Positions 1 to 64,000 of a stretch of DNA of 64,000 nucleotides are shown here, one piece after another (the stretch's first letter is position 1; each line of letters opens with the position of its first letter). The notes beneath the pieces are model-generated. The model worked only from the letters and a program-made list of their open reading frames with translations. It made no database searches and had not been told where the DNA came from. The stretch lies in the NCBI RefSeq assembly GCF_036010505.1, contig NZ_CP108569.1, positions 5,447,001 through 5,511,000 of the forward strand, given 5' to 3'. The stretch is from Streptomyces sp. NBC_01197 (GTDB taxonomy: Bacteria; Actinomycetota; Actinomycetes; Streptomycetales; Streptomycetaceae). The position numbers were made by a program, and so were the translations under genes.

Positions 1-501
1 CACCGGGCGATGCTTCGCCGCCTGGAAGGGCGACGGGTGATCGTGCCCGAGCTCGATCAGGAACTGCCACGCGGTGAGCCCGGCCATGGGCGCCCCGGCG
101 GCGTGCACGTGATCGATACCGGCCGGCTTGAGTGCGAGGTCCGAGGCGGGCGCGGCCACGTACTCGGCATAGGTGTGGCCGTCGAAGCTGGGGAAGCGAA
201 GGAGACCGAAGACTTCATCGCCGACGGAGAAGCCGTCCACATCCGCGGCGACGGCCTCGACGACGCCCGACAGGTCCGTCCCCGGAATCACGGGCAGGTC
301 GAACTTCGGCCTCGTCTCCGGAGGCAGGTTGGACATACCGTCGCGCAGGTACCAGTCGGGGGGATTGATGCCGGCCGCGTGCACCCGGACCAGCACCTCG
401 CCCGGCCCCGGCTCAGGAATCGGCACCTCGTCGTACCGCAGAACCCCGGGGCCGCCGTGCTCATGGAGCCGGATCGCCCTCATCGTGTGTTTCGGCATCA
501 T
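1..501 (-). CDS. NADP-dependent oxidoreductase, quinone-reductase type (partial, runs off left edge)
   Basis: The minus-strand frame reads about 167 N-terminal residues of a medium-chain dehydrogenase/reductase of the zinc-free quinone oxidoreductase type. It shows the PEPGPGEVLVRVHAAGINPPDW segment near residue 30 in outline, a GTDLSGVV segment and GLTAWQFL before the cofactor-binding half, which lies outside the window. No zinc-ligand cysteines are visible. A strong AGGAGAAA precedes two consecutive ATG codons (501 and 498); 498 has the better spacing. Divergent from a TetR gene, which probably regulates it. The substrate cannot be deduced. Confidence 0.85.
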   Translation of the reverse strand, partial: MMPKHTMRAIRLHEHGGPGVLRYDEVPIPEPGPGEVLVRVHAAGINPPDWYLRDGMSNLPPETRPKFDLPVIPGTDLSGVVEAVAADVDGFSVGDEVFGLLRFPSFDGHTYAEYVAAPASDLALKPAGIDHVHAAGAPMAGLTAWQFLIELGHDHPSPFQAAKHRPV

Positions 502-530
502 TTTCTCCTGCTCGCGCTGCGGGATACGCT

Positions 531-595
531 TATCCGGATCGGCGGTCCACATAAACGGACCACTGATCCGAATATATGGACCACTGATCCGGATA
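531..595. promoter_or_regulatory. operator array between oxidoreductase and TetR gene
   Basis: The divergent intergenic region carries GGACCACTGATCCG twice as a direct repeat (557-570 and 578-591), offset by exactly 21 bases, two helical turns. It also carries an inverted pair GGTCC/GGACC (544-548 and 557-561) and outer arms TATCCGGATC (531-540) and GATCCGGATA (586-595) that are exact reverse complements. This is the layout expected for a dimeric TetR repressor controlling both genes. Binding is inferred. Confidence 0.6.
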
Positions 596-609
596 GTCAA
601 GAGGGACAG

Positions 610-1212
610 ATGCGGGCCGACGCCAGGAAGAACCGCGACCACCTGCTCGCAGTAGCGGGGGCAGCCATCGCCGAGCAAGGCGTCGACGTGTCACTGCGCG
701 ACATCGCCCGCAGGGCCGATGTCGGTCTCGCTACGCTGCTGCGGCATTTCCCGACGCGCGAGGCGCTGCTCGATGCCCTGCTCCGCACGAGCTTCGACGA
801 ACTGACCGTAAAGGCCGGCGAGTTCGAGGCGTCGAGCTCACCCGTAGACGCTCTCGTTTCGTGGCTGCGCGACTGCGTCGCGTGGACAACCGAGTATCGG
901 GGCGTGACCGTACTGATGGCAGCCGCCATCGAGGACACCGAATCCGCTCTCCATGCCTCGTGTGTCACCCTGCGCGCAGCCGGTGCGCGGCTCCTCACCC
1001 GTGCCCAGGCCGTGGGCATGGCCAGGAGCGATATCGATGGCACCGATCTGTTCGCGCTGGTGGCGATGCTCGCCTGGCTCGGCGATCAGCCCGCCCTCGC
1101 GCCACGCGCCGATCGCCTCTCCGGGGTTGTCGCGAGCGCGATCCTGACGAGCGCAGGCAGCAGCCAGGCCGGGATCCCCTTCGAAGCGCGCCCTGATCGT
1201 GCTGATCCGTGA
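610..1212 (+). CDS. TetR/AcrR family transcriptional regulator
   Basis: 200 residues. The N-terminal DNA-binding domain has a helix-turn-helix around residues 27-47 (VSLRDIARRADVGLATLLRHFP), followed by an all-helical ligand-binding domain with no recognisable specificity. The open frame extends far upstream, but ATG 610 with GAGGGACAG just before it and the TetR homology both start here. The divergent oxidoreductase and the repeat array between them suggest local autoregulated control, typical of TetR repressors that sense an electrophile or drug. The ligand is unknown. Confidence 0.85.
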   Translation: MRADARKNRDHLLAVAGAAIAEQGVDVSLRDIARRADVGLATLLRHFPTREALLDALLRTSFDELTVKAGEFEASSSPVDALVSWLRDCVAWTTEYRGVTVLMAAAIEDTESALHASCVTLRAAGARLLTRAQAVGMARSDIDGTDLFALVAMLAWLGDQPALAPRADRLSGVVASAILTSAGSSQAGIPFEARPDRADP

Positions 1213-1270
1213 GGTGGGGGACGCGGCCGGCGGGCGGTTTCGGTGTGCTCGCCGGCGCCGGCGGCTCGGG

Positions 1271-1931
1271 TCAGGCGTTCGCCCGTACGGTCGCCACGAT
1301 GTTCTTGTCCAGTGCCGCGCGTACCAGCGCCGCCGCGAGGACAGCGGGGCCGTGCCGACCCGTCGGGCCGCGCCTGTTGCGCCAGCTCCGCCAAGTTCGC
1401 CGGTGACGTCGGCAGGCCCAGCTGCTCCGCTCCCTGCAGCGCCTTCTTGTCGAGGTACGGCGCTGTCTCCGGCCACACCTCCTGCGCCTCGCGCAGGAAG
1501 ATGTCCGCGCCGGTCGGACCGATGCCGGGTGTCCGGCGAAGCCCGTCCCGCAGCGCGTCGAGATCGCCGTCGGCCGACCGGCGAAGGCGCCGGAGATCGC
1601 CGGCGTACGTATCGAGCAGCAGCTCTGCCCCGTCGGCGAGCTGGGTGGCGGTCTTCTCGTCGTAGCGGCGGTACCCGCCCTCCCCGAGTGCGTCCACGCG
1701 TTGCTGCCAGGTCGCTTCGAGCATGTGGCGCGGGGTGCGCATGCCGTGTGCGAAGAGAGCCTGTGCGGCGGCCACCGCGACGGACGCCCTGATCCGGGCG
1801 CTCAGCAGGTGACTGAGCACCAGGAGTTGGTACAGGGGCTGCGGGGTGTCCCGCAGCCGGATGCCCGCCTCGTCGGCGAACGTCCTGCCGTGCTCCGTGA
1901 GCAGGGCCTCCATCGTCCTACGGTGGTTCAC
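1271..1931 (-). CDS. endonuclease III-like HhH-GPD DNA repair protein with frameshift near the 3' end
   Basis: The frame from GTG 1931 (AGGAGGGG ten bases upstream) encodes a helix-hairpin-helix base-excision glycosylase-like protein. RRTPGIGPTGADIFLREAQEVWP, seen in parts around residue 140, matches the HhH motif and following segment of these proteins. At about 1345-1385 the frame changes. The expected ending, with LVRAALDKNIVATVRANA, is present in another frame and ends at the stop at 1271-1273, while the unshifted frame runs on antisense into the TetR gene. The 661-base span is not a multiple of three, consistent with one extra base. This is either a natural frameshift or a sequencing error; the catalytic core is intact. 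Confidence 0.7.
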
Positions 1932-2220
1932 GACCGGTCGTCCCCTCCTGGCGTCGAGCTGCTCGGCCCCCGCCGGGCGGATCAACCTGCGGGGACGTAC
2001 GCGCTGTCGGTGGCTTGGCGGACATCACACGGACGACCCTTGGTGATCGCCCCGGACGACTATGGCCACGGGGCGGGGTGCTGCCCCGCTGACGCACCGG
2101 CGCTTCGCCCGAATGCCGCCCGGCGGCTCTCCGATTGCCGCGGTGCTTTCCCGGACCGAGTGTGTGAGGTGCGCCGGAATTCGGGCAGGCGCAGAGCACG
2201 CATCGAAAAGGAGGAATGTC

Positions 2221-2547
2221 ATGCCGGCAGGATCCAGTCGCAAGCGCGAGCGCCAGTACGAGCACATCAAGGAAAGTGCCGAGAAACGCGGCACTTCGGA
2301 AGGCCGGGCCGAGGAGATCGCAGCACGCACCGTCAATAAGGAGCGGGCGCGGTCGGGCGAGGCCAAATCGGCCGGCAAGGTCTCGACACGGGACCCGAAA
2401 TCGGCGTCCCAGCGCGGCGGCGAACGCTCACACAGCGGCGCGCAGGGGCCGACCAGGGACCAGCTCTATGAAGAGGCGAAGAAGAAGAACGTCGAAGGCC
2501 GCTCCTCGATGAACAAGCAGCAGCTGCGCAAAGCTGTCGGACGCTGA
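2221..2547 (+). CDS. small basic Rho-N-like / plasmid-stabilisation-type protein
   Basis: 108 residues, very rich in Lys, Arg, Glu, Ser and Gly, with no membrane segment. It starts at ATG 2221 behind a perfect AAAGGAGG. The C-terminal 30 residues (RDQLYEEAKKKNVEGRSSMN, then a KQQLRKAV helix) resemble the Rho termination factor N-terminal SAP-like fold. The N-terminal half (RQYEHIKESAEKRG) is a common motif of actinobacterial stress proteins often labelled plasmid stabilisation proteins. A nucleic-acid-binding role is plausible but not shown. Confidence 0.75.
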   Translation: MPAGSSRKRERQYEHIKESAEKRGTSEGRAEEIAARTVNKERARSGEAKSAGKVSTRDPKSASQRGGERSHSGAQGPTRDQLYEEAKKKNVEGRSSMNKQQLRKAVGR

Positions 2548-2549
2548 CA

Positions 2550-2571
2550 CCGCACCTCCCGGAGTGTGCGG
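2550..2571 (+). terminator. weak hairpin after the Rho-N-like gene
   Basis: CCGCAC and GTGCGG form a six-pair stem three bases after the stop codon, without a U tract. It could end transcription of the 2221-2547 gene, but the stem is short. Confidence 0.3.
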
Positions 2572-2634
2572 GACGGGGACGGCCCGCGGGCGGGTACACG
2601 CGGGCGCGCCCCCGGAATCTCCGTGTCCGCAGCG

Positions 2635-2763
2635 TCAGTGGTGGCCGTGGGCGCTGTCCGCGGCTCCGCCGAAAAGTCGCGCCACAGCCCTGAAAGGAAG
2701 GGTCACGACGGTGGCGATCGCCCCGCCGATCGACCTCAGAACATCTGCGATTGCAGTCAGCAT
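2635..2763 (-). CDS. LPFR-motif small protein
   Basis: A 42-residue protein starting MLTAIADVLRSIGG, with a hydrophobic helix (GAIATVVTLPFRAVARLFGG) and a His-rich end. The central LPFR sequence and the IADVLRSIGGAIA start are those of a family of very short streptomycete proteins. ATG 2763 is preceded at good spacing by AAAGGGGAT, and an AT-rich candidate promoter lies upstream around 2795-2825. The amphipathic/hydrophobic helix suggests membrane association. It is convergent with the Rho-N-like gene. Function is unknown; the gene call rests on the motif, the start signal and codon usage. Confidence 0.75.
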   Translation of the reverse strand: MLTAIADVLRSIGGAIATVVTLPFRAVARLFGGAADSAHGHH

Positions 2764-3190
2764 GGGTAAATCCCCTTTCTCCGCAACCGGAGCAGCGGAA
2801 TCTATTAGTAATTCTACCTAGCATTCGTTGGCCCGGCCCGTACCACTCGGTGGCTCGGACCGTCGTCTGCCATGTCCTGCCAGGCTGTCCCGCATCGCCT
2901 GCCCGACTCGTGTCCGGGCATGCATGTCAGCTGTTGTCCTGATCGCCGCGGTCGTCGGCAGTCCGACATGACGTGGCTCATTGCCCCGCTGTGACCTGCA
3001 CTCGTGGACTGGGGCCGCCATTCCGATCTTCCCCTATGCGTACGGCTGTGCGTACGGCGCTGGAAATGGGCGCCTCAGGGGAGAGGCATACGTTCCGTAC
3101 TCAGGGGCACGCGCTCTACAACCGCACAAGCGGTTCGCCGGACTTCTCATCGGGGTCCGTGAAGTCTTTCAGTGCGCGACAGGCGGGATT
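2764..3190. promoter_or_regulatory. intergenic region before the gas-vesicle operon
   Basis: 427 bases without a convincing gene. The left end is AT-rich (2795-2825) and probably holds the promoter of the minus-strand LPFR gene. The right part should hold the promoter of gvpO. It contains a ten-base direct repeat TGCGTACGGC at 3037-3046 and 3049-3058 (12-base period). No clear -35/-10 pair or stress-sigma consensus was identified by eye. Confidence 0.4.
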
Positions 3191-3484
3191 ATGGCGACGA
3201 CGGACAGTAAGGACAGTGAAAGCCGCGAGCGACTCGATGTTCCTACAGCAATGCGGCGGGCCGCAGATCAGCTCGCTGAATTGCTGCAGTGTGAGCCCAG
3301 TTCGGTATCCGCGCTGAAGGCGGTGGACGACGGCTGGTCGGCGGACATCGAGGTCGTGGAGCTCGAAAAGGTTCCTGACACCGCAAGCGTGATGGCCACT
3401 TACCGGGTTTCCCTCGACCTGCAGGGGCAACTCGTGGGCTACGAGCGAATTCGCCGTTACGCCAAGGGGCAGATCGACCGCTGA
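3191..3484 (+). CDS. gvpO: gas vesicle protein GvpO
   Basis: 97 residues, first gene of the gas-vesicle operon. After an acidic leader, the body (VPTAMRRAADQLAELL near residue 15, then GWSADIEVVELEKVPDTASVMATYRVSLD) matches the GvpO family, including the ATYRV and GYERIRRYAKGQ signatures at the C-terminus. GvpO is an accessory protein required for vesicle formation in haloarchaea; its molecular role is unsettled. ATG 3191 is the only start giving the family N-terminus. gvpA follows after 63 bases with its own ribosome site. Confidence 0.92.
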   Translation: MATTDSKDSESRERLDVPTAMRRAADQLAELLQCEPSSVSALKAVDDGWSADIEVVELEKVPDTASVMATYRVSLDLQGQLVGYERIRRYAKGQIDR

Positions 3485-3547
3485 GGCCGGATCGGGCCCC
3501 GCCAAGAGACCGCTGAGTCTCGGCAGTTCACCCGGAGGGAGTTCAGC

Positions 3548-3997
3548 ATGAGTGTTGTTCAGCAATCAAGCGCAAATACCAGGTCATCGAGTGGGGGTGG
3601 CTCCGGAAATCTCTACGATGTCCTGGAGCTCATCCTGGATCGGGGCCTCGTCATCGATGCCTTTGTCCGGGTGTCTCTCGTCGGTATCGAGATACTCAAG
3701 ATCGATGTGCGTGTGGTCGTCGCGAGTGTCGACACCTATCTGCGGTTCGCCGAGGCGTGCAACCGGCTGGACCTGGAATCCGGCCGCAAGGCGCCCAGTC
3801 AACTCACCGACCTGGTGGGCGACATGACCGAGAAGGGCGCCAAGGGCAAGTCCAAGGGCGCCCTGTCAGGGGCGGTGGAGGCGTTCAGCGAGTCGCTCCA
3901 GGGCGGCCACGACGACTCGGAGGAGAAGCAGGAGCGCCCGGCGCGCAAGTCCGCTTCCAGCAGCAGCCGCCGCAGCTCCAGCCGACGGGAGGAGTAG
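3548..3997 (+). CDS. gvpA: gas vesicle structural protein GvpA, long-tailed form
   Basis: 149 residues. Residues about 20-85 are the conserved GvpA/J fold: [20 protein letters not shown], followed by [23 protein letters not shown]. This hydrophobic rib-forming protein builds the vesicle shell. Classical GvpA is about 70 residues; here a further 65-residue tail ends in a Ser/Arg-rich stretch ([16 protein letters not shown]), as in other Streptomyces GvpA proteins. GGAGGGAG precedes the start. It sits three bases before gvpF, whose ribosome site overlaps the end of this gene. Confidence 0.92.
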
Positions 3998-4000
3998 CCC

Positions 4001-4714
4001 GTGTCCACGTACATCTACGCCATCACCAGTGCGGCGCATCCCTTGCGCCTGGACAACGTGGTCGGTGTCGGTCAGCCGCCGTCGGAGTTGCGCGTCATCG
4101 GCACGGACGCCCTGAGCGCGGTCGTGAGTGACGCGCCGGCGGACCTGCGGGCCAAGCGCCGTGATCTGGTCGCGCACCAGACGGTGCTGGAGAACCTCCT
4201 GGCGGACGGTGCCGCACTGCCGATGCGGTTCGGCCTGCTGGGGCCCGACGACGATCAGGTGATCGCGGCACTGGAGCGGCAGCAGGACGACTACAGCGTC
4301 CGGCTCAAGGAACTCGAAGGGTGCCTCGAGTACAACCTGAAGGTCGCCCGTGACGAGCAGGATCTGCTGCGGGAGATCGTCAACGAGTCCGGTGAGGTGC
4401 GCGAGCTGCGTGAGCGGACTCGCCAGAACCCCGGAGCCCACGACGAGATGGTCGCACTCGGAGAGCTGATCTCTCATGAGGTCCAGGCCCGCGAGCAGCA
4501 GGGCCGGGAGGAGATCACTTCCAGGCTCGAGCACGCCGCGGTACGCGTCGTCAACGGAGAGCCCACCAAGACGCATTTCCTCAACGTGTCGTTCCTCGTC
4601 GAGCGCGACCGAGCGGCCACCTTCACGCAGGCCGTGCACGAAGAGGCCGAACGCTGGGGTGACGCTTTCACGCACTCCCTGAACGGGCCGCTCCCGCCCT
4701 ACAGCTTCGTCTGA
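4001..4714 (+). CDS. gvpF: gas vesicle protein GvpF (GvpF/L family)
   Basis: 237 residues with the GvpF/L signature start (STYIYAI), a central AHQTVLENLLADGAALPMRFG segment and the C-terminal NVSFLVERDRAATF...GPLPPYSFV block. GvpF/L proteins are minor vesicle components or chaperones that bind GvpA during assembly. GTG 4001 has GGGAGGAG just upstream, inside the gvpA stop region, so translation is probably coupled. A second member of the family (gvpL) lies at 7232-8035. Confidence 0.9.
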   Translation: MSTYIYAITSAAHPLRLDNVVGVGQPPSELRVIGTDALSAVVSDAPADLRAKRRDLVAHQTVLENLLADGAALPMRFGLLGPDDDQVIAALERQQDDYSVRLKELEGCLEYNLKVARDEQDLLREIVNESGEVRELRERTRQNPGAHDEMVALGELISHEVQAREQQGREEITSRLEHAAVRVVNGEPTKTHFLNVSFLVERDRAATFTQAVHEEAERWGDAFTHSLNGPLPPYSFV

Positions 4715-4751
4715 GCCTGCGAACCGATCCCGGTCGAGCGGAGGACCCGGC

Positions 4752-5009
4752 ATGGGTCTCATCACGAACATTCTGACTCTGCCGCTGGCACCGTTGCGCG
4801 GCACCGCATGGGTCGTCGACCAGGTGCTGGTGACGGCGGAGCGGGAGTACTACGACCCGGAGCCCGTACGCGCCGAACTGGCCGCGCTCGAAAAGGAGCT
4901 GCTGAGTGGACGTATCGAAGAGGACGAGTTCGATCGCCGCGAGGACGAGCTGCTGGACCGGCTGGAATGGCTCGAAGACAACCAGCGGCGGCTGCGGGCC
5001 CATGACTGA
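4752..5009 (+). CDS. gvpG: gas vesicle protein GvpG
   Basis: 85 residues. The start LITNILTLPLAPLRGTAWV and the acidic coiled-coil half (ELAALEKELLSGRIEEDEFD, then RREDELLDRLEWLE) are typical of GvpG, a small assembly factor always found beside gvpF. ATG 4752 follows GGAGGACCCGGC. The C-terminal two thirds are predicted helical with heptad-like Leu/Glu spacing. Confidence 0.88.
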   Translation: MGLITNILTLPLAPLRGTAWVVDQVLVTAEREYYDPEPVRAELAALEKELLSGRIEEDEFDRREDELLDRLEWLEDNQRRLRAHD

Positions 5010-5036
5010 CAACAGGGAGAACGAGGTGCACGACAG

Positions 5037-5597
5037 ATGAAAGGCAACGGCAAGATAGGCGTCGCCCTGGTGGGTGGATACCTGCTGGGACGTACCAAGA
5101 AGGCGAAGCTGGCGATCGGCCTGGGCATGTTCCTGGCCGGCAAGAAGATGAGTCTGGATCCGGCGCAGCTGGGCAGGATGGTGGCCGACTCGCCGGTGCT
5201 CGGCAGCCTCAACAGCCAGGTCCGCAAGGAGTTGGTCGAGGCGACGAAGTCGGCGGCCACGTCCGCGCTGACGAAGCGCGCGAGCGGTCTGGCGGATTCT
5301 CTTCACGAGCGGACCCTGGGGCTCGACGAGCCGTCCAGCCGGGGGAGCGACGACGAGGAGCCCGAGGAGGACGACGGCCGGGAGCGCGCCGCTGAGGACG
5401 AAGAGGACGCACAGGACGAGCCCGCACCCCGTAAGCGGGCCGCCAGGTCCACGTCGTCCAAGCCGTCGTCCGCTGCCGGCGGCAAGGCCTCGCAGGGCGC
5501 TCGCAAGGCATCAGCGCCGGCTCGCCGGGCTGCATCCGGAACCCGGAAGACGGCGTCGCGGACGCGGGCCAGGAACGGGGGTGGCCGTAGTGAGTGA
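5037..5597 (+). CDS. gvpY: gas vesicle accessory protein GvpY-like
   Basis: 186 residues. The N-terminal 35 residues (IGVALVGGYLLGRTKKAKLA, then GLGMFLAGKK) form one or two short hydrophobic Gly-rich segments that look membrane- or shell-associated. A helical part follows, then a low-complexity tail that is first acidic (EEPEEDDGRERAAEDEEDAQ) and then Ala/Ser/Lys/Arg-rich. Position between gvpG and gvpZ and sequence type match gvpY of the S. coelicolor cluster. No biochemical role is established. Confidence 0.75.
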   Translation: MKGNGKIGVALVGGYLLGRTKKAKLAIGLGMFLAGKKMSLDPAQLGRMVADSPVLGSLNSQVRKELVEATKSAATSALTKRASGLADSLHERTLGLDEPSSRGSDDEEPEEDDGRERAAEDEEDAQDEPAPRKRAARSTSSKPSSAAGGKASQGARKASAPARRAASGTRKTASRTRARNGGGRSE

Positions 5598-6762
5598 CTC
5601 CGCTTTCAGCAAGCTGAAGGACGAGGTGGCGCGGAATCCGGCCACCGACAGGCTCAAGGACGAACTGCAGAACTACCTGCACGCCCGGGCCGAGCACGCG
5701 GTCACCCAGCTCGGACACAAGCTGGGGGAGGGCGTCAGCAAGCTGGGGGAGCCCGGCGAGGGCGGTCTGGCGGGCAGCCTTGCCAAGGGCGGGCAAGCCC
5801 TCAAGGAGGGCAAGTCGCCGGCCCAGGCCGCACTCTCCGCGGGGACCGCCCAGCTCAAGGACACGCTCAAGGAGAAGGTCAAGGGTGTGTTCGGCAAGGG
5901 CCGCAAGGGCGGCGGAGGCAAGTCCAAGAGTGTGACGATCGTCGAGGACATCGACGTGGGCGTACCCGTGCGCGAGGCGTACGACCAGTGGACGCAGTTC
6001 CAGGAGTTCAGCACGTTCGCCAAGGGCGTCGTCAGTGTCGAGAAGGCCGACGACACCAGCAGCAACTGGAAGGTGAAGGTCGCCAAGTCCACGCGTAGTT
6101 GGAAGGCGAACGTCACCGAGCAGGTGCCGGACGAGCGGATCACCTGGACCACGGAGGGGGCGAAGGGCACTGTCAAGGGCGTCGTGACGTTCCACCCCAT
6201 CACGAGCGACCTCACCCGAGTGCTGCTGGTCCTTGAGTACTTCCCCAAGGGGCTGTTCGAGAAGACCGGCAACATTTGGCGGGCTCAGGGCCGACGCGCC
6301 CGGCTGGACCTCAAGCTCTACCGCAAGTTCATCATGATGCGCGGCGAGGCCACGGACGGCTGGCGCGGCGAGATCCGGGACGGCGAGGTCGTCGTGGACC
6401 ACGACGACGCCGTGGCGGAGGAGCAGGCGGACTCCGAGAAGGAAGCGCACGACGCCGGACCGGCCGACTCGGCCGATGAGGGCGGCGAGGGCGGCCGGCG
6501 CGACTCGTTCGACGATGACGATGACGAGTACGCCGACGATGGCGAGTACGACGACGAGGAGCTCCCCGAGGAGGGTGAGCCCGACGCCGAAGCCGCCGAG
6601 TACGACGAAGCCGTCGAGGACGACGAGGACGACGAAGCCCTCGAAGGGGAAGCGGACATCGACGACGCCCCCGAAGCCGAGCCCGACGTCGCCGGCGACG
6701 AGGAAGAGGACCGGCCGGTCCGCCGCTCCCGGCGCCGTACCGCTGCCGCGGCCCGTTCCTGA
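5590..6762 (+). CDS. gvpZ: gas vesicle accessory protein GvpZ-like, SRPBCC domain with acidic tail
   Basis: 390 residues from GTG 5590, which overlaps the gvpY stop by eight bases and has a G-rich ribosome site; an upstream in-frame GTG at 5581 is the alternative. Residues about 1-115 are helical and Lys/Gly-rich. Residues about 118-270 form a START/SRPBCC (polyketide-cyclase-like) domain starting SVTIVEDIDVGVPVREAYDQ and including WTQFQEFSTFAKGV. The last 110 residues are almost continuously acidic (repeated Asp/Glu runs), ending RRSRRR. SRPBCC domains bind hydrophobic ligands. Family position corresponds to gvpZ of S. coelicolor. Confidence 0.78.
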   Translation: MSDSAFSKLKDEVARNPATDRLKDELQNYLHARAEHAVTQLGHKLGEGVSKLGEPGEGGLAGSLAKGGQALKEGKSPAQAALSAGTAQLKDTLKEKVKGVFGKGRKGGGGKSKSVTIVEDIDVGVPVREAYDQWTQFQEFSTFAKGVVSVEKADDTSSNWKVKVAKSTRSWKANVTEQVPDERITWTTEGAKGTVKGVVTFHPITSDLTRVLLVLEYFPKGLFEKTGNIWRAQGRRARLDLKLYRKFIMMRGEATDGWRGEIRDGEVVVDHDDAVAEEQADSEKEAHDAGPADSADEGGEGGRRDSFDDDDDEYADDGEYDDEELPEEGEPDAEAAEYDEAVEDDEDDEALEGEADIDDAPEAEPDVAGDEEEDRPVRRSRRRTAAAARS

Positions 6763-6797
6763 CCCGAGCCGACATCACAGACAGGGGCTGAACAAAG

Positions 6798-7235
6798 GTG
6801 TCCGATTCACTGGCCGGCCGTATGGGGGCTCCCTCCGGGGGGTCCCCGTACGGCCAGCAGGGTTCCTCTGCCAATCTGGCCGACATTCTCGAACGTGTCC
6901 TGGACAAGGGCATCGTCATCGCAGGTGACATCCAGATCAACCTGCTGGACATCGAGCTGCTGACGATCAAGCTCCGGCTTCTGGTCGCCTCCGTGGACAA
7001 GGCCAAGGAGATGGGCATCGACTGGTGGGAGCACGACCCGTCCCTGTCCTCCCGGGCTCGTCCACCTCAGCAGACAGAGAAACCGCACTCATCCGCCACG
7101 AACGACCCACTGGCTCAGGAGAACGCCCGCCTCAAGGCCGAACTGGCCGAGCTGAGGCAGGCCGCAGGCCTCCCCGCAGGGTCGGCGCAGGAGGCGGAGA
7201 GCAGCGTGAACGCGGGCAGGAAGGACGAGCAGTGA
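6798..7235 (+). CDS. gvpJ: gas vesicle protein GvpJ (GvpA/J family)
   Basis: 145 residues. The GvpA/J core (NLADILERVLDKGIVIAGDI, then NLLDIELLTIKLRLLVASVDKAKEMGIDWW) spans residues about 27-85, with the J-type WWEHDP ending. A C-terminal coiled coil (LAQENARLKAELAELRQAAG) follows. GvpJ is a minor shell or nucleation protein. It starts with GTG 6798 behind AGGGGCTG. The gvpL start overlaps the stop (GTGA), indicating coupling. Confidence 0.9.
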   Translation: MSDSLAGRMGAPSGGSPYGQQGSSANLADILERVLDKGIVIAGDIQINLLDIELLTIKLRLLVASVDKAKEMGIDWWEHDPSLSSRARPPQQTEKPHSSATNDPLAQENARLKAELAELRQAAGLPAGSAQEAESSVNAGRKDEQ

Positions 7236-8035
7236 GCACCGGAATCTCCTACGTCTACGCCGTGAGCCGGGCCGGCACGCTCAGCGATGTGACGTCCGGC
7301 GCCGTACCCGGCCTGGACGGAGGCGGGCTGCGGACGGTGAGTGCCGACGGCCTCGAAGCCTTGGTTTCCTCCGTACCGGAGAGGGCCTTCGGCTCGGAGG
7401 GCATGAAGGCACAGATGGAGGACCTGAAGCGGCTGGAGGAGATCGCCCGCGGCCACCACGCAGTGGTGGAAGCTGCCTACGGGGCGACGACGGTCCTCCC
7501 CCTGCGACTGGCGACGGTCTATCTCAGTGACGAGCGAGTGGCCGCCATGCTCCACGAACGGCACGTGGAATTCGCTGAGTTGCTCTCCTGGCTCGAAGGC
7601 CATGTCGAACTCGGCGTGAAGGTGTACGCGGACCCGCACCGCCCGGCGGAGGCCCAGCCCCCGAAGGCCCCGGCCCCCGCCGCTCCGGTCAGTCCGGGGC
7701 GGGCGTACCTGCAGCAGCGCAGGGCGCAGCGCCGTAACCAGCAGGACGCCTACCGGGCCGCGGGGGAGCTGGCCGCCGAGGTCCCCGGCCGGGTGGCCGA
7801 CGTGGCACGTGCCAGGGTCGCTCACCGGCCGCAGCAGGGCGAACTGGCCTCCTCGCCGGGCGAGAACATCGCCAATGACGCCTACCTGGTCCCGGCAGCC
7901 CGGGTCGGGGAATTCCGGCGCACGCTGGACACGCTGGCCGGCGATATGCCCGGTGTACGGATCGAGATCACCGGGCCCTGGGCCCCCTATTCCTTCGCCA
8001 CGCCGCCGGCCGTGGCGCAGGGCGGCTCACCATGA
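7232..8035 (+). CDS. gvpL: gas vesicle protein GvpL (GvpF/L family)
   Basis: 267 residues, second GvpF/L paralogue in the operon. ISYVYAVSRAG opens it, HHAVVEAAYGATTVLPLRLATVYL and the C-terminal GVRIEITGPWAPYSFA block are the family anchors. A Pro/Ala-rich linker (PAEAQPPKAPAPAAPVSPG) near residues 140-160 is an insertion relative to gvpF. GTG 7232 overlaps gvpJ by four bases; the stop overlaps the gvpS start (ATGA). Confidence 0.9.
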   Translation: MSTGISYVYAVSRAGTLSDVTSGAVPGLDGGGLRTVSADGLEALVSSVPERAFGSEGMKAQMEDLKRLEEIARGHHAVVEAAYGATTVLPLRLATVYLSDERVAAMLHERHVEFAELLSWLEGHVELGVKVYADPHRPAEAQPPKAPAPAAPVSPGRAYLQQRRAQRRNQQDAYRAAGELAAEVPGRVADVARARVAHRPQQGELASSPGENIANDAYLVPAARVGEFRRTLDTLAGDMPGVRIEITGPWAPYSFATPPAVAQGGSP

Positions 8036-8241
8036 GCGGTGCACAGGGCAACGCCGATACGGACATCGAGTCCCTGGCCGGGCGGCAGGTCGCACTCATC
8101 GATCTGCTGGACCGCCTGCTCAACGGCGGGGCGGTCCTCACCGGTGATCTCGTCCTCTCGATCGCCGATGTGGACCTGGTGCACATCAACTTGCGCGCCG
8201 TCATCCGCTCGATCACTTCCGACGAACCGGCACCGTGGTGA
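8032..8241 (+). CDS. gvpS: gas vesicle protein GvpS (short GvpA/J/S family)
   Basis: 69 residues, almost nothing but the GvpA-like core: VALIDLLDRLLNGGAVLTGD, LVLSIADVDLVHINLRAVIRS. It overlaps gvpL by four bases. Three GvpA-fold paralogues therefore exist in this operon (A, J, S), the S type being the shortest. Likely a minor shell component. Confidence 0.88.
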   Translation: MSGAQGNADTDIESLAGRQVALIDLLDRLLNGGAVLTGDLVLSIADVDLVHINLRAVIRSITSDEPAPW

Positions 8242-8249
8242 GGAGCCCC

Positions 8250-8651
8250 ATGACGGCCGAGAACCTCAGCAGCCCTTCGGAGAAAGGGAATTTCGGCGAG
8301 ATCGCGCAGGCCGCTGCGCGCGCGTTCGATCTCCTTCCGGCAGGCCCGGAGGAGACGCCTCCTCACCGTGGCAGCGCACAGCGCCTGGAAACGGACCCGG
8401 AAACCGTGGAGCGCGATCTCATCAAATTGGTACTCACCATTGTGGAGTTGCTGCGCCAGCTCATGGAACGCACAGCACTGCACCGGGTGGACCAGGGCGA
8501 CCTCAGCGAGGACCAGGAAGAGCGCATAGGGCTCACCCTGATGATTCTGCAGGACCGGATGACTGAACTCTGCGACCGATATGGCCTCACCATGGACGAT
8601 CTCAACCTGGATCTGGGGCCGTTGGGATCGCTGCTGCCTCATTCCGGCTAA
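8250..8651 (+). CDS. gvpK: gas vesicle protein GvpK
   Basis: 133 residues, last gene of the operon. The GvpK signature is clear: ETDPETVERDLIKLVLTIVE, LLRQLMERTALHRVDQGDLS, and EERIGLTLMILQDRMTELCD. ATG 8250 is chosen because AGGAG lies just upstream, overlapping the gvpS stop; two in-frame GTG codons (8235, 8238) upstream lack a ribosome site. GvpK is required for vesicle assembly. The stop is only ten bases from an antisense hydrolase remnant. Confidence 0.9.
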   Translation: MTAENLSSPSEKGNFGEIAQAAARAFDLLPAGPEETPPHRGSAQRLETDPETVERDLIKLVLTIVELLRQLMERTALHRVDQGDLSEDQEERIGLTLMILQDRMTELCDRYGLTMDDLNLDLGPLGSLLPHSG

Positions 8652-8661
8652 GGCTGCAGAC

Positions 8662-8820
8662 TCGAGGGCAATGTCGGCGGGGGCGACATCGTCGCCCTTG
8701 GCCACGAGCATCAGCAGGGGGGTGGGGGCGATGCGGGAGATCCACTGACCGGGTTCGTAGGCGCGGGCGCGGCGGTTGGACTGAAGGGTCACCTCCTTCG
8801 TCCACGTGTCGTCCGGAAGG
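8662..8820 (-). pseudogene. alpha/beta-hydrolase C-terminal remnant
   Basis: On the minus strand about 50 residues (VTLQSNRRARAYEPGQWISR, then IAPTPLLMLVAKGDDVAPADIALE) match the region around the catalytic aspartate of dienelactone-hydrolase/acetyl-esterase-like proteins. There the usual text is ISRIAPTPLLMVVAxxDxVTPTDLALE. The homology ends abruptly at about 8662, ten bases from the gvpK stop, so the histidine-bearing C-terminus is missing. Nothing recognisable of the N-terminal two thirds remains upstream. From about 8821 to 8975 no gene is seen. Confidence 0.55.
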
Positions 8821-8975
8821 GGGCAATCACGAGGGCTGCCCCGAATCGTCGAGGTCGGCCTACCCGCGGCTTCGCCTCGGCATTGAGGGCATCCATCCCG
8901 TGCGCCGCGAGAGTTTTCGGTCCTGAGCCGGCAAGAATCCGTCGATGTCTCTCTGCAGCGTGCCGGGAGCGTTCT

Positions 8976-10427
8976 TCAGTGGCCTGGGTGGTTCCCAGCC
9001 CATAGCGTGGGGGTTCGGCCTGACCACGGACTTGCCTGTTCGAGTTGGCCGGCGAGGCGGAAGAGCCGGCTTTCAAGGCCATATCCGGCGGCGAACTGCA
9101 TGCCGACCGGGAGCCCCGTCCCGGCGTCGGTCGTCACGGGTACGGACATGGCGGGCGTGCCCGCCATGTTGAACGGCATGGTGAACGGCGACAGGTCATT
9201 GATGCGCTCGATCCAGCCGAGGCCGTCCAGTGTCTCCGCGCCCTCGGTATGGGTGCCCAGAGGCAGGGGAGGCTCCGGCAGGGTCGGCGTGAGGAGGATG
9301 TCGTACGCGTCGAAGTACCGTGCCAGGCTTCGGGCCACCCGGTTCCGCATCGCGAGAGCGGTGAGGAATTGCGCGCCGCCGACCCGCTGCCCGTAGTGGT
9401 AGCCGGCGAGGGTGGCCGGCTCAAGGGTCGAGGAGTCGATGGGACGGTCGAAGGCGGCGGCCAGCCCGTCGACCAGGGTGGTGAGGTTCACCGTCATGAG
9501 TCGGGCGTTGGCCAGGACGAATTCCTCCCAGTCGGCGCCGAGGTCGACCTCAACCTCGTTCACCTGGTGGCCGAGGGATTCAAGCAACCGCACGGTGCGG
9601 GAGAGGGCGTCGGTAACCGGTGCGGTAGTGCGGCGTCCGCCCCACGCTTGGGTGAGGACGCCGATTCGCAACGAGCCCGGATGACGGGTGACTTCCTCCG
9701 CGTACGGCCGTGACGGCTGCTGGGCGAAGTAGGGGTCGCCCGGTTCCGGGCCGCGTATCTGGTCGAGCAGTACTGCACTGTCGCGTACGGTGCGGCTGAC
9801 GCTGCCGTGCACGGCCAGGCCGTTGAAGACCTCGTCGACGTCGGGCCCCATGGAGACCCGGCCACGGGTGGGCTTGATCCCGAAGAGGCCGTTGTAGGCG
9901 GCGGGGATGCGGAGCGATCCGGCGGCGTCGGTGCCATGGGCGACCGGGACCACCCCGGCGGCGACAGCGGCGGCCGCGCCTCCACTGGATCCGCCCGCGC
10001 TGCGCTCCAGGTCCCAGGGGTTGCGGGTCGCGCCGTACAACGCTGATTCCGTCGAGATGCCATAGGCCATCTCCGGTGTCGCGCTGCGCCCGAACGTCAC
10101 GAGGCCCGCGCGCCGGAAGCGCTGCATCAGTGAGGAGTCGGCGCCGGCGACGTTACCGGCCGCAAGACGGCTTCCCAGCTCCATCCGCCTGCCGGCCATG
10201 GCCACCGCGATGTCTTTGATCAGAAAAGGGACGCCGGCCAGTGGTGTGCTGCCGGGGACAGGTTCGTCGTCGGTCGGCCATGTCTCCACGACGGCGTTGA
10301 TCCGCGGATCAACTGCCTGTACAGCCTCGCGTGCGGCTGCCTCCAGTTCGGCGGGGAGCACCTCGCCCTTGGCCACCAGCGCCGCCAGCCCGACCGCGTC
10401 GAAGCTCACGTATTCAGGAACTCTCAC
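8976..10427 (-). CDS. amidase, amidase-signature family
   Basis: 483 residues. The Ser-cisSer-Lys catalytic machinery is visible: [19 protein letters not shown] holds the lysine (about residue 75), and [20 protein letters not shown] the two serines and the Gly/Ser-rich signature (about 150-165). The oxyanion segment [19 protein letters not shown] and [10 protein letters not shown] follow. It hydrolyses an amide of unknown substrate, probably in the cytoplasm as no signal peptide is seen. Of two GTG codons, 10427 has AGGGAG at good spacing; 10433 is the alternative. Divergent from a TetR gene, with an operator between. Confidence 0.88.
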
Positions 10428-10467
10428 TGTCACTCCCTGACTAGAACGATACCGTCGAGTGCTGGAC

Positions 10468-10483
10468 GATACCCTACGGTATC
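10468..10483. promoter_or_regulatory. TetR operator candidate before amidase and TetR genes
   Basis: GATACC and GGTATC are exact inverted arms around a four-base centre in the 119-base divergent region. Similar half-sites GATACCGTCG (10448-10457) and GGTACCGTGG (10499-10508) flank it. Probable binding site for the TetR protein encoded at 10547, controlling the amidase and itself. Confidence 0.55.
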
Positions 10484-10546
10484 TAAGGGGTCTGGCTGGT
10501 ACCGTGGAGGGGTTGCGAACCCCACGATCGGAGTGACGGAGTAGTC

Positions 10547-11170
10547 ATGGCATCGACCCTCAGCAGGCCGAGCAGAGTGGCGAAGCTGCCGCCTCGTGAG
10601 CGCATCCTCGACGCCGCCGAAGAGCTCTTCCAGAGAGAAGGGATCCGGCAGGTGGGGGTTCAGGCGATCGCCGACAAGGCCGAGACCACCAAGATGGCGA
10701 TCTACCGGCACTTCGAGACCAAGGACGCGCTGGTCGCGGAATGGCTGCGGATCGTCGCCGCCGATTATCGGGCGGCCTTCGACCGCGTGGAAACCGAATA
10801 CCCCGACCAACCCGAGGATCAGATTCTGGGCCTGGCCCGCTTCATCGCCGAAGGGCTGCCGGCGATCTCATACAGGGGCTGCCCGTTCATCAACTCCCTC
10901 GCCGAGCTGCCCGACCGCCTTCATCCGGCACGGCAAGTGATCCAGGACCACAAGGCTCACCAGACCCGCAGGCTGATCGGCATGTGCACCAAAGCCCAGA
11001 TGCCCGACCCCGAACAGGCCGCGGCCGAGATCACCTTCGCACTCGAAGGGGCGCAGGTCAGCACACAGAACGGAAGCATCGATCAGACGGGAGAACGGCT
11101 GATGAAGATCGTCGAGGGAATCGTGGACCGGCACCGCTCCCACCTCGGCGCATACAGGGCGGCTAACTGA
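10547..11170 (+). CDS. TetR/AcrR family transcriptional regulator
   Basis: 207 residues. HTH domain at residues about 18-65: RERILDAAEELFQREGIRQV, ADKAETTKMAIYRHFETKDA. The C-terminal domain has YRGCPFINSLAEL, a feature of TetR proteins with a conserved Cys-Pro-Phe in the regulatory domain. ATG 10547 fits the homology. It is divergent from an amidase; the palindrome between them suggests amidase induction is its job. Inducer unknown. Confidence 0.87.
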   Translation: MASTLSRPSRVAKLPPRERILDAAEELFQREGIRQVGVQAIADKAETTKMAIYRHFETKDALVAEWLRIVAADYRAAFDRVETEYPDQPEDQILGLARFIAEGLPAISYRGCPFINSLAELPDRLHPARQVIQDHKAHQTRRLIGMCTKAQMPDPEQAAAEITFALEGAQVSTQNGSIDQTGERLMKIVEGIVDRHRSHLGAYRAAN

Positions 11171-11877
11171 CCGCCCCGCGCCGCCCGCCCGACCACCGCC
11201 CTCAACGTGGGCGTGCGAGTGTGACCCGGCGCGCCCGATCACCTGGAAAGCGCCTTTGACCGGAGCGGGAACAGGGACCCGGACGATCCTCGTTCCCGCT
11301 GGTCGGCTTCGCCTATGACCGGTGCGCTCGTCCATGCCCGGATCAAATAAACGGAGAACGCCCCTGACCTGCAACGATGGGACTTGTCTAGGGTCCTGTT
11401 GGTTGCACGGGGAAGCCTGATGCGGGAGGGACGGTGACTGTGGACCTGGGGGCGGGGTGCTGGTGATAGCGCACTCGGACAAGGAGGACGCCGCACCCAC
11501 GTGGAAGCGGACCTACGGCCACCTGACCAGAACATTCCCCCATCCTTCCGACAGCACCTCAACGCCCGGAGCAGTGGAATCCGGCGCCACCCCGAGGCGA
11601 CACTCGGGCCCTCGGCCTGCACGGCCTCAGCCCGCGGCACGAAAACGGTCCACCGACTCCATCGGCGGACCGTCACGAAACTTCGGGGCTGCGGCTAAGG
11701 CCAGGACTCAGGATCCGGCTCCGGACCCGGCTCTGGATCTCAGTGACTGTCTCTGGATCCCAGTGACTGTTTTCCACCGTCAGGGCGTAGGCAACCGGTT
11801 CCCTATGCAGGCAGTGGGGCGGCGGAGCGAGAGCCCCGCCGCCCCACTGCCCGGCCGAGCGGACTCGGCTGCCGGGC
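11171..11877. other. 707-base intergenic region without a supported gene
   Basis: Several short frames are open here on both strands, but none shows a conserved domain, a ribosome site or consistent GC-rich third positions. The stretch 11340-11400 is locally AT-rich compared with its surroundings. It contains the tandem repeat at 11731-11770 and a Gly/Pro-coding-like degenerate GGATCCGG/GGACCCGG run just before it (11709-11730). It may be decayed sequence or an RNA/regulatory region; no transposase was recognised. Confidence 0.4.
11731..11770. repeat. 20-base tandem repeat, two copies
   Basis: CTCTGGATCTCAGTGACTGT at 11731-11750 is followed immediately by a copy with one difference (T to C at the tenth base) at 11751-11770. 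It lies about 110 bases downstream of the DUF6479 gene on that gene's strand. Confidence 0.9.
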
Positions 11878-12240
11878 TCAGCTTCCGAGGCCGCCGCTGC
11901 CGAAACTGCTGCCGTCGCCGAAGCCATCGGCGTCGTCGTCCGTCGGCGGCTTCTGCGAAGCGCTGCGGTGCGTGCTGGAACCCTTGATTTCGTGCGGCAG
12001 CAGGCGTGACCCGTCGTGGGGCATTTCCTCCGGCTCCCGGTATTCCCGGATTTCGTGGACCGCGCCTTCCTTGGGAAGGTGAGGCTGCTCGTTCGGCTTT
12101 GGTGGCGGGAGTTCCCGGGCGCGGATACGGCGCCCCCATGCGAAAGCAGCGAGTAGTACGGCAACCACAACGATGCCGGTCAGGAGCATGAAAAGGGCCG
12201 TGTTGGATGAGACGGCGAGCTGAAATTTCGAGGCGTCCAT
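11878..12240 (-). CDS. DUF6479 family membrane protein
   Basis: 120 residues. One transmembrane helix at about residues 13-36 (ALFMLLTGIVVVAVLLAAFA) is followed by WGRRIRARELPPPKPNEQP, then a basic/acidic tail (REYREPEEMPHDGSRLLPHE) and a Gly/Ser/Asp-rich end. The helix-WGRRIR-PPPKP pattern is that of DUF6479, a small single-pass family of streptomycetes with no known function. Type III or type I topology cannot be decided by eye. It stands alone between intergenic regions. Confidence 0.75.
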   Translation of the reverse strand: MDASKFQLAVSSNTALFMLLTGIVVVAVLLAAFAWGRRIRARELPPPKPNEQPHLPKEGAVHEIREYREPEEMPHDGSRLLPHEIKGSSTHRSASQKPPTDDDADGFGDGSSFGSGGLGS

Positions 12241-12427
12241 TTGATTCTCGTACCCGTAAGCCAGGCTTCGTACCGCTTCATAAGCGACTCATACGGCCGC
12301 AGGAGTGAGGATGCCACCCTTGGATGCAGTCAAGAGTTTATCGGTCCCGCTGAATGGGAAATTGTGTTCTCTTTGGGCGCTGAGCGGGAGCACTGGCGGT
12401 GAACCGCGAGCCGCTACGGTGACCGCC

Positions 12428-13141
12428 ATGACCGCCAACGACTTCTGGACCTCACCGGCCGATCGCATAGTGCGCGGCTCCATGGGTCACTGCAATCTGA
12501 CCGTCCTTGAGCCGCGCTCCGGCGCGGGCGCGCTGCCCGTCAACGAGCCGTCGCGGGCGGCCGAGTTCGCCTCCTCCATCAGCACCGTCGAGGAGGTCCT
12601 CGAAGACGCCGGGCCGTGCGTCGCGCTCCACACACCCGAACCGGGCACCCGTGCCGAACTGGACGTCATCCAGGCCGGCGCGTGGGGCCCTGCCCTGGGT
12701 GTCTGTGATCCGGCGTTCGCCGACAACGGCAACGACACGCCGCTCCTGTACGAGGCCGAAGCCCTGCGGGAGCGGTTCCCCGACGCCCGGATCGTCGGCC
12801 GGGTCCACTTCCACGGAGGCGCCGACCACACCGAGGACATCGTGTGGCTGCCGGACGGCGCCATGTTCCACGCCAGTGGCTGGCCCGGTGACGAACCGTT
12901 CGTCATCACCGGCGACCCGGATGCGGTGGTCGCTTCTCTGGGGCTGACGGCCGGGATGCTGGAAGACGCCGGGATCGACCTGGAAGAGGACGATCCCGGA
13001 GAGACCGAGTGGGCGGCTCTGGCCGCGCTGGCTCTTGGCCATGCCGACCCGTGGAACCGCCCCGGCATCGAGGCTACGGCGTTCCGTGTCCGCCACACCG
13101 AGGACGCTGTCGGAACGATGGAAGACCTTTACTTCGTCTGA
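12428..13141 (+). CDS. conserved hypothetical protein, probably DUF6333-like
   Basis: 237 residues, acidic, no signal peptide or membrane segment. Opening TANDFWTSPADRIVRGSMGH and the central RFPDARIVGRVHFHGGADHT, then EDIVWLPDGAMFHASGWPGD, resemble a Streptomyces-specific family I associate with DUF6333. That name is from memory and unverified. ATG 12428 is used although the frame is open further upstream, since the conserved part begins here. Function unknown. Confidence 0.65.
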   Translation: MTANDFWTSPADRIVRGSMGHCNLTVLEPRSGAGALPVNEPSRAAEFASSISTVEEVLEDAGPCVALHTPEPGTRAELDVIQAGAWGPALGVCDPAFADNGNDTPLLYEAEALRERFPDARIVGRVHFHGGADHTEDIVWLPDGAMFHASGWPGDEPFVITGDPDAVVASLGLTAGMLEDAGIDLEEDDPGETEWAALAALALGHADPWNRPGIEATAFRVRHTEDAVGTMEDLYFV

Positions 13142-13304
13142 CCAACTCCTGCACGTTGTAGTCGAGTTGACACACCGACACGCCATTGCCTGTTCTTTGC
13201 CTGGCGGCCTCGGGCGCTAGGGTCTGTCGGGCGGCGCGTACATGTCACGGGGGCTCGCGCGCCGCCCGGATTCCCCTTGCCCCCGCCGAGGGAAGACACC
13301 CACG

Positions 13305-15746
13305 TTGAATCGCATACTCGGACTCTCCCGCAGCTGGCGGACCGGCTTACGTCTGGCAGCGGCGGCCGGGCTGGCCGCTGCGGTCACCCTGACCGGTCTG
13401 CCGTCCATCGACATCGCCCAGGCGGCGGGCGGGCCGCCCGTCCTGGCCAAGCCCAAGCCCGGCACCGGCAAACGCTGCGATGTCCGCAACGGACTCCCGG
13501 CCGCCAAGCGCACCCCGGCGAACTCGGGGTTCCCCGACGACCCGACCGGGCTGATCCACAAGTCCACCGAACTGCCGAAGAACTTCGACTACAACCTTCC
13601 CGGCCAGGCGTACGACGGGATGAAGGCACCCACGGCCGCCCAGCAGCAGAAGGCCCTGTCCAAGGTCCCGGGCGACCCGAAGAAGAACGTCGCAGCCTGG
13701 ACCAGGCAGGCCAACAAGTCCGGGGCTCCGGCGGACCGGGCCATGGAGATCTACGCCCGGTTCCTCGCGAACAAGGAGAACCTGACCTTCGACCACTGGT
13801 TCAAGTCCCGCTACATCCGCAACCAGACCAACAACAGCAAGGGTTCCGGGTTCGAACGGCAGCTCGTCAAGGACTACAACCTCATCGGGCCCGACTGGCT
13901 GTGCGAGTACTACGTCGAACTCTTCGACAAGGACGGCGACAAGGTCGGTGAGCGCCGCTACGACGCCTACAACAAGCGGACCAAGGAGTTCAACGAGTTC
14001 AAGTCCAACAGCCGGCTGGAGAACCCCCAGCTCGCCAAGGACCGAGTTGTCGCCAAGTCGATGCCCGACCACACCTTCCGCTACACCGGCGCGAAGAACT
14101 TCACCAAGGGTCAGGCCAAGAAGATCAGCGACCTGAACCAGGAGATCGTCGCGGAGCGGCCGGGGAAGACGAATCAGGTCCGCGGCAACCAGCGCTTCTA
14201 CAACCCGGTCGCCAAGACCACCCCGGTCCCCGGCTACTCCCGTCAGGACCGCGCGTTCGCGCCCGGCTGCCAGAGCGGTGGTACGCAGCTCACCTCAGGC
14301 ACCACGTCCAACTGCGGTGGCAGCCGCGGCCCACTGAACGAGCGCATCAACGACTCGGGCCGTACTCCGGCCGAGGCCAGGCGTTTCCAGGCCGAGGCCC
14401 GGCGCCTGGACAGCCGCGGCACTCTTCCCCGGGGCGGCCCGGGCGGCGTGGACTTCACCACTCTGGAGCTGCGCTATGTCGGCGGCCTCGAAAAGGGCAA
14501 GGGCATGCAGTACAGCATGCGCGCCGACCAGATGCCGGACCCGGACAGTAACCCCGGATACGGCGGCCAGGCCAAGATGCAGCTGGCGTCCGACGCCCTG
14601 TTCACATGGCTGGCCCTGACGCCCGACAAGTTCTGGGTGAACCTGAACCCGGACCAGCCGGACCGGGTCATGGACGACAAGTTCGCCTCCACCGACGCCG
14701 GGCGCGTGCTGCTGGAAGCCGACCTCCGGATGAAGCACGACTTCTTCAGGACGATGGATCCGAAGACCGACCTCGGCCGCCGGTTCTGGGCCGCCCTCCC
14801 CGAGGTGGACGGGCGTCCGTGCTTCACCGGCATCCGTAACTGGATCGAGCCCAAGCCCGCCGAGGTCCGTGAGCAGGACGGCGGTATCTACATCCTCGAC
14901 GCCCCGCTCAGGCTGAAGTCCACCGAGCAGGACACCGTCACCCAGCCCGGCGGAGGCGAGGGTATCTGCCACCCCACCAAGGCGCAGCGTGACCAGGCCC
15001 AGGGGGTCATCGACCGGATGATCGTCCCTGCGGTGGAGAAGACCATCAACGCCGCTCCCCAGTACGCGGACCTGCGCCGCGTCTACACCTCCCGCGTCGC
15101 AGCCGAGTACATCCGCCGCCAGGACGCCAAGAAGCCGACCGACTTCCACAAGTTCATCAACAGCAACGATGTGAAGGCCTGGCCACTGCGCGCTCCGAAC
15201 CAGAACTGGGACAAGGACAAGCTGTTCCAGGAGTACCGGAAGATCTTCATCAACGGCGAGTTCAAGTACAACGTGGACACCGCCAAGGGCGTCATGGTGT
15301 ACATCGTCGGTGGCGTCGACTTCTCCAAGGCGCCGAAGCGGAACATCACCAAGGTCCGCTTCAAGGTGGAGAACCGGGACCTGGACCACACCACCAGCAA
15401 CTCCCTGCAGTCCGACGACACCTCCTACCGCGACACCGACACCCTCTACCTCGGTGGGGGACCTGTCACCAGCGGCGGAGGAAAGCCCACCCCGGCCCCC
15501 ACCTCCACCCCGACGCCCAGCGGAAAGCCGTCCGCGCCGGCCGGTCACACACCGGCCCCCGGTACGAGCAGCGTGCCGGCCGGCGGCGGAGGGGCGAGCC
15601 ACCCGCCCACCAGTCCGGGCGGGGACCTCGCCCACACCGGATCCGACACCCCCGTCGGCCTGATCTCCGGCATCGCCGCCGCGGTCATCGCCGTTGGTGG
15701 CGGACTGGTCTGGTGGATGCGCCGACGCCGTACCGCACAGGACTAG
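13305..15746 (+). CDS. large secreted, sortase-anchored surface protein with a possible nuclease-like segment
   Basis: About 813 residues from TTG 13305, which has GAGGGAAG nine bases upstream; earlier in-frame starts would precede an implausible N-terminus. Residues 1-40 form a signal peptide (basic start, AAAAGLAAAVTLTGLPSI, cleavage near AQA). The C-terminus is a class E-type sorting signal: LAHTG near residue 775, a hydrophobic helix, then WWMRRRR. A Pro/Thr/Ser-rich wall spacer precedes it. The large body is unidentified. Residues about 180-235 (KGSGFERQLVKDYNLIGPDW, EYYVELFDKDGDKVGERRYD, EFNEFKS) look like the Asp...Glu-x-Lys arrangement of toxin or restriction-type nucleases, but this is a guess. 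Five or more Cys residues suggest disulfides. Confidence 0.78.
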   Translation: MNRILGLSRSWRTGLRLAAAAGLAAAVTLTGLPSIDIAQAAGGPPVLAKPKPGTGKRCDVRNGLPAAKRTPANSGFPDDPTGLIHKSTELPKNFDYNLPGQAYDGMKAPTAAQQQKALSKVPGDPKKNVAAWTRQANKSGAPADRAMEIYARFLANKENLTFDHWFKSRYIRNQTNNSKGSGFERQLVKDYNLIGPDWLCEYYVELFDKDGDKVGERRYDAYNKRTKEFNEFKSNSRLENPQLAKDRVVAKSMPDHTFRYTGAKNFTKGQAKKISDLNQEIVAERPGKTNQVRGNQRFYNPVAKTTPVPGYSRQDRAFAPGCQSGGTQLTSGTTSNCGGSRGPLNERINDSGRTPAEARRFQAEARRLDSRGTLPRGGPGGVDFTTLELRYVGGLEKGKGMQYSMRADQMPDPDSNPGYGGQAKMQLASDALFTWLALTPDKFWVNLNPDQPDRVMDDKFASTDAGRVLLEADLRMKHDFFRTMDPKTDLGRRFWAALPEVDGRPCFTGIRNWIEPKPAEVREQDGGIYILDAPLRLKSTEQDTVTQPGGGEGICHPTKAQRDQAQGVIDRMIVPAVEKTINAAPQYADLRRVYTSRVAAEYIRRQDAKKPTDFHKFINSNDVKAWPLRAPNQNWDKDKLFQEYRKIFINGEFKYNVDTAKGVMVYIVGGVDFSKAPKRNITKVRFKVENRDLDHTTSNSLQSDDTSYRDTDTLYLGGGPVTSGGGKPTPAPTSTPTPSGKPSAPAGHTPAPGTSSVPAGGGGASHPPTSPGGDLAHTGSDTPVGLISGIAAAVIAVGGGLVWWMRRRRTAQD

Positions 15747-15787
15747 AAGGTCTCAGGCGTCTCGCCTGACGCGACGCAGGTCTCTCC

Positions 15788-15816
15788 GGCCCCGCACCAT
15801 CCGGTGCGGGGCCTTT
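15788..15816. terminator. intrinsic terminator between convergent genes
   Basis: Eleven-pair perfect stem (GGCCCCGCACC / GGTGCGGGGCC) with loop ATCC and TTT after it. It lies between the 3' ends of the sortase-anchored protein and the permease and can serve both strands. Confidence 0.8.
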
Positions 15817-15850
15817 GCGGTGCGGGGAACACCGGGGTTGACCTGGGCGC

Positions 15851-17005
15851 CTATTCGGACAGGCGCTTGTTCCTGGTTTTCGGGCTGCCCATCATGCGGA
15901 GCATCTCCCTGCCGCCGGTGCGGAAGAACCGGACCAGGAGCGCGGCGCCGAGGATCAGGAACGCGATGTTGAGCCAGGTCGTGTAGTTCCAGCTGACGCC
16001 GCCCATGGGGACTCTCGCGTCGGCCCGGTCGGGGACGATTCCCAGGCCGCCGAAGGCGAACTCGACAACGTACCCGGCTACGACCATGGACACATAGAAG
16101 GTGGCGAGCAGGAAGACCGTCATCCGCGCGCCGTAGTACTTCCGGTAGATGTTGAGGATCGGCAGGATCAGCAGGTCGGCGAAGATGAAGGCCAGCACGC
16201 CGCCGAAGCTGATGCCGCCCTTCCACAGCACGACCGCGAGCGGCACGTTCCCGATGGAGCAGACGAACGAGGCCATGGCCACCAGCGGGCCGATGACCGG
16301 GCCCCACAGTCTGGACGCCAGGGGGCGGCCGTCGAAGAAGAACGTGCGCCAGAAGGAGTCCGGGACCCAGGCGGCGATCGCCCCGGCGACGAGCAGGCCG
16401 ATCACCAGGTCGCGCAGGATGGCCGCCCACTCCATGACGAAGACGTGCGAGGTCGCCGTGAGGCCATCCCGCGAGAACAGCCGCCGCGCGAAGGAACCCT
16501 CCCGCTGGACGGACATGTCCATCGCCGCGTGGCCCTCCATCGAGCCGGCCAGGCCCTGCTCGGCCTGTTCACGTGCCTGGCGCAGCAGTCTGTCCCGCAG
16601 GAACAGCCGGAAAAGCAGGGCCAGCACGGCGATCATGAGGGGGCCGCCGGCGAACTCAGCCGCGGTGAACTGCCAGCCCATCAGCAGGGCCAGGATCACA
16701 CCGAGTTCGACCACCATGTTGGTCGAGGCGATCTCGAAGGCCATCGCAGCGGTGAAGTCCGCGCCCTTGCGGAACAGCGAGCGGGCGAGTGCCACCGCGG
16801 CGTAGGAGCACGAGGACGAGGCCATGCCGAGGCCGGCCGCCACGGCGAGGGTACGGGGGCGGTCGTCGCCGAGCAGGGAGATCACGGTGGACTTGCGGAC
16901 CACCGCCTGGACGACAGCGGACAGCGCGAAGCCGAGGATCAGGGCCCAGGTGATCTCCCAGGTCATGGAACCGGCGATCGACAGTGCGTGCAGTACGGCT
17001 TGCAT
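15851..17005 (-). CDS. permease of the ArsP/DUF318 family
   Basis: 384 residues with about eight hydrophobic helices. GLGMASSSCSYAAVALARSL (near residue 55) and the second-half repeat VCSIGNVPLAVVLWKGGISF are the paired conserved segments of the family, which includes ArsP organoarsenical exporters and predicted permeases. A hydrophilic loop of about 60 residues (LLRQAREQAEQGLAGSMEGH onward) links the halves. ATG 17005 is chosen for GGAAGG eight bases upstream; the frame is open to 17059, but that extension contains part of a terminator hairpin. Substrate unknown. No arsenic or metal genes are adjacent. Confidence 0.82.
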   Translation of the reverse strand: MQAVLHALSIAGSMTWEITWALILGFALSAVVQAVVRKSTVISLLGDDRPRTLAVAAGLGMASSSCSYAAVALARSLFRKGADFTAAMAFEIASTNMVVELGVILALLMGWQFTAAEFAGGPLMIAVLALLFRLFLRDRLLRQAREQAEQGLAGSMEGHAAMDMSVQREGSFARRLFSRDGLTATSHVFVMEWAAILRDLVIGLLVAGAIAAWVPDSFWRTFFFDGRPLASRLWGPVIGPLVAMASFVCSIGNVPLAVVLWKGGISFGGVLAFIFADLLILPILNIYRKYYGARMTVFLLATFYVSMVVAGYVVEFAFGGLGIVPDRADARVPMGGVSWNYTTWLNIAFLILGAALLVRFFRTGGREMLRMMGSPKTRNKRLSE

Positions 17006-17038
17006 CCGTGAAGCCTTCCTCGCGACGCGGTAAACGCA

Positions 17039-17084
17039 CCGGAGGCCGTGGTGCGACACCTTCGTGTCGCACCACGGCCTCCGG
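17039..17084 (-). terminator. perfect 20-pair hairpin after the MFS gene
   Basis: CCGGAGGCCGTGGTGCGACA (17039-17058) and its exact reverse complement (17065-17084) enclose a six-base loop. It lies between the MFS stop (17168) and the permease start (17005), both on the minus strand, so it probably ends the MarR-MFS transcript. A U tract is lacking, as is common in Streptomyces. Confidence 0.75.
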
Positions 17085-17167
17085 CAGAGCCGCCTCCCGG
17101 CCGCCCCGACTCACCACGCTCGGGGCGGAGTTACGGTCGGCTCCCGCCTCTCAGCGTCCTGACCGCC

Positions 17168-19744
17168 TCAGTGGCTCAGGTCCAGGTCGAGGTCCTGCCC
17201 GCCCTTGCGGTCCACCAGCAGCGAATGGGCGCTGGGCGCGTATCCGCTGGCCACCACCGTGTAGTCGCCGGTGTCGAGGTCGTTGAACGTGTACACACCG
17301 TCCGCACCCGTGATGGTCGACCCCACCGTGTTCCCCGCGGCGTCGAGCAGCGTGACCCGGGCGTCGTCCAGGGGCTCGCCCGCGCTGTTGCGGATGGTGC
17401 CGTGGACCCGGGCGCCGGGGTCGAGCCGGACCTCGTAGCGGTTGGCGGAGCCGCTGGTGACCTCCACCGGCACGGCCGTCGGCCGGTGCCCGCCGGCGCT
17501 CACCGCGAGGGTGTAGCTGCCGGGCACCAGGTCGCCGAAGCCGAAGTCTCCGGCGCCGTCGGTGGTGCCGGAGGCGACGACATCACCGCGCATGTCGGTG
17601 GCGATGACGAGCGCGCCGGGCAGCGGACGGTTGCCGGGCGTCGCCAGGACCGTACCGGAGAGCCCGGCGGCACCGCTGAGCATCAGGTCGAAGTCGACGG
17701 GGCCGTCGGCGACCGCCACCGTCGTCGCCTGGGGCTGCCGTGCGCCCCCGGAGCCGATCAGGACGTACGTACCGCCGGCGGGCGCCGCGACGAAGTACCG
17801 GCCGTCCGGTCCCGTCGTCGTACGGCCGAGCTGTCGCCCGCCCAGGTCGATCAGGGTGACCACGGCCTGCGGTACGGGCGAGCCGTCGGCGTCGCGGATG
17901 TATCCCCTGACGCCCGCGCCCGATGCGTCCGCCATGGCGGCTTCGACTGCGTCGGCCGGCTCCTGCGGGGGTGCCGCATGGCGTCCCGAGGCGGTGGCCG
18001 GAAGCGGTTCGGGGACTGCGGCGACGGCGGCCTCGGCCTCGATGGCGGTCGCGCCGCCCTCCTCGGCGGCGCGGGCCTGCAGGCCCGACATGTTCCGCAG
18101 CGGAACCTCCTTGGTCCACAGGACCATCAGGAAGCCGACCGCGACCACGCCCGCGGCGATCAGGAACACCAGGTGCATGGAGTCGGCGAAGCCCTGCTTG
18201 AAGGGCTCCGACAGACGCGGGTCGAGCTGCTGGATGAACGAGGAGTCGTTCAGCACGCCGGCCCCGCCACCCCCGCCGGGGTGCTTCACCATGTCGAGCA
18301 CCGGCTTGTTGGCCGGGTTCGACAGCACCTGCGGGTCGTGGAGCGCGGCCTGGAACTGCGGGGTCTGCGCGGCCGACTTGAACGCCGAGGCGATCTTGTC
18401 GCCGACATTGCTGAACAGCACGGACAGGAAGATCGCGGTACCGGCGGTGGCGCCCATCTGACGGAAGAACGTGGACGACGCGGTCGCCACACCCATGTCC
18501 TGCGGCGGCACCGCGTTCTGCACCGCGAGGACCAGCGTCTGCATACAACCGCCGAGGCCGAGGCCGAAGACGAGCATGAAGACCATGGACTCCCACAGGG
18601 GGGTGTCCCACTGGATCTTGAAGTGGAAGAGCAGCAGCGCCACGACCATCAGGACGGTGCCGACGGTCGGGAAGATCTTGTAGCGGCCGGTCTTCGCGGT
18701 GAGCTGACCTGCCACGATCGAGGCGATGATCATGCCGAGCATCAGCGGCAGCATTTCGAGGCCCGACCGGGTGGGGCTGGCGCCCTTCACGATCTGCAGG
18801 TACTGCGGGATCATCAGCATCCCGCCGAACATGCCCGCACCGATGAGCACGGACAGCAGACTGGTCTTGCTGAAGATCGAGTTGCGGAAGAGACGCATCG
18901 GGATCAGCGCGTCGTCGCCCATCCGGCGTTCCACGAGGATCCAGGCGATGATGCCCACCACGCCGACGCCGTAGCAGATCAGCGAGTTCCTCGAGCCCCA
19001 GCCCCAGTCGCGGCCCTGCTCGGCGACGAGCAGCAGCGGCACCACGCCGACGGCGATGGTGACCGCGCCCCACCAGTCGATACGGCGGTCGCGGCGGACG
19101 TGCGGGATGTTGAGGACCTTCGCGACGACGAACAGCGCGATGATGCCGATCGGGACGTTCACCAGGAACACCCAGCGCCAGCCGGTGACGCCCAGGATGC
19201 TGTGCTGGCCGGCCAGGAAGCCGCCGATCAGCGGTCCGGCGACACTGGACGTGGCGAAGGTCGCCAGCATGTAGCCCTGGTAGCGGGCCCGTTCGCGGGG
19301 CGGCACGATGTCGCCGATGATCGCCAGGGCCAGCGACATCAGACCGCCGGCGCCGATGCCCTGCAGGGCACGGAAGGACGCCAGCTCGGTCATCGACGTC
19401 GAGAAGGTGCACAGCACCGAGCCGATGATGAAGACAGTGATCGCGGTCAGGAAGTACGGCTTACGTCCGTGCAGGTCGGACAGCTTGCCGTACAGCGGTG
19501 TGGCGATCGTCGAAGTGATCAGGTAGGCCGTCGTCGCCCACGCCTGCTGGCTCAGGCCGTGCAGGTCGTCCGCAATGGTGCGGATCGAGGTCGAGACGAT
19601 GGTCTGGTCGAGCGCGGCCAGGAACATGCCCAGCATGAGGCCGCTCAGGATGGTCAGGATCTGCCGGTGGCTCAGGCCGCCCGGACTGGTGGGTATCGCT
19701 TTGGTCTGGGTGTCTCCGCGTGGCGCGGACACGGCCTCACTCAT
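17168..19744 (-). CDS. MFS drug-efflux transporter (DHA2 type) with C-terminal carboxypeptidase-regulatory-like domains
   Basis: 858 residues. Residues about 20-540 form a 14-helix DHA2/EmrB-type exporter: MLGMFLAALDQTIVSTSIRT in helix 1, LSDLHGRKP in loop 2-3, VAGPLIGGFLAG in helix 5. Residues about 615-858 hold three repeated Ig-like carboxypeptidase-regulatory domains, opening GVRGYIRDADGSPVPQAVVT, LSGTVLATPGNRPLPGALVI and VHGTIRNSAGEPLDDARVTL. ATG 19744 (GGGAG eight bases upstream) overlaps the MarR stop by eight bases, so the two are one coupled operon. With 14 helices both ends should be cytoplasmic. Substrate unknown. Confidence 0.88.
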   Translation of the reverse strand: MSEAVSAPRGDTQTKAIPTSPGGLSHRQILTILSGLMLGMFLAALDQTIVSTSIRTIADDLHGLSQQAWATTAYLITSTIATPLYGKLSDLHGRKPYFLTAITVFIIGSVLCTFSTSMTELASFRALQGIGAGGLMSLALAIIGDIVPPRERARYQGYMLATFATSSVAGPLIGGFLAGQHSILGVTGWRWVFLVNVPIGIIALFVVAKVLNIPHVRRDRRIDWWGAVTIAVGVVPLLLVAEQGRDWGWGSRNSLICYGVGVVGIIAWILVERRMGDDALIPMRLFRNSIFSKTSLLSVLIGAGMFGGMLMIPQYLQIVKGASPTRSGLEMLPLMLGMIIASIVAGQLTAKTGRYKIFPTVGTVLMVVALLLFHFKIQWDTPLWESMVFMLVFGLGLGGCMQTLVLAVQNAVPPQDMGVATASSTFFRQMGATAGTAIFLSVLFSNVGDKIASAFKSAAQTPQFQAALHDPQVLSNPANKPVLDMVKHPGGGGGAGVLNDSSFIQQLDPRLSEPFKQGFADSMHLVFLIAAGVVAVGFLMVLWTKEVPLRNMSGLQARAAEEGGATAIEAEAAVAAVPEPLPATASGRHAAPPQEPADAVEAAMADASGAGVRGYIRDADGSPVPQAVVTLIDLGGRQLGRTTTGPDGRYFVAAPAGGTYVLIGSGGARQPQATTVAVADGPVDFDLMLSGAAGLSGTVLATPGNRPLPGALVIATDMRGDVVASGTTDGAGDFGFGDLVPGSYTLAVSAGGHRPTAVPVEVTSGSANRYEVRLDPGARVHGTIRNSAGEPLDDARVTLLDAAGNTVGSTITGADGVYTFNDLDTGDYTVVASGYAPSAHSLLVDRKGGQDLDLDLSH

Positions 19745-20291
19745 GCTTGCTTGCTCCCTGCTTCGCCGCCGCTTCGGAGTGGTTTCCCGAGCAGTGACGT
19801 GCGTGTTCATGCTCTGCCAGGTCGTCGTTGAGGCGTGCCATCAGCCGGATGAGCTGGTACCGGTCCTCCGGTGGCCATGGCCTGAGGAGATCCGCCAGCT
19901 CCGCGTCGCGCTGCCGCCGGTACGCCTCGAACGCCGCGTGCCCGGCCTCGGTCGCGTGCAGCAGCGCACCGCGCCGGTCCTCCGGGTCCGGGCGCCGCGC
20001 GATCAGGCCGTTCTCCACCATCGACCGCACCTGCCGACTGACAGTCGAAAGGTCCAGGAAGGTGTCCGTGGCCAGGTCGGTGGCTCGCCGTTCGCCGTCG
20101 AGCACCAGTCGCGCGAGGAGCAGCCGCTCACCGGCGCCCTGCTCGAACTTGGCCCGGCGTCTGTGAGCTGTGAGCAGTCGGGAGAACCGTACGATCTGGC
20201 TCCCGAGTCCGGCTGCGGCCTCCTCGGCACTGGCGTCTCCGGTGACCGGAATCGCCTCTGCTGGGCGGTCATGGACCGTCCCCTTGTCCAT
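19737..20291 (-). CDS. MarR family regulator of the adjacent MFS pump
   Basis: 184 residues. Winged-helix domain at about 55-125, with DLSTVSRQVRSMVENGLIAR as recognition helix and wing entry RRPDPEDRRGALLHATEAG. The C-terminus is His-rich (AEHEHARHC). ATG 20291 has two overlapping GGAGG-type sites; the frame extends upstream without a better start. First gene of the MarR-MFS operon, so it most likely represses its own pump until a drug binds. A candidate operator lies 26 bases upstream. Confidence 0.88.
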   Translation of the reverse strand: MDKGTVHDRPAEAIPVTGDASAEEAAAGLGSQIVRFSRLLTAHRRRAKFEQGAGERLLLARLVLDGERRATDLATDTFLDLSTVSRQVRSMVENGLIARRPDPEDRRGALLHATEAGHAAFEAYRRQRDAELADLLRPWPPEDRYQLIRLMARLNDDLAEHEHARHCSGNHSEAAAKQGASKHE

Positions 20292-20316
20292 GCCTCCCGC
20301 CTCCATATTCTTATTG

Positions 20317-20333
20317 TTGCTTGTATCGAGCAA
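20317..20333. promoter_or_regulatory. MarR operator candidate
   Basis: TTGCTTGTATCGAGCAA is a near-perfect inverted repeat (six of seven arm bases pair) in the AT-rich segment just upstream of the MarR-MFS operon. TTATTG flanks it on both sides (20311-20316 and 20335-20340). This is the expected place and size for MarR autoregulation. Confidence 0.6.
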
Positions 20334-20469
20334 GTTATTGTAGCGGCCCTGGACCCGTGCTGGAACACACCCCTCGCGACGAGTGCGCCGACTCACCCTG
20401 CGTATGGCCGATCGCTACGACCCGCGACAGAACGTCGTACCGCCGGGCCTCCGGCGAGGGCCGAGGCGG

Positions 20470-21483
20470 TCACGGGATATCGAGCAGAACCCTCCCGACC
20501 ACGCCGTGTTCAAGCGCGGCGTGGGCGTCAGCGGTGCGCCCCAGCGCGAAACGGTGCAGCGGCATTCCGGCCTCATCGCCCACGCGCAGGGCGCCCGCGT
20601 CCACGGCCGCCGCGACGTCGGTGAGAGCCTGCTGCTTCGCGGCGGGCGGCACGGTGTAGACGAAAACACTCTGCCAGCGCAGGTTCGCCGCCAGCGAGGA
20701 GAGCACCGGGACGGCGAGCTGCTCGTCCTCGCCGCCCGAGTAGTAGGCCACCACAGCACCCTGGGCGGCCACCGCGATGTCGAGAGCGGCGTTGGCGCCC
20801 GGTGCGACCTCCACGACGATGTCGACACCCTTGGGGGCGAAGGCCAGAATCTCCGCGGTGGCGTCCTGGGTGCGGTAGTCGACCACCTGGTGGGCACCTG
20901 CCGCGCGCGCCAGTGCTGCCTTGGCGGGGCTGCTGACCGTGGTGATCACACGCGCCCCGGCCCAGCGGGCGAGCTGAACGGCCGCGTTGCCGACCGCGCC
21001 GGCGCCGCCCGCCACCAGCACGGTCGCGCCCCGCAGAGTGCCGGGCGCGATACGCCCCGGCCCGCCGTCATGAACCGTCAGCGCGCGATGGGCGGTCAGG
21101 GCGGGGATGCCCAGGGCCGCGCCGAGCTCGAACGGTGCGTGGTCGGGCAGGGCGACGGCCTGCCGGTCGGGCACGAGCGTGAACTGCTGTGCCGTTCCCC
21201 AGGGCCGCTCCCACGCGGCTTCCCAGATCCACACCCGCTGCCCGACCCGCGCCGGGTCGACCTGCGGACCGACGGCGTCGATCACCCCGGCACCGTCCTG
21301 GTGGGGCACCTGCTCGTTCATGCCCGGCGGCAGCGCGCGTCTGCGGCTGCGCCAGTCGGTGGGGTTGATGCCCGAGACGTGCACGCGGACCCGTACCTCA
21401 CCCGGGCCGGGCTCGGGCACCGGACGCTCGACGAGCTGCAGGACCTCGGGACCGCCGGCAGCCGTCCGGATGACGGACTTCAT
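20470..21483 (-). CDS. NADPH:quinone oxidoreductase-type zinc-free dehydrogenase
   Basis: 337 residues. N-terminal GroES-like fold (VPEPGPGEVRVRVHVSGINP, TDWR) and Rossmann domain with the nucleotide loop GATVLVAGGAGAVGNAAVQL near residue 150, then VVDYRTQDATAEI. No zinc-binding cysteines. ATG 21483 follows GAAAGGTGACAG. Such enzymes reduce quinones or activated alkenes with NADPH. It is divergent from a HAD phosphatase and downstream (178 bases) of nothing on its strand; regulation unknown. Confidence 0.86.
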   Translation of the reverse strand: MKSVIRTAAGGPEVLQLVERPVPEPGPGEVRVRVHVSGINPTDWRSRRRALPPGMNEQVPHQDGAGVIDAVGPQVDPARVGQRVWIWEAAWERPWGTAQQFTLVPDRQAVALPDHAPFELGAALGIPALTAHRALTVHDGGPGRIAPGTLRGATVLVAGGAGAVGNAAVQLARWAGARVITTVSSPAKAALARAAGAHQVVDYRTQDATAEILAFAPKGVDIVVEVAPGANAALDIAVAAQGAVVAYYSGGEDEQLAVPVLSSLAANLRWQSVFVYTVPPAAKQQALTDVAAAVDAGALRVGDEAGMPLHRFALGRTADAHAALEHGVVGRVLLDIP

Positions 21484-21691
21484 CTGTCACCTTTCTTCGC
21501 TCGCCCCTGGGGAAGCTGTCGCCCGGGGAGAACGCGTTCTGTGTGGGGGCACCCTCTGAACCGCCTTACGGAGCACGGTATTCCGGGAGTCTCGGAGAGC
21601 CCCGGGACAAGGAGAAGAGCGCGGCCGCCTCCCAGCCCGGACCTGAACGAAGTCCCGGCGGCCCCTCGGAGCTCCCTCTACGCTGCCGAGC

Positions 21692-22351
21692 ATGACAGTG
21701 AACCCCGTGGAACTGGTGATCTTCGACTGTGACGGTGTGCTCGTGGACAGCGAACGAATATGCATCAGAGTAGACGCGATGATCATGGCCGACCTGGGGT
21801 GCGACTTCACCGAGGCGGAGATCATTGAGCGATTCGTGGGCTCGTCCACGGAGGTCTACACGGCCGCTGTGGAGGAGCGGCTCGGACGACGGCTGGAGAA
21901 GGACTGGCAGCTGCGGTACGAGCATCTGTACGAGGCGGCGTTCGCGGCCGAACTGACGGCTGTCGACGGTATCGCGGAGGTCCTGGAGGGCCTGACCACG
22001 CCCAGGTGCGTCGCGTCCAACGGTGATCACGACGGCATCCGGCGGAACCTGGAGACCGTCGCGTTGACCGACCACTTCAAGGGACGCATCTTCAGCGCCG
22101 ACGATGTCCCCAGGGGCAAGCCCGCGCCCGACCTCTTTCTGCACGCGGCCCGCTCCATGGGCGTGGACCCCGGGCGGTGCGTGGTGATCGAGGACAGCCC
22201 GTACGGAGTTCAGGCCGCCCGAGCCGCCGGGATGCGGGCCTTCGGCTACTGCGGCGGTCTGACGCCGGCCTCCCGGCTGGAGGGGCCGGGCACGGTCGTG
22301 TTCGACGACATGCGCGGACTGCCGGAGCTGCTGACGGCCGCTGCCCGGTAG
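21692..22351 (+). CDS. HAD-superfamily phosphatase, beta-phosphoglucomutase/YieH type
   Basis: 219 residues with all HAD motifs: FDCDGVLVDSE (I, nucleophile near residue 12), VASNGDH (II), KPAPDLFLHAA (III, lysine) and VVIEDSPYGVQAARAAGM (IV, metal acid). The helical cap lies between motifs I and II. It dephosphorylates a small sugar or nucleotide phosphate; specificity not deducible. ATG 21692 gives the family N-terminus. Confidence 0.88.
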   Translation: MTVNPVELVIFDCDGVLVDSERICIRVDAMIMADLGCDFTEAEIIERFVGSSTEVYTAAVEERLGRRLEKDWQLRYEHLYEAAFAAELTAVDGIAEVLEGLTTPRCVASNGDHDGIRRNLETVALTDHFKGRIFSADDVPRGKPAPDLFLHAARSMGVDPGRCVVIEDSPYGVQAARAAGMRAFGYCGGLTPASRLEGPGTVVFDDMRGLPELLTAAAR

Positions 22352-22405
22352 GAATCGCCTGCCTTTCGACCAGGAGGAGCGGCCTCTGTCATCCATGCGT
22401 GCTAC

Positions 22406-22427
22406 TTTTAGACCGTGCGGTCGAAAA
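22406..22427. promoter_or_regulatory. TetR autoregulation operator candidate
   Basis: TTTT-a-GACCG-tg-CGGTC-g-AAAA is an inverted repeat immediately upstream of the TetR gene. The sequence also contains the in-frame GTG 22415; if translation began there the operator would sit inside the coding region, which argues for the downstream start 22460. Confidence 0.6.
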
Positions 22428-22459
22428 AGAGTGTGGATGGTCAGGGAGACGGCACGTTC

Positions 22460-23044
22460 GTGAACCGGGCCCGCCGGCGTCAGTTCGTGGAGTGCGCGAT
22501 CGACGGCCTCGTCGAGCTGGGGTACACGGCGACGACGATCGCTGAAGTCGCCCGGCGGGCCGGGGTGTCGAAGAGCGTGGTGCTCTACCACTTCACCTCC
22601 CGTTCCGAGCTGATGGAGGCCGTGATGGAGCAGGTGTACGCCGATGCCGTGCCCCCGCTGCGGGCGGCGCGGGAGGCGGCGTCCACCGAGCGCGAGCGCG
22701 TACAGATCTATGTGCGCTCATCGGTGAACTTCACCTGGACCCATCAGAAAGAAGCGCAGGCCGTTCTGGAGATCAGCCGGAATCTGCGCGACGACGAGGG
22801 CAAGCTGCGGTACACCAGCCAGGGCAACGACGGCCTCATCGCCGTCGCCCAGCAGCTGCTGGAGGCGGGCCAACAGGCCGGTGAGTTCGGGGAGTTCGAC
22901 ACCTGGACGGCAGCGGTGCTGCTGCGGGCCACCATCGACGCGCTCTCCGAGCAGTTCATGACCTATTCCGACCTGGACGGCCGTGAAGTGGCCGAACACC
23001 TGGTGCAACTGGTCGACCGGATGATCCCGGCCCGTACGGATTGA
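22460..23044 (+). CDS. TetR/AcrR family transcriptional regulator
   Basis: 194 residues from GTG 22460, which has AGGGAGAC nine bases upstream; GTG 22415 would add 15 residues but lacks a ribosome site and lies in a palindrome. HTH domain: RQFVECAIDGLVELGYTATT, AEVARRAGVSKSVVLYHFTS. The C-terminal domain contains QAVLEISRNLRDD and is otherwise unspecific. A small membrane protein follows 75 bases later, probably its target or partner in one operon. Confidence 0.85.
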   Translation: MNRARRRQFVECAIDGLVELGYTATTIAEVARRAGVSKSVVLYHFTSRSELMEAVMEQVYADAVPPLRAAREAASTERERVQIYVRSSVNFTWTHQKEAQAVLEISRNLRDDEGKLRYTSQGNDGLIAVAQQLLEAGQQAGEFGEFDTWTAAVLLRATIDALSEQFMTYSDLDGREVAEHLVQLVDRMIPARTD

Positions 23045-23119
23045 CCCCAGCCCCGCCCGGCGGCACCCCGGCCGGGCGGGGACCGACCGGACCCAAGGAC
23101 CTCAAGGAGGCCGAGCACG

Positions 23120-23548
23120 ATGAACACACCCAGTTCCCGGAGCCTGGAGCAGCCTCGTACCAAGGAAACGTTCCGGAGAATCAAACTACTGGTCGGCACC
23201 TACCTCGGTCTGAGCGTGCTGACGCTCCTGGCGGTTGTGCTGCTGCGCAACGACCACGCGGCGGTGAACTCCGCCGTATGGATCCGCGGATCGATCGTGG
23301 CCGTCAGCTCCGTGCTGCTGTACGCCTTCGCCGTGCGCGCCGCACGAGGCGCCCGGGGAGCCTGGCGCCGTCTGACGGTGATCTCGTCCGTGATGGTCGC
23401 GGTCATCGTCGTCATCGTCGCGCTGCCCGGGGGCTTCCCCGAGTGGATGAAGATCGAACAAGGCGTCTGCGGACTCCTGCTCATCGGAGTCGTCGGCTAC
23501 GCCACCACCCTGCGCTCGGTGTTCACGCCTGGCCAGAACCAGGTCTGA
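23120..23548 (+). CDS. small integral membrane protein
   Basis: 142 residues with four hydrophobic helices: LLVGTYLGLSVLTLLAVVLL (about 24-43), GSIVAVSSVLLYAFAVRAAR, LTVISSVMVAVIVVIVALPG and GVCGLLLIGVVGYATTL. N-terminus hydrophilic, no signal peptidase site. ATG 23120 follows AAGGAGG. Located directly behind a TetR gene on the same strand. No family with a known function recognised. Confidence 0.78.
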   Translation: MNTPSSRSLEQPRTKETFRRIKLLVGTYLGLSVLTLLAVVLLRNDHAAVNSAVWIRGSIVAVSSVLLYAFAVRAARGARGAWRRLTVISSVMVAVIVVIVALPGGFPEWMKIEQGVCGLLLIGVVGYATTLRSVFTPGQNQV

Positions 23549-23587
23549 CGCACCACCGGCGCAAGCGACCCAACGGCACGGCCCCGT

Positions 23588-24409
23588 CTAACGCAGTCGC
23601 GCAGTCGCGACGTGGACCATGAACGTGCACGGAACCTGCCCGTCCGGCGTCGTCATCTCCCTCACCTCGGCGAAGAAGGCTGCCCGCAGGCCCTCCACGG
23701 TGGCCCGGTCCAGGGGGCCAAGGTCGTAAAGGCCGGACACGGAGCCCCACACCTGCTCCACCGGACCACTCAGATCGATGGGAACGGTCTCCCAGTCCAC
23801 CGCCGCGAAGCCGGCCGGCCCGAGGATTTCGTCGAGCCCGTCTCGACTGCGAGTTCGCCGGTCTCCCAGCGGCGGAACGCGACGCGATGCGGGCAGTTCC
23901 CGTACCGCGGACCGCAGCAACTTGATGAAGCGCTCATAGGCTTCGCCGCCCAGGGCGCCCCTCCCCAGCACGCATGCCAGCACGCCTCCGGGCGACAGTA
24001 CGCGGGCGACCTCGGTCACGACCTCTTCGATCTCGCCCATCAGCATCAGTGCCATATGGGAGACGCAGGCATCGAACGTGGCGTCGGCGAAGGGGAGTTG
24101 CTGGGCCCGGCCCTCTTCGAGTCTCGCCCCGGACAGCGCAGGCCGACGTCGTGCCAGCGCCAGTGCCTGCGGGGACAGATCCACCCCGGCCAGCTGTCGC
24201 CCGTCGGTCCGGGCCAGGAGTTCCAGCAGCGGACCATCGCCACAGCCGAGGTCCAGTACGCGCCTGCTGCCGGCCACCCGGTCGCACAGGATCTCGTAAC
24301 TTGACCGGCCGTCCGGAGCCCGGCCGCCGCCGAACGCCTCGGCGGTAACCGCCGGGTGCTCGGCATGGAAAGCCTTCAGGAATGCTTCCTGCGTTGCGGT
24401 AGTCGTCAC
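23588..24409 (-). CDS. class I SAM-dependent methyltransferase
   Basis: 273 residues. Motif I VLDLGCGDGPLLELLAR near residue 52 binds S-adenosylmethionine, followed by GVDLSPQALALARRR (motif II acid) and VARVLSPGGVLACVLG (post-III). LPFADATFDACVSHMALMLM is the UbiE-type motif. Methyl acceptor unknown. Downstream of a second methyltransferase on the same strand (64-base gap). Confidence 0.85.
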   Translation of the reverse strand: MTTTATQEAFLKAFHAEHPAVTAEAFGGGRAPDGRSSYEILCDRVAGSRRVLDLGCGDGPLLELLARTDGRQLAGVDLSPQALALARRRPALSGARLEEGRAQQLPFADATFDACVSHMALMLMGEIEEVVTEVARVLSPGGVLACVLGRGALGGEAYERFIKLLRSAVRELPASRRVPPLGDRRTRSRDGLDEILGPAGFAAVDWETVPIDLSGPVEQVWGSVSGLYDLGPLDRATVEGLRAAFFAEVREMTTPDGQVPCTFMVHVATARLR

Positions 24410-24473
24410 CGGCCCAACCTACGGCGCACTCCGCCCGCATGACCGTCCTCAGCGCGGGCGGCTCCGGTGTGGT

Positions 24474-25346
24474 TCAGGGGCGGCGGGCGGCCCACACCGT
24501 GCGCTCGGTGCGTACCGTCAGGTCGTCGCGGCGCAGGATGCTGTGCGGGCCGTCGGCGTCGAGCAGTTGGTCGAGAGCGGTGAGGTCTTCGGGTGCCAGC
24601 GCCTGGGCGACTCCGCCGCGTATGCGGGTCAGACTGCCGAGTGCGTAGCGGCCGACGGCCTCGGTGTGGGGCGGGCCCATGTTGACGGTGATGACGCGTT
24701 CGCCCTCGACGGTGAAGCCCGCGGCGGTCAGCTTGGGCCCCCAGTCGGCGCCGCGGTGGGGCACCTGCCCGGCATGGTGGCGGTCGAGTGCGGCGTGGCA
24801 GCGTTCTTCGAGTCCGGGACGGTCTGCCGGTGCGTCCTCGGGCAGGAAGCGCGGGAAGCCTGCCAGTTCCACGACGGCGAACAGCCCTTTGGGGGCAAGC
24901 GTGTTGTGGACCTGGCGCAGGGTGCGGTCGGGGTCGGCCATGTGGTGCATGGAGGCCGACGCCCAGACCAGTTCGGGCGTGCCGAGCTCTGGCCAGGCCC
25001 CGTCGAGGTCGGCCTGAAGGGTGCGCACCCGGTCGGCGAGACCCGCTGCCTCGGCCTTGTGCCGCAGGCGTTGCAGGTGGTCGGCCGAGGTGTCGACTGC
25101 GGTCACCTCGGCCCGGGGGAAGCGCTTGAGCAGGGCGAGGGTGCCGGCCCCGGTGCCGCAGCCCAGATCCACGATGTGGCGGGGGTCGGCCGCGACGGGC
25201 AGCCAGGCGGTGATGGAGGCGATGTGTCCGGCGAGCACCTCGGCGTCCAGGTCGAGGAGCTCCGCCTGGCCGTCGGTGTCGTGCTCCGGTCCATGGGCCG
25301 GGTGGGCGCCGTGGTCGTGCGCCGCGTGCGGGGAGGGGTGTGTCAT
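24474..25346 (-). CDS. class I SAM-dependent methyltransferase with His-rich N-terminus
   Basis: 290 residues. The N-terminus (THPSPHAAHDHGAHPAHGPE) is His-rich. The methyltransferase core starts HIVDLGCGTGAGTLALLKRF near residue 60, with EVTAVDTSADHLQRLRHKA and WASASMHHMADPDRTLRQVH. ATG 25346 is used; the upstream extension of the open frame has no homology. An XRE-cupin regulator is encoded upstream on the same strand, a pairing often seen for this methyltransferase type in actinobacteria. Substrate unknown. Confidence 0.84.
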   Translation of the reverse strand: MTHPSPHAAHDHGAHPAHGPEHDTDGQAELLDLDAEVLAGHIASITAWLPVAADPRHIVDLGCGTGAGTLALLKRFPRAEVTAVDTSADHLQRLRHKAEAAGLADRVRTLQADLDGAWPELGTPELVWASASMHHMADPDRTLRQVHNTLAPKGLFAVVELAGFPRFLPEDAPADRPGLEERCHAALDRHHAGQVPHRGADWGPKLTAAGFTVEGERVITVNMGPPHTEAVGRYALGSLTRIRGGVAQALAPEDLTALDQLLDADGPHSILRRDDLTVRTERTVWAARRP

Positions 25347-25520
25347 GGCGCCCACGCTACGAGGATCACGGGGGATGCGGCCCGGTCGCCTTCCGGAAGA
25401 GCAAGAGGGTGGGCGCTTTCCGTGCCGGCCGCGCAAGCAGCCGGCGGGCTGGGTGGAAACGGGCTGGGTGGAAGGGTGTCGCAGGGCGGAGCCGCCGGGG
25501 GCCACCGGGCGCTGCTGGGA

Positions 25521-26126
25521 TCAGCGCGACGGGCTGTCCGGGCTCCCGGTGCTGTCGTCGTTGCGCTGGTGGCTGCGGCGGGCGTCGCGGTCGAAGATGC
25601 CCAGCAGCTCGCACGGCCCGGCTTCGGCACCGATGGCGTGCGGGACCATCGTGGGGAACTCGGCGGCCTGGTTGGTCTCCACCCGGAAGCGCCGGTTGCC
25701 CAGGAGCAGGACGGCAGTGCCGGAGAGGACGACGAGCCATTCGCGGCCCGGGTGGGCGCGCATACGTGAGGGGCTGTCGGGCGGTGGGTCCGTCATGCGC
25801 TGGCGTACGACGGTCATGCCCGGGTCCGCCCGGACGGACCAGCGCATCAGCTGGTGGGCGGAGTCGATCACCGGGCTGGAGATAACGTCGTCCGTGGCCG
25901 TCTCGACCAGTTGGTCGAGCGTGGTGTCCAGCGCGCGGGCGAGGGTGACGAGCTGGTCCAGAGCGAGGCGGCGCTGACCGTTCTCGATCCGGCTGAGCGT
26001 GGAGGGGCTGAGCCGGGCGCGGGTGGCCAGCTCGTCCAGAGACCAGCCCTGCGCCACGCGCAGCGCGCGGATCCGTTTGCGTACGAGGCTGTCGAACTCC
26101 CCATCGTCTTGCGTCATGGGCATCAT
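25521..26126 (-). CDS. XRE-family HTH regulator with C-terminal cupin domain
   Basis: About 201 residues. HTH_3 domain at about 13-70: LRVAQGWSLDELATRARLSP, STLSRIENGQRRLALDQLVT. Cupin barrel at about 105-180: PGREWLVVLSGTAVLLLGNR and VETNQAAEFPTMVPHAIGAE. The class senses small ligands through the cupin and represses neighbours. Three ATG codons (26126, 26123, 26117) compete; no ribosome site is evident, so a leaderless transcript is possible. Likely regulator of the methyltransferase downstream. Confidence 0.84.
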   Translation of the reverse strand: MMPMTQDDGEFDSLVRKRIRALRVAQGWSLDELATRARLSPSTLSRIENGQRRLALDQLVTLARALDTTLDQLVETATDDVISSPVIDSAHQLMRWSVRADPGMTVVRQRMTDPPPDSPSRMRAHPGREWLVVLSGTAVLLLGNRRFRVETNQAAEFPTMVPHAIGAEAGPCELLGIFDRDARRSHQRNDDSTGSPDSPSR

Positions 26127-26221
26127 CGTATGCCGTATGCGCAAAGCCCACAGAACTGTCGGCACCACCGCCCCATGACGCCGTCGTCACCCGTCGGGCC
26201 GGGAAGCTCTAGGGTGCTGGA

Positions 26222-26617
26222 ATGCCGTCGTACAGCATTGGCCAGGCAGCGGGACTGCTCGGTGTGAGTCCTGAGACCGTCCGTCGCTGGGCCGACGGGG
26301 GGCAGATCGCCATGGACCGGGACGGCTCGGGGAACCGCGTCATCGACGGGGCGAGCCTCGCGGCCTTCGCCAAGGGGCGGGCCGAGGGCCTGCATCCGGT
26401 GCCGGGGGAGGTCCACACCTCCGTACGGAACTCCTTCGCCGGGATCGTCACCCGGGTCGTCGTGGACGACGTGGTCGCCCAGGTCGAGATCCAGTCCGGG
26501 CCGCACCGGCTGGTCTCCCTGGTGAGCCGGGAGGCCGTCGACGAGCTGGGGATCGTGGTCGGGGTGACCGCAACGGCGCGTGTGAAGTCGACGAACGTTC
26601 ATATCGACAGGCAGTAG
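26222..26617 (+). CDS. HTH-Mop (TOBE) molybdate-responsive regulator candidate, copy 1
   Basis: 131 residues. MerR/excisionase-type HTH at 1-50: YSIGQAAGLLGVSPETVRRW, ADGGQIAMDRDGSGNRVIDG. Molybdate-binding Mop/TOBE domain at about 68-131: SVRNSFAGIVTRVVVDDVVA, HRLVSLVSREAVDELGIVVG, ARVKSTNVHI. The paralogue at 35217-35612 is of equal length and collinear throughout. A -10-like TCTAGGGT ends about seven bases before the ATG, suggesting a leaderless or nearly leaderless transcript. Inferred role: one-component molybdate sensor, with the domain order HTH then one Mop. Confidence 0.85.
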   Translation: MPSYSIGQAAGLLGVSPETVRRWADGGQIAMDRDGSGNRVIDGASLAAFAKGRAEGLHPVPGEVHTSVRNSFAGIVTRVVVDDVVAQVEIQSGPHRLVSLVSREAVDELGIVVGVTATARVKSTNVHIDRQ

Positions 26618-26649
26618 CCGGCTCGGCAGGCGGTAGCCGGTCCCGGCGG

Positions 26650-27606
26650 TCAGCGGGCGAGGCGGGCGAGGCGAGGGAAGAGAGCTTCGGCGCTGCCGCG
26701 ATTGACGGCCTCGGCCTGGCCGGGGGTGAAGTCCCGGTAGGTCTCCAGGAAGTGGTCGTAGTAGTTGCCGGTGTTCTGCGGAGCGAAGGGCCAGTCGCTT
26801 CCGTAGAGGACGTGGCCGGGCTCGGCGAAGGCGAGCAGTGCGGGCAGGGCGCTGGGGCTGGCGGCCAGTGCGGTGTCGAAGTAGAACCGCTTGAGGTCGC
26901 GGATGATGTCCTCGTCGTCGCGGCCGGTGTCGACCACGGTCGAGGTCAGGCCCGAGAACCGGTAGGCCGCGTAGGGCAGGAAGCCGCCGCCGTGCGACAG
27001 GATGACCTTCACCTTCGGGTACCGGCTCGTGACACCGTTCAGCACCATGTTCAGAGCAGTGCGGGTGGTGTCGAAGACGTAGTCGGCCAGTGGGGCCGGG
27101 GTCCCGGGAAGCAGTGCCATCGGGGGCTGTGCCGGGTGGATGAACACGACCGCCTCACGCCGGTCCAGCTCGGCCCAGAGCGGCTCGAAGCCCGGATCGC
27201 CGAGGTAGCGGCCCTGGGTGTTGGACATGAGCACCACACCGTCGGCACCCAGGGTGTCCAGTGCGTAGGCGGTCTCTTCCAGCGCGCCCTCCACGTCCGG
27301 CAGCGGGATGGAGGCGAAGGAGCCGATCCGGTCGGGGTGGTCCTTGACCCTTTCGGCGCCGTACTCGTTGACGGCACGGGCCAGGGCCCGGGCCCCGGCC
27401 ACGTCGTCGTCGAGGCGGACACCGGGCGCGGTGACCGAGAGGACGCCGGTGGCGATGCCCTGCTCGTCCATCATCGTGATCGCGTCGGCCGCGCTCCAGG
27501 CCGGGATGGCCCAGCCGCCGGAGTCCATACCGCGGGATTCCAGGGCCTTCGCCCAGACCGGCGGAACGATGTGCTGGTGGACGTCTATGCGTGCCGGGAA
27601 GCTCAT
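26650..27606 (-). CDS. metal-dependent amidohydrolase, ACMSD-like (amidohydrolase 2)
   Basis: 318 residues. The N-terminal metal motif is IDVHQHIVPP. VVFIHPAQPPMA provides the middle histidine (about residue 165), VILSHGGGFLPY the next, and HVLYGSDWPFAP the catalytic aspartate near residue 280. These are the features of the aminocarboxymuconate-semialdehyde decarboxylase-like family, which decarboxylates or hydrolyses aromatic ring-cleavage products. ATG 27606 has AGAGGAA at good spacing. Divergent from a MarR gene, which probably controls it. Exact substrate unknown. Confidence 0.86.
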   Translation of the reverse strand: MSFPARIDVHQHIVPPVWAKALESRGMDSGGWAIPAWSAADAITMMDEQGIATGVLSVTAPGVRLDDDVAGARALARAVNEYGAERVKDHPDRIGSFASIPLPDVEGALEETAYALDTLGADGVVLMSNTQGRYLGDPGFEPLWAELDRREAVVFIHPAQPPMALLPGTPAPLADYVFDTTRTALNMVLNGVTSRYPKVKVILSHGGGFLPYAAYRFSGLTSTVVDTGRDDEDIIRDLKRFYFDTALAASPSALPALLAFAEPGHVLYGSDWPFAPQNTGNYYDHFLETYRDFTPGQAEAVNRGSAEALFPRLARLAR

Positions 27607-27619
27607 TTCCTCTGCTCTC

Positions 27620-27660
27620 CTAACATTTAGCGTGCTAACGAATTCATTCAGTACGCTAAC
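27620..27660. promoter_or_regulatory. CTAAC repeat operator region, amidohydrolase/MarR
   Basis: CTAAC occurs three times in direct orientation (27620-27624, 27635-27639, 27656-27660) and TTAGCGTGCTAA (27627-27638) is an inverted repeat, all within the 58-base divergent region. Likely MarR binding site overlapping both promoters. Confidence 0.6.
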
Positions 27661-27664
27661 GGTC

Positions 27665-28162
27665 ATGGTTGGAAGAAGCAAGCGCACCCCGGACGAGGGC
27701 GCGGAATCGAGCGCACCCGTCACATCGGACGCAGGCGTGGACGAGCTGGCGCAGGCCGCGGACGCGCTCTTCTACGCGATGCGCCGTGCCCGCTCGGTGG
27801 CCGGCCAAGCGGGCTCCGGTCTGTCCCTCGCCCAACTGGCCCTCCTCGCCCCGCTGGCGACGGCGGGGGAGCTCACGGTCGGGCAACTGGCCGCCGCGGC
27901 CGACGTCAGCGTCCCTACCGCCACCCGGATGCTCCAGCAGCTGGAGGGCAAGGGCAGCGTGACCCGTCGGCGCTCGGCCACCGATGAGCGCCGGGTCCTG
28001 GTCGGCCTCACCGATGACGGCGCCCACCAGCTCGGCGCCGTACGCGCGCGACTGCGTGAACGCCAGACCGCCACCCTGACCCAGTTCCCGCCCGCCGAAC
28101 GCACGCAGCTCGCCCGCCAGTTGCACCGACTGGCCGACGCCATCGCCGCCCTGGACGCCTGA
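27665..28162 (+). CDS. MarR family transcriptional regulator
   Basis: 165 residues. Winged helix with ELTVGQLAAAADVSVPTATR as HTH and RRRSATDERRVLVGLTDDGA as wing. Residues 1-25 are a polar extension. ATG 27665 fits the family N-terminus although the frame is open upstream. Divergent from the amidohydrolase; MarR members in this setting often answer to an aromatic acid. Convergent with pucR downstream. Confidence 0.86.
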   Translation: MVGRSKRTPDEGAESSAPVTSDAGVDELAQAADALFYAMRRARSVAGQAGSGLSLAQLALLAPLATAGELTVGQLAAAADVSVPTATRMLQQLEGKGSVTRRRSATDERRVLVGLTDDGAHQLGAVRARLRERQTATLTQFPPAERTQLARQLHRLADAIAALDA

Positions 28163-28213
28163 GCACCCCGTCGGCAGCTGGTCCGTGGCCGGCGGTCCGT
28201 CAGCGGCGGCCCA

Positions 28214-29764
28214 TCAGCGGCACTTCAGCGCGGCGTGCAGGTCGAGTTTGTCGTCCAGGTTGGAGAGCCCGCGGCCGGTCAGGGTCTCCACGCGCTGGAT
28301 GCGGTAGTGCACCGTGTTGACGTGCAGATGCAGGGCCTCCGCGGTGCGGGTCCAGGAGCAGTTGTGGTCGAGGAAGACCTCCAGTGTTTCCAGGAGCACC
28401 CGGTGCGAACTGCTGGAGCTGTCGGACAGGGGGCCCAGGGTGTTGGCGCTGAAGGCCGTGCGTACGTCGGCGGGGATGCCCGCCAGCAGCGCGTCCAGTG
28501 AGGCGAGGTCGTCGACCGCGGTGACCCGGTCGGCTCCGGCGGCTGTGGTGGCGGCCGCTGCCAGGGCGTAACGCGCCTGCCCGAGAGCGGAGTTGAGGCC
28601 GCTGGGCCCCGGGGTGCTGTCGCTGATACCGGCGTGCAGCGGTGTCTCCGGGACGCAGTCGTGCAGCAGCGACCACGCCTGGTCGACCGCGGGCCGCCCG
28701 GAGTCCTCGTCCCGGCCGGTGTGCAGGACAGCCGCCGCCGTGCCGCCGGGCCGCAGCCCCACCGCGAACGGGCCTGCCGCGGCGTGGCTCAGCGCCTCGG
28801 TGAGCGCGGCCCGCGCGCCCGTCCCCTCGTTCTGCTGCGGCCCGCAGGCCCCCAGCGCGGCGACGAGCACGCGGTAGTGACCGTGCGCCGGGAGGCCGCA
28901 GGCGGTCAGTGCGGAGTCCAGGGCCGTCGCGTCGGCCACCGGGGAGTCGATCAGGGCCAGCAGTCCGTCGGTGGCCCGCCGCTCCGCCGCCCGGCGCCGG
29001 TCGAGGGCGTGGCGGTACTGGGCCATCACGTCGGCGATCTCGTGGAGTACCCGGGGCGGGGCCTCCGCCGGGTCGGGGAGGTAGAGGTACCAGGTGTCGT
29101 AGGGGCCCGAGTCCGCGTCGATGCGCAGGGCGACCCGGGTGGTGTCCCGTGCGGTGTCCCTCAGCAGTGCGGCGGCCCGCTGTACGGGCAGCTCGGGGGC
29201 GGACGGCGTACGGCCGAGGGTGCGGCCCCCGGCCGCCAGCAGGTAGCACGGCAGCCGGCCGAGATGGGCGAAGGCGCGGTCCAGGAGTTCGGCGGGGCCC
29301 GCGCCGTCCGCGAGCAGCCGGGCGAGCTCCGTCCGGACGTTGGCGGGCAGCGCGTAGTGGTGGGCCGGGCGGCGGCTGAGGTCGCCCCACTGGCGCAGAT
29401 AGACCGCCTCGGTGATGGCGCGGAAGCTCGTCTGCGCGGGCACGGAGAGCAGCGGGACACCGTGTTCGCGGCAGGAGTCGACCAGGACGGCGGGGACGGT
29501 GCCGTGGGTCTCCTCGCCCGCCAGGAGCGCCGTCGCCCCGGCCGAGCGGAGCGCCGAGACGAAGTGGTCGGTCTTCGCCGGGCTGTCGCCGGGGCTCCAC
29601 CAGACCAGCCCGCTCAGCACGATCTCGCCCTGCTGGAGGAAGCGCGCCGGGTCCTCCAGATCCGTGGCGGTGACACCGCTGATCTCCCGGGTGAGGAGCG
29701 GGCGGTCCCCCCAGAGCAGGGCCAGATCGAGCGATTCGAGCTGGAGAAGTTGTTCGACGTGCAT
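28214..29764 (-). CDS. PucR family transcriptional regulator
   Basis: 516 residues. N-terminal PucR domain at about 5-125 (VEQLLQLESLDLALLWGDRP, LTREISGVTATDLEDPARFL). A GGDEF-like CdaR middle region follows, then the C-terminal HTH_30 (FLDHNCSWTRTAEALHLHVN, TVHYRIQRVETLTGRGL). PucR proteins activate purine-catabolism genes. Divergence from a xanthine-dehydrogenase-type operon supports that role here. ATG 29764 follows AAGGAGC; the in-frame upstream extension looks non-coding. Confidence 0.9.
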   Translation of the reverse strand: MHVEQLLQLESLDLALLWGDRPLLTREISGVTATDLEDPARFLQQGEIVLSGLVWWSPGDSPAKTDHFVSALRSAGATALLAGEETHGTVPAVLVDSCREHGVPLLSVPAQTSFRAITEAVYLRQWGDLSRRPAHHYALPANVRTELARLLADGAGPAELLDRAFAHLGRLPCYLLAAGGRTLGRTPSAPELPVQRAAALLRDTARDTTRVALRIDADSGPYDTWYLYLPDPAEAPPRVLHEIADVMAQYRHALDRRRAAERRATDGLLALIDSPVADATALDSALTACGLPAHGHYRVLVAALGACGPQQNEGTGARAALTEALSHAAAGPFAVGLRPGGTAAAVLHTGRDEDSGRPAVDQAWSLLHDCVPETPLHAGISDSTPGPSGLNSALGQARYALAAAATTAAGADRVTAVDDLASLDALLAGIPADVRTAFSANTLGPLSDSSSSSHRVLLETLEVFLDHNCSWTRTAEALHLHVNTVHYRIQRVETLTGRGLSNLDDKLDLHAALKCR

Positions 29765-30119
29765 GCTCTGGCTCCTTGTGCGGCGCCCGACCTGAAGATC
29801 CGGCATCTCACATTCACTAGGCGAGTGCGAGTGGAGACATCGTAAATGCCAGGGAGCTGCGCCGGAATGCCTCTTGGTTGATCATCCAACCATCGCGCTG
29901 GGGACTCGGCGGATTTCCGTGGCTGAAACCAGTCGTGCCGGACCGTGGCGCGTTGCTTCACTGACGGAGTACGTGCCGCCGGTGCGGGCGCCGGGCGGAG
30001 CTTCGGCGGCCCGGGAGCGGAAACCCGGGAGCGGAAACCCCGGGCGGCGCGACCGGGCACGAACCGGCAGAACGAAGACCCGGAGAAGGAAACCCGGAGA
30101 AGGAAAAGGGGGGAGCGGT
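29765..30119. promoter_or_regulatory. pucR-xdh divergent regulatory region
   Basis: 355 bases without a gene. An inverted repeat TGGTTG-ATCATC-CAACCA (29875-29892) sits about 230 bases before the xdh start and is a candidate PucR site. Downstream are two tandem duplications described separately. The start of the FAD subunit is preceded by a very G-rich GGGGGGAGCGGT. Confidence 0.5.
30011..30105. repeat. two 14-base tandem duplications in the xdh leader
   Basis: CCGGGAGCGGAAAC is present twice without a gap (30011-30024, 30025-30038), and ACCCGGAGAAGGAA twice (30078-30091, 30092-30105). Both units contain Shine-Dalgarno-like GGAG/AAGGA cores, and the second array ends 14 bases before the ATG of the FAD subunit. 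Confidence 0.85.
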
Positions 30120-30944
30120 ATGGATCTCAATACGGTGGCCGAGGTGTGCGACGCGCGCACCGGACCGGCCTGGCGCCCCGGCGACTACTGGCTGGGCGGC
30201 GGCACCTACCTCTTCTCCGAGCCCCAGCCCCGGCTGCGCCGGCTGATCGATCTCAGCCGGATGGGCTGGGAGCCGCTGAAGGAACTGCCGAACGGCGATC
30301 TGGAGATCGCGGCGACCTGCACGATCGCGCAGCTCTCCCGGTTCGGGAAGGCCTGGCCGGCCCCCGCGGCGCCGCTCGTCGAGCAGTGCTGCCGGGCGTT
30401 CCTCGCCTCATTCAAGATCTGGAACATGGCGACCCTCGGCGGGAACCTCTGCAACGGTCTGCCGGCCGGCCCGATGATCTCGCTCACCGCCGCTCTCGAC
30501 GGCGTCTGCCTGCTCCGGGCGCAGGACGGATCGCTGCGCCGCCTGCCGGTCACGGACTTCATCATCGGTGCCGGGGTCAAGAACCTGGGCCAGGGGGAGT
30601 TGCTCCGCTCGGTCACCCTGCCCGCCCGCGCGCTCGCCTCCCGTACGGCGTTCCGTCAGGCGTCGCTCTACGGGCTCGGCCGCTCCGGCGCGCTGATCGT
30701 CGGTGCGCTCGACCCGGTGGACGGCTCGCTGGCCATCACGGTCACGGCCTCGACCGTACGGCCGTTCCGGTTCTGGTTCCCGCTGCCGCCGACGGCGGCC
30801 CGGCTACGCGCGGAGATCCTGCGGAAAGTCCAGGACGACGACTGGTTCGACGACATCCACGGGCTCCCCGAGTGGCGCCGCCACATGGCGCTGCGTCTCG
30901 CCGAGGAGATCCGTTCCGAACTCACCGAGGGCGGTGTGCGATGA
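30120..30944 (+). CDS. xanthine-dehydrogenase-type FAD-binding subunit
   Basis: 274 residues. PCMH-type FAD domain with DYWLGGGTYLFSEPQPRLRR near the N-terminus and the FAD-contacting segment FKIWNMATLGGNLCNGLPAG near residue 105 (family: IRNxATxGGNLxxxxPxxD). The CO-dehydrogenase flavoprotein C-terminal domain follows. It passes electrons from the iron-sulfur clusters to NAD or another acceptor. ATG 30120 has GGGGGGAG upstream. The stop overlaps the next start (ATGA), so it is coupled to the catalytic subunit. Confidence 0.88.
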   Translation: MDLNTVAEVCDARTGPAWRPGDYWLGGGTYLFSEPQPRLRRLIDLSRMGWEPLKELPNGDLEIAATCTIAQLSRFGKAWPAPAAPLVEQCCRAFLASFKIWNMATLGGNLCNGLPAGPMISLTAALDGVCLLRAQDGSLRRLPVTDFIIGAGVKNLGQGELLRSVTLPARALASRTAFRQASLYGLGRSGALIVGALDPVDGSLAITVTASTVRPFRFWFPLPPTAARLRAEILRKVQDDDWFDDIHGLPEWRRHMALRLAEEIRSELTEGGVR

Positions 30945-33880
30945 CCTACGAGATCGAAGTGAACAAGAAGCGGTTCGATGCGGAGCCCCGTCCCGGACAG
31001 TGTCTGCGGACCTATCTGCGGGACCGCGGCTGGTTCGGTGTGAAGAAGGGGTGCGACGCGGGGGACTGCGGGGCGTGCACGGTGCATGTGGACGGCGAGC
31101 CCGTGCACAGCTGCCTCTACCCCGCCGTACGGGCCGAAGGCCGTTCGGTCACCACGGTGGAGGGGCTGGCCGAGGACGACGAACTCCACCCCGTACAGCA
31201 GAAGTTCCTCGACGCGCAGGGCTTCCAGTGCGGGTTCTGCACCGCCGGGTTCCTGATGACCACCGCGGCGCTCGACGAGGACCAGCTGACCGACCTGCCC
31301 AGGGCGCTCAAGGGAAACCTGTGCCGCTGCACGGGCTACCGGGCGATCGAGGACTCCATCAGGGGGGTCAAGCACGCGGAGGCGCCCTGCGCGGGCAAGG
31401 CCGTCGGCCGCAGCCTGCCCGCCCCGGCGGGACCGCAGGTGGTCACCGGCACCGCGCGCTACACCTTCGACATCGATGTGCCGGGGCTGCTGCACATGAA
31501 GCTGCTGCGCTCCCCGCACGCACACGCCCGCATCGTCTCCATCGACACCTCGGCCGCACTGCGGGTGCCCGGCGTGCACACCGTCCTGACCCACTACGAC
31601 GCGCCGGAGCGGCTGTACTCAACGGCGCGCCACGAACACCCCGAAGAGGACCCGGACGACACCCGGCTGCTTGACGACACCGTGCGCTACGTCGGCCAGC
31701 GCGTCGCCGCGGTCGTCGCCGACAGCGAGGGCGCCGCCGAGGAGGGCTGCCGCCGGATCGAGGTCGTCTACGACGTACTGCCCGCCGTTTTCGACCCGGA
31801 GGAGGCGATGCTGCCGGGTGCCCCCGTCGTCCACGCCAAGGACGCGAAGCAGGCCCGCATCGCCCGCCCGCAGGACAACGTCGTCGGCGAGGCGCACGGG
31901 GAGATCGGCGACGTCGAGGCCGGGTTCGCCGAGGCCGATGTGGTGTACGAGCAGGACTTCCGCACCCAGCGGGTGCAGCACGCCAGCCTGGAGACGCACG
32001 GAGCGGTCGCCTGGTTCGAGGACATGGAGGAGGGCGCGGGCGGCGAGACGGGCTCCGCCGTAGGGGCCGACAGGGTGCGCAGGACCGGCGACACGGAGGG
32101 CGCCGGCCACGCCGGCAGTGCCGAGGGAGAAGCGGGCGCCGGCCGCACCGAGGGGATTCCCGCTCCGCCGGACGGACAGCGCCTGGTCGTGCGGTCGAGC
32201 AGCCAGACCCCGTTCCTGACCCGGCGCGCACTATGTGTCCTGTTCGAACTGCCGCTGGAGAAGGTACGCGTGGTCGCGGGCCGGGTCGGCGGAGGATTCG
32301 GCGGCAAGCAGGAGATGATCGTCGAGGACATCGTCGCGCTCGCCGTGCTGCGGACGGGGCGCCCGGTCAAGCTGGAGTACACCCGGGCCGAGCAATTCTA
32401 CGGCGCCACCACCCGCCATCCGTTCCGTATCCGCATCAAGGCCGGGGCCCGGCGCGACGGCACGCTCACCGCGCTCCAGTTGCGGGTGGTCTCCAACACG
32501 GGGGCCTACGGGAACCACGGCCCGGCCGTGATGTTCCACGCCTGCGGCGAGTCCCTGTCGGTCTACCGCTGCCCCAACAAGAAGGCGGACGGCTACTCGG
32601 TCTACACCCATGCCGTTCCGGCGGGCGCGTTCCGTGGGTACGGGCTCGGGCAGGTCGTCTTCGGCATGGAGTCCGTGCTCGACGAGCTGGCCAGGCGGCT
32701 GGACATGGACCCGATGGAGCTGAAGGCACGCAACATCATCAAGGCGGGCGAGCCCATGATCACCGCCGACGGTGAGGAGGAGGACCTGCACATCGCCAGC
32801 TACGGGCTCGACCAGTGCCTCGGTATCGTCCGCGCGGCGCAGGAGCAGGAGAGGGGGAGGGAGAACGAGCAGAAGCAGGCGAAGGCGGCGGACCCGCAGG
32901 CCCCGCCGCCGGGCGGTTCCGTGCCCGACGGGTGGCTCGTCGGCGAGGGCTCGGCCCTCTCGATGATCGCCACCGGACCGCCCGGCGGCCATATCGCCGA
33001 CGCACGTGTCACGCTCCTCGCCGACGGCACCTTCGATCTCGCCGTCGGTACGGCCGAGTTCGGCAACGGCACCACCACCGTGCACCGGCAGGTCGCCGCG
33101 GGCGAACTCGGCACCACCGTCGACCAGATCACCATTCGCCAGTCGGACACGGATGTGGTGCGCCACGACACAGGCGCTTTCGGCTCGACCGGCACCGTGG
33201 TGGCGGGCAAGGCGACCCTGCGGGCGTCGCAGGCGCTCGCCGCGTCGCTGCTGGCCTTCGCCGCCGCCCATCTCGGGGTGGCCAAGGAGGACTGCCGACT
33301 GGTCGAGGAAGCAGTGGAGTGCGGCGAACGCCGTCTGCTGCTCAAAGAGTTGTACGCCGCCGCGCAGGCCGTGGGCCAGGAACTCGCCGAGGACGGCCAC
33401 TTCGGCGGCACACCCCGCTCGGTGGCCTTCAACGCCCAGTGGTTCAAGATCGCCGTCGACCCTGGCAGCGGAGAGATCCGCATCCTGCGCAGTGTGCACG
33501 CGGCGGACGCGGGCAAGGTGATGAACCCGATGCAGTGCCGTGGCCAGGTCGAAGGCGGAGTGGCCCAGGCGCTGGGTGCCACGCTCTTCGAGAACGTACG
33601 GCTCGGAGAGCGCGGCCAGGTCACCACGCCCGCCTTCCGTATGTACCGACTGCCCGCCTACGCCGATGTGCCCCGTACCGAGGTGCACTTCATGGAGACC
33701 GATGACGCGATCGGTCCGCTGGGCGCGAAGTCCATGAGTGAGAGCCCGTTCAACCCGGTTGCCCCGGCCCTGGCGAACGCGCTGCGGGACGCCACCGGCA
33801 TCCGCTTCACCGAACTTCCGGTCACCCGCGACCGCGTATGGCGTGCCATGGACCGGCGGGCCCGGGGTCTTGATGAGTAG
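30941..33880 (+). CDS. xanthine-dehydrogenase-type fused [2Fe-2S]/molybdopterin subunit
   Basis: 979 residues from ATG 30941; a much longer open frame upstream is a shadow of the FAD gene. Residues 1-150 are the FeS part: Cys38, 43, 46, 58 for the first [2Fe-2S] cluster, and CGFC (about 97-100) with CRC (about 128-130) for the second. The molybdopterin part starts near residue 155 and has VVAGRVGGGFGGKQE and, near the end, SMSESPFNPVAPALANAL, where the active-site glutamate is expected. Two non-conserved inserts are present: an acidic Gly-rich one (about 360-410) and a charged Gln/Pro-rich one (about 630-665). Substrate probably a purine, given PucR. A single polypeptide for small plus large subunit differs from the usual three-subunit form. 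Confidence 0.88.
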   Translation: MTYEIEVNKKRFDAEPRPGQCLRTYLRDRGWFGVKKGCDAGDCGACTVHVDGEPVHSCLYPAVRAEGRSVTTVEGLAEDDELHPVQQKFLDAQGFQCGFCTAGFLMTTAALDEDQLTDLPRALKGNLCRCTGYRAIEDSIRGVKHAEAPCAGKAVGRSLPAPAGPQVVTGTARYTFDIDVPGLLHMKLLRSPHAHARIVSIDTSAALRVPGVHTVLTHYDAPERLYSTARHEHPEEDPDDTRLLDDTVRYVGQRVAAVVADSEGAAEEGCRRIEVVYDVLPAVFDPEEAMLPGAPVVHAKDAKQARIARPQDNVVGEAHGEIGDVEAGFAEADVVYEQDFRTQRVQHASLETHGAVAWFEDMEEGAGGETGSAVGADRVRRTGDTEGAGHAGSAEGEAGAGRTEGIPAPPDGQRLVVRSSSQTPFLTRRALCVLFELPLEKVRVVAGRVGGGFGGKQEMIVEDIVALAVLRTGRPVKLEYTRAEQFYGATTRHPFRIRIKAGARRDGTLTALQLRVVSNTGAYGNHGPAVMFHACGESLSVYRCPNKKADGYSVYTHAVPAGAFRGYGLGQVVFGMESVLDELARRLDMDPMELKARNIIKAGEPMITADGEEEDLHIASYGLDQCLGIVRAAQEQERGRENEQKQAKAADPQAPPPGGSVPDGWLVGEGSALSMIATGPPGGHIADARVTLLADGTFDLAVGTAEFGNGTTTVHRQVAAGELGTTVDQITIRQSDTDVVRHDTGAFGSTGTVVAGKATLRASQALAASLLAFAAAHLGVAKEDCRLVEEAVECGERRLLLKELYAAAQAVGQELAEDGHFGGTPRSVAFNAQWFKIAVDPGSGEIRILRSVHAADAGKVMNPMQCRGQVEGGVAQALGATLFENVRLGERGQVTTPAFRMYRLPAYADVPRTEVHFMETDDAIGPLGAKSMSESPFNPVAPALANALRDATGIRFTELPVTRDRVWRAMDRRARGLDE

Positions 33881-33932
33881 CGCCACCCCATCGGAAATCT
33901 CGCGTCTGCCGCCTGCCGTAGCTCATTTCAGT

Positions 33933-33953
33933 CCTATCAGCGAGCTTGATAGG
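33933..33953. promoter_or_regulatory. inverted repeat before the molybdopterin oxidoreductase gene
   Basis: CCTATCA and TGATAGG are perfect arms around seven bases. A GCATATG palindrome core lies at 33966-33972. Both are in the 173-base gap before the gene at 34054; they may be regulator sites or, for the inverted repeat, a short hairpin ending the xdh transcript. Confidence 0.4.
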
Positions 33954-34053
33954 CCGAATCGTCCCGCATATGTGGTTCAGGCCCCGATGCGGTGGGCATC
34001 ATGGGCTCCAGGCAACGGCGGACGCCGAGTGGCCCGTCTGGAGGGGGAACCCC

Positions 34054-34548
34054 ATGAGTGGAATCAGCGCACCGTCTCGCTCCGTCCGTGCTGCCCCCCT
34101 GGCGCCCAAGAGCTTTGTACTCAAGGGGGAGTTGGCCCGGCCCGCAGCGCTGACGGTGGCGGATCTGCGGACCCGGTGGGGGCAGCGCCGGGCGGATGTC
34201 GTCTTCGACTGTGCCAAGAACGGCCCGCAGCACCACACCTTCGAAGGGCCGCTGCTGCGCGACGTCATCGGCGACGCCCGGCCGGCCTTCGACCCGGCGC
34301 GGCGCAAGGACCGCTCCCGCTTCCTGCTGGCCGTCTCCGGCGGGGACGGGCACCGTACGGTGCTGTCCTGGGCGGAGATCGACGCGGACTTCGCGGACTC
34401 GCCGATCCTGCTGGCCACCGCCATGGACGGGCGCGGCCTGGACATGGCGGGCAGCCAGCTGGTGGTCCCGTCCGACCGCTGCGGCGCGCGCTACATCAGC
34501 TCGATCACGAGTGTCTGGGTCGGCACCTTCGCCTTCGCCGGGCTGTAG
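34054..34548 (+). CDS. molybdopterin-dependent oxidoreductase, sulfite-oxidase fold (short)
   Basis: 164 residues. VLKGELARPAALTVADLRTR opens the fold. DVVFDCAKNGPQHHTFEGPL is the place where sulfite-oxidase-fold proteins carry the molybdenum-ligating cysteine (consensus VxCVxG), and the cysteine is present. RYISSITSVWVGTF ends it. No signal peptide is seen, unlike YedY-type periplasmic enzymes. Its position between xdh and molybdate-uptake genes supports a molybdenum link. Electron partners and substrate unknown. Confidence 0.78.
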   Translation: MSGISAPSRSVRAAPLAPKSFVLKGELARPAALTVADLRTRWGQRRADVVFDCAKNGPQHHTFEGPLLRDVIGDARPAFDPARRKDRSRFLLAVSGGDGHRTVLSWAEIDADFADSPILLATAMDGRGLDMAGSQLVVPSDRCGARYISSITSVWVGTFAFAGL

Positions 34549-34605
34549 CCGCGGCTGTACCCGTACCCCTACCACCAGCCGTGTCCGTGTCCGTAGTGGC
34601 CGCCG

Positions 34606-35025
34606 TCAGGTCGAGGCGAGGGAGACCTCGGTGGACTTGATGAGTGCGACAACGGACGAGCCCGGCGCGAGACCGAGTTCGGCGGCCGACTCCTTCGTGA
34701 TGGCGGCCGTCAGTTCGGCTCCCTCGACCGCGACCTTGACGCTCGCCATGGCCCCGCCCGTCGCGACGTCCGTGACCGTGCCCGGAAGCCGGTTGCGGAT
34801 GCTCAGCCCGGTGACCGTGCCGGTCGCCAGGGAGATCTCGGTGGACTTGATCAGGGCCCGTACGGCGACCCCCTCGGCGATGCCCAGCTCCCGCGCCGCC
34901 TCCAGGGTGATCGCGGCGGTGACCTCCTGGCCGCCGCCGAGGCGCACCTTGACGGTCGCCATGACCGCTCCGCCGGTGATGCCGGTAACGGTGCCGGGGA
35001 GCTGGTTGCGGATGCTCAGAGACAT
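34606..35025 (-). CDS. molbindin-like protein with two Mop (TOBE) domains
   Basis: 139 residues built of two tandem Mop domains of about 68 residues each: SIRNQLPGTVTGITGGAVMA with ITLEAARELGIAEGVAVRAL and IKSTEISLA, then SIRNRLPGTVTDVATGGAMA with ITKESAAELGLAPGSSVVAL and IKSTEVSLA. Di-Mop proteins of this type bind molybdate or tungstate oxyanions in oligomers and serve as storage or buffer. No DNA-binding part. ATG 35025 follows GAGG at seven bases. Divergent from the HTH-Mop gene. Confidence 0.9.
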   Translation of the reverse strand: MSLSIRNQLPGTVTGITGGAVMATVKVRLGGGQEVTAAITLEAARELGIAEGVAVRALIKSTEISLATGTVTGLSIRNRLPGTVTDVATGGAMASVKVAVEGAELTAAITKESAAELGLAPGSSVVALIKSTEVSLAST

Positions 35026-35200
35026 GGAGGAACCTCGCACACAGAGTGGGGTGTCGGATTTGAGATATTACGTCCCTCCCCTCTCGCTCGCGCTCCCATG
35101 TGCACCCTCTGTCGCCGAACGGCGCTTCGGGTCTTCCTCCAAGGGCTGTGGCATCTGCCATATAGCTTCGCCTGATGAATTGCAAATGCGAGCCAACTCG

Positions 35201-35219
35201 GCATATCTTTCCGCATATG
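35201..35219. promoter_or_regulatory. GCATAT repeat at the HTH-Mop start
   Basis: GCATAT at 35201-35206 is repeated at 35213-35218, where it forms the palindrome core GCATATG that includes the ATG of the HTH-Mop gene. The same GCATATG occurs before the molybdopterin oxidoreductase gene (33966-33972). Possible regulator site or -10 element of a leaderless promoter. Confidence 0.4.
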
Positions 35220-35612
35220 CAGTCCTACACGATCGGTCAGGCGGCTCGTCTGCTCGGCGTCAGCCCCGACACCGCTCGTCGTTGGGCGGATGCCGGCAGA
35301 GTCGCGACCCACCGCGATGAAGCCGGCCGCCGACTCATCGACGGACGCGATCTCGCCGCCTTCTCGATCGAGATCGGGCAGATCACCGCAGGCGAGGACG
35401 GTGCGTCCTACACCTCGGCGCGCAACGCCTTCCCGGGCATCGTCACCGCCGTGAAACTCGGCGATGTGGCGGCCCAGGTGGAAATCCAGGCCGGCCCGCA
35501 CCGGCTGGTATCCCTCCTCACCAGGGAGGCCGTCGAGGAACTCGGCCTGGAGGTCGGTATGCAGGCCACCGCCCGCGTCAAGTCGACCAGTGTGCACATC
35601 GACAGGACCTGA
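35217..35612 (+). CDS. HTH-Mop (TOBE) molybdate-responsive regulator candidate, copy 2
   Basis: 131 residues. HTH at 1-50 (YTIGQAARLLGVSPDTARRW, ADAGRVATHRDEAGRRLIDG) and one Mop domain at about 66-131 (SARNAFPGIVTAVKLGDVAA, HRLVSLLTREAVEELGLEVG, ARVKSTSVHI). It stands immediately upstream of modA and divergent from the di-Mop gene, the position of a dedicated modABC regulator. The classical ModE has a winged helix followed by two TOBE domains; here a MerR-type HTH carries one. Probably leaderless from ATG 35217. Confidence 0.87.
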   Translation: MQSYTIGQAARLLGVSPDTARRWADAGRVATHRDEAGRRLIDGRDLAAFSIEIGQITAGEDGASYTSARNAFPGIVTAVKLGDVAAQVEIQAGPHRLVSLLTREAVEELGLEVGMQATARVKSTSVHIDRT

Positions 35613-35784
35613 GCCCCGTGCCGGCTCAGGTGCCCGCTCCCGCAACCAGCTCCCCAACGCAGCGGCGTCGCCCTTCCCCGAAGCCTCGGAGCAACCCGAG
35701 CCGGGAGGCCCCCATTCGGCGTGGCTCATCCCCATTCGCTCGGGCAGCATCCCTGCCGCCCGTCCCTCAAGGAGTCCCACCCTC

Positions 35785-36588
35785 ATGTCCCGCATCTTCA
35801 CCCGACGCCGTACCGCCACCGCGATCGTGACGGCGGCCCTGCTGCTGCCGCTGGCCGCCTGCGGCGGCAAGGACGACAGCAAGAAGGACACCGGCGCCAA
35901 GGCCGCCGCCTCCGGCACGCCGAAGGCCGATCTGACCGTCCTCGCGGCCTCCTCGCTGACCGATGTTTTCGGCACCGCGAAGAAGGTGTACGAGAAGGAG
36001 CACCCCGGCACGACGATCAAGTACTCCTTCGCAGGCTCCCAGGACCTCGCCACCCAGGTGAAGCAGGGCGACCCGGCCGACGCGCTGGTCACCGCGGACA
36101 CCAAGACCATGGACGGTGTGAAGTCCGAGGTCGGCAAGCCGGAGATCATCGCCAAGAACCGGCTCGTCATCGTCACCCGCAAGGGCAACCCGGACAAGGT
36201 CCACAGCCTGAAGGACCTCTCCAACAGCAAGCTGAAGGTCGTCCTCGCCGCGCCCCAGGTGCCCGTCGGCAACTACAGCAAGAAGGTGCTGGACGCGCAG
36301 AAGATCAAGGTCAAGCCGGTCTCGCAGGAGGTGAACGTCCGCGCAGTCCTGTCCAAGGTCGAGCTGGGCGAGGCCGACGCGGGCATCGTCTACAGGACGG
36401 ACGCCGCCACGGCGCCCGGCAAGGTCGACACGGTCACCATCCCAGACGCGCAGAACGCCGTCGCCTCCTACCCGGCGGCGACCGTCAAGGGATCGAAGAA
36501 CTCGGCCGCGGCCGCCGCGTTCGTCGCCTGGCTCGACACCCCCGAGGCGCAGAAGATCCTCCAGGGCGCGGGCTTCCAGAAGCCGTAG
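35785..36588 (+). CDS. modA: molybdate-binding lipoprotein ModA
   Basis: 267 residues. Lipoprotein signal: basic start, AIVTAALLLPLAACGG with the lipobox cysteine near residue 26. The periplasmic-binding fold begins LTVLAASSLTDVFGTAKKVY; ASSLTDV, YSFAGSQDLATQ, and VPVGNYSKKVL are the oxyanion-contacting segments of ModA. It captures molybdate outside the membrane for the transporter encoded next. ATG 35785 follows AAGGAG. A strong hairpin separates it from modBC, which may let modA be expressed more highly. Confidence 0.92.
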   Translation: MSRIFTRRRTATAIVTAALLLPLAACGGKDDSKKDTGAKAAASGTPKADLTVLAASSLTDVFGTAKKVYEKEHPGTTIKYSFAGSQDLATQVKQGDPADALVTADTKTMDGVKSEVGKPEIIAKNRLVIVTRKGNPDKVHSLKDLSNSKLKVVLAAPQVPVGNYSKKVLDAQKIKVKPVSQEVNVRAVLSKVELGEADAGIVYRTDAATAPGKVDTVTIPDAQNAVASYPAATVKGSKNSAAAAAFVAWLDTPEAQKILQGAGFQKP

Positions 36589-36627
36589 TGGAGCAGTCGC
36601 AGTAGAGCCGGATCACGCCCAACTCGG

Positions 36628-36674
36628 CCGTACGGGGCTGTCCTTGCAGCACGACACTGGACAGCCCCGTACGG
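36628..36674 (+). terminator. 16-pair hairpin between modA and modBC
   Basis: CCGTACGGGGCTGTCC (36628-36643) and its exact reverse complement (36659-36674) enclose a 15-base loop, 40 bases after the modA stop and 86 before the modBC start. Likely a partial terminator or mRNA-stabilising structure. Confidence 0.7.
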
Positions 36675-36759
36675 GTTCGCCTTGTACGGAGCGCGGCCAC
36701 GGCTCCCGCACGCCGACTGTCGGCATCCCGCACCTGGCATCCCGATCACAGGAACCCCG

Positions 36760-38778
36760 ATGAGAAGCATCCGCACCCGCGCCCGTACACCGCGCACCGG
36801 CTCTCCCATAGCCCTCGCGGTGCCCGCGCTGATCGGGGTCGGGTTCCTGCTGATGCCGCTGATCGGCATTCTGGCGCGCACCTCATGGGGCGAGCTCGGT
36901 ACCAATCTGACCAGCCCGGACACGACTCAGGCGCTGCGGCTGTCGCTGGAGGTCTCCTTCTGCGCCCTGGGCGTCTCGCTGCTCCTGGGGGTGCCGCTGG
37001 CCTGGGTGCTCGCGCGGGTCGACTTTCCCGGCAAGGCGTTCGTACGCTCTCTCGTCCTGCTGCCGATGGTGCTGCCGCCCACCGTCGGGGGAGTGGCGCT
37101 GCTGCTCGGGTTCGGCCGCCGGGGAGTGCTCGGACCCTGGCTGGAGAACACCTTCGGCATCACCCTGCCCTTCCACACGTCGGGGGCGGTGGTCGCGGCG
37201 ACCTTCGTGGCGATGCCGTTCCTGGTCATCAGCCTGGAGGGCACGCTCGCCGGGCTGCGGCCCCGTTACGAGGAGACGGCCGCCTCGCTCGGCGCCTCGC
37301 CGGTCCGGGTGTTCTTCACCGTCACCCTGCCCATGGTCGCGCCGGGGCTGGCCGCGGGCGCCGCGCTGACCTGGGCGCGGGCGCTGGGTGAGTTCGGGGC
37401 GACCATCACCTTCGCCGGGAACCTCCCGGGCTCCACACAGACGCTGCCGTTGCAGGTGTATCTCCTGCTGCAGGACTCACCCACGGCCGCAACTTCCGTA
37501 TCTCTGCTGCTTCTTGTCATCGCGATGGCGGTCCTGGTGTCCCTGCGCGGGCGCTGGACCGGCGGTACGTCCACGCGCACCGGGAAAGCCGCACGCCCGG
37601 CCGACGACATCGGGGACGAGACCGGCCGGCCGCTCCCCGGCTTCGGACCGGCCGACCCCGCGACCGGTGGCGCGCCGGGCGGCACGGACGGGGCCGGCCG
37701 CGAAGCCAAGAGCCTGGGGCCCAACTCCCCGCCCCCGCAGGAGCGCTGGCCGCTGCACGCGGTGGTCACCGGCTTCAACGAGCTGACGCTCGACGCCGAG
37801 CCGGGCACCACCATCGCGGTCGTCGGCCCCAACGGCGCGGGCAAGACCACCCTGCTGCGCGCCCTCCTCGGCCTGACCCCGCGCGCCCGCGCGGAGCTGC
37901 GGCTCGGCGACATCGACGTCAGTCCGCTGCCGCCGCACCGCCGGGGGGTGGCCTGGGTTCCGCAGGACGGCGCGCTCTTCCCGCATCTGAGTGCGCTCAC
38001 CAACACCGCGTACGGCCTGCGGTCGCGCCGGGTGCCGCGTGCCGAGGCGCGCCGGGAGGCCGGCCAGTGGCTGGACCGGCTCGGCGTCGGCCATCTCGCC
38101 GCCCGCAAGCCCTCCCAGCTCTCCGGTGGCCAGGCCCAGCGCGTCGCGCTCGCCAGGGCGCTCGCCGCCCGCCCCCGGCTGCTGCTGCTCGACGAGCCCC
38201 TCGCCGCGCTCGACCAGACCACCCGGGCCCATGTGCGGCACACCCTGCGTACGCATCTCAGCGGCTTCGCCGGTGTCTGCCTGATCGTCACCCACGACCC
38301 GGTGGAGGCGGTCTCGCTGGCCGACCGGGTCCTCGTACTGGACGACGGCCGCACGCTCCAGGACGCCCCGCCCACCGAAGTGACCCTGCACCCGCGGTCG
38401 CCCTGGGTGGCCAGGATGCTCGGCCGCAACGCCTGGACCGGAACCGCCTCCGCCGACGGTCTGACCCTCACCGGCGGCGGACGGCTCGTCATCGCCGACG
38501 GGCTCGACGAGGGCGTCAGGGCGCTGGCGATCATCGCGCCTGAAGCCGTCTCCGTCCACCGGGACAGGCCGTCGGGCAGCCCGCGCAACGTCTGGCCCGG
38601 CACCGTACGGGAGATCACGTCGGCCGGCAGCAGGCTCCGCGTCCTCATCACCTCGGCCGAGGCGCCCGACCTGGTGGCGGAGATCACTCCGCAGGCCGCG
38701 CTCGAACTCGGCCTCGCGGACGGCGTACCGGTGTGGACCAGCGTCAAGGCCACCGAGATCACTCTGGTCGAGGTCTAG
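36760..38778 (+). CDS. modBC: fused molybdate ABC transporter permease-ATPase (ModB-ModC)
   Basis: 672 residues in one chain. Residues about 1-265 are the ModB permease with five or six helices and the EAA loop ETAASLGASPVRVFFTVTLP. Residues about 266-335 are a Gly/Pro-rich linker. The ATPase follows: Walker A GPNGAGKTT near 357, Q-loop WVPQDGALFPHL, signature LSGGQAQRVALARAL, Walker B LLLLDEPLAALD, switch His in VTHDP. The C-terminus is a TOBE domain (GTVREITSAGSRLRVLITSA, then WTSVKATEITLVEV). It pumps molybdate delivered by ModA. The usual form is two genes. ATG 36760 follows AGGAA. Confidence 0.92.
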   Translation: MRSIRTRARTPRTGSPIALAVPALIGVGFLLMPLIGILARTSWGELGTNLTSPDTTQALRLSLEVSFCALGVSLLLGVPLAWVLARVDFPGKAFVRSLVLLPMVLPPTVGGVALLLGFGRRGVLGPWLENTFGITLPFHTSGAVVAATFVAMPFLVISLEGTLAGLRPRYEETAASLGASPVRVFFTVTLPMVAPGLAAGAALTWARALGEFGATITFAGNLPGSTQTLPLQVYLLLQDSPTAATSVSLLLLVIAMAVLVSLRGRWTGGTSTRTGKAARPADDIGDETGRPLPGFGPADPATGGAPGGTDGAGREAKSLGPNSPPPQERWPLHAVVTGFNELTLDAEPGTTIAVVGPNGAGKTTLLRALLGLTPRARAELRLGDIDVSPLPPHRRGVAWVPQDGALFPHLSALTNTAYGLRSRRVPRAEARREAGQWLDRLGVGHLAARKPSQLSGGQAQRVALARALAARPRLLLLDEPLAALDQTTRAHVRHTLRTHLSGFAGVCLIVTHDPVEAVSLADRVLVLDDGRTLQDAPPTEVTLHPRSPWVARMLGRNAWTGTASADGLTLTGGGRLVIADGLDEGVRALAIIAPEAVSVHRDRPSGSPRNVWPGTVREITSAGSRLRVLITSAEAPDLVAEITPQAALELGLADGVPVWTSVKATEITLVEV

Positions 38779-38849
38779 GCAGTCTCAGGGATCAGGGGCC
38801 CGCCATGTGCGGGAGCGGGGGCCGAGGGCCCGGCCGGTTAGCATCCCCT

Positions 38850-40118
38850 GTGACCCCGATACCCGCATCCAAGGAGACGCCGATACGTCGGCGCATACTC
38901 GCCGACCTCACCCCGCTGCGCACATCCCCCGACTTCCGGCGGCTCTGGTTCGGCAACACCGTCTCCTGGGTCGGGCAGGGCATGACCGCCCTGGCGATCT
39001 CGCTCCAGGTCTACGACCTCACCCGCTCCAGCTTCTCCGTCGGCCTCGTCGGCCTCTTCTCACTGGTGCCGCTGGTCGCGTTCGGCCTCTACGGCGGGGC
39101 CGTCGCCGACACCCTCGACCGTCGCAAACTCGGGCTCTCCAGCGCCCTCGGGTCCGCGGTCCTCTCGGTCGGGCTCTCGTCGGCCGCGTTCGCCGGCTTC
39201 CACCATGTCTGGTTCCTGTACGGCATCGTGGCCCTCCAGTCCGTCTGCGCCGCGCTCAACGCCCCGGCCAGATCCGCGATGATCCCCCGGCTGCTGCCCG
39301 CCGACCAACTGCCCGCGGCCAACGCCCTGTCCTCTATGACCAGCACCTTCGGAACGCTGATCGGGCCGATGCTCGGCGGCCTCATCGTCGGCTTCTGGGG
39401 CTACCAGGCCGCGTATCTGATCGACGCCGTCTCCTTCGTCGCCGCCCTGTACGCGATGTGGCGGCTGCCCTCGATGCTCCCCGACCGGGCCACCGGATCG
39501 AAGAGCCGCGCCTCGGTCCTGGACGGACTCCGCTTCCTGGCCACCCGCCCCAACCTCCGGATGACGTTCTTCTCCGACTTCTGCGCCATGATCCTGGCCC
39601 AGCCGCGTGCGCTGTTCCCCGCGGTGGCCGTCCTCTGGTACGGGGGTGACGCCCGCACCACGGGGCTGCTGGTCGCGGCGCCCGCGGTGGGCGCGCTGCT
39701 CGGCGGGGTCTTCTCCGGCTGGCTGGGCGGCATCCACCGGCACGGCCTCGCGATCGTCCTCGCGGTCGCCGGGTGGGGGCTCGCCATCGCGGTGTTCGGC
39801 CTGACCAGGAACCTCTGGCTCGGCCTGTTCTTCCTCGCGCTCGCCGGTGCGGCGGACACCGTGTCCATGGTTTTCCGCAACACGATGATGCAGGTCGCGG
39901 CGCCGGACGAGATGCGCGGCAGGCTCCAGGGGGTCTTCATCGTGGTCGTGGCGGGCGGCCCGCGCCTGGGCGACTTCCTCGCGGGCTCGGCGGGCGACCT
40001 GGCCACCCCGGCCGCAGCCGTGGTCGGCGGCGGTCTCGCCTGTGTCGCCGCGGTCACCCTGCTCGGCCTGACCCGGCGCGGCTTCCTCCGCTACGACGCA
40101 CGGTTGCCGGTGCCGTAA
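38850..40118 (+). CDS. MFS transporter (enterobactin-exporter-like, MFS_3)
   Basis: 422 residues, about 12 helices. DFRRLWFGNTVSWVGQGMTA opens it, and GLYGGAVADTLDRRKLGLSS is the loop 2-3 motif. RSAMIPRLLPADQLPAANAL and IGPMLGGLIVGFWGYQAAYL are typical of the EntS-like branch. It exports a small molecule, identity unknown. GTG 38850 has a TTAGCAT -10 element eight to ten bases upstream and no ribosome site, indicating a leaderless mRNA. It is separated from modBC by 71 bases. Confidence 0.86.
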   Translation: MTPIPASKETPIRRRILADLTPLRTSPDFRRLWFGNTVSWVGQGMTALAISLQVYDLTRSSFSVGLVGLFSLVPLVAFGLYGGAVADTLDRRKLGLSSALGSAVLSVGLSSAAFAGFHHVWFLYGIVALQSVCAALNAPARSAMIPRLLPADQLPAANALSSMTSTFGTLIGPMLGGLIVGFWGYQAAYLIDAVSFVAALYAMWRLPSMLPDRATGSKSRASVLDGLRFLATRPNLRMTFFSDFCAMILAQPRALFPAVAVLWYGGDARTTGLLVAAPAVGALLGGVFSGWLGGIHRHGLAIVLAVAGWGLAIAVFGLTRNLWLGLFFLALAGAADTVSMVFRNTMMQVAAPDEMRGRLQGVFIVVVAGGPRLGDFLAGSAGDLATPAAAVVGGGLACVAAVTLLGLTRRGFLRYDARLPVP

Positions 40119-40133
40119 CCGGGCACGAGGCCG

Positions 40134-41540
40134 CTACGACGCCTCCCACACCAGGGTGTTCCCGTCCTCGGCCTCCGGTGTCCCGTCGTGCGTGACCGTC
40201 AGCCGTACCGGGTCCTCCCGCGCGTCGACCACCACCGCGACCTGTGAGACGTCCGGCAGCCGGTGGGCGCGGGCGAGTGCCCGGCGCAGGGCGGCCAGCA
40301 GGTCCTCGCCGACCCGCTCCGTGATCCGCGCGTCGACCGGGCCGAGGAAGTGCACCGACGGAGCGAACCCCAGCAGCACCCGGGCGCCGTCCGTCTCCCG
40401 CAGCACCTGGCCGCGCAGCGTCGACGGGGCGTCGGCCGGCGGCTGCTGGAGGGCGAAGATCGCGGTCCTGACGTCCTGGATGGTCGAGTCGAGTTCGTCG
40501 ACCGCCCGTCCGATCAGCTCACCGAGCTCGGTGCCGGCCGCCCGCCGCCGGGTCGACTCCAGCATCATCTCGGTCGCGAAGAGCCGCTGGACGACGAGGT
40601 CGTGCAGATCGCGGGCGATCCGGTCGCGGTCCTCGTATACCGCGAGCCGCTCGCGGTTCTGCCGGGCATCGGCCAGTACGAGCGCGAGCGCGGCCTGCGA
40701 GGCGAACTGCAGGGCCAGCGTCCGGTCCGCCGCGTTGTAGGGGCGGCCGCTGCGCCGCCTGGGCAGCGCGAGCGTGCCGATGAGCTTGCCGCCGCTCTGC
40801 AGCGGCAGCATCATGCTCGGCCCGAAGCGGGCGCGTACGTGGGTGGTCATCCGGGGATCGGTCGACGAGTCCTCGATGTACACCGGGTCCCCGCTGAGCA
40901 GCTGGACCAGGACGGGGGAGCCCGGTGCGATCGTGGCGCCGATGAGGTCGCCCGGGTCCTCGAAGGTGGAGGCGGCGACGATCTCCATGCCGCCGCTGCC
41001 GGTCGGCAGGAGCACCACACCGGCGACCGCGTCGGCGAGAACCCTGGCCTGTTCGGCGACCGTGGTCAGCGCGTCGGTCGCGCTCTCGCCGGTGAGCAGC
41101 GCGTTGGTGACGGCCGCCGCCCCCTTGATCCAGCGCTCCCGGAGCCTGGCCGTCTCGTACAGCCGGGCGTTGCCGATCGCGATGCCCGCCTGCGCGGCGA
41201 GCACCCGCAGCAGCGCCTTGTCGTCCAGGTCGAAGCTGCCCTCGTGCTTGTCCGCGAGATAGAGGGTGCCGAAAACCTGCTGGTGCACCCGGACCGGGAG
41301 CCGCAGCAGACCGGGGGTGTCGTCCGGGAGGCCGACCAGGGCGTCGCCGTCGGTGCCGGTCGCGAACAGGTCGCTGAGGCGGTCGCGCTCGGGGTCGACC
41401 ACCCCGAGCGCCGCGCGCCGCGCGCCCGTCAGCCGGGTCGCCGAGTCCACGATGTGCTGGAGTGTGCCGCGCAGTTCGAGATCCGTACCGACGCTCAGCA
41501 CTGCTTCGAGGAGGAGCGGCAGCCGTGTGTCACCGGTCAT
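40134..41540 (-). CDS. GAF-GAF sensor histidine kinase-like protein with incomplete ATPase domain
   Basis: 468 residues. Two GAF domains (about 15-145 and 165-290; first with ARRAALGVVDPERDRLSDLF, second with VAGVVLLPTG and MMLPLQSGGKLIGTLALPRR). HisKA_3 dimerisation segment with DRIARDLHDLVVQRLFATEM, phospho-accepting histidine near residue 311. The following HATPase region is only about 100 residues: the N box is replaced by LRRALARAHRL and the chain ends 16 residues after VTHDG without G boxes. DevS-like in the front half but probably not ATP-competent. No response regulator gene is adjacent. Confidence 0.82.
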   Translation of the reverse strand: MTGDTRLPLLLEAVLSVGTDLELRGTLQHIVDSATRLTGARRAALGVVDPERDRLSDLFATGTDGDALVGLPDDTPGLLRLPVRVHQQVFGTLYLADKHEGSFDLDDKALLRVLAAQAGIAIGNARLYETARLRERWIKGAAAVTNALLTGESATDALTTVAEQARVLADAVAGVVLLPTGSGGMEIVAASTFEDPGDLIGATIAPGSPVLVQLLSGDPVYIEDSSTDPRMTTHVRARFGPSMMLPLQSGGKLIGTLALPRRRSGRPYNAADRTLALQFASQAALALVLADARQNRERLAVYEDRDRIARDLHDLVVQRLFATEMMLESTRRRAAGTELGELIGRAVDELDSTIQDVRTAIFALQQPPADAPSTLRGQVLRETDGARVLLGFAPSVHFLGPVDARITERVGEDLLAALRRALARAHRLPDVSQVAVVVDAREDPVRLTVTHDGTPEAEDGNTLVWEAS

Positions 41541-41618
41541 CGTGGTCCCCCGGTCCGAATCGTCGCAGGCCCTGCGGTGCCGCTCGGCCGTTGCCGCGGC
41601 GCGCCCGTGAGCGGGCCC

Positions 41619-41664
41619 GTCAGCTGTTCACCGGGGCCGGCGTCAGCTGTTCAGCGGGGCCAGC
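41619..41664. repeat. 23-base tandem duplication across the mreB-like 3' end
   Basis: Two abutting 23-base units (41619-41641 and 41642-41664), each starting GTCAGCTGTTCA, differ at two positions. The right-hand copy holds the stop codon and last codons of the mreB-like gene; the left-hand copy lies in the gap to the kinase-like gene. Confidence 0.88.
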
Positions 41665-42680
41665 GTCATGGGCGCGAGCTTTCCCTCCATCATCGCGCCG
41701 AGTCCGAGAACCGAGCAGACGTCGGGCCGCTCGGCGATGTGCACCGGCATCCCCGTCGCATTGCGCAGCATCTGCTCCAGGCCGGGGAGCAGGGCACTTC
41801 CGCCGACCATCATGATGCCGCGGTCCGACAGGTCGGCGACCAGATCCGGCGGGCAGCCGCGCAGCACCCGGCCGATGCCGTCGAGTACGGCGGTCAGCGG
41901 GGTGTGGATGGCCTCCCGTACGGCCGCGGTGTCGACCTGGACCGAACGGGCGAGGCCGGTGGCCACGTCCCTGCCGTGGATCTCGGTGAACTCGGGGCCG
42001 CCCAGGGACAGCCCGTTGCCGCTGAGCGCCAGTTGCAGCGGTCGTACGGACTGGCTCGGCAGCAGCAGCTCGTGGGCCTGACGCAGATGCTGCACGACGG
42101 CCCGGTCGATGGCCTCGCCGCCGACCGGGATCCGCTCGGCGGTCACGATCGAGCCGAGCGAGAGGACGGCGATCTGCGTGGTCGCAGCGCCGCAGACCAT
42201 GATCATGGTGGCGGTCGGCTGGTCGACGGGGAGCCCGCAGCCGACGGCGGCGGCGATGAGGGTGTCGACCAGCTCGACCTTCCGGGCGCCGAGACCGATC
42301 AGGGTCTCGACGGTGGCGCGCTGCGCCAGCGGGTCGGACTCGTGCGGGGTGCACGCGGCGGCGCGCAGCATCGGTGTGCGCCGCAGCCTGCGCCGCAGCT
42401 TCTCGCCGAGGAGCTGTCCCAGCATGCGCCGGGCCAGGTCGATGTCGACGACCGTGCCGCCGGACACGGGGCGGGCCACCTTGATGTAGCCGGGGGTACG
42501 GCCGGTCATCTGCTCGGCGAAGGCGCCGACGGCGATGAGCGCGTCCGTGCGGCTGTTCACCGCGACGACGCTCGGCTCATCCACGACGAGGCCCATGCCC
42601 TTGATGAACACCCGGGTCCGCGCGGCCCCGAGGTCGACGGCTACCTGGCAACGGCGCAGCTGATCAAGACTGACGGTCAC
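41643..42680 (-). CDS. MreB/Mbl-like actin homologue
   Basis: 345 residues. Phosphate-1 loop VAVDLGAARTRVFIKGMGLV, where typical MreB has DLGTANTLVY. The segments VVAVNSRTDALIAVGAFAEQ, RPVSGGTVVDIDLARRMLGQ and GIMMVGGSALLPGLEQMLRN (phosphate 2/adenosine region) confirm the actin fold. Streptomyces genomes encode MreB, Mbl and a shorter more diverged third paralogue; this resembles the last because several nucleotide-site residues differ. GTG 42680 follows GGGAGA. Two genes (kinase-like downstream) may share a transcript. Confidence 0.82.
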   Translation of the reverse strand: MTVSLDQLRRCQVAVDLGAARTRVFIKGMGLVVDEPSVVAVNSRTDALIAVGAFAEQMTGRTPGYIKVARPVSGGTVVDIDLARRMLGQLLGEKLRRRLRRTPMLRAAACTPHESDPLAQRATVETLIGLGARKVELVDTLIAAAVGCGLPVDQPTATMIMVCGAATTQIAVLSLGSIVTAERIPVGGEAIDRAVVQHLRQAHELLLPSQSVRPLQLALSGNGLSLGGPEFTEIHGRDVATGLARSVQVDTAAVREAIHTPLTAVLDGIGRVLRGCPPDLVADLSDRGIMMVGGSALLPGLEQMLRNATGMPVHIAERPDVCSVLGLGAMMEGKLAPMTLAPLNS

Positions 42681-42817
42681 GGCACGATCTCCCGGGAAAG
42701 GCTGAGGCGGAGCACCGGCGGCAGCCGGTCCTCATCGCATCGTGCGACGGCCGCAACCGGTGCGCGCGCTGGACTGAGCCGCCCGGGTGGTTCTCCCTCG
42801 TCCCGCCGGAAAGCAAG

Positions 42818-43399
42818 CTACTGGCGCGGTGTGTCGCCGGGTTGTACGTCCTGGAGCAGCCCCCAGGTGAACTCGGCGACGGCGGGGCGCCCGCCGGGCA
42901 GTGTGAGGGCGAGCCGCCACCGGGTCGGCGCGGTGCCCTCCATCGGGCGGGCGGGGGCGAAGGCGCGGGCCGCCTCGTCCACCGTGCACGACCAGGGCCG
43001 CAGGTCGTCCGCCGTGCGCAGGGCCGGCGCGACAGCGCCGGGGGCGCGGACCAGCCACTCGTTCCACACCGCGCCGCCGGGACCGGTCAGCACCTCGAAC
43101 CGCAGTCCCGGCCAGAGCGGCACCGGCCACTGGAGGGCGTCGCACTCCAGGTCGCCGATCTTTCGACGGGCCGTGGCGGACGGCACCCCGAGCACCGAGC
43201 GGTAGCGCTGAGCAGCCCCGCGGGACCGGGGCGAACGGACCATCGCCTGCCAGCGCCGGTTCGCCTCGCGCATCTCGGCGAGCGTGACGCCAAGCTCACG
43301 CCGGGCGTCCTCGACGAGGCCCGGCTGATGGTCGGCCATCCGGCGCAGCAGCACCAGCTGGAAGTCGAGCGGTCCGAACGGGGTTCCTGATCGCGGCAT
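42818..43399 (-). CDS. conserved hypothetical protein
   Basis: 193 residues, soluble. FGPLDFQLVLLRRMADHQPG and TLAEMREANRRWQAMVRSPR form a helical first half. The second half has WPVPLWPGLRFEVLTGPGGA and a Trp-rich beta pattern. ATG 43399 follows AGGATGG. No family recognised, but codon usage, start signal and lack of overlap with other genes support it. Near the MreB paralogue but separated by 137 bases. Confidence 0.65.
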   Translation of the reverse strand: MPRSGTPFGPLDFQLVLLRRMADHQPGLVEDARRELGVTLAEMREANRRWQAMVRSPRSRGAAQRYRSVLGVPSATARRKIGDLECDALQWPVPLWPGLRFEVLTGPGGAVWNEWLVRAPGAVAPALRTADDLRPWSCTVDEAARAFAPARPMEGTAPTRWRLALTLPGGRPAVAEFTWGLLQDVQPGDTPRQ

Positions 43400-43482
43400 A
43401 CACCCATCCTGCCCGTACCGCACGCGCGCCCGGATCCGGTCCTCGGCGTCCGGACACCTCCCGGCGAAGAGGTCCTGCCGTC

Positions 43483-43914
43483 CTACCCCTTCGTACGCCC
43501 CAGCATCCGCTTCAGCAGGTCCCGCAGTACGGTCCGCTCCCCGGCCGACAGCTCGCCCAGCGGCTCACGGGCGAAGTCCATCGTGGCGCGCAGCTCCCGG
43601 GAGATCCGCCGGCCCGCCTCGGTGGCGGCGGCGAGTTTGATCCGGCGGTCGGCGGGGTCGGGGCGGCGCTCGGCGAGGCCGCGTGCTTCGAGCCGGTCGA
43701 CGATCCCCGTGACGTTCGACGGCTCGCACTTCAGATGCCCGGCGAGACGGCGCATGGGCATCGCCTCGATGGACAGCAGTCCCAGTACCCGCGCCTGGGC
43801 CCCCGTGAGCGAGTGCACGGCCGCCGCTTCGTCGTACTCCTGGTGGTACCGGGCGACGACGTCGCCGATGAGCTCGACGACTTCCAGGGTCAGCGGGTCT
43901 GTACGAGTGGTCAT
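43483..43914 (-). CDS. MarR family transcriptional regulator
   Basis: 143 residues. HTH with MRRLAGHLKCEPSNVTGIVD, wing RLEARGLAERRPDPADRRIK. The only cysteine lies in the HTH (LKCEPS), so the N-terminal peroxide-sensing cysteine of OhrR is absent even though an ohr gene is nearby. ATG 43914 or 43923 may start it; 43923 is embedded in the operator arm. Divergent from the NADP-dependent oxidoreductase, which it probably represses. Confidence 0.84.
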   Translation of the reverse strand: MTTRTDPLTLEVVELIGDVVARYHQEYDEAAAVHSLTGAQARVLGLLSIEAMPMRRLAGHLKCEPSNVTGIVDRLEARGLAERRPDPADRRIKLAAATEAGRRISRELRATMDFAREPLGELSAGERTVLRDLLKRMLGRTKG

Positions 43915-43916
43915 GT

Positions 43917-43968
43917 CAACCATCGTACCTACATGCTTGACAATCTAAAATATCCAGGAGCATGGTTG
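43917..43968. promoter_or_regulatory. divergent promoter with CAACCAT/ATGGTTG arms
   Basis: CAACCAT (43917-43923) and ATGGTTG (43962-43968) are exact inverted arms 45 bases apart in the AT-rich region between the MarR and oxidoreductase genes. Closer CATGCTTG and GAGCATGG half-sites lie inside. On the minus strand TTGTCA (43941-43936) could be the -35 of the MarR gene. Confidence 0.45.
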
Positions 43969-44020
43969 TTTCAGGCAGTAGATATTTCATGTCATGAAGC
44001 TTTCCCAGGAGGCTGTACCG

Positions 44021-45040
44021 ATGTCCGCACTCCCCACGACCGGCCGCGAATGGCACCTCACCGCCCGACCGGGCGGCTGGCCCACCCCGGCGGACTTCGC
44101 GCTGCGCGAGGTCCCGGTGTCCGAGCCCGCCGAGGGCCGGATCCTGGTCCGCAACCTCTACTTCTCGGTCGACCCGTACATGCGCGGCCGGATGAACGAC
44201 GTGAAGTCGTACACGCCGCCCTTCCAGCTCGACAAGCCGATGGACGGCGGCGCGGTCGGCGAGGTCATCGCCTCGAACGCCGATGGCTTCGCGGTGGGTG
44301 ACCACGTCCTGCACGGCCTCGGCTGGCGTGAGTACGCGCAGGTGCCGGCCGAGCACGCCACCAAGGTGGACCCCTCGGCCGCCCCGCTCTCCGCCTACCT
44401 CGGCGTGCTCGGTATGACGGGCCTCACCGCCTACGCCGGTCTCTTCGACGTCGCCGCCTTCAACGAGGGCGAGACGGTCTTCGTCTCCGGCGCCGCCGGC
44501 GCTGTCGGCAGCCAGGTCGGCCAGATGGCCAGGATCAAGGGCGCCGCACGTGTCATCGGTTCGGCGGGCTCGGAGGAGAAGGTCAGGCACCTCGTCGAGG
44601 ACCTCGGCTTCGACGCGGCGTTCAACTACAAGGACGGCCCGGTGGCGGAGCAGCTGCGTAAGGCCGCCCCCGACGGCATCGACGTGTACTTCGACAACGT
44701 GGGCGGAGAGCACCTCGAAGCGGCCATCAGCTCGTTCAACGTGCACGGCCGTGCCACGATCTGCGGAATGATCTCGCAGTACAACAACACCGAGGCGGCT
44801 CCCGCCCCGCGCAACCTCGCGCTGGTCATCGGCAAGCGGCTGCGGCTCCAGGGCATGCTGGTCGGCGATCACGCCGCGCTCCAGCCGCAGTTCGTCAAGG
44901 ACGTCGCCGGCTGGATCGCGTCGGGCGAGCTGAAGTACCAGGAAACGGTCGTCGAAGGTGTCGAGCAGGGCGTCGAGGCGTTTCTCGGTCTGCTCCGCGG
45001 TGAGAACACCGGGAAGATGATCGTCGCGGTCAACCAGTAG
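44021..45040 (+). CDS. NADP-dependent oxidoreductase, CurA/leukotriene B4 12-hydroxydehydrogenase-like
   Basis: 339 residues. NLYFSVDPYMRGRMNDVKSY, GMTGLTAYAGLFDVAAFNEG, ETVFVSGAAGAVGSQVGQMA and DVYFDNVGGEHLEAAISSFN are the signature blocks of zinc-free medium-chain alkenal/one oxidoreductases, which use NADPH to reduce the double bond of reactive enones. ATG 44021 follows CAGGAGG. It stands between a divergent MarR and ohr, so the set probably detoxifies lipid peroxidation products. Confidence 0.9.
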   Translation: MSALPTTGREWHLTARPGGWPTPADFALREVPVSEPAEGRILVRNLYFSVDPYMRGRMNDVKSYTPPFQLDKPMDGGAVGEVIASNADGFAVGDHVLHGLGWREYAQVPAEHATKVDPSAAPLSAYLGVLGMTGLTAYAGLFDVAAFNEGETVFVSGAAGAVGSQVGQMARIKGAARVIGSAGSEEKVRHLVEDLGFDAAFNYKDGPVAEQLRKAAPDGIDVYFDNVGGEHLEAAISSFNVHGRATICGMISQYNNTEAAPAPRNLALVIGKRLRLQGMLVGDHAALQPQFVKDVAGWIASGELKYQETVVEGVEQGVEAFLGLLRGENTGKMIVAVNQ

Positions 45041-45104
45041 TCTCGACCCCAGGCCGCCGCGGTCGTGGGCGCGAGACGCGGCGTACACAACAGAAGGAAC
45101 TCGC

Positions 45105-45533
45105 ATGGCAATCCAGAAGATCGATGTCGCGTACACCGCTGTCGCCACCGCGGAGAACGGCCGTGACGGCCGGGTCTCCTCCAGCGACGGCAACCTCGAC
45201 GTCGTCGTCAACCCGCCGAAGGAGATGGGCGGAAGCGGCGCGGGCACCAACCCGGAGCAGCTCTTCGCCGCCGGTTACAGCGCCTGCTTCCAGGGTGCGC
45301 TCGGTGTCGTCGCCCGCCAGGAGAAGGCCGACATCTCCGGCTCGACCGTGACCGCGGCCGTCTCCATCGGCAAGACCGAGGCCGGCGGCTTCGGCCTGGA
45401 GGTCACCATCACGGCCTCCATCCCGAACGTCGACGCCGCCACCGCGCAGTCGCTGATCGAGAAGGCGCACCAGGTGTGCCCGTACTCGAACGCGACCCGC
45501 GGCAACATCAAGGTCGACCTGGCCGTCGCCTGA
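45105..45533 (+). CDS. ohr: organic hydroperoxide resistance protein Ohr (OsmC family)
   Basis: 142 residues. Both catalytic cysteines are in place: GYSACFQGALGVVARQ near residue 60 and AHQVCPYSNATRGNIKVDL near residue 125. NPEQLFAAG with the conserved glutamate precedes the first. Ohr is a thiol peroxidase that reduces organic and fatty-acid hydroperoxides using lipoylated proteins. It follows the oxidoreductase after 64 bases on the same strand and may be cotranscribed; a strong hairpin ends the unit. Confidence 0.92.
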   Translation: MAIQKIDVAYTAVATAENGRDGRVSSSDGNLDVVVNPPKEMGGSGAGTNPEQLFAAGYSACFQGALGVVARQEKADISGSTVTAAVSIGKTEAGGFGLEVTITASIPNVDAATAQSLIEKAHQVCPYSNATRGNIKVDLAVA

Positions 45534-45570
45534 TCATGACCCGCTGACCCCGGCTCCGGCCGGGACCAGG

Positions 45571-45633
45571 AAGGGCCGCACCCGCTCCGGCGGGACGCAT
45601 CAACAGCGTCCCGCTCCAGCGGGGGCGGCCCTT
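45571..45633 (+). terminator. long hairpin after ohr
   Basis: AAGGGCCGC (45571-45579) pairs with GCGGCCCTT (45625-45633). Inside, CCGCT/AGCGG and GCGGGACGC/GCGTCCCGC continue the stem with small bulges around a seven-base loop. TTT overlaps its end. Intrinsic terminator of the oxidoreductase-ohr unit. Confidence 0.78.
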
Positions 45634-45761
45634 TGGCCATGTATCGGGTGTTACGCGGCGAATGTGCTGCAAGGTCCGCCACCCCGGTCGCCGCCGGGGC
45701 CATTGCCCGCCGAACTGCGCTGTGCGTACCGTGTGTTCGTGATCCCGACCGTTGGCCGGAG

Positions 45762-45784
45762 TTTCGAACGCTGAGTACCGAACA
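45762..45784. promoter_or_regulatory. sugar-acid regulator site before iclR
   Basis: TTTCGAACG (45762-45770) and TACCGAACA (45776-45784) lie just upstream of the IclR gene. TTTCGAACG recurs exactly before the dehydratase gene (54856-54864, minus strand), and TACCGAACA recurs exactly at 52545-52553 with TATCGAACA at 54837-54845 (minus). Candidate IclR binding site. Confidence 0.5.
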
Positions 45785-45804
45785 GAAGGGGTGGGTGGAC
45801 CACC

Positions 45805-46575
45805 ATGGGACGACTGGTCCCGGCGGTGACCCGGGCGCTGGACATACTTGAGCTCTTCCTCGAAGGGAACGGTTCGCTCTCAGCGCCCGATGTGACCCGC
45901 AGACTTCAGCTGCCGCGCACCACCGTGCACGAACTGCTCACCACCCTCGCGGCCCGCTCCTATCTGGTGCCGGTACCCGAGCAGCCCGGCCACTACCGGC
46001 TCGGCGTACGGACGTACCAGCTCGGCAGCCGGTACGCGGAACAGCTCGACCTCGCGGCCGAGGGCCGGCGAGTCGCCCGGGAGGTCGCCGAGACCTGCGA
46101 CGAGACCGTCCATGTCGCCATCCTGGAGGACACCGACGTCATCTACGTCGCGAAGGTCGACTCCACCCACGCGGTCCGGATGGTCTCGGCCGCCGGGCGG
46201 CGGCTGCCCGCGCACTGCACGTCCGTCGGCAAGATGCTGCTCGCCTCGCTGCCCGACGCCGAACTGACCGCGCGGATATCCGGGCGGGAACTCTCCGCGA
46301 TGACTCCGGACAGCGTGACCGACCCGGCCGCCCTGCGGGAGGCGCTCGCCCTGGTCAGGGAGCGCGGTGTCGCGGCCGAACACCGTGAGTCCAATCCGGA
46401 CGTGAGCTGTGTGGCCGCTCCGGTGCGCGACGGTTCGGGGCAGGTCGTCGCCGCCCTCTCCATCTCGGTCCCGATGATCCGCTGGAGCGAGGAGCGCGAG
46501 CGCGAGCTGGCACAGCTGGCGCTCGACGGCGCGGCGGAACTCTCCACCCGGCTCGGCCACCGGGGGCGCTCATGA
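45805..46575 (+). CDS. IclR family transcriptional regulator
   Basis: 256 residues. N-terminal winged helix (VTRALDILELFLEGNGSLSA, LQLPRTTVHELLTTLAARSY) and the IclR effector domain with CDETVHVAILEDTDVIYVAK, LPAHCTSVGKMLLASLP and VSCVAAPVRDGSGQVVAALS. These proteins typically answer to a sugar acid or aromatic acid and control adjacent catabolic genes. ATG 45805 is the family start. The stop overlaps the SMP-30 gene (ATGA). Confidence 0.9.
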   Translation: MGRLVPAVTRALDILELFLEGNGSLSAPDVTRRLQLPRTTVHELLTTLAARSYLVPVPEQPGHYRLGVRTYQLGSRYAEQLDLAAEGRRVAREVAETCDETVHVAILEDTDVIYVAKVDSTHAVRMVSAAGRRLPAHCTSVGKMLLASLPDAELTARISGRELSAMTPDSVTDPAALREALALVRERGVAAEHRESNPDVSCVAAPVRDGSGQVVAALSISVPMIRWSEERERELAQLALDGAAELSTRLGHRGRS

Positions 46576-47447
46576 ACCGCCACCGGCCACCGCGGGCGGG
46601 CCTGAGCCGTCCGGAAGTGGCGGTACGGGAACGGGCCGAGCTCGGCGAGGGACCGACCTGGGACGCGGCGGCCGGCCGGCTGATCTGGGTGGACATCCTC
46701 TCCGCGCGCGTCCACACCTACGATCCGGTGTCCGGCCGCCGCACCGTCCTGGCCACCGAGCAGCACGTCGGCGCCGCGAAACCGCGCGCGGGCGGCGGGC
46801 TGGTGGTCAACCTCCGGGACGGCGTGGGGCTCTACGAGCCCGACGGCGTCTTCTCCTGGCTGGTGCACGACCCGGTGCCGGGGAGACGGGCCAACGACGC
46901 GGCGGTCGCCCCGGACGGCGCGCTCTGGGCCGGGACCATGCCCTACGCGGACGGCGTCACCGGCGGCGGCACGCTGAGCCGGATCGCACCGGACGGCACG
47001 GTCTCCGGGACACTGCCCGCCAGTGTCTCCAACGGCACCGGCTGGAGCCCGGACGGCGCCCTCATGTACTACATCGACACCCCGACCCGGCGCATCGATG
47101 TCTTCGACTTCGACGGTGAACTGCCGCACAACCGCAGGGCGTTCGCCACGGTCGAGCCGGATGCCGGCTTCCCTGACGGGCTCACCGTCGACGCGGAAGG
47201 CTGCGTCTGGGTGGCGCTCTGGGACGGCGCGGCCGTCCGCCGGTACACCCCGGCCGGCGCCTTGGACGGTACCGTCGCACTGCCCGTGCAGCGCCCGACC
47301 GCCTGTGCGTTCGGCGGCCGGGCGCTGCGCGACCTCTACATCAGTACGGCCCGAGGCGGACTCGCCGCCCCGCACCCGCTCTCCGGTTCTCTGCTGGTCG
47401 TACCCGGCGCGGGGCAGGGCCTGCCGCAGCCGCCCTTCGCGGGCTGA
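46572..47447 (+). CDS. SMP-30/gluconolactonase-like lactone hydrolase
   Basis: 291 residues, six-bladed beta-propeller. AELGEGPTWDAAAGRLIWVD holds the N-terminal calcium-ligand glutamate. GRRANDAAVAPDGALWAGTM and NGTGWSPDGALMYYIDTPTR hold the Asn ligands, FPDGLTVDAEGCVWVALWDG the catalytic aspartate. It opens a sugar-acid lactone formed by a dehydrogenase. Translationally coupled to iclR (four-base overlap) and facing the transporter operon. Confidence 0.9.
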   Translation: MNRHRPPRAGLSRPEVAVRERAELGEGPTWDAAAGRLIWVDILSARVHTYDPVSGRRTVLATEQHVGAAKPRAGGGLVVNLRDGVGLYEPDGVFSWLVHDPVPGRRANDAAVAPDGALWAGTMPYADGVTGGGTLSRIAPDGTVSGTLPASVSNGTGWSPDGALMYYIDTPTRRIDVFDFDGELPHNRRAFATVEPDAGFPDGLTVDAEGCVWVALWDGAAVRRYTPAGALDGTVALPVQRPTACAFGGRALRDLYISTARGGLAAPHPLSGSLLVVPGAGQGLPQPPFAG

Positions 47448-47484
47448 GCGGCTGCGTGGTCGACTCCGATGGGAAGCAGCCGGA

Positions 47485-48720
47485 TTACGAACCGACCCGG
47501 CGCTTGTTGTAGACGTCGAAGCCGACCGCGGCCAGCAGCACCAGGCCCTTGATGACCTGCTGGTAGTCGCTGCCGATGCCCACCAGGGACATGCCGTTGT
47601 TGAGCACGCCGAGCACCAGACCGCCGATGACCGCACCGAGAACCGTGCCGACACCGCCGCTCATCGAGGCGCCACCGATGAACGACGCGGCGATGGCCTC
47701 CAGTTCGAAGTTGACGCCGGCGTTGGGGGTGCCCGCGTTGAGACGGGCCGCGAAGACGATGCCCGCCAGAGCCGCGAGCAGGCCCATGTTCACGAAGACC
47801 AGGAAGGTCACCCGCTTGTCCTTGACACCGGACAGTTTGGCCGCGGACCGGTTGCCGCCGAGTGCGTACACATGGCGCCCGACGACCGCGTTGCGCATCA
47901 CGAAGCCGAGGCCGATGAGCAGGGCGGCCAGTACCAGCAGCACCACCGGCACACCGCGGTAGCTCGCCAGCGTCATGGTGAAGGCCACCACGGCGGCGAC
48001 CATCGCCACGCACTTGGTGAGGAAGAGACCGCGCGGGAGGACGTCGAGTGCGTACTCCTTCTCGCGGCGCCGTGAGCGCAGCTCCTGCACCAGCACGACC
48101 GCGATCAGCACAAGCCCCAGCAGGAGTGTGAGGTTGTGGTAGTTCGTGTCCGGGCCCACCGCGGGCAGATAGCCGGTGGCGATCTTCTGGAACCCCTCGG
48201 GGAACGGGCTGAGCGACTGCGAGCCGAGCAGGATCTGAGTCGCGCCCCGGAAGATCAGCATCCCGGCGAGCGTGACGATGAAGGACGGTATCCCCACATA
48301 GGCGATCCAGAAGCCCTGCCAGGCCCCGGCGACCACCCCGATGAGAAGTGCCACGATCAGCGCGAGCACCCAGGGGACCTTGTGCTGGACCATCATCACC
48401 GCGCAGGCCGCGGAGACGAACGCCGCGAGGGACCCGACGGACAGGTCGATATGGCCCGCGATGATGACGATCATCATGCCGATGGCCAGCACCAGGATGT
48501 AGCTGTTCTGGAGGACGAGGTTGGTGACGTTGTTCGGCTTGAGGAGCACGCCGCCGGTCCAGATCTGGAACAGGACGACGATCAGACCGAGCGCGATCAG
48601 CATCCCGTACTGGCGCATATTGCGGCGCACGGCGTCCATCAGGAGGGCTCCGGTGGCGGAGCGCGGTGGGTTCGGCGCCGGTGGGGCGCCCTTCGGGGTG
48701 TCGGTGGTGACCGGGCCCAT
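47485..48720 (-). CDS. sugar ABC transporter permease, CUT2 (XylH/MmsB-like)
   Basis: 411 residues, about ten to eleven helices. AIGMMIVIIAGHIDLSVGSL near residue 80 and FIGGASMSGGVGTVLGAVIG near 350 are diagnostic of the ribose/xylose branched permease family. Length and order (binding protein, ATPase, permease) resemble the multiple-monosaccharide GguB/MmsB type. Last gene of the minus-strand uptake operon, five bases after the ATPase stop. Confidence 0.9.
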   Translation of the reverse strand: MGPVTTDTPKGAPPAPNPPRSATGALLMDAVRRNMRQYGMLIALGLIVVLFQIWTGGVLLKPNNVTNLVLQNSYILVLAIGMMIVIIAGHIDLSVGSLAAFVSAACAVMMVQHKVPWVLALIVALLIGVVAGAWQGFWIAYVGIPSFIVTLAGMLIFRGATQILLGSQSLSPFPEGFQKIATGYLPAVGPDTNYHNLTLLLGLVLIAVVLVQELRSRRREKEYALDVLPRGLFLTKCVAMVAAVVAFTMTLASYRGVPVVLLVLAALLIGLGFVMRNAVVGRHVYALGGNRSAAKLSGVKDKRVTFLVFVNMGLLAALAGIVFAARLNAGTPNAGVNFELEAIAASFIGGASMSGGVGTVLGAVIGGLVLGVLNNGMSLVGIGSDYQQVIKGLVLLAAVGFDVYNKRRVGS

Positions 48721-48725
48721 GGCGA

Positions 48726-50321
48726 CTACCTCTTGTTCATGGTCATGTGGCGCATCAGCACTTCCTGGTCCGCTTCCGCCCGCGCGACCTCACCGGTGAG
48801 CCGGCCGGCCGCCATCGTGTAGATGCGGTCACACATGCCGAGCAGTTCGGGGAGTTCGGACGAGATGAAGACGACGGCTCTGCCTTCGGCGGCGAGCTGG
48901 TCGATCACGGTGTAGATCTCGTACTTGGCGCCGACGTCGATACCGCGCGTCGGCTCGTCGAGGATCAGCACGTCGGGCCCCGCGAAGATCCACTTGCTCA
49001 GGACGACCTTCTGCTGGTTCCCGCCGGACAACCGGCCGACCTGCTCGAAGACGGTCGGGGCCTTGATGTTCATGGATCTGCGGTACGACTCGGCGACCCG
49101 GGTCTCCTCGTGCTCGTCGACCACACCGCGCCGGGAGACCTTCGGCAGCGCGCTCATGGTGATGTTGCGGCTGATGGTGTCGATGAGGTTGAGGCCGTAC
49201 TGCTTGCGGTCCTCGGTGACATAGGCGATGCCGTGCCCGACCGCTTCGGGCACGGTCCTGGTGCGGATCTCCTTGCCGTCCTTCAGCACGGTCCCGCTGA
49301 TGCTGCGCCCGTACGAACGCCCGAAGAGGCTCATCGCCAGCTCGGTGCGGCCCGCGCCCATCAGGCCGGCGATGCCGACGATCTCGCCCCTGCGCACATG
49401 CAGCGAGACGTCGTCGACCACCTTGCGCTGCTGGTCGATGGGGTGGTGCGCGGTCCACCCCCGTACTTCGAGCGCGGGGTGCGCGCCCGGGTCGCCCGCG
49501 TAGGGGGTGCGCTCGGGGAAACGGTGGTCGAGGTCGCGGCCGACCATGCCCCGGATGATCCGGTCCTCGGTCGTCTCGGGGGCCTTCACATCGAGGGTCT
49601 CGATGGTGCGGCCGTCCCGGATGATGGTGACGGAGTCGGCGACCGCGGAGATCTCGTTGAGTTTGTGCGAGATGATGATCGAGGTGATGCCCTGCTCCTT
49701 CAATTCCAGTATGAGTTGCAGGAGTTGAGCCGAGTCATCGTCGTTCAGGGCGGCGGTCGGCTCGTCCAGGATGAGGAGTTCCACCTCCTTGGAGAGCGCC
49801 TTGGCTATCTCCACGAGCTGCTGCTTGCCGACCCCGATGTCCGCGACCCGGGTCTGCGGATGCTCATGGAGGCCGACCCGCTTCAGCAGCTTCGCCGCGT
49901 GCTTCAGCGTCTCGTTCCAGCTGATGACGCCACGGGTGGCGTGCTCGTTGCCCAGGAAGATGTTCTCGGCTATCGAGAGATAAGGGATGAGCGCCAGTTC
50001 CTGGTGGATGATGACGATCCCGCGCGCCTCGCTGGCCCTGATGTCCTTGAAGGCGCAGTCCTCGCCACGGAAGAGGATGTCCCCCTGGTAACTCCCGTGC
50101 GGATGAACCCCGCTGAGGACCTTCATCAGGGTCGACTTGCCCGCGCCGTTCTCGCCGCAGATGGCGTGCACCTCGCCCTCGGCGACGGTCAGCGAGACGT
50201 CGGAGAGGGCCCGGACGCCGGGGAAGGTCTTGACGATCGAGCGCATCTCCAGCACCGGGGCGCGATTCCCGGGCGCCACTGTGCCGCCGTTGTCTCCGGG
50301 TGTCTGCCTGCCGCCGGTCAC
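48726..50321 (-). CDS. sugar ABC transporter ATPase, two nucleotide-binding domains (XylG/MmsA-like)
   Basis: 531 residues. First ATPase domain: Walker [16 protein letters not shown] near 57, signature region [14 protein letters not shown], Walker [13 protein letters not shown]. Second: [20 protein letters not shown], signature [15 protein letters not shown], Walker [15 protein letters not shown]. The degenerate second Walker A is normal for CUT2 ATPases. GTG 50321 overlaps the binding-protein stop by four bases. Confidence 0.92.
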
Positions 50322-51433
50322 TTCAGGTCACTCGCCTTGATGTACCCCGAATCCACCAGCTCGGCACGGTAGTTGGACTTGTCGACGCTGACCGGCTTGA
50401 GGAGGTACGCAGGAACGACCTTCTTCCCGTTGTTGTAGGTGGTGACGTCGTTCACCTGCGGCTTCTTCTTGTGGAGCATGGCGTCGGCCATCTGCACGGC
50501 CTGCTTGGCGAGCGCCCTGGTGTCCTTGTAGACGGTCTGGGTCTGCTGGCCCGCGATGATCGACTTCACCGATGCCACCTCGGCGTCCGAACCGGTGACC
50601 ACCGGGTACGGCTTGGCGGGCGTCCCGTATCCGTCCGACTTCAGCGAGGACAGGATGCCGATGGATATCCCGTCGTACGGCGAGAGGATCGCGTCGACCC
50701 GGGCGGACGAATACGACTTGGTGAGCAGGTCGTCCATCCGCTTCTGGGCGGTGGCACCGTCCCAGCGCAGGGTGGTCAGCTGATCGAGCTTGGTCTGCCC
50801 GCTCCGCACGACGAGCTGCTTCTTGTCGATGTACGGCTTGAGGGTCTTCATCGCGCCGTCGAAGAAGTAGCGGGTGTTGTTGTCGTCGGGTGAGCCGGCG
50901 AACAACTCGATGTTGAACGGGCCCTTCTTCCCGCTCTTCAGGCCGAGTTTGCCGATGAGGTAGTTCGCCTGGAGCACGCCCACCTTCTCGTTGTCGAAGG
51001 AGGCGTAGTAGTCGACGTCCGGGGTGCCGAGGATGAGCCGGTCGTAGGAGATCACCCTGATGTGCTGGTCGGCCGCCTGCTTGAGAACGTCGGTGAGCGC
51101 GTTGCCGTCGATGGCCGCGATCACCAGCACGTCCGCGCCCTTGGTGATCATGTTCTCGATCTGCGACACCTGGTGGTCGACGTCGTCCTCGCCGTACTGG
51201 AGATCCGTCTTGTAGCCCAGGGCCTTGAACTGCTTGACCATGTTGCTGCCGTCGGCGATCCAGCGTTCGGACGACTTGGTGGGCATGGCGATCCCGATGG
51301 TGGAGCCTTTGCCGCCGCTCTTGGACTCCTTGCTGCCGCCGTCGCTGCTCTGCCCGCAGGCGGTGAGAGCGAGGGCCAGTGATCCGGCGACGAGGGTGAA
51401 CGCGGCTCGGCGGGTGTGGCGCATGGCGGTCAT
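50318..51433 (-). CDS. sugar-binding lipoprotein of CUT2 ABC transporter (ChvE/MmsE-like)
   Basis: 371 residues. Lipoprotein signal with [15 protein letters not shown], cysteine near residue 27, and a Gly/Ser/Lys linker. The periplasmic-binding-protein 4 fold has [40 protein letters not shown] and [20 protein letters not shown]. It is longer than ribose-binding proteins and fits the ChvE multiple-sugar branch. The start overlaps the stop of the U32-like gene (TGATG). Confidence 0.9.
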
Positions 51434-52479
51434 CAGTCCTTCTCGGGGGAGGAATTCAAGGGGGAGGAATTCTTGGCGGAGAGGTTCTTGGGGATGGGGG
51501 CCGCCGTCGGTGACGGCGGGACGGCGAAACGGCTGAGAGGTCCCGGCAGCCGCGAGCCGAGCGGTGACATACCGCCGTCGGCGCCGTGCCTGGCGAGCAG
51601 ATCGAGGGCGAGCCTGCCGCGCCTGACCCGCTCACGGGCGGTGTTGAGGGTGTGGTCGCGGAGCTGGGCCCCGTACGGGTAGATGCCGGGTGACTTCGAC
51701 AGGCCGAACTTCAGATAGATCGGGGCGCCGCGCCGGATCAGCTCGGCCGTCTCGTACATCCGGACGTAGCCGCCCAGGTCGTCGGGTGCCTCGATGTAGA
51801 GGTCCATCGGCGCGGCGCAGACCCGCCGGATCTCGGTGAAGTGGGCCAGGGTGAGGTCGGAAGGGATATTGACGGAGTCGGCGCCCAGCTGCTCGAAGAC
51901 GGCGTACGAGGCGGGGTTCACCGGGCCGATCAGCGCCGAGACCTTGAAGGTGGTGTCGGCGGGGAGCACGCCCGCCGCCCGGAGCCTGTGCAGCGACCAG
52001 AGCACCCCCTCGTCCGCGACGAGCAGGCATCTCACGCCCAGTTCGGTGGCGCGCACGGCGTCTTCGAGCGACCCGGCCACGGCGTCGTGGCCCCGGGCGC
52101 GGAGCCCGGCGCCGCCCGATTCCGTCCGCGTTGCGGCACCGATGTCCCAGGTTCCGCGCGGCCCGGTGAACAGGCACAGCTCGACGGAGCGCTCCGCGCA
52201 GGCGGCCACCATCTCGCCGATCTCGGAGTCCGTGAGCATCCAGACACCGCTGCCCTGGCTGATGCGGTGGACCGGCACATCAAGCCTGGCGGACTCTTCG
52301 AGTACGACACCGAGCGCCTCAGGCCCTTCGACGGAGGGAACTTCGGTGCGCCAGGAGCCGCCGTCGGGGAAGCGGCGCGGTGAGGCGTCGGCGGGGTCGG
52401 CCGCGGGCGCGGCGAGGCCGAGCGCGGCGAGCGCCCGTTCGCCGGGGCGGCGGGGGACAGGGGCTGATACGTCGGTCAC
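51433..52479 (-). CDS. U32-peptidase-like TIM-barrel protein of the sugar-acid operon
   Basis: 348 residues, no signal peptide. AVEDAVR-type helices are followed by [60 protein letters not shown] and [20 protein letters not shown]. This alternating beta/alpha text resembles peptidase family U32 barrels, whose best-known members hydroxylate or modify RNA rather than cut protein. The active motif cannot be assigned. GTG 52479 follows GAGGAA at seven bases. It is the first gene of the transporter operon, overlapping the binding protein, so it probably acts on the imported compound. Confidence 0.7.
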
Positions 52480-52539
52480 AGGCGGGTTCCTCGCATACTG
52501 GGGCCGGGTCCGGTGGGGTATGCACCGGTCACGTACGTC

Positions 52540-52561
52540 CGATATACCGAACATGGTTCGG
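52540..52561. promoter_or_regulatory. palindromic operator candidate before the transporter operon
   Basis: CCGAACATGGTTCGG (52547-52561) is an inverted repeat with six-base perfect arms. CGATATACCGAACA (52540-52553) matches CGAAATATCGAACA before the dehydratase gene at 12 of 14 positions. Probable IclR-family site controlling the U32-like/ABC operon, 61 bases before its start codon. Confidence 0.6.
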
Positions 52562-52645
52562 ATTGGTGGGCATGGGAAGGCCGGGGGCTGGGATGACCGG
52601 ACATGGGATGACCGGTCATGGTCCGCTGCCGCGGACCGGTTCGGC

Positions 52646-53665
52646 TCATGGGCGCAGCAGCACCTTCCCGGTCTCCGGGCCACCGCCTCCGACGAGTGCG
52701 ACGGCTTCGGCGTACCGTTCCAGCGGGAATTCATGGGTGATCAGCGGCCCCGGATCGAGAATCCCGGCGGTGAACGCCCGTACGGCGAAGGACCACGCGG
52801 CGGAGGGCGCGCCGAAGACGCTCCGCACGGTGAGCTGGCTCAGCGCCAGATGCACCGGGTCGATTCCGGTGGCCCCCGGCGTGAACATCCCGGTGAGTAC
52901 CACCCGGCCGCCGCGCCGTGCGAGGAGACAGGAGTCGGCGGCGGTGGTGGGCGCCCCGGCGGTCTCGACCACCAGGTCGTAACTGCCGCGCCCGGACGCC
53001 GATTCCGCCGGAGTGCACACCTCGCTCGCTCCGAGATCCGTAGCCAGTCGGGCCCGTCCGGTGCGCGGGTCGATGACGGTGAGTACGGCGGGGGCGGCCG
53101 CGGCGATGAGCTGTACGGCGAGCAGCCCGAGGGTGCCGGCGCCCACCACGGCGATCCGCTCGCCGGGCTCGGGCCGTCCGGCCCGCACCGCGGCGGCCAC
53201 CACGGCGGCCGGCTCAAGCAGCGCGGCGGCGCGCAGATCCGCCCCGTCCGCGAGTGGGTGCAACAGCCGGGCGGGGACGACGAGATGGTCGGCGAAGGCC
53301 CCGGGGCAGGTGAACCCCGTCTCCTCGTACCCGCCTTCGCAGAGCGAGGTCTCGCCCGCCCGGCAGCGTTCGCAGGTCCCGCACGCCCGGAAGCCCTCGG
53401 CCACCGTCGGGCGCCCGGTGAGGGAGGGGTCCACCCCTTCGCCCACCGCGTCGACGCTCCCCGACCACTCATGGCCGGGCGTGACCGGGTAGCGGACATA
53501 GGCCGGGTCGCGCCGGCCGTCGTACACCTCGCGGTCGCTCATGCAGATCCCGGCGGCCGCCACCCGGATCCGGACCTCGCCGGGGCCGGGCTCCGGCCGG
53601 TCGCCGCTCACCAGGCGGACGGAGCCCGGGGCATCGACCACGACGGCACGGCTGCCGCCGCTCAT
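52646..53665 (-). CDS. zinc-dependent alcohol/polyol dehydrogenase
   Basis: 339 residues. Catalytic zinc ligands in AAGICMSDREV and TPGHEWSG (GHE motif). The structural zinc site is CGTCERCRAGETSLC, near residue 95. Rossmann loop IAVVGAGTLGLLAVQLIAAA near 170. It oxidises a sugar alcohol or sugar-acid hydroxyl with NAD(P). ATG 53665 overlaps the dehydratase stop (ATGA); the two form a coupled pair. Confidence 0.9.
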   Translation of the reverse strand: MSGGSRAVVVDAPGSVRLVSGDRPEPGPGEVRIRVAAAGICMSDREVYDGRRDPAYVRYPVTPGHEWSGSVDAVGEGVDPSLTGRPTVAEGFRACGTCERCRAGETSLCEGGYEETGFTCPGAFADHLVVPARLLHPLADGADLRAAALLEPAAVVAAAVRAGRPEPGERIAVVGAGTLGLLAVQLIAAAAPAVLTVIDPRTGRARLATDLGASEVCTPAESASGRGSYDLVVETAGAPTTAADSCLLARRGGRVVLTGMFTPGATGIDPVHLALSQLTVRSVFGAPSAAWSFAVRAFTAGILDPGPLITHEFPLERYAEAVALVGGGGPETGKVLLRP

Positions 53666-54819
53666 CCGGCGGTCCCGGGCGAACGCTTCTCCCAACCGTC
53701 CGCCCACAGGTCGAACCTGGCCTGCTGCTGCGGGAACTCGGCGGCCGCGTCCACATCCAGCTCGACACCCAGGCCAGGCGCGTCCGGCAGTTCGAAGTAG
53801 CCGTCCACGACCTGCGGTGCTCCCTTCACGACCGCCTTGATACCGGCGTCCGCGAAGTCATTGAAGTGTTCGAGGATCTTGAAGTTCGGTGTGCAACCGG
53901 CCACTTGGAGCGTCGCCGCCGTCAGTACCGAGCCGCCCACGTTGTGCGGGGCGACCAGCATGTAGTGCGTCTCGGCCGTCGCGGCGAGCTTGCGGGTCTC
54001 CAGGATGCCGCCGATGTGGCCGACGTCCGGCTGGATGATGTCGGCCGCCTGCGAGGCGAAGAGTTCCCTGAACTCGATCCGGTCGTGGATGCGTTCACCG
54101 GTCGCGACGGGGATGTCCACCTTCGCCGCGACCTTCTCCAGCGCCCTGAGGTTCTCCGGCGGGACCGGTTCCTCCAGCCACGCGGGCCTGAACGGCGCGA
54201 GATCACGGGCGAGGCGGACCGCGGTGGACGGCGAGAACCGCCCGTGCATCTCCAGCATCAGCTCCGTCTCCGGGCCGATCGCGTCCCGCACCGCCTCGAT
54301 CAGCGAGACCGAGTAGTTCGTCTGTGCCTGGTCCAGCTCGTAGTGCCCGGTCCCGAACGGGTCGATCTTCAGGGCGCGGTAGCCCCGCTCCACCACCCCG
54401 AGGGCGGCCTGGTGGTAGGCCTCGGGCGTGCGCTCGGTGGTGTACCAGCCGTTCGCGTACGCCTTCACCCGGTCGGTGACCCGGCCGCCGAGCAGCTGCC
54501 AGACGGGGACACCGAGCGCCTTGCCCTTGATGTCCCAGCAGGCCATCTCGACGACGGCGATACCGGACATGACGATCTCGCCCGCCCGCCCGTAGTCCCC
54601 GTACTTCATCCGCCGGACCAGGTCTTCGATCGCGAACGGGTCCGAGCCCTCGATGTGGTTGGCGGCCGCCTCCCGCAGATAGCCGACGAGCGCGTCGGTC
54701 CGCCCGAGCATCCGGGTCTCGCCGACGCCGGTGAGGCCCTCGTCGGTGTGGACCTGCACATAGGTGAGGTTGCGCCAGGGAGTCCCGACGACATGGGTGC
54801 TGATTCCGGTGATGCGCAC
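53662..54819 (-). CDS. enolase-superfamily sugar-acid dehydratase (mandelate racemase/galactonate dehydratase group)
   Basis: 385 residues. Capping domain, then barrel with GYRALKIDPFG (KxD), LMLEMHGRFS (metal Glu plus histidine, near residue 200), WLEEPVPPEN (second Glu), PVATGERIH (third Glu) and YMLVAPHNVGGSVLTAATLQ (catalytic His). This acid-sugar dehydratase pattern is closest to galactonate or gluconate dehydratases; the exact epimer is not readable from sequence. First gene of the unit, with regulator sites upstream. Confidence 0.86.
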   Translation of the reverse strand: MRITGISTHVVGTPWRNLTYVQVHTDEGLTGVGETRMLGRTDALVGYLREAAANHIEGSDPFAIEDLVRRMKYGDYGRAGEIVMSGIAVVEMACWDIKGKALGVPVWQLLGGRVTDRVKAYANGWYTTERTPEAYHQAALGVVERGYRALKIDPFGTGHYELDQAQTNYSVSLIEAVRDAIGPETELMLEMHGRFSPSTAVRLARDLAPFRPAWLEEPVPPENLRALEKVAAKVDIPVATGERIHDRIEFRELFASQAADIIQPDVGHIGGILETRKLAATAETHYMLVAPHNVGGSVLTAATLQVAGCTPNFKILEHFNDFADAGIKAVVKGAPQVVDGYFELPDAPGLGVELDVDAAAEFPQQQARFDLWADGWEKRSPGTAG

Positions 54820-54836
54820 GGCAGTTGCCCCCGACG

Positions 54837-54864
54837 TGTTCGATATTTCGTCACTCGTTCGAAA
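54837..54864. promoter_or_regulatory. regulator site before the dehydratase gene
   Basis: On the minus strand TTTCGAACG (54864-54856) is followed by CGAAATATCGAACA (54850-54837), 18 bases before the dehydratase ATG. Related or identical nine-base words occur before iclR and before the transporter operon. Confidence 0.55.
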
Positions 54865-55012
54865 TCCTGGCGTGACCGTAATGGGGTGACGTGCGCAACG
54901 TCAATGGGCCTGCGTCAACAGCTCCGTTCCGGTCGGCAGGAGGGGGGACCGGCCGGTGCGGGGGCCGACCGGTGCCGGACCCGGCCGTGCCGGCCCCCGA
55001 TAGGCTGCGCGC

Positions 55013-55900
55013 ATGGGTGATCTCGGGGCGGGTTTCGGTTATCTGGTGAAGGGCCAGCGCTGGGTCGGCGTACGCGGCAAGCAGTACGGATTCGGGCTGC
55101 TGCCGGGGCTGATCACGCTCGTCCTCTACGTGGCGGCGCTGGTCGCGCTCGCGTTCTGGGCGGATGACGCCGTCGCCTGGGCGACACCGTTCGCCGACAC
55201 CTGGAGCACGCCCTGGCCGGGCCTCCTGCGGGGCTTTCTGACCATACTGCTCTGGGCGCTGGCGCTGCTGCTCGCCGTGGTCTCGTTCACCGCCATGACC
55301 CTGCTGGTCGGCCAGCCCTTCTACGAGGCGCTCTCGGAGCGGGTCGACGCGTCGGAGGGTGCCGATGTCCCCGGCTCCGGCCTTCCGCTCTGGCGCGAAC
55401 TGTGGATCTCCGCGCGCGACAGCCTCCGCATCCTGGTGCGGGTGGCGTTCTACGGCCTCCTGCTCTTCGCCGCCGGTTTCCTCCCGTTCGTCGGCCAGAC
55501 CGTCGTCCCGGCGATCGGCTTCTGCGTGTCCGGCTTCTTCCTGGCCGAGGAGCTGACGGCGGTGGCGCTGCAGCGCCGCGGTATGGAGTTCCGGGAGCGG
55601 CTGGCCCTGCTGAAGAGGCGCCGCCTGCTCACCCTCGGCTTCGGGGTCCCGCTGACGCTCTGCTTCCTGGTGCCGCTGGTCGCGGTGTTCCTCATGCCGG
55701 GCGCGGTGGCGGGAGCGACGCTGATGGCGCGCGACCTGACGGGGGAGACGGCGCCGGAGCCGGATGCCGTACCGGGGCCGGACGCGGTGGCGGGACCGGG
55801 CGCCGGCGGTGCCGCCGGTCCGGGAGGCGCGCCCGGGGGTTCACCAGGCGGCGCGCCCGCGCCCACCACGCCCCCGCCTGCCCCCTCCCGTACCTGGTAG
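55013..55900 (+). CDS. EI24 domain-containing membrane protein
   Basis: 295 residues. FGYLVKGQRWVGVRGKQYGF opens the EI24/CysZ-like region, with hydrophobic helices at about 28-55, 70-105, 140-175 and 215-245. The last 50 residues are a Pro/Gly/Ala-rich tail (APGGSPGGAPAPTTPPPAPS). The family is membrane-embedded with unknown transport function in actinobacteria. ATG 55013 fits the family. Convergent with a TetR gene. Confidence 0.85.
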   Translation: MGDLGAGFGYLVKGQRWVGVRGKQYGFGLLPGLITLVLYVAALVALAFWADDAVAWATPFADTWSTPWPGLLRGFLTILLWALALLLAVVSFTAMTLLVGQPFYEALSERVDASEGADVPGSGLPLWRELWISARDSLRILVRVAFYGLLLFAAGFLPFVGQTVVPAIGFCVSGFFLAEELTAVALQRRGMEFRERLALLKRRRLLTLGFGVPLTLCFLVPLVAVFLMPGAVAGATLMARDLTGETAPEPDAVPGPDAVAGPGAGGAAGPGGAPGGSPGGAPAPTTPPPAPSRTW

Positions 55901-55935
55901 CCCCTGCCTGGTAGCGCCGGTCGGCCGCCCGTGCG

Positions 55936-56511
55936 TCATCCCGCCGCACCACCGGCGAGCAGCGTCGTGAAGGCCCGGAAAGCCGTGGGCATGTCCACCG
56001 ATTCCGGGTCGAGCAGCCACTGGTACTGCAGGCCGTCCATCACCGCCACCAGCAGTGGTGCCACTTCCTCCGGCGTCAGCCCGCTCGGCAGCCGGTCCCC
56101 GAACTCGCCGCGCAGGGTGGCCGCCATCGACCCCCGCACCTGCACATAGCGGCGGGTGAAGAACTCCCGCGCCGGATGCCCGTCCGTGACGCTCTCGCCG
56201 AGCAGTGCGGCGAAGGTCTGAACGATCCCGGGCCGCATCGCGTTGTACTCCACCAGTGAGCCGAGCAGTTCGAGCGGCCAGGCCTCGCCGGAGCGCGCGG
56301 ACGCGCCCGGGTCCCAGCGGTCGCGCGCTTCCAGCACGGCGACAAGCAGCGCGTCCTTGCTCGGGAAGTAGTGCAGCAGCCCCTGCTGGGTGAGGCCCAC
56401 GCGCTCGGCGAGCGCGCCGAGGGTCGTGCCCCGGTAGCCGCGCTCCGCGATGACCTCAAGGGCCGCACGGAGGATCTCCGCCCGGCGCCCCTCGCCTCTC
56501 GCGCTCCCCAT
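55936..56511 (-). CDS. TetR/AcrR family transcriptional regulator
   Basis: 191 residues. HTH: RAEILRAALEVIAERGYRGT, ALAERVGLTQQGLLHYFPSK. The C-terminal part, with VEYNAMRPGIVQTFAALLGE and FFTRRYVQVRGSMAATLRGE, resembles regulators found beside glycoside hydrolase genes in actinobacteria. ATG 56511 follows GGAAAGGAG. Divergent from a GH3 beta-glucosidase, with a 13-base repeat array in between, so it most likely controls that gene. Confidence 0.86.
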   Translation of the reverse strand: MGSARGEGRRAEILRAALEVIAERGYRGTTLGALAERVGLTQQGLLHYFPSKDALLVAVLEARDRWDPGASARSGEAWPLELLGSLVEYNAMRPGIVQTFAALLGESVTDGHPAREFFTRRYVQVRGSMAATLRGEFGDRLPSGLTPEEVAPLLVAVMDGLQYQWLLDPESVDMPTAFRAFTTLLAGGAAG

Positions 56512-56526
56512 CACCGGCTCCTTTCC

Positions 56527-56578
56527 CCGTACGTGCTCTCCGTACGTGCTCCCCGTACGCATTCTCCGTAGGTGCTCA
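56527..56578. repeat. 13-base tandem repeats (four copies) in the tetR-GH3 divergent region
   Basis: CCGTACGTGCTCT, CCGTACGTGCTCC, CCGTACGCATTCT and CCGTAGGTGCTCA follow each other without gaps at 56527, 56540, 56553 and 56566. Each of the first three holds the palindrome CGTACG. The array starts 16 bases upstream of the TetR start codon and could bind several regulator dimers. Confidence 0.88.
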
Positions 56579-56684
56579 CCCCCCGAGGACCGTACGGCAT
56601 CGATCATCACGAAGAGGTGACGAAACCTACCGATCTACCGGCACGAGCGCCAGGATGGATACATCACGCGCCGGACGGCGGCTT

Positions 56685-56739
56685 CAGCACTTCAAGGCTC
56701 AGCACTTCAGGGCTCAGGGCTCAGGGCTTCAGCACTTCA
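56685..56739. repeat. CAGCACTTCA repeats before the GH3 gene
   Basis: CAGCACTTCA occurs at 56685-56694, 56700-56709 and 56730-56739, with GGGCTCA units between, in the leader just upstream of the GH3 start. Low-complexity expansion; function not evident. Confidence 0.75.
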
Positions 56740-56764
56740 CCACTCGCAACGCGGAGGTACGACG

Positions 56765-59218
56765 GTGGCAGCCACCCCCATCAACGACGCGGACCCGGTC
56801 CGCGAGGCCGCGGTCGAGGCCGCGCTCGGCGCGCTCGACCTCGACACCAAGGCCCGGCTGCTCTCCGGTCAGGACTTCTGGAGCCTCCCGGCGATCCCGG
56901 AGATCGGGCTGCGGTCCCTCGTCATGTCGGACGGCCCGATCGGGGTACGCGGGGTGCGCTGGACCGCCGACGACCCGTCCATCGCCCTGCCGTCACCGAC
57001 CGCCCTCGCCGCCACCTGGGACCCGGAACTCGCCCGCAGGGCCGGGGTGCTCCTCGCCCAGGAAGCGCGCCGCAAGGGGGTGCACGTCCTGCTCGCGCCG
57101 ACCGTCAACCTGCACCGCTCCCCGCTCGGTGGGCGGCACTTCGAGTGCTACTCCGAGGACCCGTACCTCACCGGCGAGATCGGCACCGGCTACGTCCGGG
57201 GTGTGCAGGGCGGCGGCGTCGGCACCACCGTCAAGCACTTCGTCGGCAACGACGCGGAGACCGACCGCTTCACCGTCGACAACCTCATCGCCCCGCGCCC
57301 GCTGCGCGAGCTGTACCTCGCGCCGTTCGAGGCCATCGTCAGGAACGCCCGCCCCTGGGGCATCATGACCGCGTACAACACGGTCAACGGCACGACGATG
57401 ACCGAGCACCGCTACCTCGTCAACGAAGTCCTGCGCGGCGAGTGGCAGTTCGACGGATTCAACGTCTCGGACTGGACGGCCGCGCGCTCCACCGCCGGCG
57501 CCGTCCTCGGCGGCCTCGATGTCGCGATGCCGGGCCCCGCCACCCCGTACGGTGAGCCGCTGGCCGCCGCCGTCAGAGCGGGCGAGGTCCCCGCGAGCGC
57601 GGTCGACGAGGCGGTACGGAACGTCCTGCGGCTCGCCGCGCGGGTCGGCGTCCTCGACGGCGCGCCGCCGGTCGTCACCGAGCTGCCGCCGGAGACCGAC
57701 GGGCGTGAGCTGGCCCGCGAGATCGCACGCCGCGCCTTCGTCCTCGTACGGAACGAGGGCGGCGCGCTCCCGCTCGACGCGTCGAAGACCCGCAAGGTCG
57801 CGCTCATCGGCGCCGCCGCCCGTGACGCCCGCATCCTCGGCGGCGGCTCGGCCACCGTCTTCCCCGCCCGGGTGGTCTCCCCGCTCGACGGGCTGACGGC
57901 CGTGCTCCCCGACGGCGCTGTCAGCTACGCCCTTGGCGCCGACCCTAGCGGTCAACTGGCCACCGCAGGGCCGGGGTTCGCCCTGCGCGCGGTCTGCCGC
58001 GACAAGGCGGGCCGCACCATCGGCGTCGCGTCGGTGCCCGGCGGACGCATCCAGTGGGTGGGCAGCGACCTGCCCGAAGGAGTGACCCACGAGACGCTGC
58101 ACACCATCGAGATCACGGGCACGTTCACGCCCAGGGAGAGCGGCGAGCACACCTTCGGCACCAGGGGGCTCGGCGGCTTCCGGCTCACCGTGGGCGAGCA
58201 GGTCCTCTTCGACGGGGACGAGCTGCCGGGCGACGAGGCCGATCCGTTCGCAGCGGTCTTCGGCGCACCCGTCGAGCGCGGCACCGCCACCCTCACCGCC
58301 GGCGAGTCGGTCGCGATCACCTTCGAGTACACCGTGTTCAAGAGCCCCGCAGCCCGGCTCCAGGCCATCGGCTTCTCCCTCATGCACCGTGCCCCGCAGC
58401 GCGACCCCGACGAACTGATCGCCGAGGCCGTGGCCGCCGCACGCGAGGCGGACACCGCCGTGGTGGTCGTCGCCACCACCGAGGAGGTCGAGTCCGAGGG
58501 CTTCGACCGCAAGGACCTCAGGCTCCCCGGCCGCCAGGACGACCTGGTGCACGCCGTGGCGGCCGTCAATCCGAACACGGTCGTGGTCGTCAACGCGGGC
58601 TCCCCGGTGGAACTGCCCTGGCGCGAGGACGTGACGGCGGTGCTGCTCAGCTGGTTCCCGGGCCAGGAGGGCGGCGCCGCACTCGCCGACGTACTCATCG
58701 GGGCGGCGGAGCCGGGCGGGCGCCTGCCCACCACCTGGCCGGTGGCCCTGGAGGACGCCCCGGTCCGCCGGGTCGAACCGGTCGGCGGTGAACTCCCCTA
58801 CGAGGAGGGCGTGTTCATCGGCTACCGGGCCTGGGACCGGGCCGGTACGACGCCGGCGTACCCCTTCGGCCACGGTCTGGGCTACACGGAGTGGGGTTAC
58901 GAGTCCCTGCAGGCGACCGCCACGACCGCCACCGTCCGTATCCGCAACACCGGCACCCGCACCGGGCGCGAAACGGTCCAGGTCTACGTCGCCCCGGCCG
59001 ACCCCGGAACCGACCGGGCCGCCCGGCAGCTGGCCGGCTTCGCCACACTGGAAGCGGCGCCGGGGGAGACCGTGGAGGTGGCCGTCGCGCTCTCCTCCCG
59101 GGCCTTCGAGACCTGGGACGAGTCGGCCGACACCTGGGCGCGGCGCCCCGGAACGTACGAGATCCGCACCGGTCGCTCCCTCACGGACACCAGGCTGACC
59201 GCCACGGTCACCTGCTGA
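56765..59218 (+). CDS. GH3 beta-glucosidase with PA14 insert
   Basis: 817 residues, cytoplasmic by lack of signal peptide. (beta/alpha)8 domain with MSDGPIGVRGVRW, KHFVGNDAETDRF and the nucleophile Asp in FNVSDWTAARSTAG, near residue 236. The alpha/beta sandwich domain is interrupted by a PA14-like insert (about 400-540, with HTIEITGTFTPRESGEHTFG). GFDRKDLRLPGRQDDLV and the C-terminal fibronectin-III-like domain (YPFGHGLGYTEWGYESLQ onward) complete it. It releases glucose or related sugars from beta-glycosides. GTG 56765 follows GCGGAGG. Confidence 0.92.
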   Translation: MAATPINDADPVREAAVEAALGALDLDTKARLLSGQDFWSLPAIPEIGLRSLVMSDGPIGVRGVRWTADDPSIALPSPTALAATWDPELARRAGVLLAQEARRKGVHVLLAPTVNLHRSPLGGRHFECYSEDPYLTGEIGTGYVRGVQGGGVGTTVKHFVGNDAETDRFTVDNLIAPRPLRELYLAPFEAIVRNARPWGIMTAYNTVNGTTMTEHRYLVNEVLRGEWQFDGFNVSDWTAARSTAGAVLGGLDVAMPGPATPYGEPLAAAVRAGEVPASAVDEAVRNVLRLAARVGVLDGAPPVVTELPPETDGRELAREIARRAFVLVRNEGGALPLDASKTRKVALIGAAARDARILGGGSATVFPARVVSPLDGLTAVLPDGAVSYALGADPSGQLATAGPGFALRAVCRDKAGRTIGVASVPGGRIQWVGSDLPEGVTHETLHTIEITGTFTPRESGEHTFGTRGLGGFRLTVGEQVLFDGDELPGDEADPFAAVFGAPVERGTATLTAGESVAITFEYTVFKSPAARLQAIGFSLMHRAPQRDPDELIAEAVAAAREADTAVVVVATTEEVESEGFDRKDLRLPGRQDDLVHAVAAVNPNTVVVVNAGSPVELPWREDVTAVLLSWFPGQEGGAALADVLIGAAEPGGRLPTTWPVALEDAPVRRVEPVGGELPYEEGVFIGYRAWDRAGTTPAYPFGHGLGYTEWGYESLQATATTATVRIRNTGTRTGRETVQVYVAPADPGTDRAARQLAGFATLEAAPGETVEVAVALSSRAFETWDESADTWARRPGTYEIRTGRSLTDTRLTATVTC

Positions 59219-59250
59219 GGGACCGGCGCGTACACCTACCGTCCGCCCAC

Positions 59251-60225
59251 CTACCGTACGGAGAACCCGTACACCGTCTCGGAGACGAACGCGCTGCCCG
59301 GCCGGAGGACCGCACCAGGGAACTCCGGCCGGTTCGGCGCGTCGGGGAAGCGCTGGGTCTCCAGCGCGATCCCGGCGCCCGGCCCGAAAGGACCGGCGTC
59401 GATGTGGTCACCGGTGTAGAGCTGCAGCCCCGGCTCGCTGGTCGTGATCGTCAGTACGCGCCCGGACGCCGGGTCGGACAGCTCCGCCGCCTCCGGACCG
59501 TCCAGCACATAGTTGTGGTCGTAGCCGAGGCCCACCTCCCGGGCCTGCCGGAAGTCGAAGCGAGTCCCCGCCACCGGCGCCTGTTCGCCGGTCGGGATCA
59601 GCTCCGCGTCCACGGGCGTCACCCGCGAGGCTCCGATCCGCAGTTCGTGCCCGGCCGCGCTGCCGGAGCCCGCACCGGCCAGATTCCAGTACGAGTGGTT
59701 GGTCAGGCTCACCACGGTCGGTGCGTCCGTCGTCGCCTCGTACGCGATCCGCAGCGCACCGCTCTCCGTCAGGCTGTACGTCACGGAGACGGCCAGCCGC
59801 CCCGGGAAGCCCTCCTCGCCGTCCGGGCTGACCCGCGAGAGCCGCACTCCGTGATCGGTCGCCTCCGCGTCCCACACCCGCTTGTCGAAGCCCCGGTCGC
59901 CGCCGTGCAGGCTGTTCGGCGGGTTGTTGCGGGGCAGCCGGTACGTCCGCCCGTCGAGCTCGAACACGCCGCCCGCGATGCGGTTCGCGTACCGCCCGAC
60001 CAGCGCCCCGAAGTACGGCCCGGGGAAGGCCAGATAACCGGCCAGGTCCGGGAACCCAAGCGCCACCCCGGCCACCGCGCCCGCCCGGTCGGGCACCTCG
60101 GCCGACTGCACGATCCCGCCGTACGTGAGCACGCGCACCCGGGTGCCGCCGCGCTCCAGGGTCCAGCGGTGGACTGGGGTGCCGTCCGGGAGACGGCCGA
60201 AGGGTTCCGGCTGCGCGCTGCTCAT
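59251..60225 (-). CDS. galM: aldose 1-epimerase (mutarotase)
   Basis: 324 residues. NSLHGGDRGFDKRVW holds the first active-site histidine, VVSLTNHSYWNLAG the second near residue 175, and GIALETQRFPDAPN the catalytic glutamate near residue 290. It interconverts alpha and beta anomers of glucose or galactose. It is convergent with the GH3 gene, so it fits sugar release by that enzyme. Confidence 0.92.
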   Translation of the reverse strand: MSSAQPEPFGRLPDGTPVHRWTLERGGTRVRVLTYGGIVQSAEVPDRAGAVAGVALGFPDLAGYLAFPGPYFGALVGRYANRIAGGVFELDGRTYRLPRNNPPNSLHGGDRGFDKRVWDAEATDHGVRLSRVSPDGEEGFPGRLAVSVTYSLTESGALRIAYEATTDAPTVVSLTNHSYWNLAGAGSGSAAGHELRIGASRVTPVDAELIPTGEQAPVAGTRFDFRQAREVGLGYDHNYVLDGPEAAELSDPASGRVLTITTSEPGLQLYTGDHIDAGPFGPGAGIALETQRFPDAPNRPEFPGAVLRPGSAFVSETVYGFSVR

Positions 60226-60234
60226 GCCGGGACC

Positions 60235-61140
60235 CTACGCCGGGGGCCGCGCGGCCGTGACGTTGCGGTACGCGATCTCAGCCAGCCGCTCCTGGCCGTC
60301 CCTGCCGGGGTGGAACCAGTCCCAGGGGCTCAGCTGCGCTCCGGTGAACCGGAACCCGAAGACCGCGCCGCCGTCGTAACGGCAGTGCGTGTCAGTCGCG
60401 CACACGTCCCTGAGGACCGTGTTGTAAGCGACGACCCGGTCCCGCACGGCGTCGCGCCGCTTCACGGCCGCCGGGTCCATCGCGTCGGCGTCCCGCAGCA
60501 TCGAGGCGCAGATCCCCAGCTTCCAGATCTGCTTGCCCAGCGGATTGCCGCGCCCCTGCGACCACAGCCGCTTCAGGTCCGGCACGCTCGACACATAGAC
60601 CTCGCTCTTGGGCAGCGCCGTGCGCAACCGTTTCAGCGCCGTCGCAAACGAGGTCCGGAATTCATCCACCGGTGTCATGTGCGAAACCGAGTCCCGGCAC
60701 GCGTCATTGGCACCTGCCATGATCGTCACCAGCTCGGGCCGGTGCGCCGCCGCGGCCCCGATCTGGGCCGGCACATCGGCCATCCGGGCCCCGGTCCTGG
60801 CGTCGTTCCACCCCTTCTTCACCCCGAGCCGGGAGACCAGACTGCGCACCCGGGTGTCGGAACCGGTCGCCCAGGAGACCTTGGGACAGTCGGAGAGCAC
60901 CGAACAGGCGTCGAAGCCACGGGTGATGGAATCGCCCACGGCGGCGACCGACCGGGGGGACCTGTCCCAGGCCGGGGCGGGTGCGGGGGACGCACCGCGA
61001 TGCCCCTGCGCATGTTTCGCGCCACTGTTGGAAGAGTCACAACCGGCCAGCGCGCCGAGCGGCAGGACGAGTGCCGCCGTCAGCCCCGCGACAGCGGTGC
61101 GGCTGCGGCGGCTCCGGGCGGATTCCGGCTTCCTCTGCAC
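60235..61140 (-). CDS. SGNH/GDSL-type hydrolase lipoprotein
   Basis: 301 residues from GTG 61140, which has GGAGGG eight bases upstream; the longer in-frame start has an unlikely N-terminus. A lipoprotein signal (AALVLPLGALAGC) precedes a Ser/Gly/His linker. SGNH motifs: AVGDSITRGFD (Ser near 67), TIMAGANDACRDS (Asn block III) and WDWFHPGRDGQERLAEIAY (Asp and His near 275). Probably an extracellular esterase or lipase anchored in the membrane. Several cysteines suggest disulfides. Confidence 0.86.
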   Translation of the reverse strand: MQRKPESARSRRSRTAVAGLTAALVLPLGALAGCDSSNSGAKHAQGHRGASPAPAPAWDRSPRSVAAVGDSITRGFDACSVLSDCPKVSWATGSDTRVRSLVSRLGVKKGWNDARTGARMADVPAQIGAAAAHRPELVTIMAGANDACRDSVSHMTPVDEFRTSFATALKRLRTALPKSEVYVSSVPDLKRLWSQGRGNPLGKQIWKLGICASMLRDADAMDPAAVKRRDAVRDRVVAYNTVLRDVCATDTHCRYDGGAVFGFRFTGAQLSPWDWFHPGRDGQERLAEIAYRNVTAARPPA

Positions 61141-61426
61141 CCTCTGGACCCTCCAAGTGGCCGACCCGGGCGTCCTGCCGAGTGAAAGCTGTGTGTTCAA
61201 CGGGGCTGGGACCGACAGTACGTCACACGGGGCAGGCCACCGCGCGGTAGTTTTTCCCCGTCGAAGCAGTGACAACTTCGCCCACCCGCTCCGGTAAATT
61301 ACGTCACGTCACATACTGTCCCATTTCAGGAGATTAACTCCCGATGCTGTTTACTGTTGTACCCCGGGGCAGAACGGGCGAGAGGCCGCTGGGGAAGGCG
61401 AACCTCGAACCGCACTGGAGGTCCCG

Positions 61427-61921
61427 GTGACGACACGTGGAGTTCTGTACCTGCACTCCGCACCTCGCGCGCTGTGCCCGCACGTCGAGTGGGCCGTGGC
61501 GGGTGTTCTCGGTGCGCGGGTGAATCTCGACTGGATCAGGCAGCCTGCCTCTCCCGGCACCTGGAGATCCGAATTCTCCTGGAAGGGCGGCACGGGCACC
61601 GCGTCCCAGCTCGCCTCCGCGCTGCGTGGCTGGAATCTGCTGCGCTTCGAAGTGACGTCGGAGCCGTGCCCGGCAGCCGAGGGCGAGCGCTACAGCGCCA
61701 CGCCCGAGCTGGGCATCTTCCACGCCGTCACCGGAATCCACGGCGACATCCTGATCCCCGAGGACCGGCTGCGGGCCGCACTGGCCCGTTCGCTGGCCGG
61801 CGAGAGCGATCTGGAGGCCGAGATCGCGCGACTGCTCGGCAAGCCGTGGGACGACGAGCTGGAGCCGTTCAGGTATGCGGGCGAGGGCGCGCCGGTGCGC
61901 TGGCTGCACCAGGTCGTATAG
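61427..61921 (+). CDS. DUF3145 family protein
   Basis: 164 residues. TTRGVLYLHSAPRALCPHVE, LNLDW-like VNLDWIRQPASPGTWRSEFS and RFEVTSEPCPAAEGERYSAT match DUF3145, an actinobacterial family of unknown function. GTG 61427 is the family start. It is found near fabF in Streptomyces, as here; role unknown. Confidence 0.88.
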   Translation: MTTRGVLYLHSAPRALCPHVEWAVAGVLGARVNLDWIRQPASPGTWRSEFSWKGGTGTASQLASALRGWNLLRFEVTSEPCPAAEGERYSATPELGIFHAVTGIHGDILIPEDRLRAALARSLAGESDLEAEIARLLGKPWDDELEPFRYAGEGAPVRWLHQVV

Positions 61922-61985
61922 GTCCCGTCCCGGAGGAAAGGCCCTGGTCCGGACGGAACGCCCTGATCCCCTTTACGGTGGGGCC

Positions 61986-62861
61986 ATGGCTGACAACACC
62001 TCAGTAGCTGTTCTCGGTACGGGCATCATGGGCGCCGCGATGGCCCGCAACCTCTGCCACGCCGGGCTCGACGTCCGCGTCTGGAACCGGACCCGCTCCA
62101 AGGCCGAACCCCTCGCAGGGGTGGGCGCCCACGTCACCGACACTCCAGGTGAGGCCGTCGAGGACGCGGACGTGATCATCACCATGGTGTACGACGGCGC
62201 GGCGGCGCTCGAAGCGATGACCGCGGCCGGGCCCTCGCTGAGCGCCGGGACGGTCTGGCTGCAGTCCACCACCGCCGGCACCGAGGGGCTCCTCCCGCTC
62301 GCCGCGCTGGCCAGGCAGCGCGGGCTGGTCTTCGTGGACGCTCCGGTCCTCGGCACCAAGGCCCCGGCGGAGAAGGGGCAGCTCACGGTCCTGGCGGCCG
62401 GCCCCGGCTCCGTACGCGACGAGGTGGCACCCGTCCTGGACGCCATCGGCTCCCGTACGGTCTGGGTCGGCGACGACGGCACCACGGGAGCGGCCACCCG
62501 GCTCAAACTGGTCTGCAACAGCTGGGTGCTGACCCTCACTCACGGCACGGCGGAGGCACTCGCGCTGGCGGCCGGTCTTGGCGTGGACCCGGCGAATTTC
62601 CTGGACGCGGTCGGCGGCGGCTCGCTCGACTGCGGCTATCTGCACCTCAAGGCACAGGCGATCGTCACCGAGGACTACACCCCGAGCTTCTCGGTCACCA
62701 CGGCGGCGAAGGACGCCCGGCTGATCGTCGAGGCGGGACGCACGGCGGGTGTGCGGCTGGACGTGGCAGCCGCGGGCGCCGAGCGGTTCCGCCGGGCCGG
62801 GGCGCTGGGGCACGGAGACGACGACATGGCCGCGTCGTACTTCGCGAGCTTCGAGGCCTGA
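61986..62861 (+). CDS. 3-hydroxyisobutyrate dehydrogenase-like NAD(P)-dependent oxidoreductase
   Basis: 291 residues. Rossmann loop VAVLGTGIMGAAMARNLCHA at the N-terminus, substrate-binding segment FVDAPVLGTKAPAEKGQLTV (family DAPVSGG), and catalytic lysine in ATRLKLVCNSWVLTLTHGTA near residue 175. HLKAQAIVTEDYTPSFSVTT is the C-terminal family block. It oxidises a beta-hydroxyacid, or reduces a semialdehyde in the glyoxylate/succinic semialdehyde reductase branch; which one is open. ATG 61986. Confidence 0.88.
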   Translation: MADNTSVAVLGTGIMGAAMARNLCHAGLDVRVWNRTRSKAEPLAGVGAHVTDTPGEAVEDADVIITMVYDGAAALEAMTAAGPSLSAGTVWLQSTTAGTEGLLPLAALARQRGLVFVDAPVLGTKAPAEKGQLTVLAAGPGSVRDEVAPVLDAIGSRTVWVGDDGTTGAATRLKLVCNSWVLTLTHGTAEALALAAGLGVDPANFLDAVGGGSLDCGYLHLKAQAIVTEDYTPSFSVTTAAKDARLIVEAGRTAGVRLDVAAAGAERFRRAGALGHGDDDMAASYFASFEA

Positions 62862-62880
62862 GACAGGGCCCCGAACCAGG

Positions 62881-62918
62881 CAGGCCCGCCCCTCCCGGAC
62901 GGGGGAGGGACGGGCCTG
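62881..62918. terminator. terminator between convergent genes
   Basis: CAGGCCCG (62881-62888) pairs with CGGGCCTG (62911-62918) and CCCTCCC with GGGAGGG inside, giving a long GC stem followed by a GT-rich tail. It separates the dehydrogenase from fabF. Confidence 0.75.
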
Positions 62919-62953
62919 TGTGGTGTGTGTACGGCGCGCCGCGTGCCGGGTGA

Positions 62954-64000
62954 TCAGACCGAGCGGAACGCCAGCATCACGTTGTGACCGCCGAACCCGA
63001 ACGAGTTGTTGACCGCGGAGATCGGCCCCTGCGGCAGCGTCCGCGGCTTGTCCCGGACGATGTCCGCGTTGACGTCCTCGTCCAGCTCGTCGACGTTGAT
63101 GGTCGGCGGAGCCGTGCGGTGGTACAGCGCGAGCACCGTGGCGACGGTCTCGATGCCGCCGGCGCCGCCGAGCAGATGCCCGGTCATCGACTTCGTCGCG
63201 GAGATGGCGACATGGTCGAGGTCGTCGCCCAGCACCTGGCGGAGCGCCTTGATCTCGGCGACGTCACCCTGCGGGGTCGACGTGGCGTGCGCGTTGACAT
63301 GCACGACCTCGGAGGGCTTCAGATCCGTGGTCTCCAGCATGTGCCGCAGCGCCGCCGCGATACCGCGACCGGTCGGCTCCGGCTGCGCGATGTGGTGGGC
63401 GTCCGAGGACAGGCCCTGGCCCACGAGCTCGCAGTAGACCCTGGCGCCGCGCGCGGCGGCGTGCTCGGCCGACTCCAGGACCACGATGCCGGCGCCCTCG
63501 CCGAGTACGAAGCCGTCGCGGCCCTTGTCGTACGGGCGGGAGGCACCCTCGGGGTCGTCGTTGTTCTTGGACATCGCCATCATGTTGGCGAAGGCCGCGA
63601 TGGGCAGCGGGTGGATGGTCGCCTCGGTACCACCGGCGACGACGACGTCGGCACGGCCCGAGCGGATCATCTCGGCCGCGTAGCCGACCGCTTCGGCGCC
63701 GGACGCGCACGCGCTGACCAGCGCGTGAACACCCGCCTGCGCGCCGAGTTCGAGCCCGACGTTGGCGGACGGGCCGTTCGGCATGAGCATGGGGACGGTG
63801 TGCGGGGAGACGCGGCGTACGCCCTTCTCCTTGAGCACGTCGTACTGGTCGAGCAGGGTGGTGATGCCACCGATACCGGAGGCGACGACCGCACCGAGGC
63901 GCTCGGGGTGTATGGCGTCGTCCTCGCCGGCCTTCGCGGTGAAGCCCGCGTCGGACCAGGCTTCACGGGCCGCGATCACGGCGAACTGGGCCGAGCGGTC
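62954..64000 (-). CDS. fabF: beta-ketoacyl-ACP synthase II FabF (partial, 5' end outside window)
   Basis: 349 C-terminal residues. Active-site cysteine in ALVSACASGAEAVGYAAEMI, first histidine in VHVNAHATSTPQGDVAEIKA, second in ATKSMTGHLLGGAGGIETVA, and the end NNSFGFGGHNVMLAF. It elongates acyl-ACP in fatty-acid synthesis by condensing with malonyl-ACP. In Streptomyces it is the last gene of the fabD-fabH-acpP-fabF cluster; the other members should lie just right of the window. Confidence 0.95.
   Translation of the reverse strand, partial: DRSAQFAVIAAREAWSDAGFTAKAGEDDAIHPERLGAVVASGIGGITTLLDQYDVLKEKGVRRVSPHTVPMLMPNGPSANVGLELGAQAGVHALVSACASGAEAVGYAAEMIRSGRADVVVAGGTEATIHPLPIAAFANMMAMSKNNDDPEGASRPYDKGRDGFVLGEGAGIVVLESAEHAAARGARVYCELVGQGLSSDAHHIAQPEPTGRGIAAALRHMLETTDLKPSEVVHVNAHATSTPQGDVAEIKALRQVLGDDLDHVAISATKSMTGHLLGGAGGIETVATVLALYHRTAPPTINVDELDEDVNADIVRDKPRTLPQGPISAVNNSFGFGGHNVMLAFRSV

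Follow-up and report, generated by a model that had tools for sequence, protein, structure and literature searches.

The window analysed here is a stretch of 64,000 nucleotides from Streptomyces sp. NBC_01197 (contig NZ_CP108569.1), in which a molybdenum locus spans positions 26222-38778, from the start of the gene for HTH-Mop B to the end of a ModB-ModC fusion. HTH-Mop B (26222..26617, plus strand) is followed by genes for an amidohydrolase (26650-27723, minus strand) and a MarR protein (about 27665-28162, plus strand), a pair (26650..28162) that is probably an insertion, and by a gene for a PucR-family regulator identified with Pfam (28214..29806, minus strand). Next, all on the plus strand, come an xdh-type FAD subunit (30120..30944) and a fused [2Fe-2S]/molybdopterin subunit (30941..33880), both recognised by domain searches, and a sulfite-oxidase-fold molybdopterin protein (34054..34548). 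The latter barely passes the PF00174 cut-off (24.7 bits vs 24) and its start is uncertain, the frame being open from 33946. A di-Mop (ModG-like) protein with two TOBE stretches (34606..35025, minus strand, with an alternative GTG start at 35040) is encoded divergently from HTH-Mop A (35217..35612, plus strand), for which we use the ATG at 35217, the listed open reading frame opening upstream at 35175. Downstream on the plus strand lie modA, encoding a molybdate-binding protein of the SBP_bac_11 family (35785..36588), and the modB-modC fusion with a C-terminal TOBE domain (36760..38778), whose start codon was chosen by reading in a frame open from 36682. Domain matches thus confirmed the di-Mop protein, ModA, ModB-ModC fusion, xdh-type operon and sulfite-oxidase-fold protein named in the preliminary description. 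The genome has five TOBE matches at E up to 0.001, every one of them inside the 64-kb window. The claim that ModE is absent was borne out as well, since none of 15 genome-wide matches to the ModE profile TIGR00637 at E up to 10 passed the cut-off.

HTH-Mop A and HTH-Mop B are indeed, as first described, paralogous 131-residue proteins that join an HTH to a single Mop domain. They are 63% identical, and each carries HTH_17, MerR (PF00376) and one TOBE (PF03459) above Pfam cut-offs, HTH-Mop A having been queried minus its first residue. With the NCBIfam Mop model (TIGR00638), HTH-Mop A scores 56.1 bits, over the cut-off of 55, and HTH-Mop B scores 48.2, below it. In an alignment of 20 diverse HTH-Mop members, S67, R69, N70, K122 and T124, which we take to be the Mop ligand positions, are invariant. 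An AlphaFold2 (AF2) model of the HTH-Mop A monomer has a mean pLDDT of 89. As assessed by Foldseek, this model matches ModE, Mop and, more weakly, MerR-type HTHs; the top match is an activated ModE chain (TM-score 0.41), and the HTH matches include NmlR and BldC (E 0.003-0.007 and weaker).

Rather than being scattered without association to molybdenum genes, HTH-Mop is mostly found near modB in the actinobacterial genomes surveyed. It is present in all 61 sampled Streptomyces genomes, this one included, and lies within 10 kb of modB in 56 of them. Fifty-two of 81 copies in the genus are directly upstream of mod genes, within 2.5 kb (81 of 83 rows were kept, two partial, Mop-only rows being left out). 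Of the further genomes sampled from the phylum, 46 with a full-length HTH-Mop were counted, five of them again Streptomyces; HTH-Mop is linked to modB in 37 and directly upstream in 34. This count leaves out rows that are partial or contain TOBE only, together with all rows of G000, G013 and G056. For ModB, both counts are restricted to rows that exceed the family cut-off. HTH-Mop is therefore usually encoded just upstream of mod genes, also across much of the phylum.

Upstream of HTH-Mop A, between 35151 and 35220, three palindromic octamers GCANNTGC occur at 31-bp spacing and form a likely operator. Candidate box 1 (GCATCTGC, 35151..35158) is the most distal, candidate box 2 (GCAAATGC, 35182..35189) overlaps the -35 hexamer TTGCAA (35180-35185) of a predicted plus-strand promoter (35180..35209), and candidate box 3 (GCATATGC, 35213..35220) overlaps the ATG of HTH-Mop A. 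An 18-bp spacer separates the -35 hexamer from the predicted -10 element TATCTT (35204-35209). Only 7 nt lie between this -10 element and the start codon, and the HTH-mop transcript is therefore probably leaderless. In the 7.7-Mb genome, the exact 31-bp box pair occurs here only, as two overlapping pairs (control pattern 1), and the zero-mismatch triple with 31/31 spacing is unique to the mod locus. Four other places have a 31/31 triple, each with 3 mismatches and one overlapping the true triple (control 9). The pair scan at 2 mismatches gave 543 matches vs 780 for the control, which shows that degenerate matches carry no information and gives no basis for claiming a wider regulon in this genome.

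The same arrangement recurs across Streptomyces, where locus counts are not independent because loci of one genus are related. Across 80 named loci (942 kb), the spacing of exact box pairs peaks at 31 (20 pairs), 32 (5), 62 (17), 63 (28) and 64 bp (6), the remaining spacings from 12 to 80 bp having 0-2 each. In these 80 loci, triples within 2 mismatches occur at 65 places at 31/32 bp, whereas none of ten control spacings gave more than 1. Among 60 Streptomyces loci with modA, a triple (31/32 bp) with at most 2 mismatches precedes HTH-Mop or modA in 57, and in 59 when 3 mismatches are allowed; L091 has no triple even then, and triples are incomplete or weak at the linked loci of G055 and G059. 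Genome-wide in the 61 genomes, the strict 31/31 form with at most 1 mismatch is limited to 12 genomes, once in each and always at HTH-mop/mod (control 2). The clade-2 form of the triple is at HTH-mop/mod in 13 of 16 places (control 4), and two of the three matches away from mod genes have no adjoining recognised molybdenum gene. Two promoter arrangements are seen. In class 1, the start of HTH-mop itself carries the operator, which covers the -35 box as well as the start point. A consensus of 35 class-1 loci also supports the predicted promoter, and 27 of them have TTG separated by an 18-bp spacer from TANNNT. In class 2, the third box directly precedes the -10 element, and the end of the triple is 52-182 bp from modA (441 and 471 bp in two loci), so that the geometry relative to the gene varies.

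The operator also stays with modA when HTH-Mop does not. Seven genomes have their full-length HTH-Mop unlinked from modB, and in all of them a triple still precedes modA. Decayed local HTH-Mop pieces lie between triple and modA in four of them, found by tblastn (G046, G186) or by eye (G013, G251), so the operator in these four may partly be a leftover of the linked state. No remnants were found at a loose threshold in the other three unlinked loci (G001, G014, G054). Every genome with a decayed local HTH-Mop keeps a full-length copy elsewhere.

Outside Streptomyces the operator is patchy and follows the recognition helix. Among 41 non-Streptomyces loci, it occurs in 11 of the 18 with a matching helix, 7 being without it, vs 0 of the 23 others (Fisher p about 1e-5, computed with relatedness uncorrected; L208, from the same genome as L061, was left out). 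Six of eight matches from a plasmid collection were inspected. At the strict pair threshold, none of the five loci from Nonomuraea, Nocardia, Mycobacterium, Rhodococcus and Pseudonocardia scored; the Nocardia locus has a 31-bp box pair with 2 mismatches. The sixth, a broken Streptomyces HTH-Mop copy, has no pair upstream. Twenty ModB-positive loci from genomes without an HTH-Mop match contain no triple and one weak pair, and no triple was found in non-Streptomyces stretches in which HTH-Mop is absent or unlinked (G097, G155, G133, G208). In the stretches from G097, G155 and G133, modA was not recognised. For the group with a TLRRW helix, 64 palindromic octamer families were scanned, and none stood out at 30-32 bp.

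HTH-Mop B, the paralogue without a triple-box operator, forms a separate clade (tree support 99/96). It had been described as a second copy with no obvious target, which we correct here, as PucR, xdh or sulfite-oxidase-fold genes are near six of nine HTH-Mop B copies. A PucR gene adjoins HTH-Mop B in four relatives, a sulfite-oxidase-fold gene does so in a sixth genome, and in the window PucR sits past the amidohydrolase/MarR pair. We regard this pair as a probable insertion because it is missing between HTH-Mop B and PucR in the four relatives; it is beside none of the eight other HTH-Mop B copies. These neighbours and the distinct clade suggest that HTH-Mop B could be a second molybdate-dependent regulator, tuned to adjacent PucR/xdh or sulfite-oxidase-fold molybdoenzyme genes. 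We rate this possibility at somewhat under even odds, given that neither a molybdoenzyme gene nor PucR was recognised next to three of the nine copies and that the regions upstream of all nine contain no box pair, triple or shared palindrome, only a single exact octamer in two (L068, L082).

The idea that the HTH-Mop protein next to modA is a plausible molybdate sensor gains support from its linkage to modB and can be extended by the operator that stays with modA. With a probability of about 0.78, we consider HTH-Mop A to be a molybdate-responsive repressor of uptake that acts through the triple-box operator, and a likely stand-in for ModE. This reading draws on what can be read from sequence, namely domain make-up, Mop motif, genus-wide presence, modAB linkage, the operator, its uniqueness and its position ahead of modA even in genomes with an unlinked full-length HTH-mop, and covariation with the recognition helix. 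HTH-Mop A would be a one-component sensor whose single Mop domain binds molybdate (or tungstate), and its MerR/BldC-type HTH would bind the three GCANNTGC octamers. A spacing of 31-32 bp would correspond to three helical turns, placing the boxes on one face of the DNA. HTH-Mop A is thus the predicted repressor of its own operon, HTH-mop-modA-modBC; because in the window the three octamers lie over its -35 box and its start point, the bound protein would block transcription. By analogy with ModE, the repressing form is presumably the molybdate-bound one, and when molybdate is scarce HTH-Mop A would release the DNA, inducing uptake. Perhaps the protein, like Mop-type proteins, forms a hexamer (trimer of dimers) whose three HTH pairs match the three boxes.

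Taking this further, we tentatively picture a novel type of metal-oxyanion repressor whose operator mirrors the symmetry of its oligomer. Molybdate bound between single Mop domains would close a D3 hexamer, which would set three HTH pairs on three equally spaced palindromes, with the DNA bent or wrapped round one ring; this would be the standard uptake switch of many ModE-less Actinobacteria. In such a ring there would be about 31 bp per palindrome and about 93 bp per full circle. MerR-type HTHs, BldC included, act as dimers or head-to-tail arrays, and HTH-Mop might likewise occupy the boxes as independent cooperative dimers instead of one hexamer, or activate instead of repress. The variable distance from triple to modA in class 2 is in keeping with this alternative, which we take seriously without favouring it. 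In most loci, however, the three boxes have equal three-turn spacing, and the box positions in both promoter classes fit repression.

Binding of the boxes by HTH-Mop is a step that we infer from sequence, and the triple could instead be the operator of another factor, e.g. of BldC or MerR type, with HTH-Mop travelling with mod genes for storage or sensing. BldC, a Streptomyces MerR-type HTH protein, is among the structures matched by HTH-Mop A, and some genomes with a decayed local HTH-Mop still keep the operator ahead of modA. All of these genomes nevertheless retain a full-length copy, the class 1 operator sits on the start of HTH-mop, the operator goes with one recognition-helix type only at the 41 non-Streptomyces loci, and the 20 mod loci in genomes without an HTH-Mop match show no triple, which makes a different factor unlikely. 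Control of the mod operon by a Moco-type riboswitch is highly improbable. RNAs of this type are found ahead of molybdate transporter genes in other bacteria, including Actinobacteria (PMC2408646), but here the predicted transcript begins only downstream of boxes 1 and 2. A Moco riboswitch sought with Rfam in window positions 24000-40000 gave no match at E up to 1.

Control of molybdate uptake is textbook material for ModE only, and published surveys report that most molybdenum-using bacteria lack ModE. HTH-Mop shares with ModE of the E. coli type a Mop/TOBE sensor joined to a DNA-binding domain and the linkage to modABC. It differs in having a MerR/HTH_17 HTH and one Mop domain, whereas ModE has a LysR-like winged helix and two tandem Mop domains, and in its three-box operator. 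Considering the mod linkage and the operator-like site at the mod promoter, HTH-Mop would work like ModE without being a member of its family. It shares the HTH fold with BldC and the MerR family, to which it adds a Mop sensor, and whereas BldC binds direct repeats, the sites deduced for HTH-Mop are palindromic octamers at 31 bp. MerR-family activators distort promoters with a 19-bp spacer; the predicted class 1 HTH-Mop promoters mostly have 18 bp, with boxes on the -35 and start point. TunR of Desulfovibrio, a ModE-independent oxyanion regulator, resembles HTH-Mop in its Mop-type sensor. The Mop/Tub and ModG molbindins have the Mop fold and the SARN...VKxT motif but, unlike HTH-Mop, no DNA-binding domain; Tub assembles into a hexamer (trimer of dimers) that has eight oxyanion sites (PMC11980592). 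In passages of that gut-microbiome survey, 'ModE-like' proteins combine an HTH with one TOBE, the HTH of HTH-Mop being HTH_17/MerR, and 'TaoR-like' proteins combine HTH_17 and TOBE with a PBP-like domain that HTH-Mop lacks; no operator is given there for either (PMC11980592). The sensor had been called undescribed, and in our searches of open-licence literature we recognised no paper describing the HTH-Mop regulator or its triple-box operator, the main text of a 2018 molybdenum comparative-genomics paper, for instance, having no whole-word 'ModE' or 'Mop' (PMC6147048); related HTH plus TOBE architectures are nevertheless in print, as above.

For the genus as a whole, these findings name a candidate regulator together with a precisely defined operator and a target, so that molybdenum uptake control in Streptomyces is open to direct testing. 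An operator of three boxes suggests an unusual matching of DNA to protein symmetry, and HTH-Mop with its operator may offer a compact molybdate-responsive switch.

Profile searches against Pfam and NCBIfam bore out the gene list that the preliminary description gave for 26222-38778. HTH-Mop copies A (35217..35612, + strand) and B (26222..26617, + strand) are 131 residues each, and both combine an HTH_17/MerR DNA-binding domain with one TOBE (Mop) domain over the Pfam cut-offs. Between B and A lie genes for an amidohydrolase, a MarR protein and a PucR regulator, an xdh-type operon, and genes for an SO-fold protein and a di-Mop protein; 3' of copy A are modA and a modB-modC fusion carrying its own TOBE domain. 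The absence of ModE was likewise confirmed, with no protein at the family cut-off in a search of the 7.7-Mb Streptomyces genome. The five TOBE matches in this genome are all inside the window. In an AlphaFold2 model of copy A (mean pLDDT 89), both domains are individually confident, whereas their placement relative to each other is not (pTM 0.48; pLDDT <50 for residues 61-67). In a Foldseek comparison, the model matched activated ModE and Mop proteins, with MerR-type HTHs such as NmlR and BldC ranking lower. Residues S67, R69, N70, K122 and T124, which we take to be the Mop ligand positions, are invariant in an alignment of 20 diverse members. Judging from these sequences, HTH-Mop fails two defining features of ModE, yet would work like it. 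Copy A had been proposed as an undescribed sensor, which stands insofar as we recognized no description of an HTH-Mop regulator or of a triple-box operator in the open-licence literature. It is tempered by the related architectures already tabulated in PMC11980592, i.e. an HTH with one TOBE domain ("ModE-like") and HTH_17 with PBP-like and TOBE domains ("TaoR-like"). Public annotation names the homologues "TOBE domain-containing protein" or "helix-turn-helix transcriptional regulator."

The association with molybdate-uptake genes expected in the preliminary description was found. HTH-Mop is present in all 61 sampled Streptomyces genomes (the window's genome counted), as is ModB over the TIGR02141 cut-off, and it lies within 10 kb of modB in 56 of the 61. 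In this sample, 52 of 81 HTH-Mop copies are directly 5' of modB, on the same strand and at most 2.5 kb away. Among 198 genomes sampled across the phylum, 79 have some HTH-Mop match and 49 a full-length HTH-Mop, as judged by reading the match rows. When the three genomes already in the Streptomyces sample were set aside, 46 remained (five of them still Streptomyces), with HTH-Mop within 10 kb of modB in 37 and directly upstream in 34. ModB over the cut-off was found in 44/49 genomes with full-length HTH-Mop versus 68/149 without (Fisher p ∼2e-8, uncorrected for relatedness). In Nonomuraea and Nocardia, the homologue immediately precedes modA-modB, and on a plasmid of Candidatus Mycobacterium methanotrophicum (locus L234) it lies within a moaA/moaE/glp/moaC molybdenum-cofactor biosynthesis cluster. 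The sampled members of family f15 yielded no full-length HTH-Mop; three of them (genomes G124, G242, and G253) have short Mop-only ORFs of ∼90-183 codons adjoining modB on the opposite strand. The HTH-Mop copy on a plasmid of Streptomyces sp. NBC_01340 (L237) matches in two pieces only and looks degenerate.

Upstream of copy A, three palindromic octamers (boxes) form a candidate operator of HTH-mop-modA-modBC. Box 1, GCATCTGC, starts at 35151; box 2, GCAAATGC, starts 31 bp later at 35182; box 3, GCATATGC, starts another 31 bp later at 35213 and covers the ATG at 35217. To our knowledge, this triple-box layout is known nowhere else. In the whole genome, the exact pair GCANNTGC-N23-GCANNTGC occurs only upstream of copy A, where it is present twice in overlapping form (1 hit for the control pattern). 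A search for 31/31 triples with up to 3 mismatches gave four further places, each at the full 3 mismatches and one of them overlapping the operator (control: 9). We also scanned the best 80 of 576 named loci, 79 from Streptomyces and one from Actinacidiphila. Exact box pairs in these 80 are spaced by 31 (20 pairs), 32 (5), 62 (17), 63 (28), or 64 bp (6), and all remaining spacings between 12 and 80 bp have 0-2 pairs each. Triples at 31/32 spacing with at most 2 mismatches occupy 65 places versus no more than 1 at any of ten control spacings. Where modA was recognized, 57/60 loci have a triple at ≤2 mismatches and 59/60 at ≤3; of the 20 loci without modA, four have one (≤2 mismatches), which precedes HTH-Mop in two of them and is close to the distal end of the stretch in the other two. 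In five Streptomyces loci without boxes there (L021, L028, L037, L039, and L075), a conserved motif around ATATCGCGTTATAC was seen by eye ∼50-75 bp before HTH-mop.

The triple takes two positions. With ModA of the window's kind (type 1), it precedes HTH-mop in 29/31 loci at ≤2 mismatches. With type 2, whose query shares 45% identity with the ModA of the window, it stands before modA in 27/29 loci, mostly 52-182 bp off and usually with GCTCATGC as middle box, and before HTH-mop in one more. Because the triple is found with both ModA types, the operator has been kept though the transporter genes differ. Some Streptomyces (L151, G053) have two triples, one before HTH-mop and the other before modA. 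In the consensus of 35 class-1 loci (triple on the HTH-mop start), TTGCA is at the -35 position on box 2, followed by a TA-C-T -10 element and box 3 on the start codon; 27 of the 35 have TTG, an 18-bp spacer, and TANNNT. The window's predicted promoter reads TTGCAA, 18 bp, TATCTT, 7 nt, start codon, and because only 7 nt separate the predicted -10 element from the start codon, the HTH-mop A message is probably leaderless. In the class-2 consensus (triple before modA), box 3 is just 5' of a TATNAT element. Box positions in both classes fit repression. By analogy with ModE, molybdate-bound HTH-Mop would be the repressing form. PMC11980592 describes the single-Mop protein Tub as a hexamer (trimer of dimers) that has eight sites for oxyanions. 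In a comparable hexamer, six HTHs would make three pairs, equal to the number of boxes, which share the same face of the DNA helix, a match that is suggestive but unproved.

Seven Streptomyces genomes have a full-length HTH-mop unlinked from modB (G001, G013, G014, G046, G054, G186, and G251), and all seven have a triple before modA at ≤2 mismatches. Decayed HTH-mop pieces lie between triple and modA in G046 (L172) and G186 (L174) by tblastn, and in G013 (L170) and G251 (L175) by eye; each of these four genomes has a full-length copy elsewhere. No such pieces were found there in G001, G014, and G054. These triples and decayed pieces indicate that the local HTH-mop was lost or moved while the operator was retained. 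The retained operator fits regulation in trans by the remaining HTH-Mop copy, but may partly be a remnant of recent origin. In four genomes with HTH-mop 3.9-7.1 kb from modB, the triple precedes modA at 1 mismatch in three, and only at 3 in G059.

A sign that HTH-Mop may recognize the boxes directly comes from outside Streptomyces, where upstream box pairs (≤1 mismatch, spacing 30-32 or 62-64) covary with the recognition helix, being found in 11/18 loci with T[VAI]RRW versus 0/23 with TLRRW (Fisher p 1e-5, uncorrected for relatedness). GCA/TGC is the only one of the 64 palindromic octamer families to stand out at 30-32 bp in the T[VAI]RRW group (10/18 versus 0-1 at control spacings), and none does in the TLRRW group. 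No triple and a single weak pair were seen at twenty mod loci whose genomes lack any HTH-Mop match (stretch L210 is incomplete). Against direct recognition, none of five named non-Streptomyces loci has a box pair at the same threshold, although the Nocardia locus carries a pair spaced by 31 bp when 2 mismatches are allowed. The operator is therefore either looser or different in many lineages beyond Streptomyces.

Phylogenetically, B is a clade apart (support 99/96) from A and from a third type, C, in a tree of 52 sequences that used 13 of the 39 A rows. No box pair or triple was found upstream of nine B copies. B does adjoin an amidohydrolase/MarR pair in the window, as first described, but no counterpart of the window's amidohydrolase or MarR was found at the eight other B loci, and apart from these two genes G023 shows synteny with the window; the pair (26650-28162) was thus probably inserted in the window's strain. 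B was first described as having no obvious target, but six of the nine copies have a likely context in PucR, xdh, or SO-fold neighbors. PucR is the immediate neighbor of B in G023, G019, G004, and G038, and in the window it follows on the far side of the amidohydrolase/MarR pair; the xdh FAD gene is also present at four of these five loci (not G004), and in G028 B adjoins an SO-fold gene. It is plausible from this context that B tunes neighboring molybdoenzyme genes. A C-type copy in L079 is beside LysR, LysE, and CorA-type genes. All HTH-Mop copies found in G046 and G054 are of type C and unlinked from modA, and modA still has an exact triple there.

Across the 61 Streptomyces genomes, 31/31 triples with ≤1 mismatch occur at 12 places in 12 genomes (control: 2), 11 on HTH-mop starts and one (G038) upstream of a second modB. 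Clade-2 triples occur at 16 places in 15 genomes (control: 4), 13 of which adjoin modA/modB or HTH-mop. One of the other three, in G058, overlaps a predicted ORF, and another, an exact triple in G055 (L238 5906-5976; G055:C3:3529405), is at the start of an alpha/beta-hydrolase ORF without evident link to molybdenum. The third, also in G055 (L239 5815-5885; G055:C3:6857314), is solitary and followed after ∼50 bp by an SO-fold molybdopterin gene (PF00174), which suggests that a molybdoenzyme gene may have joined the triple-box regulon in this species.
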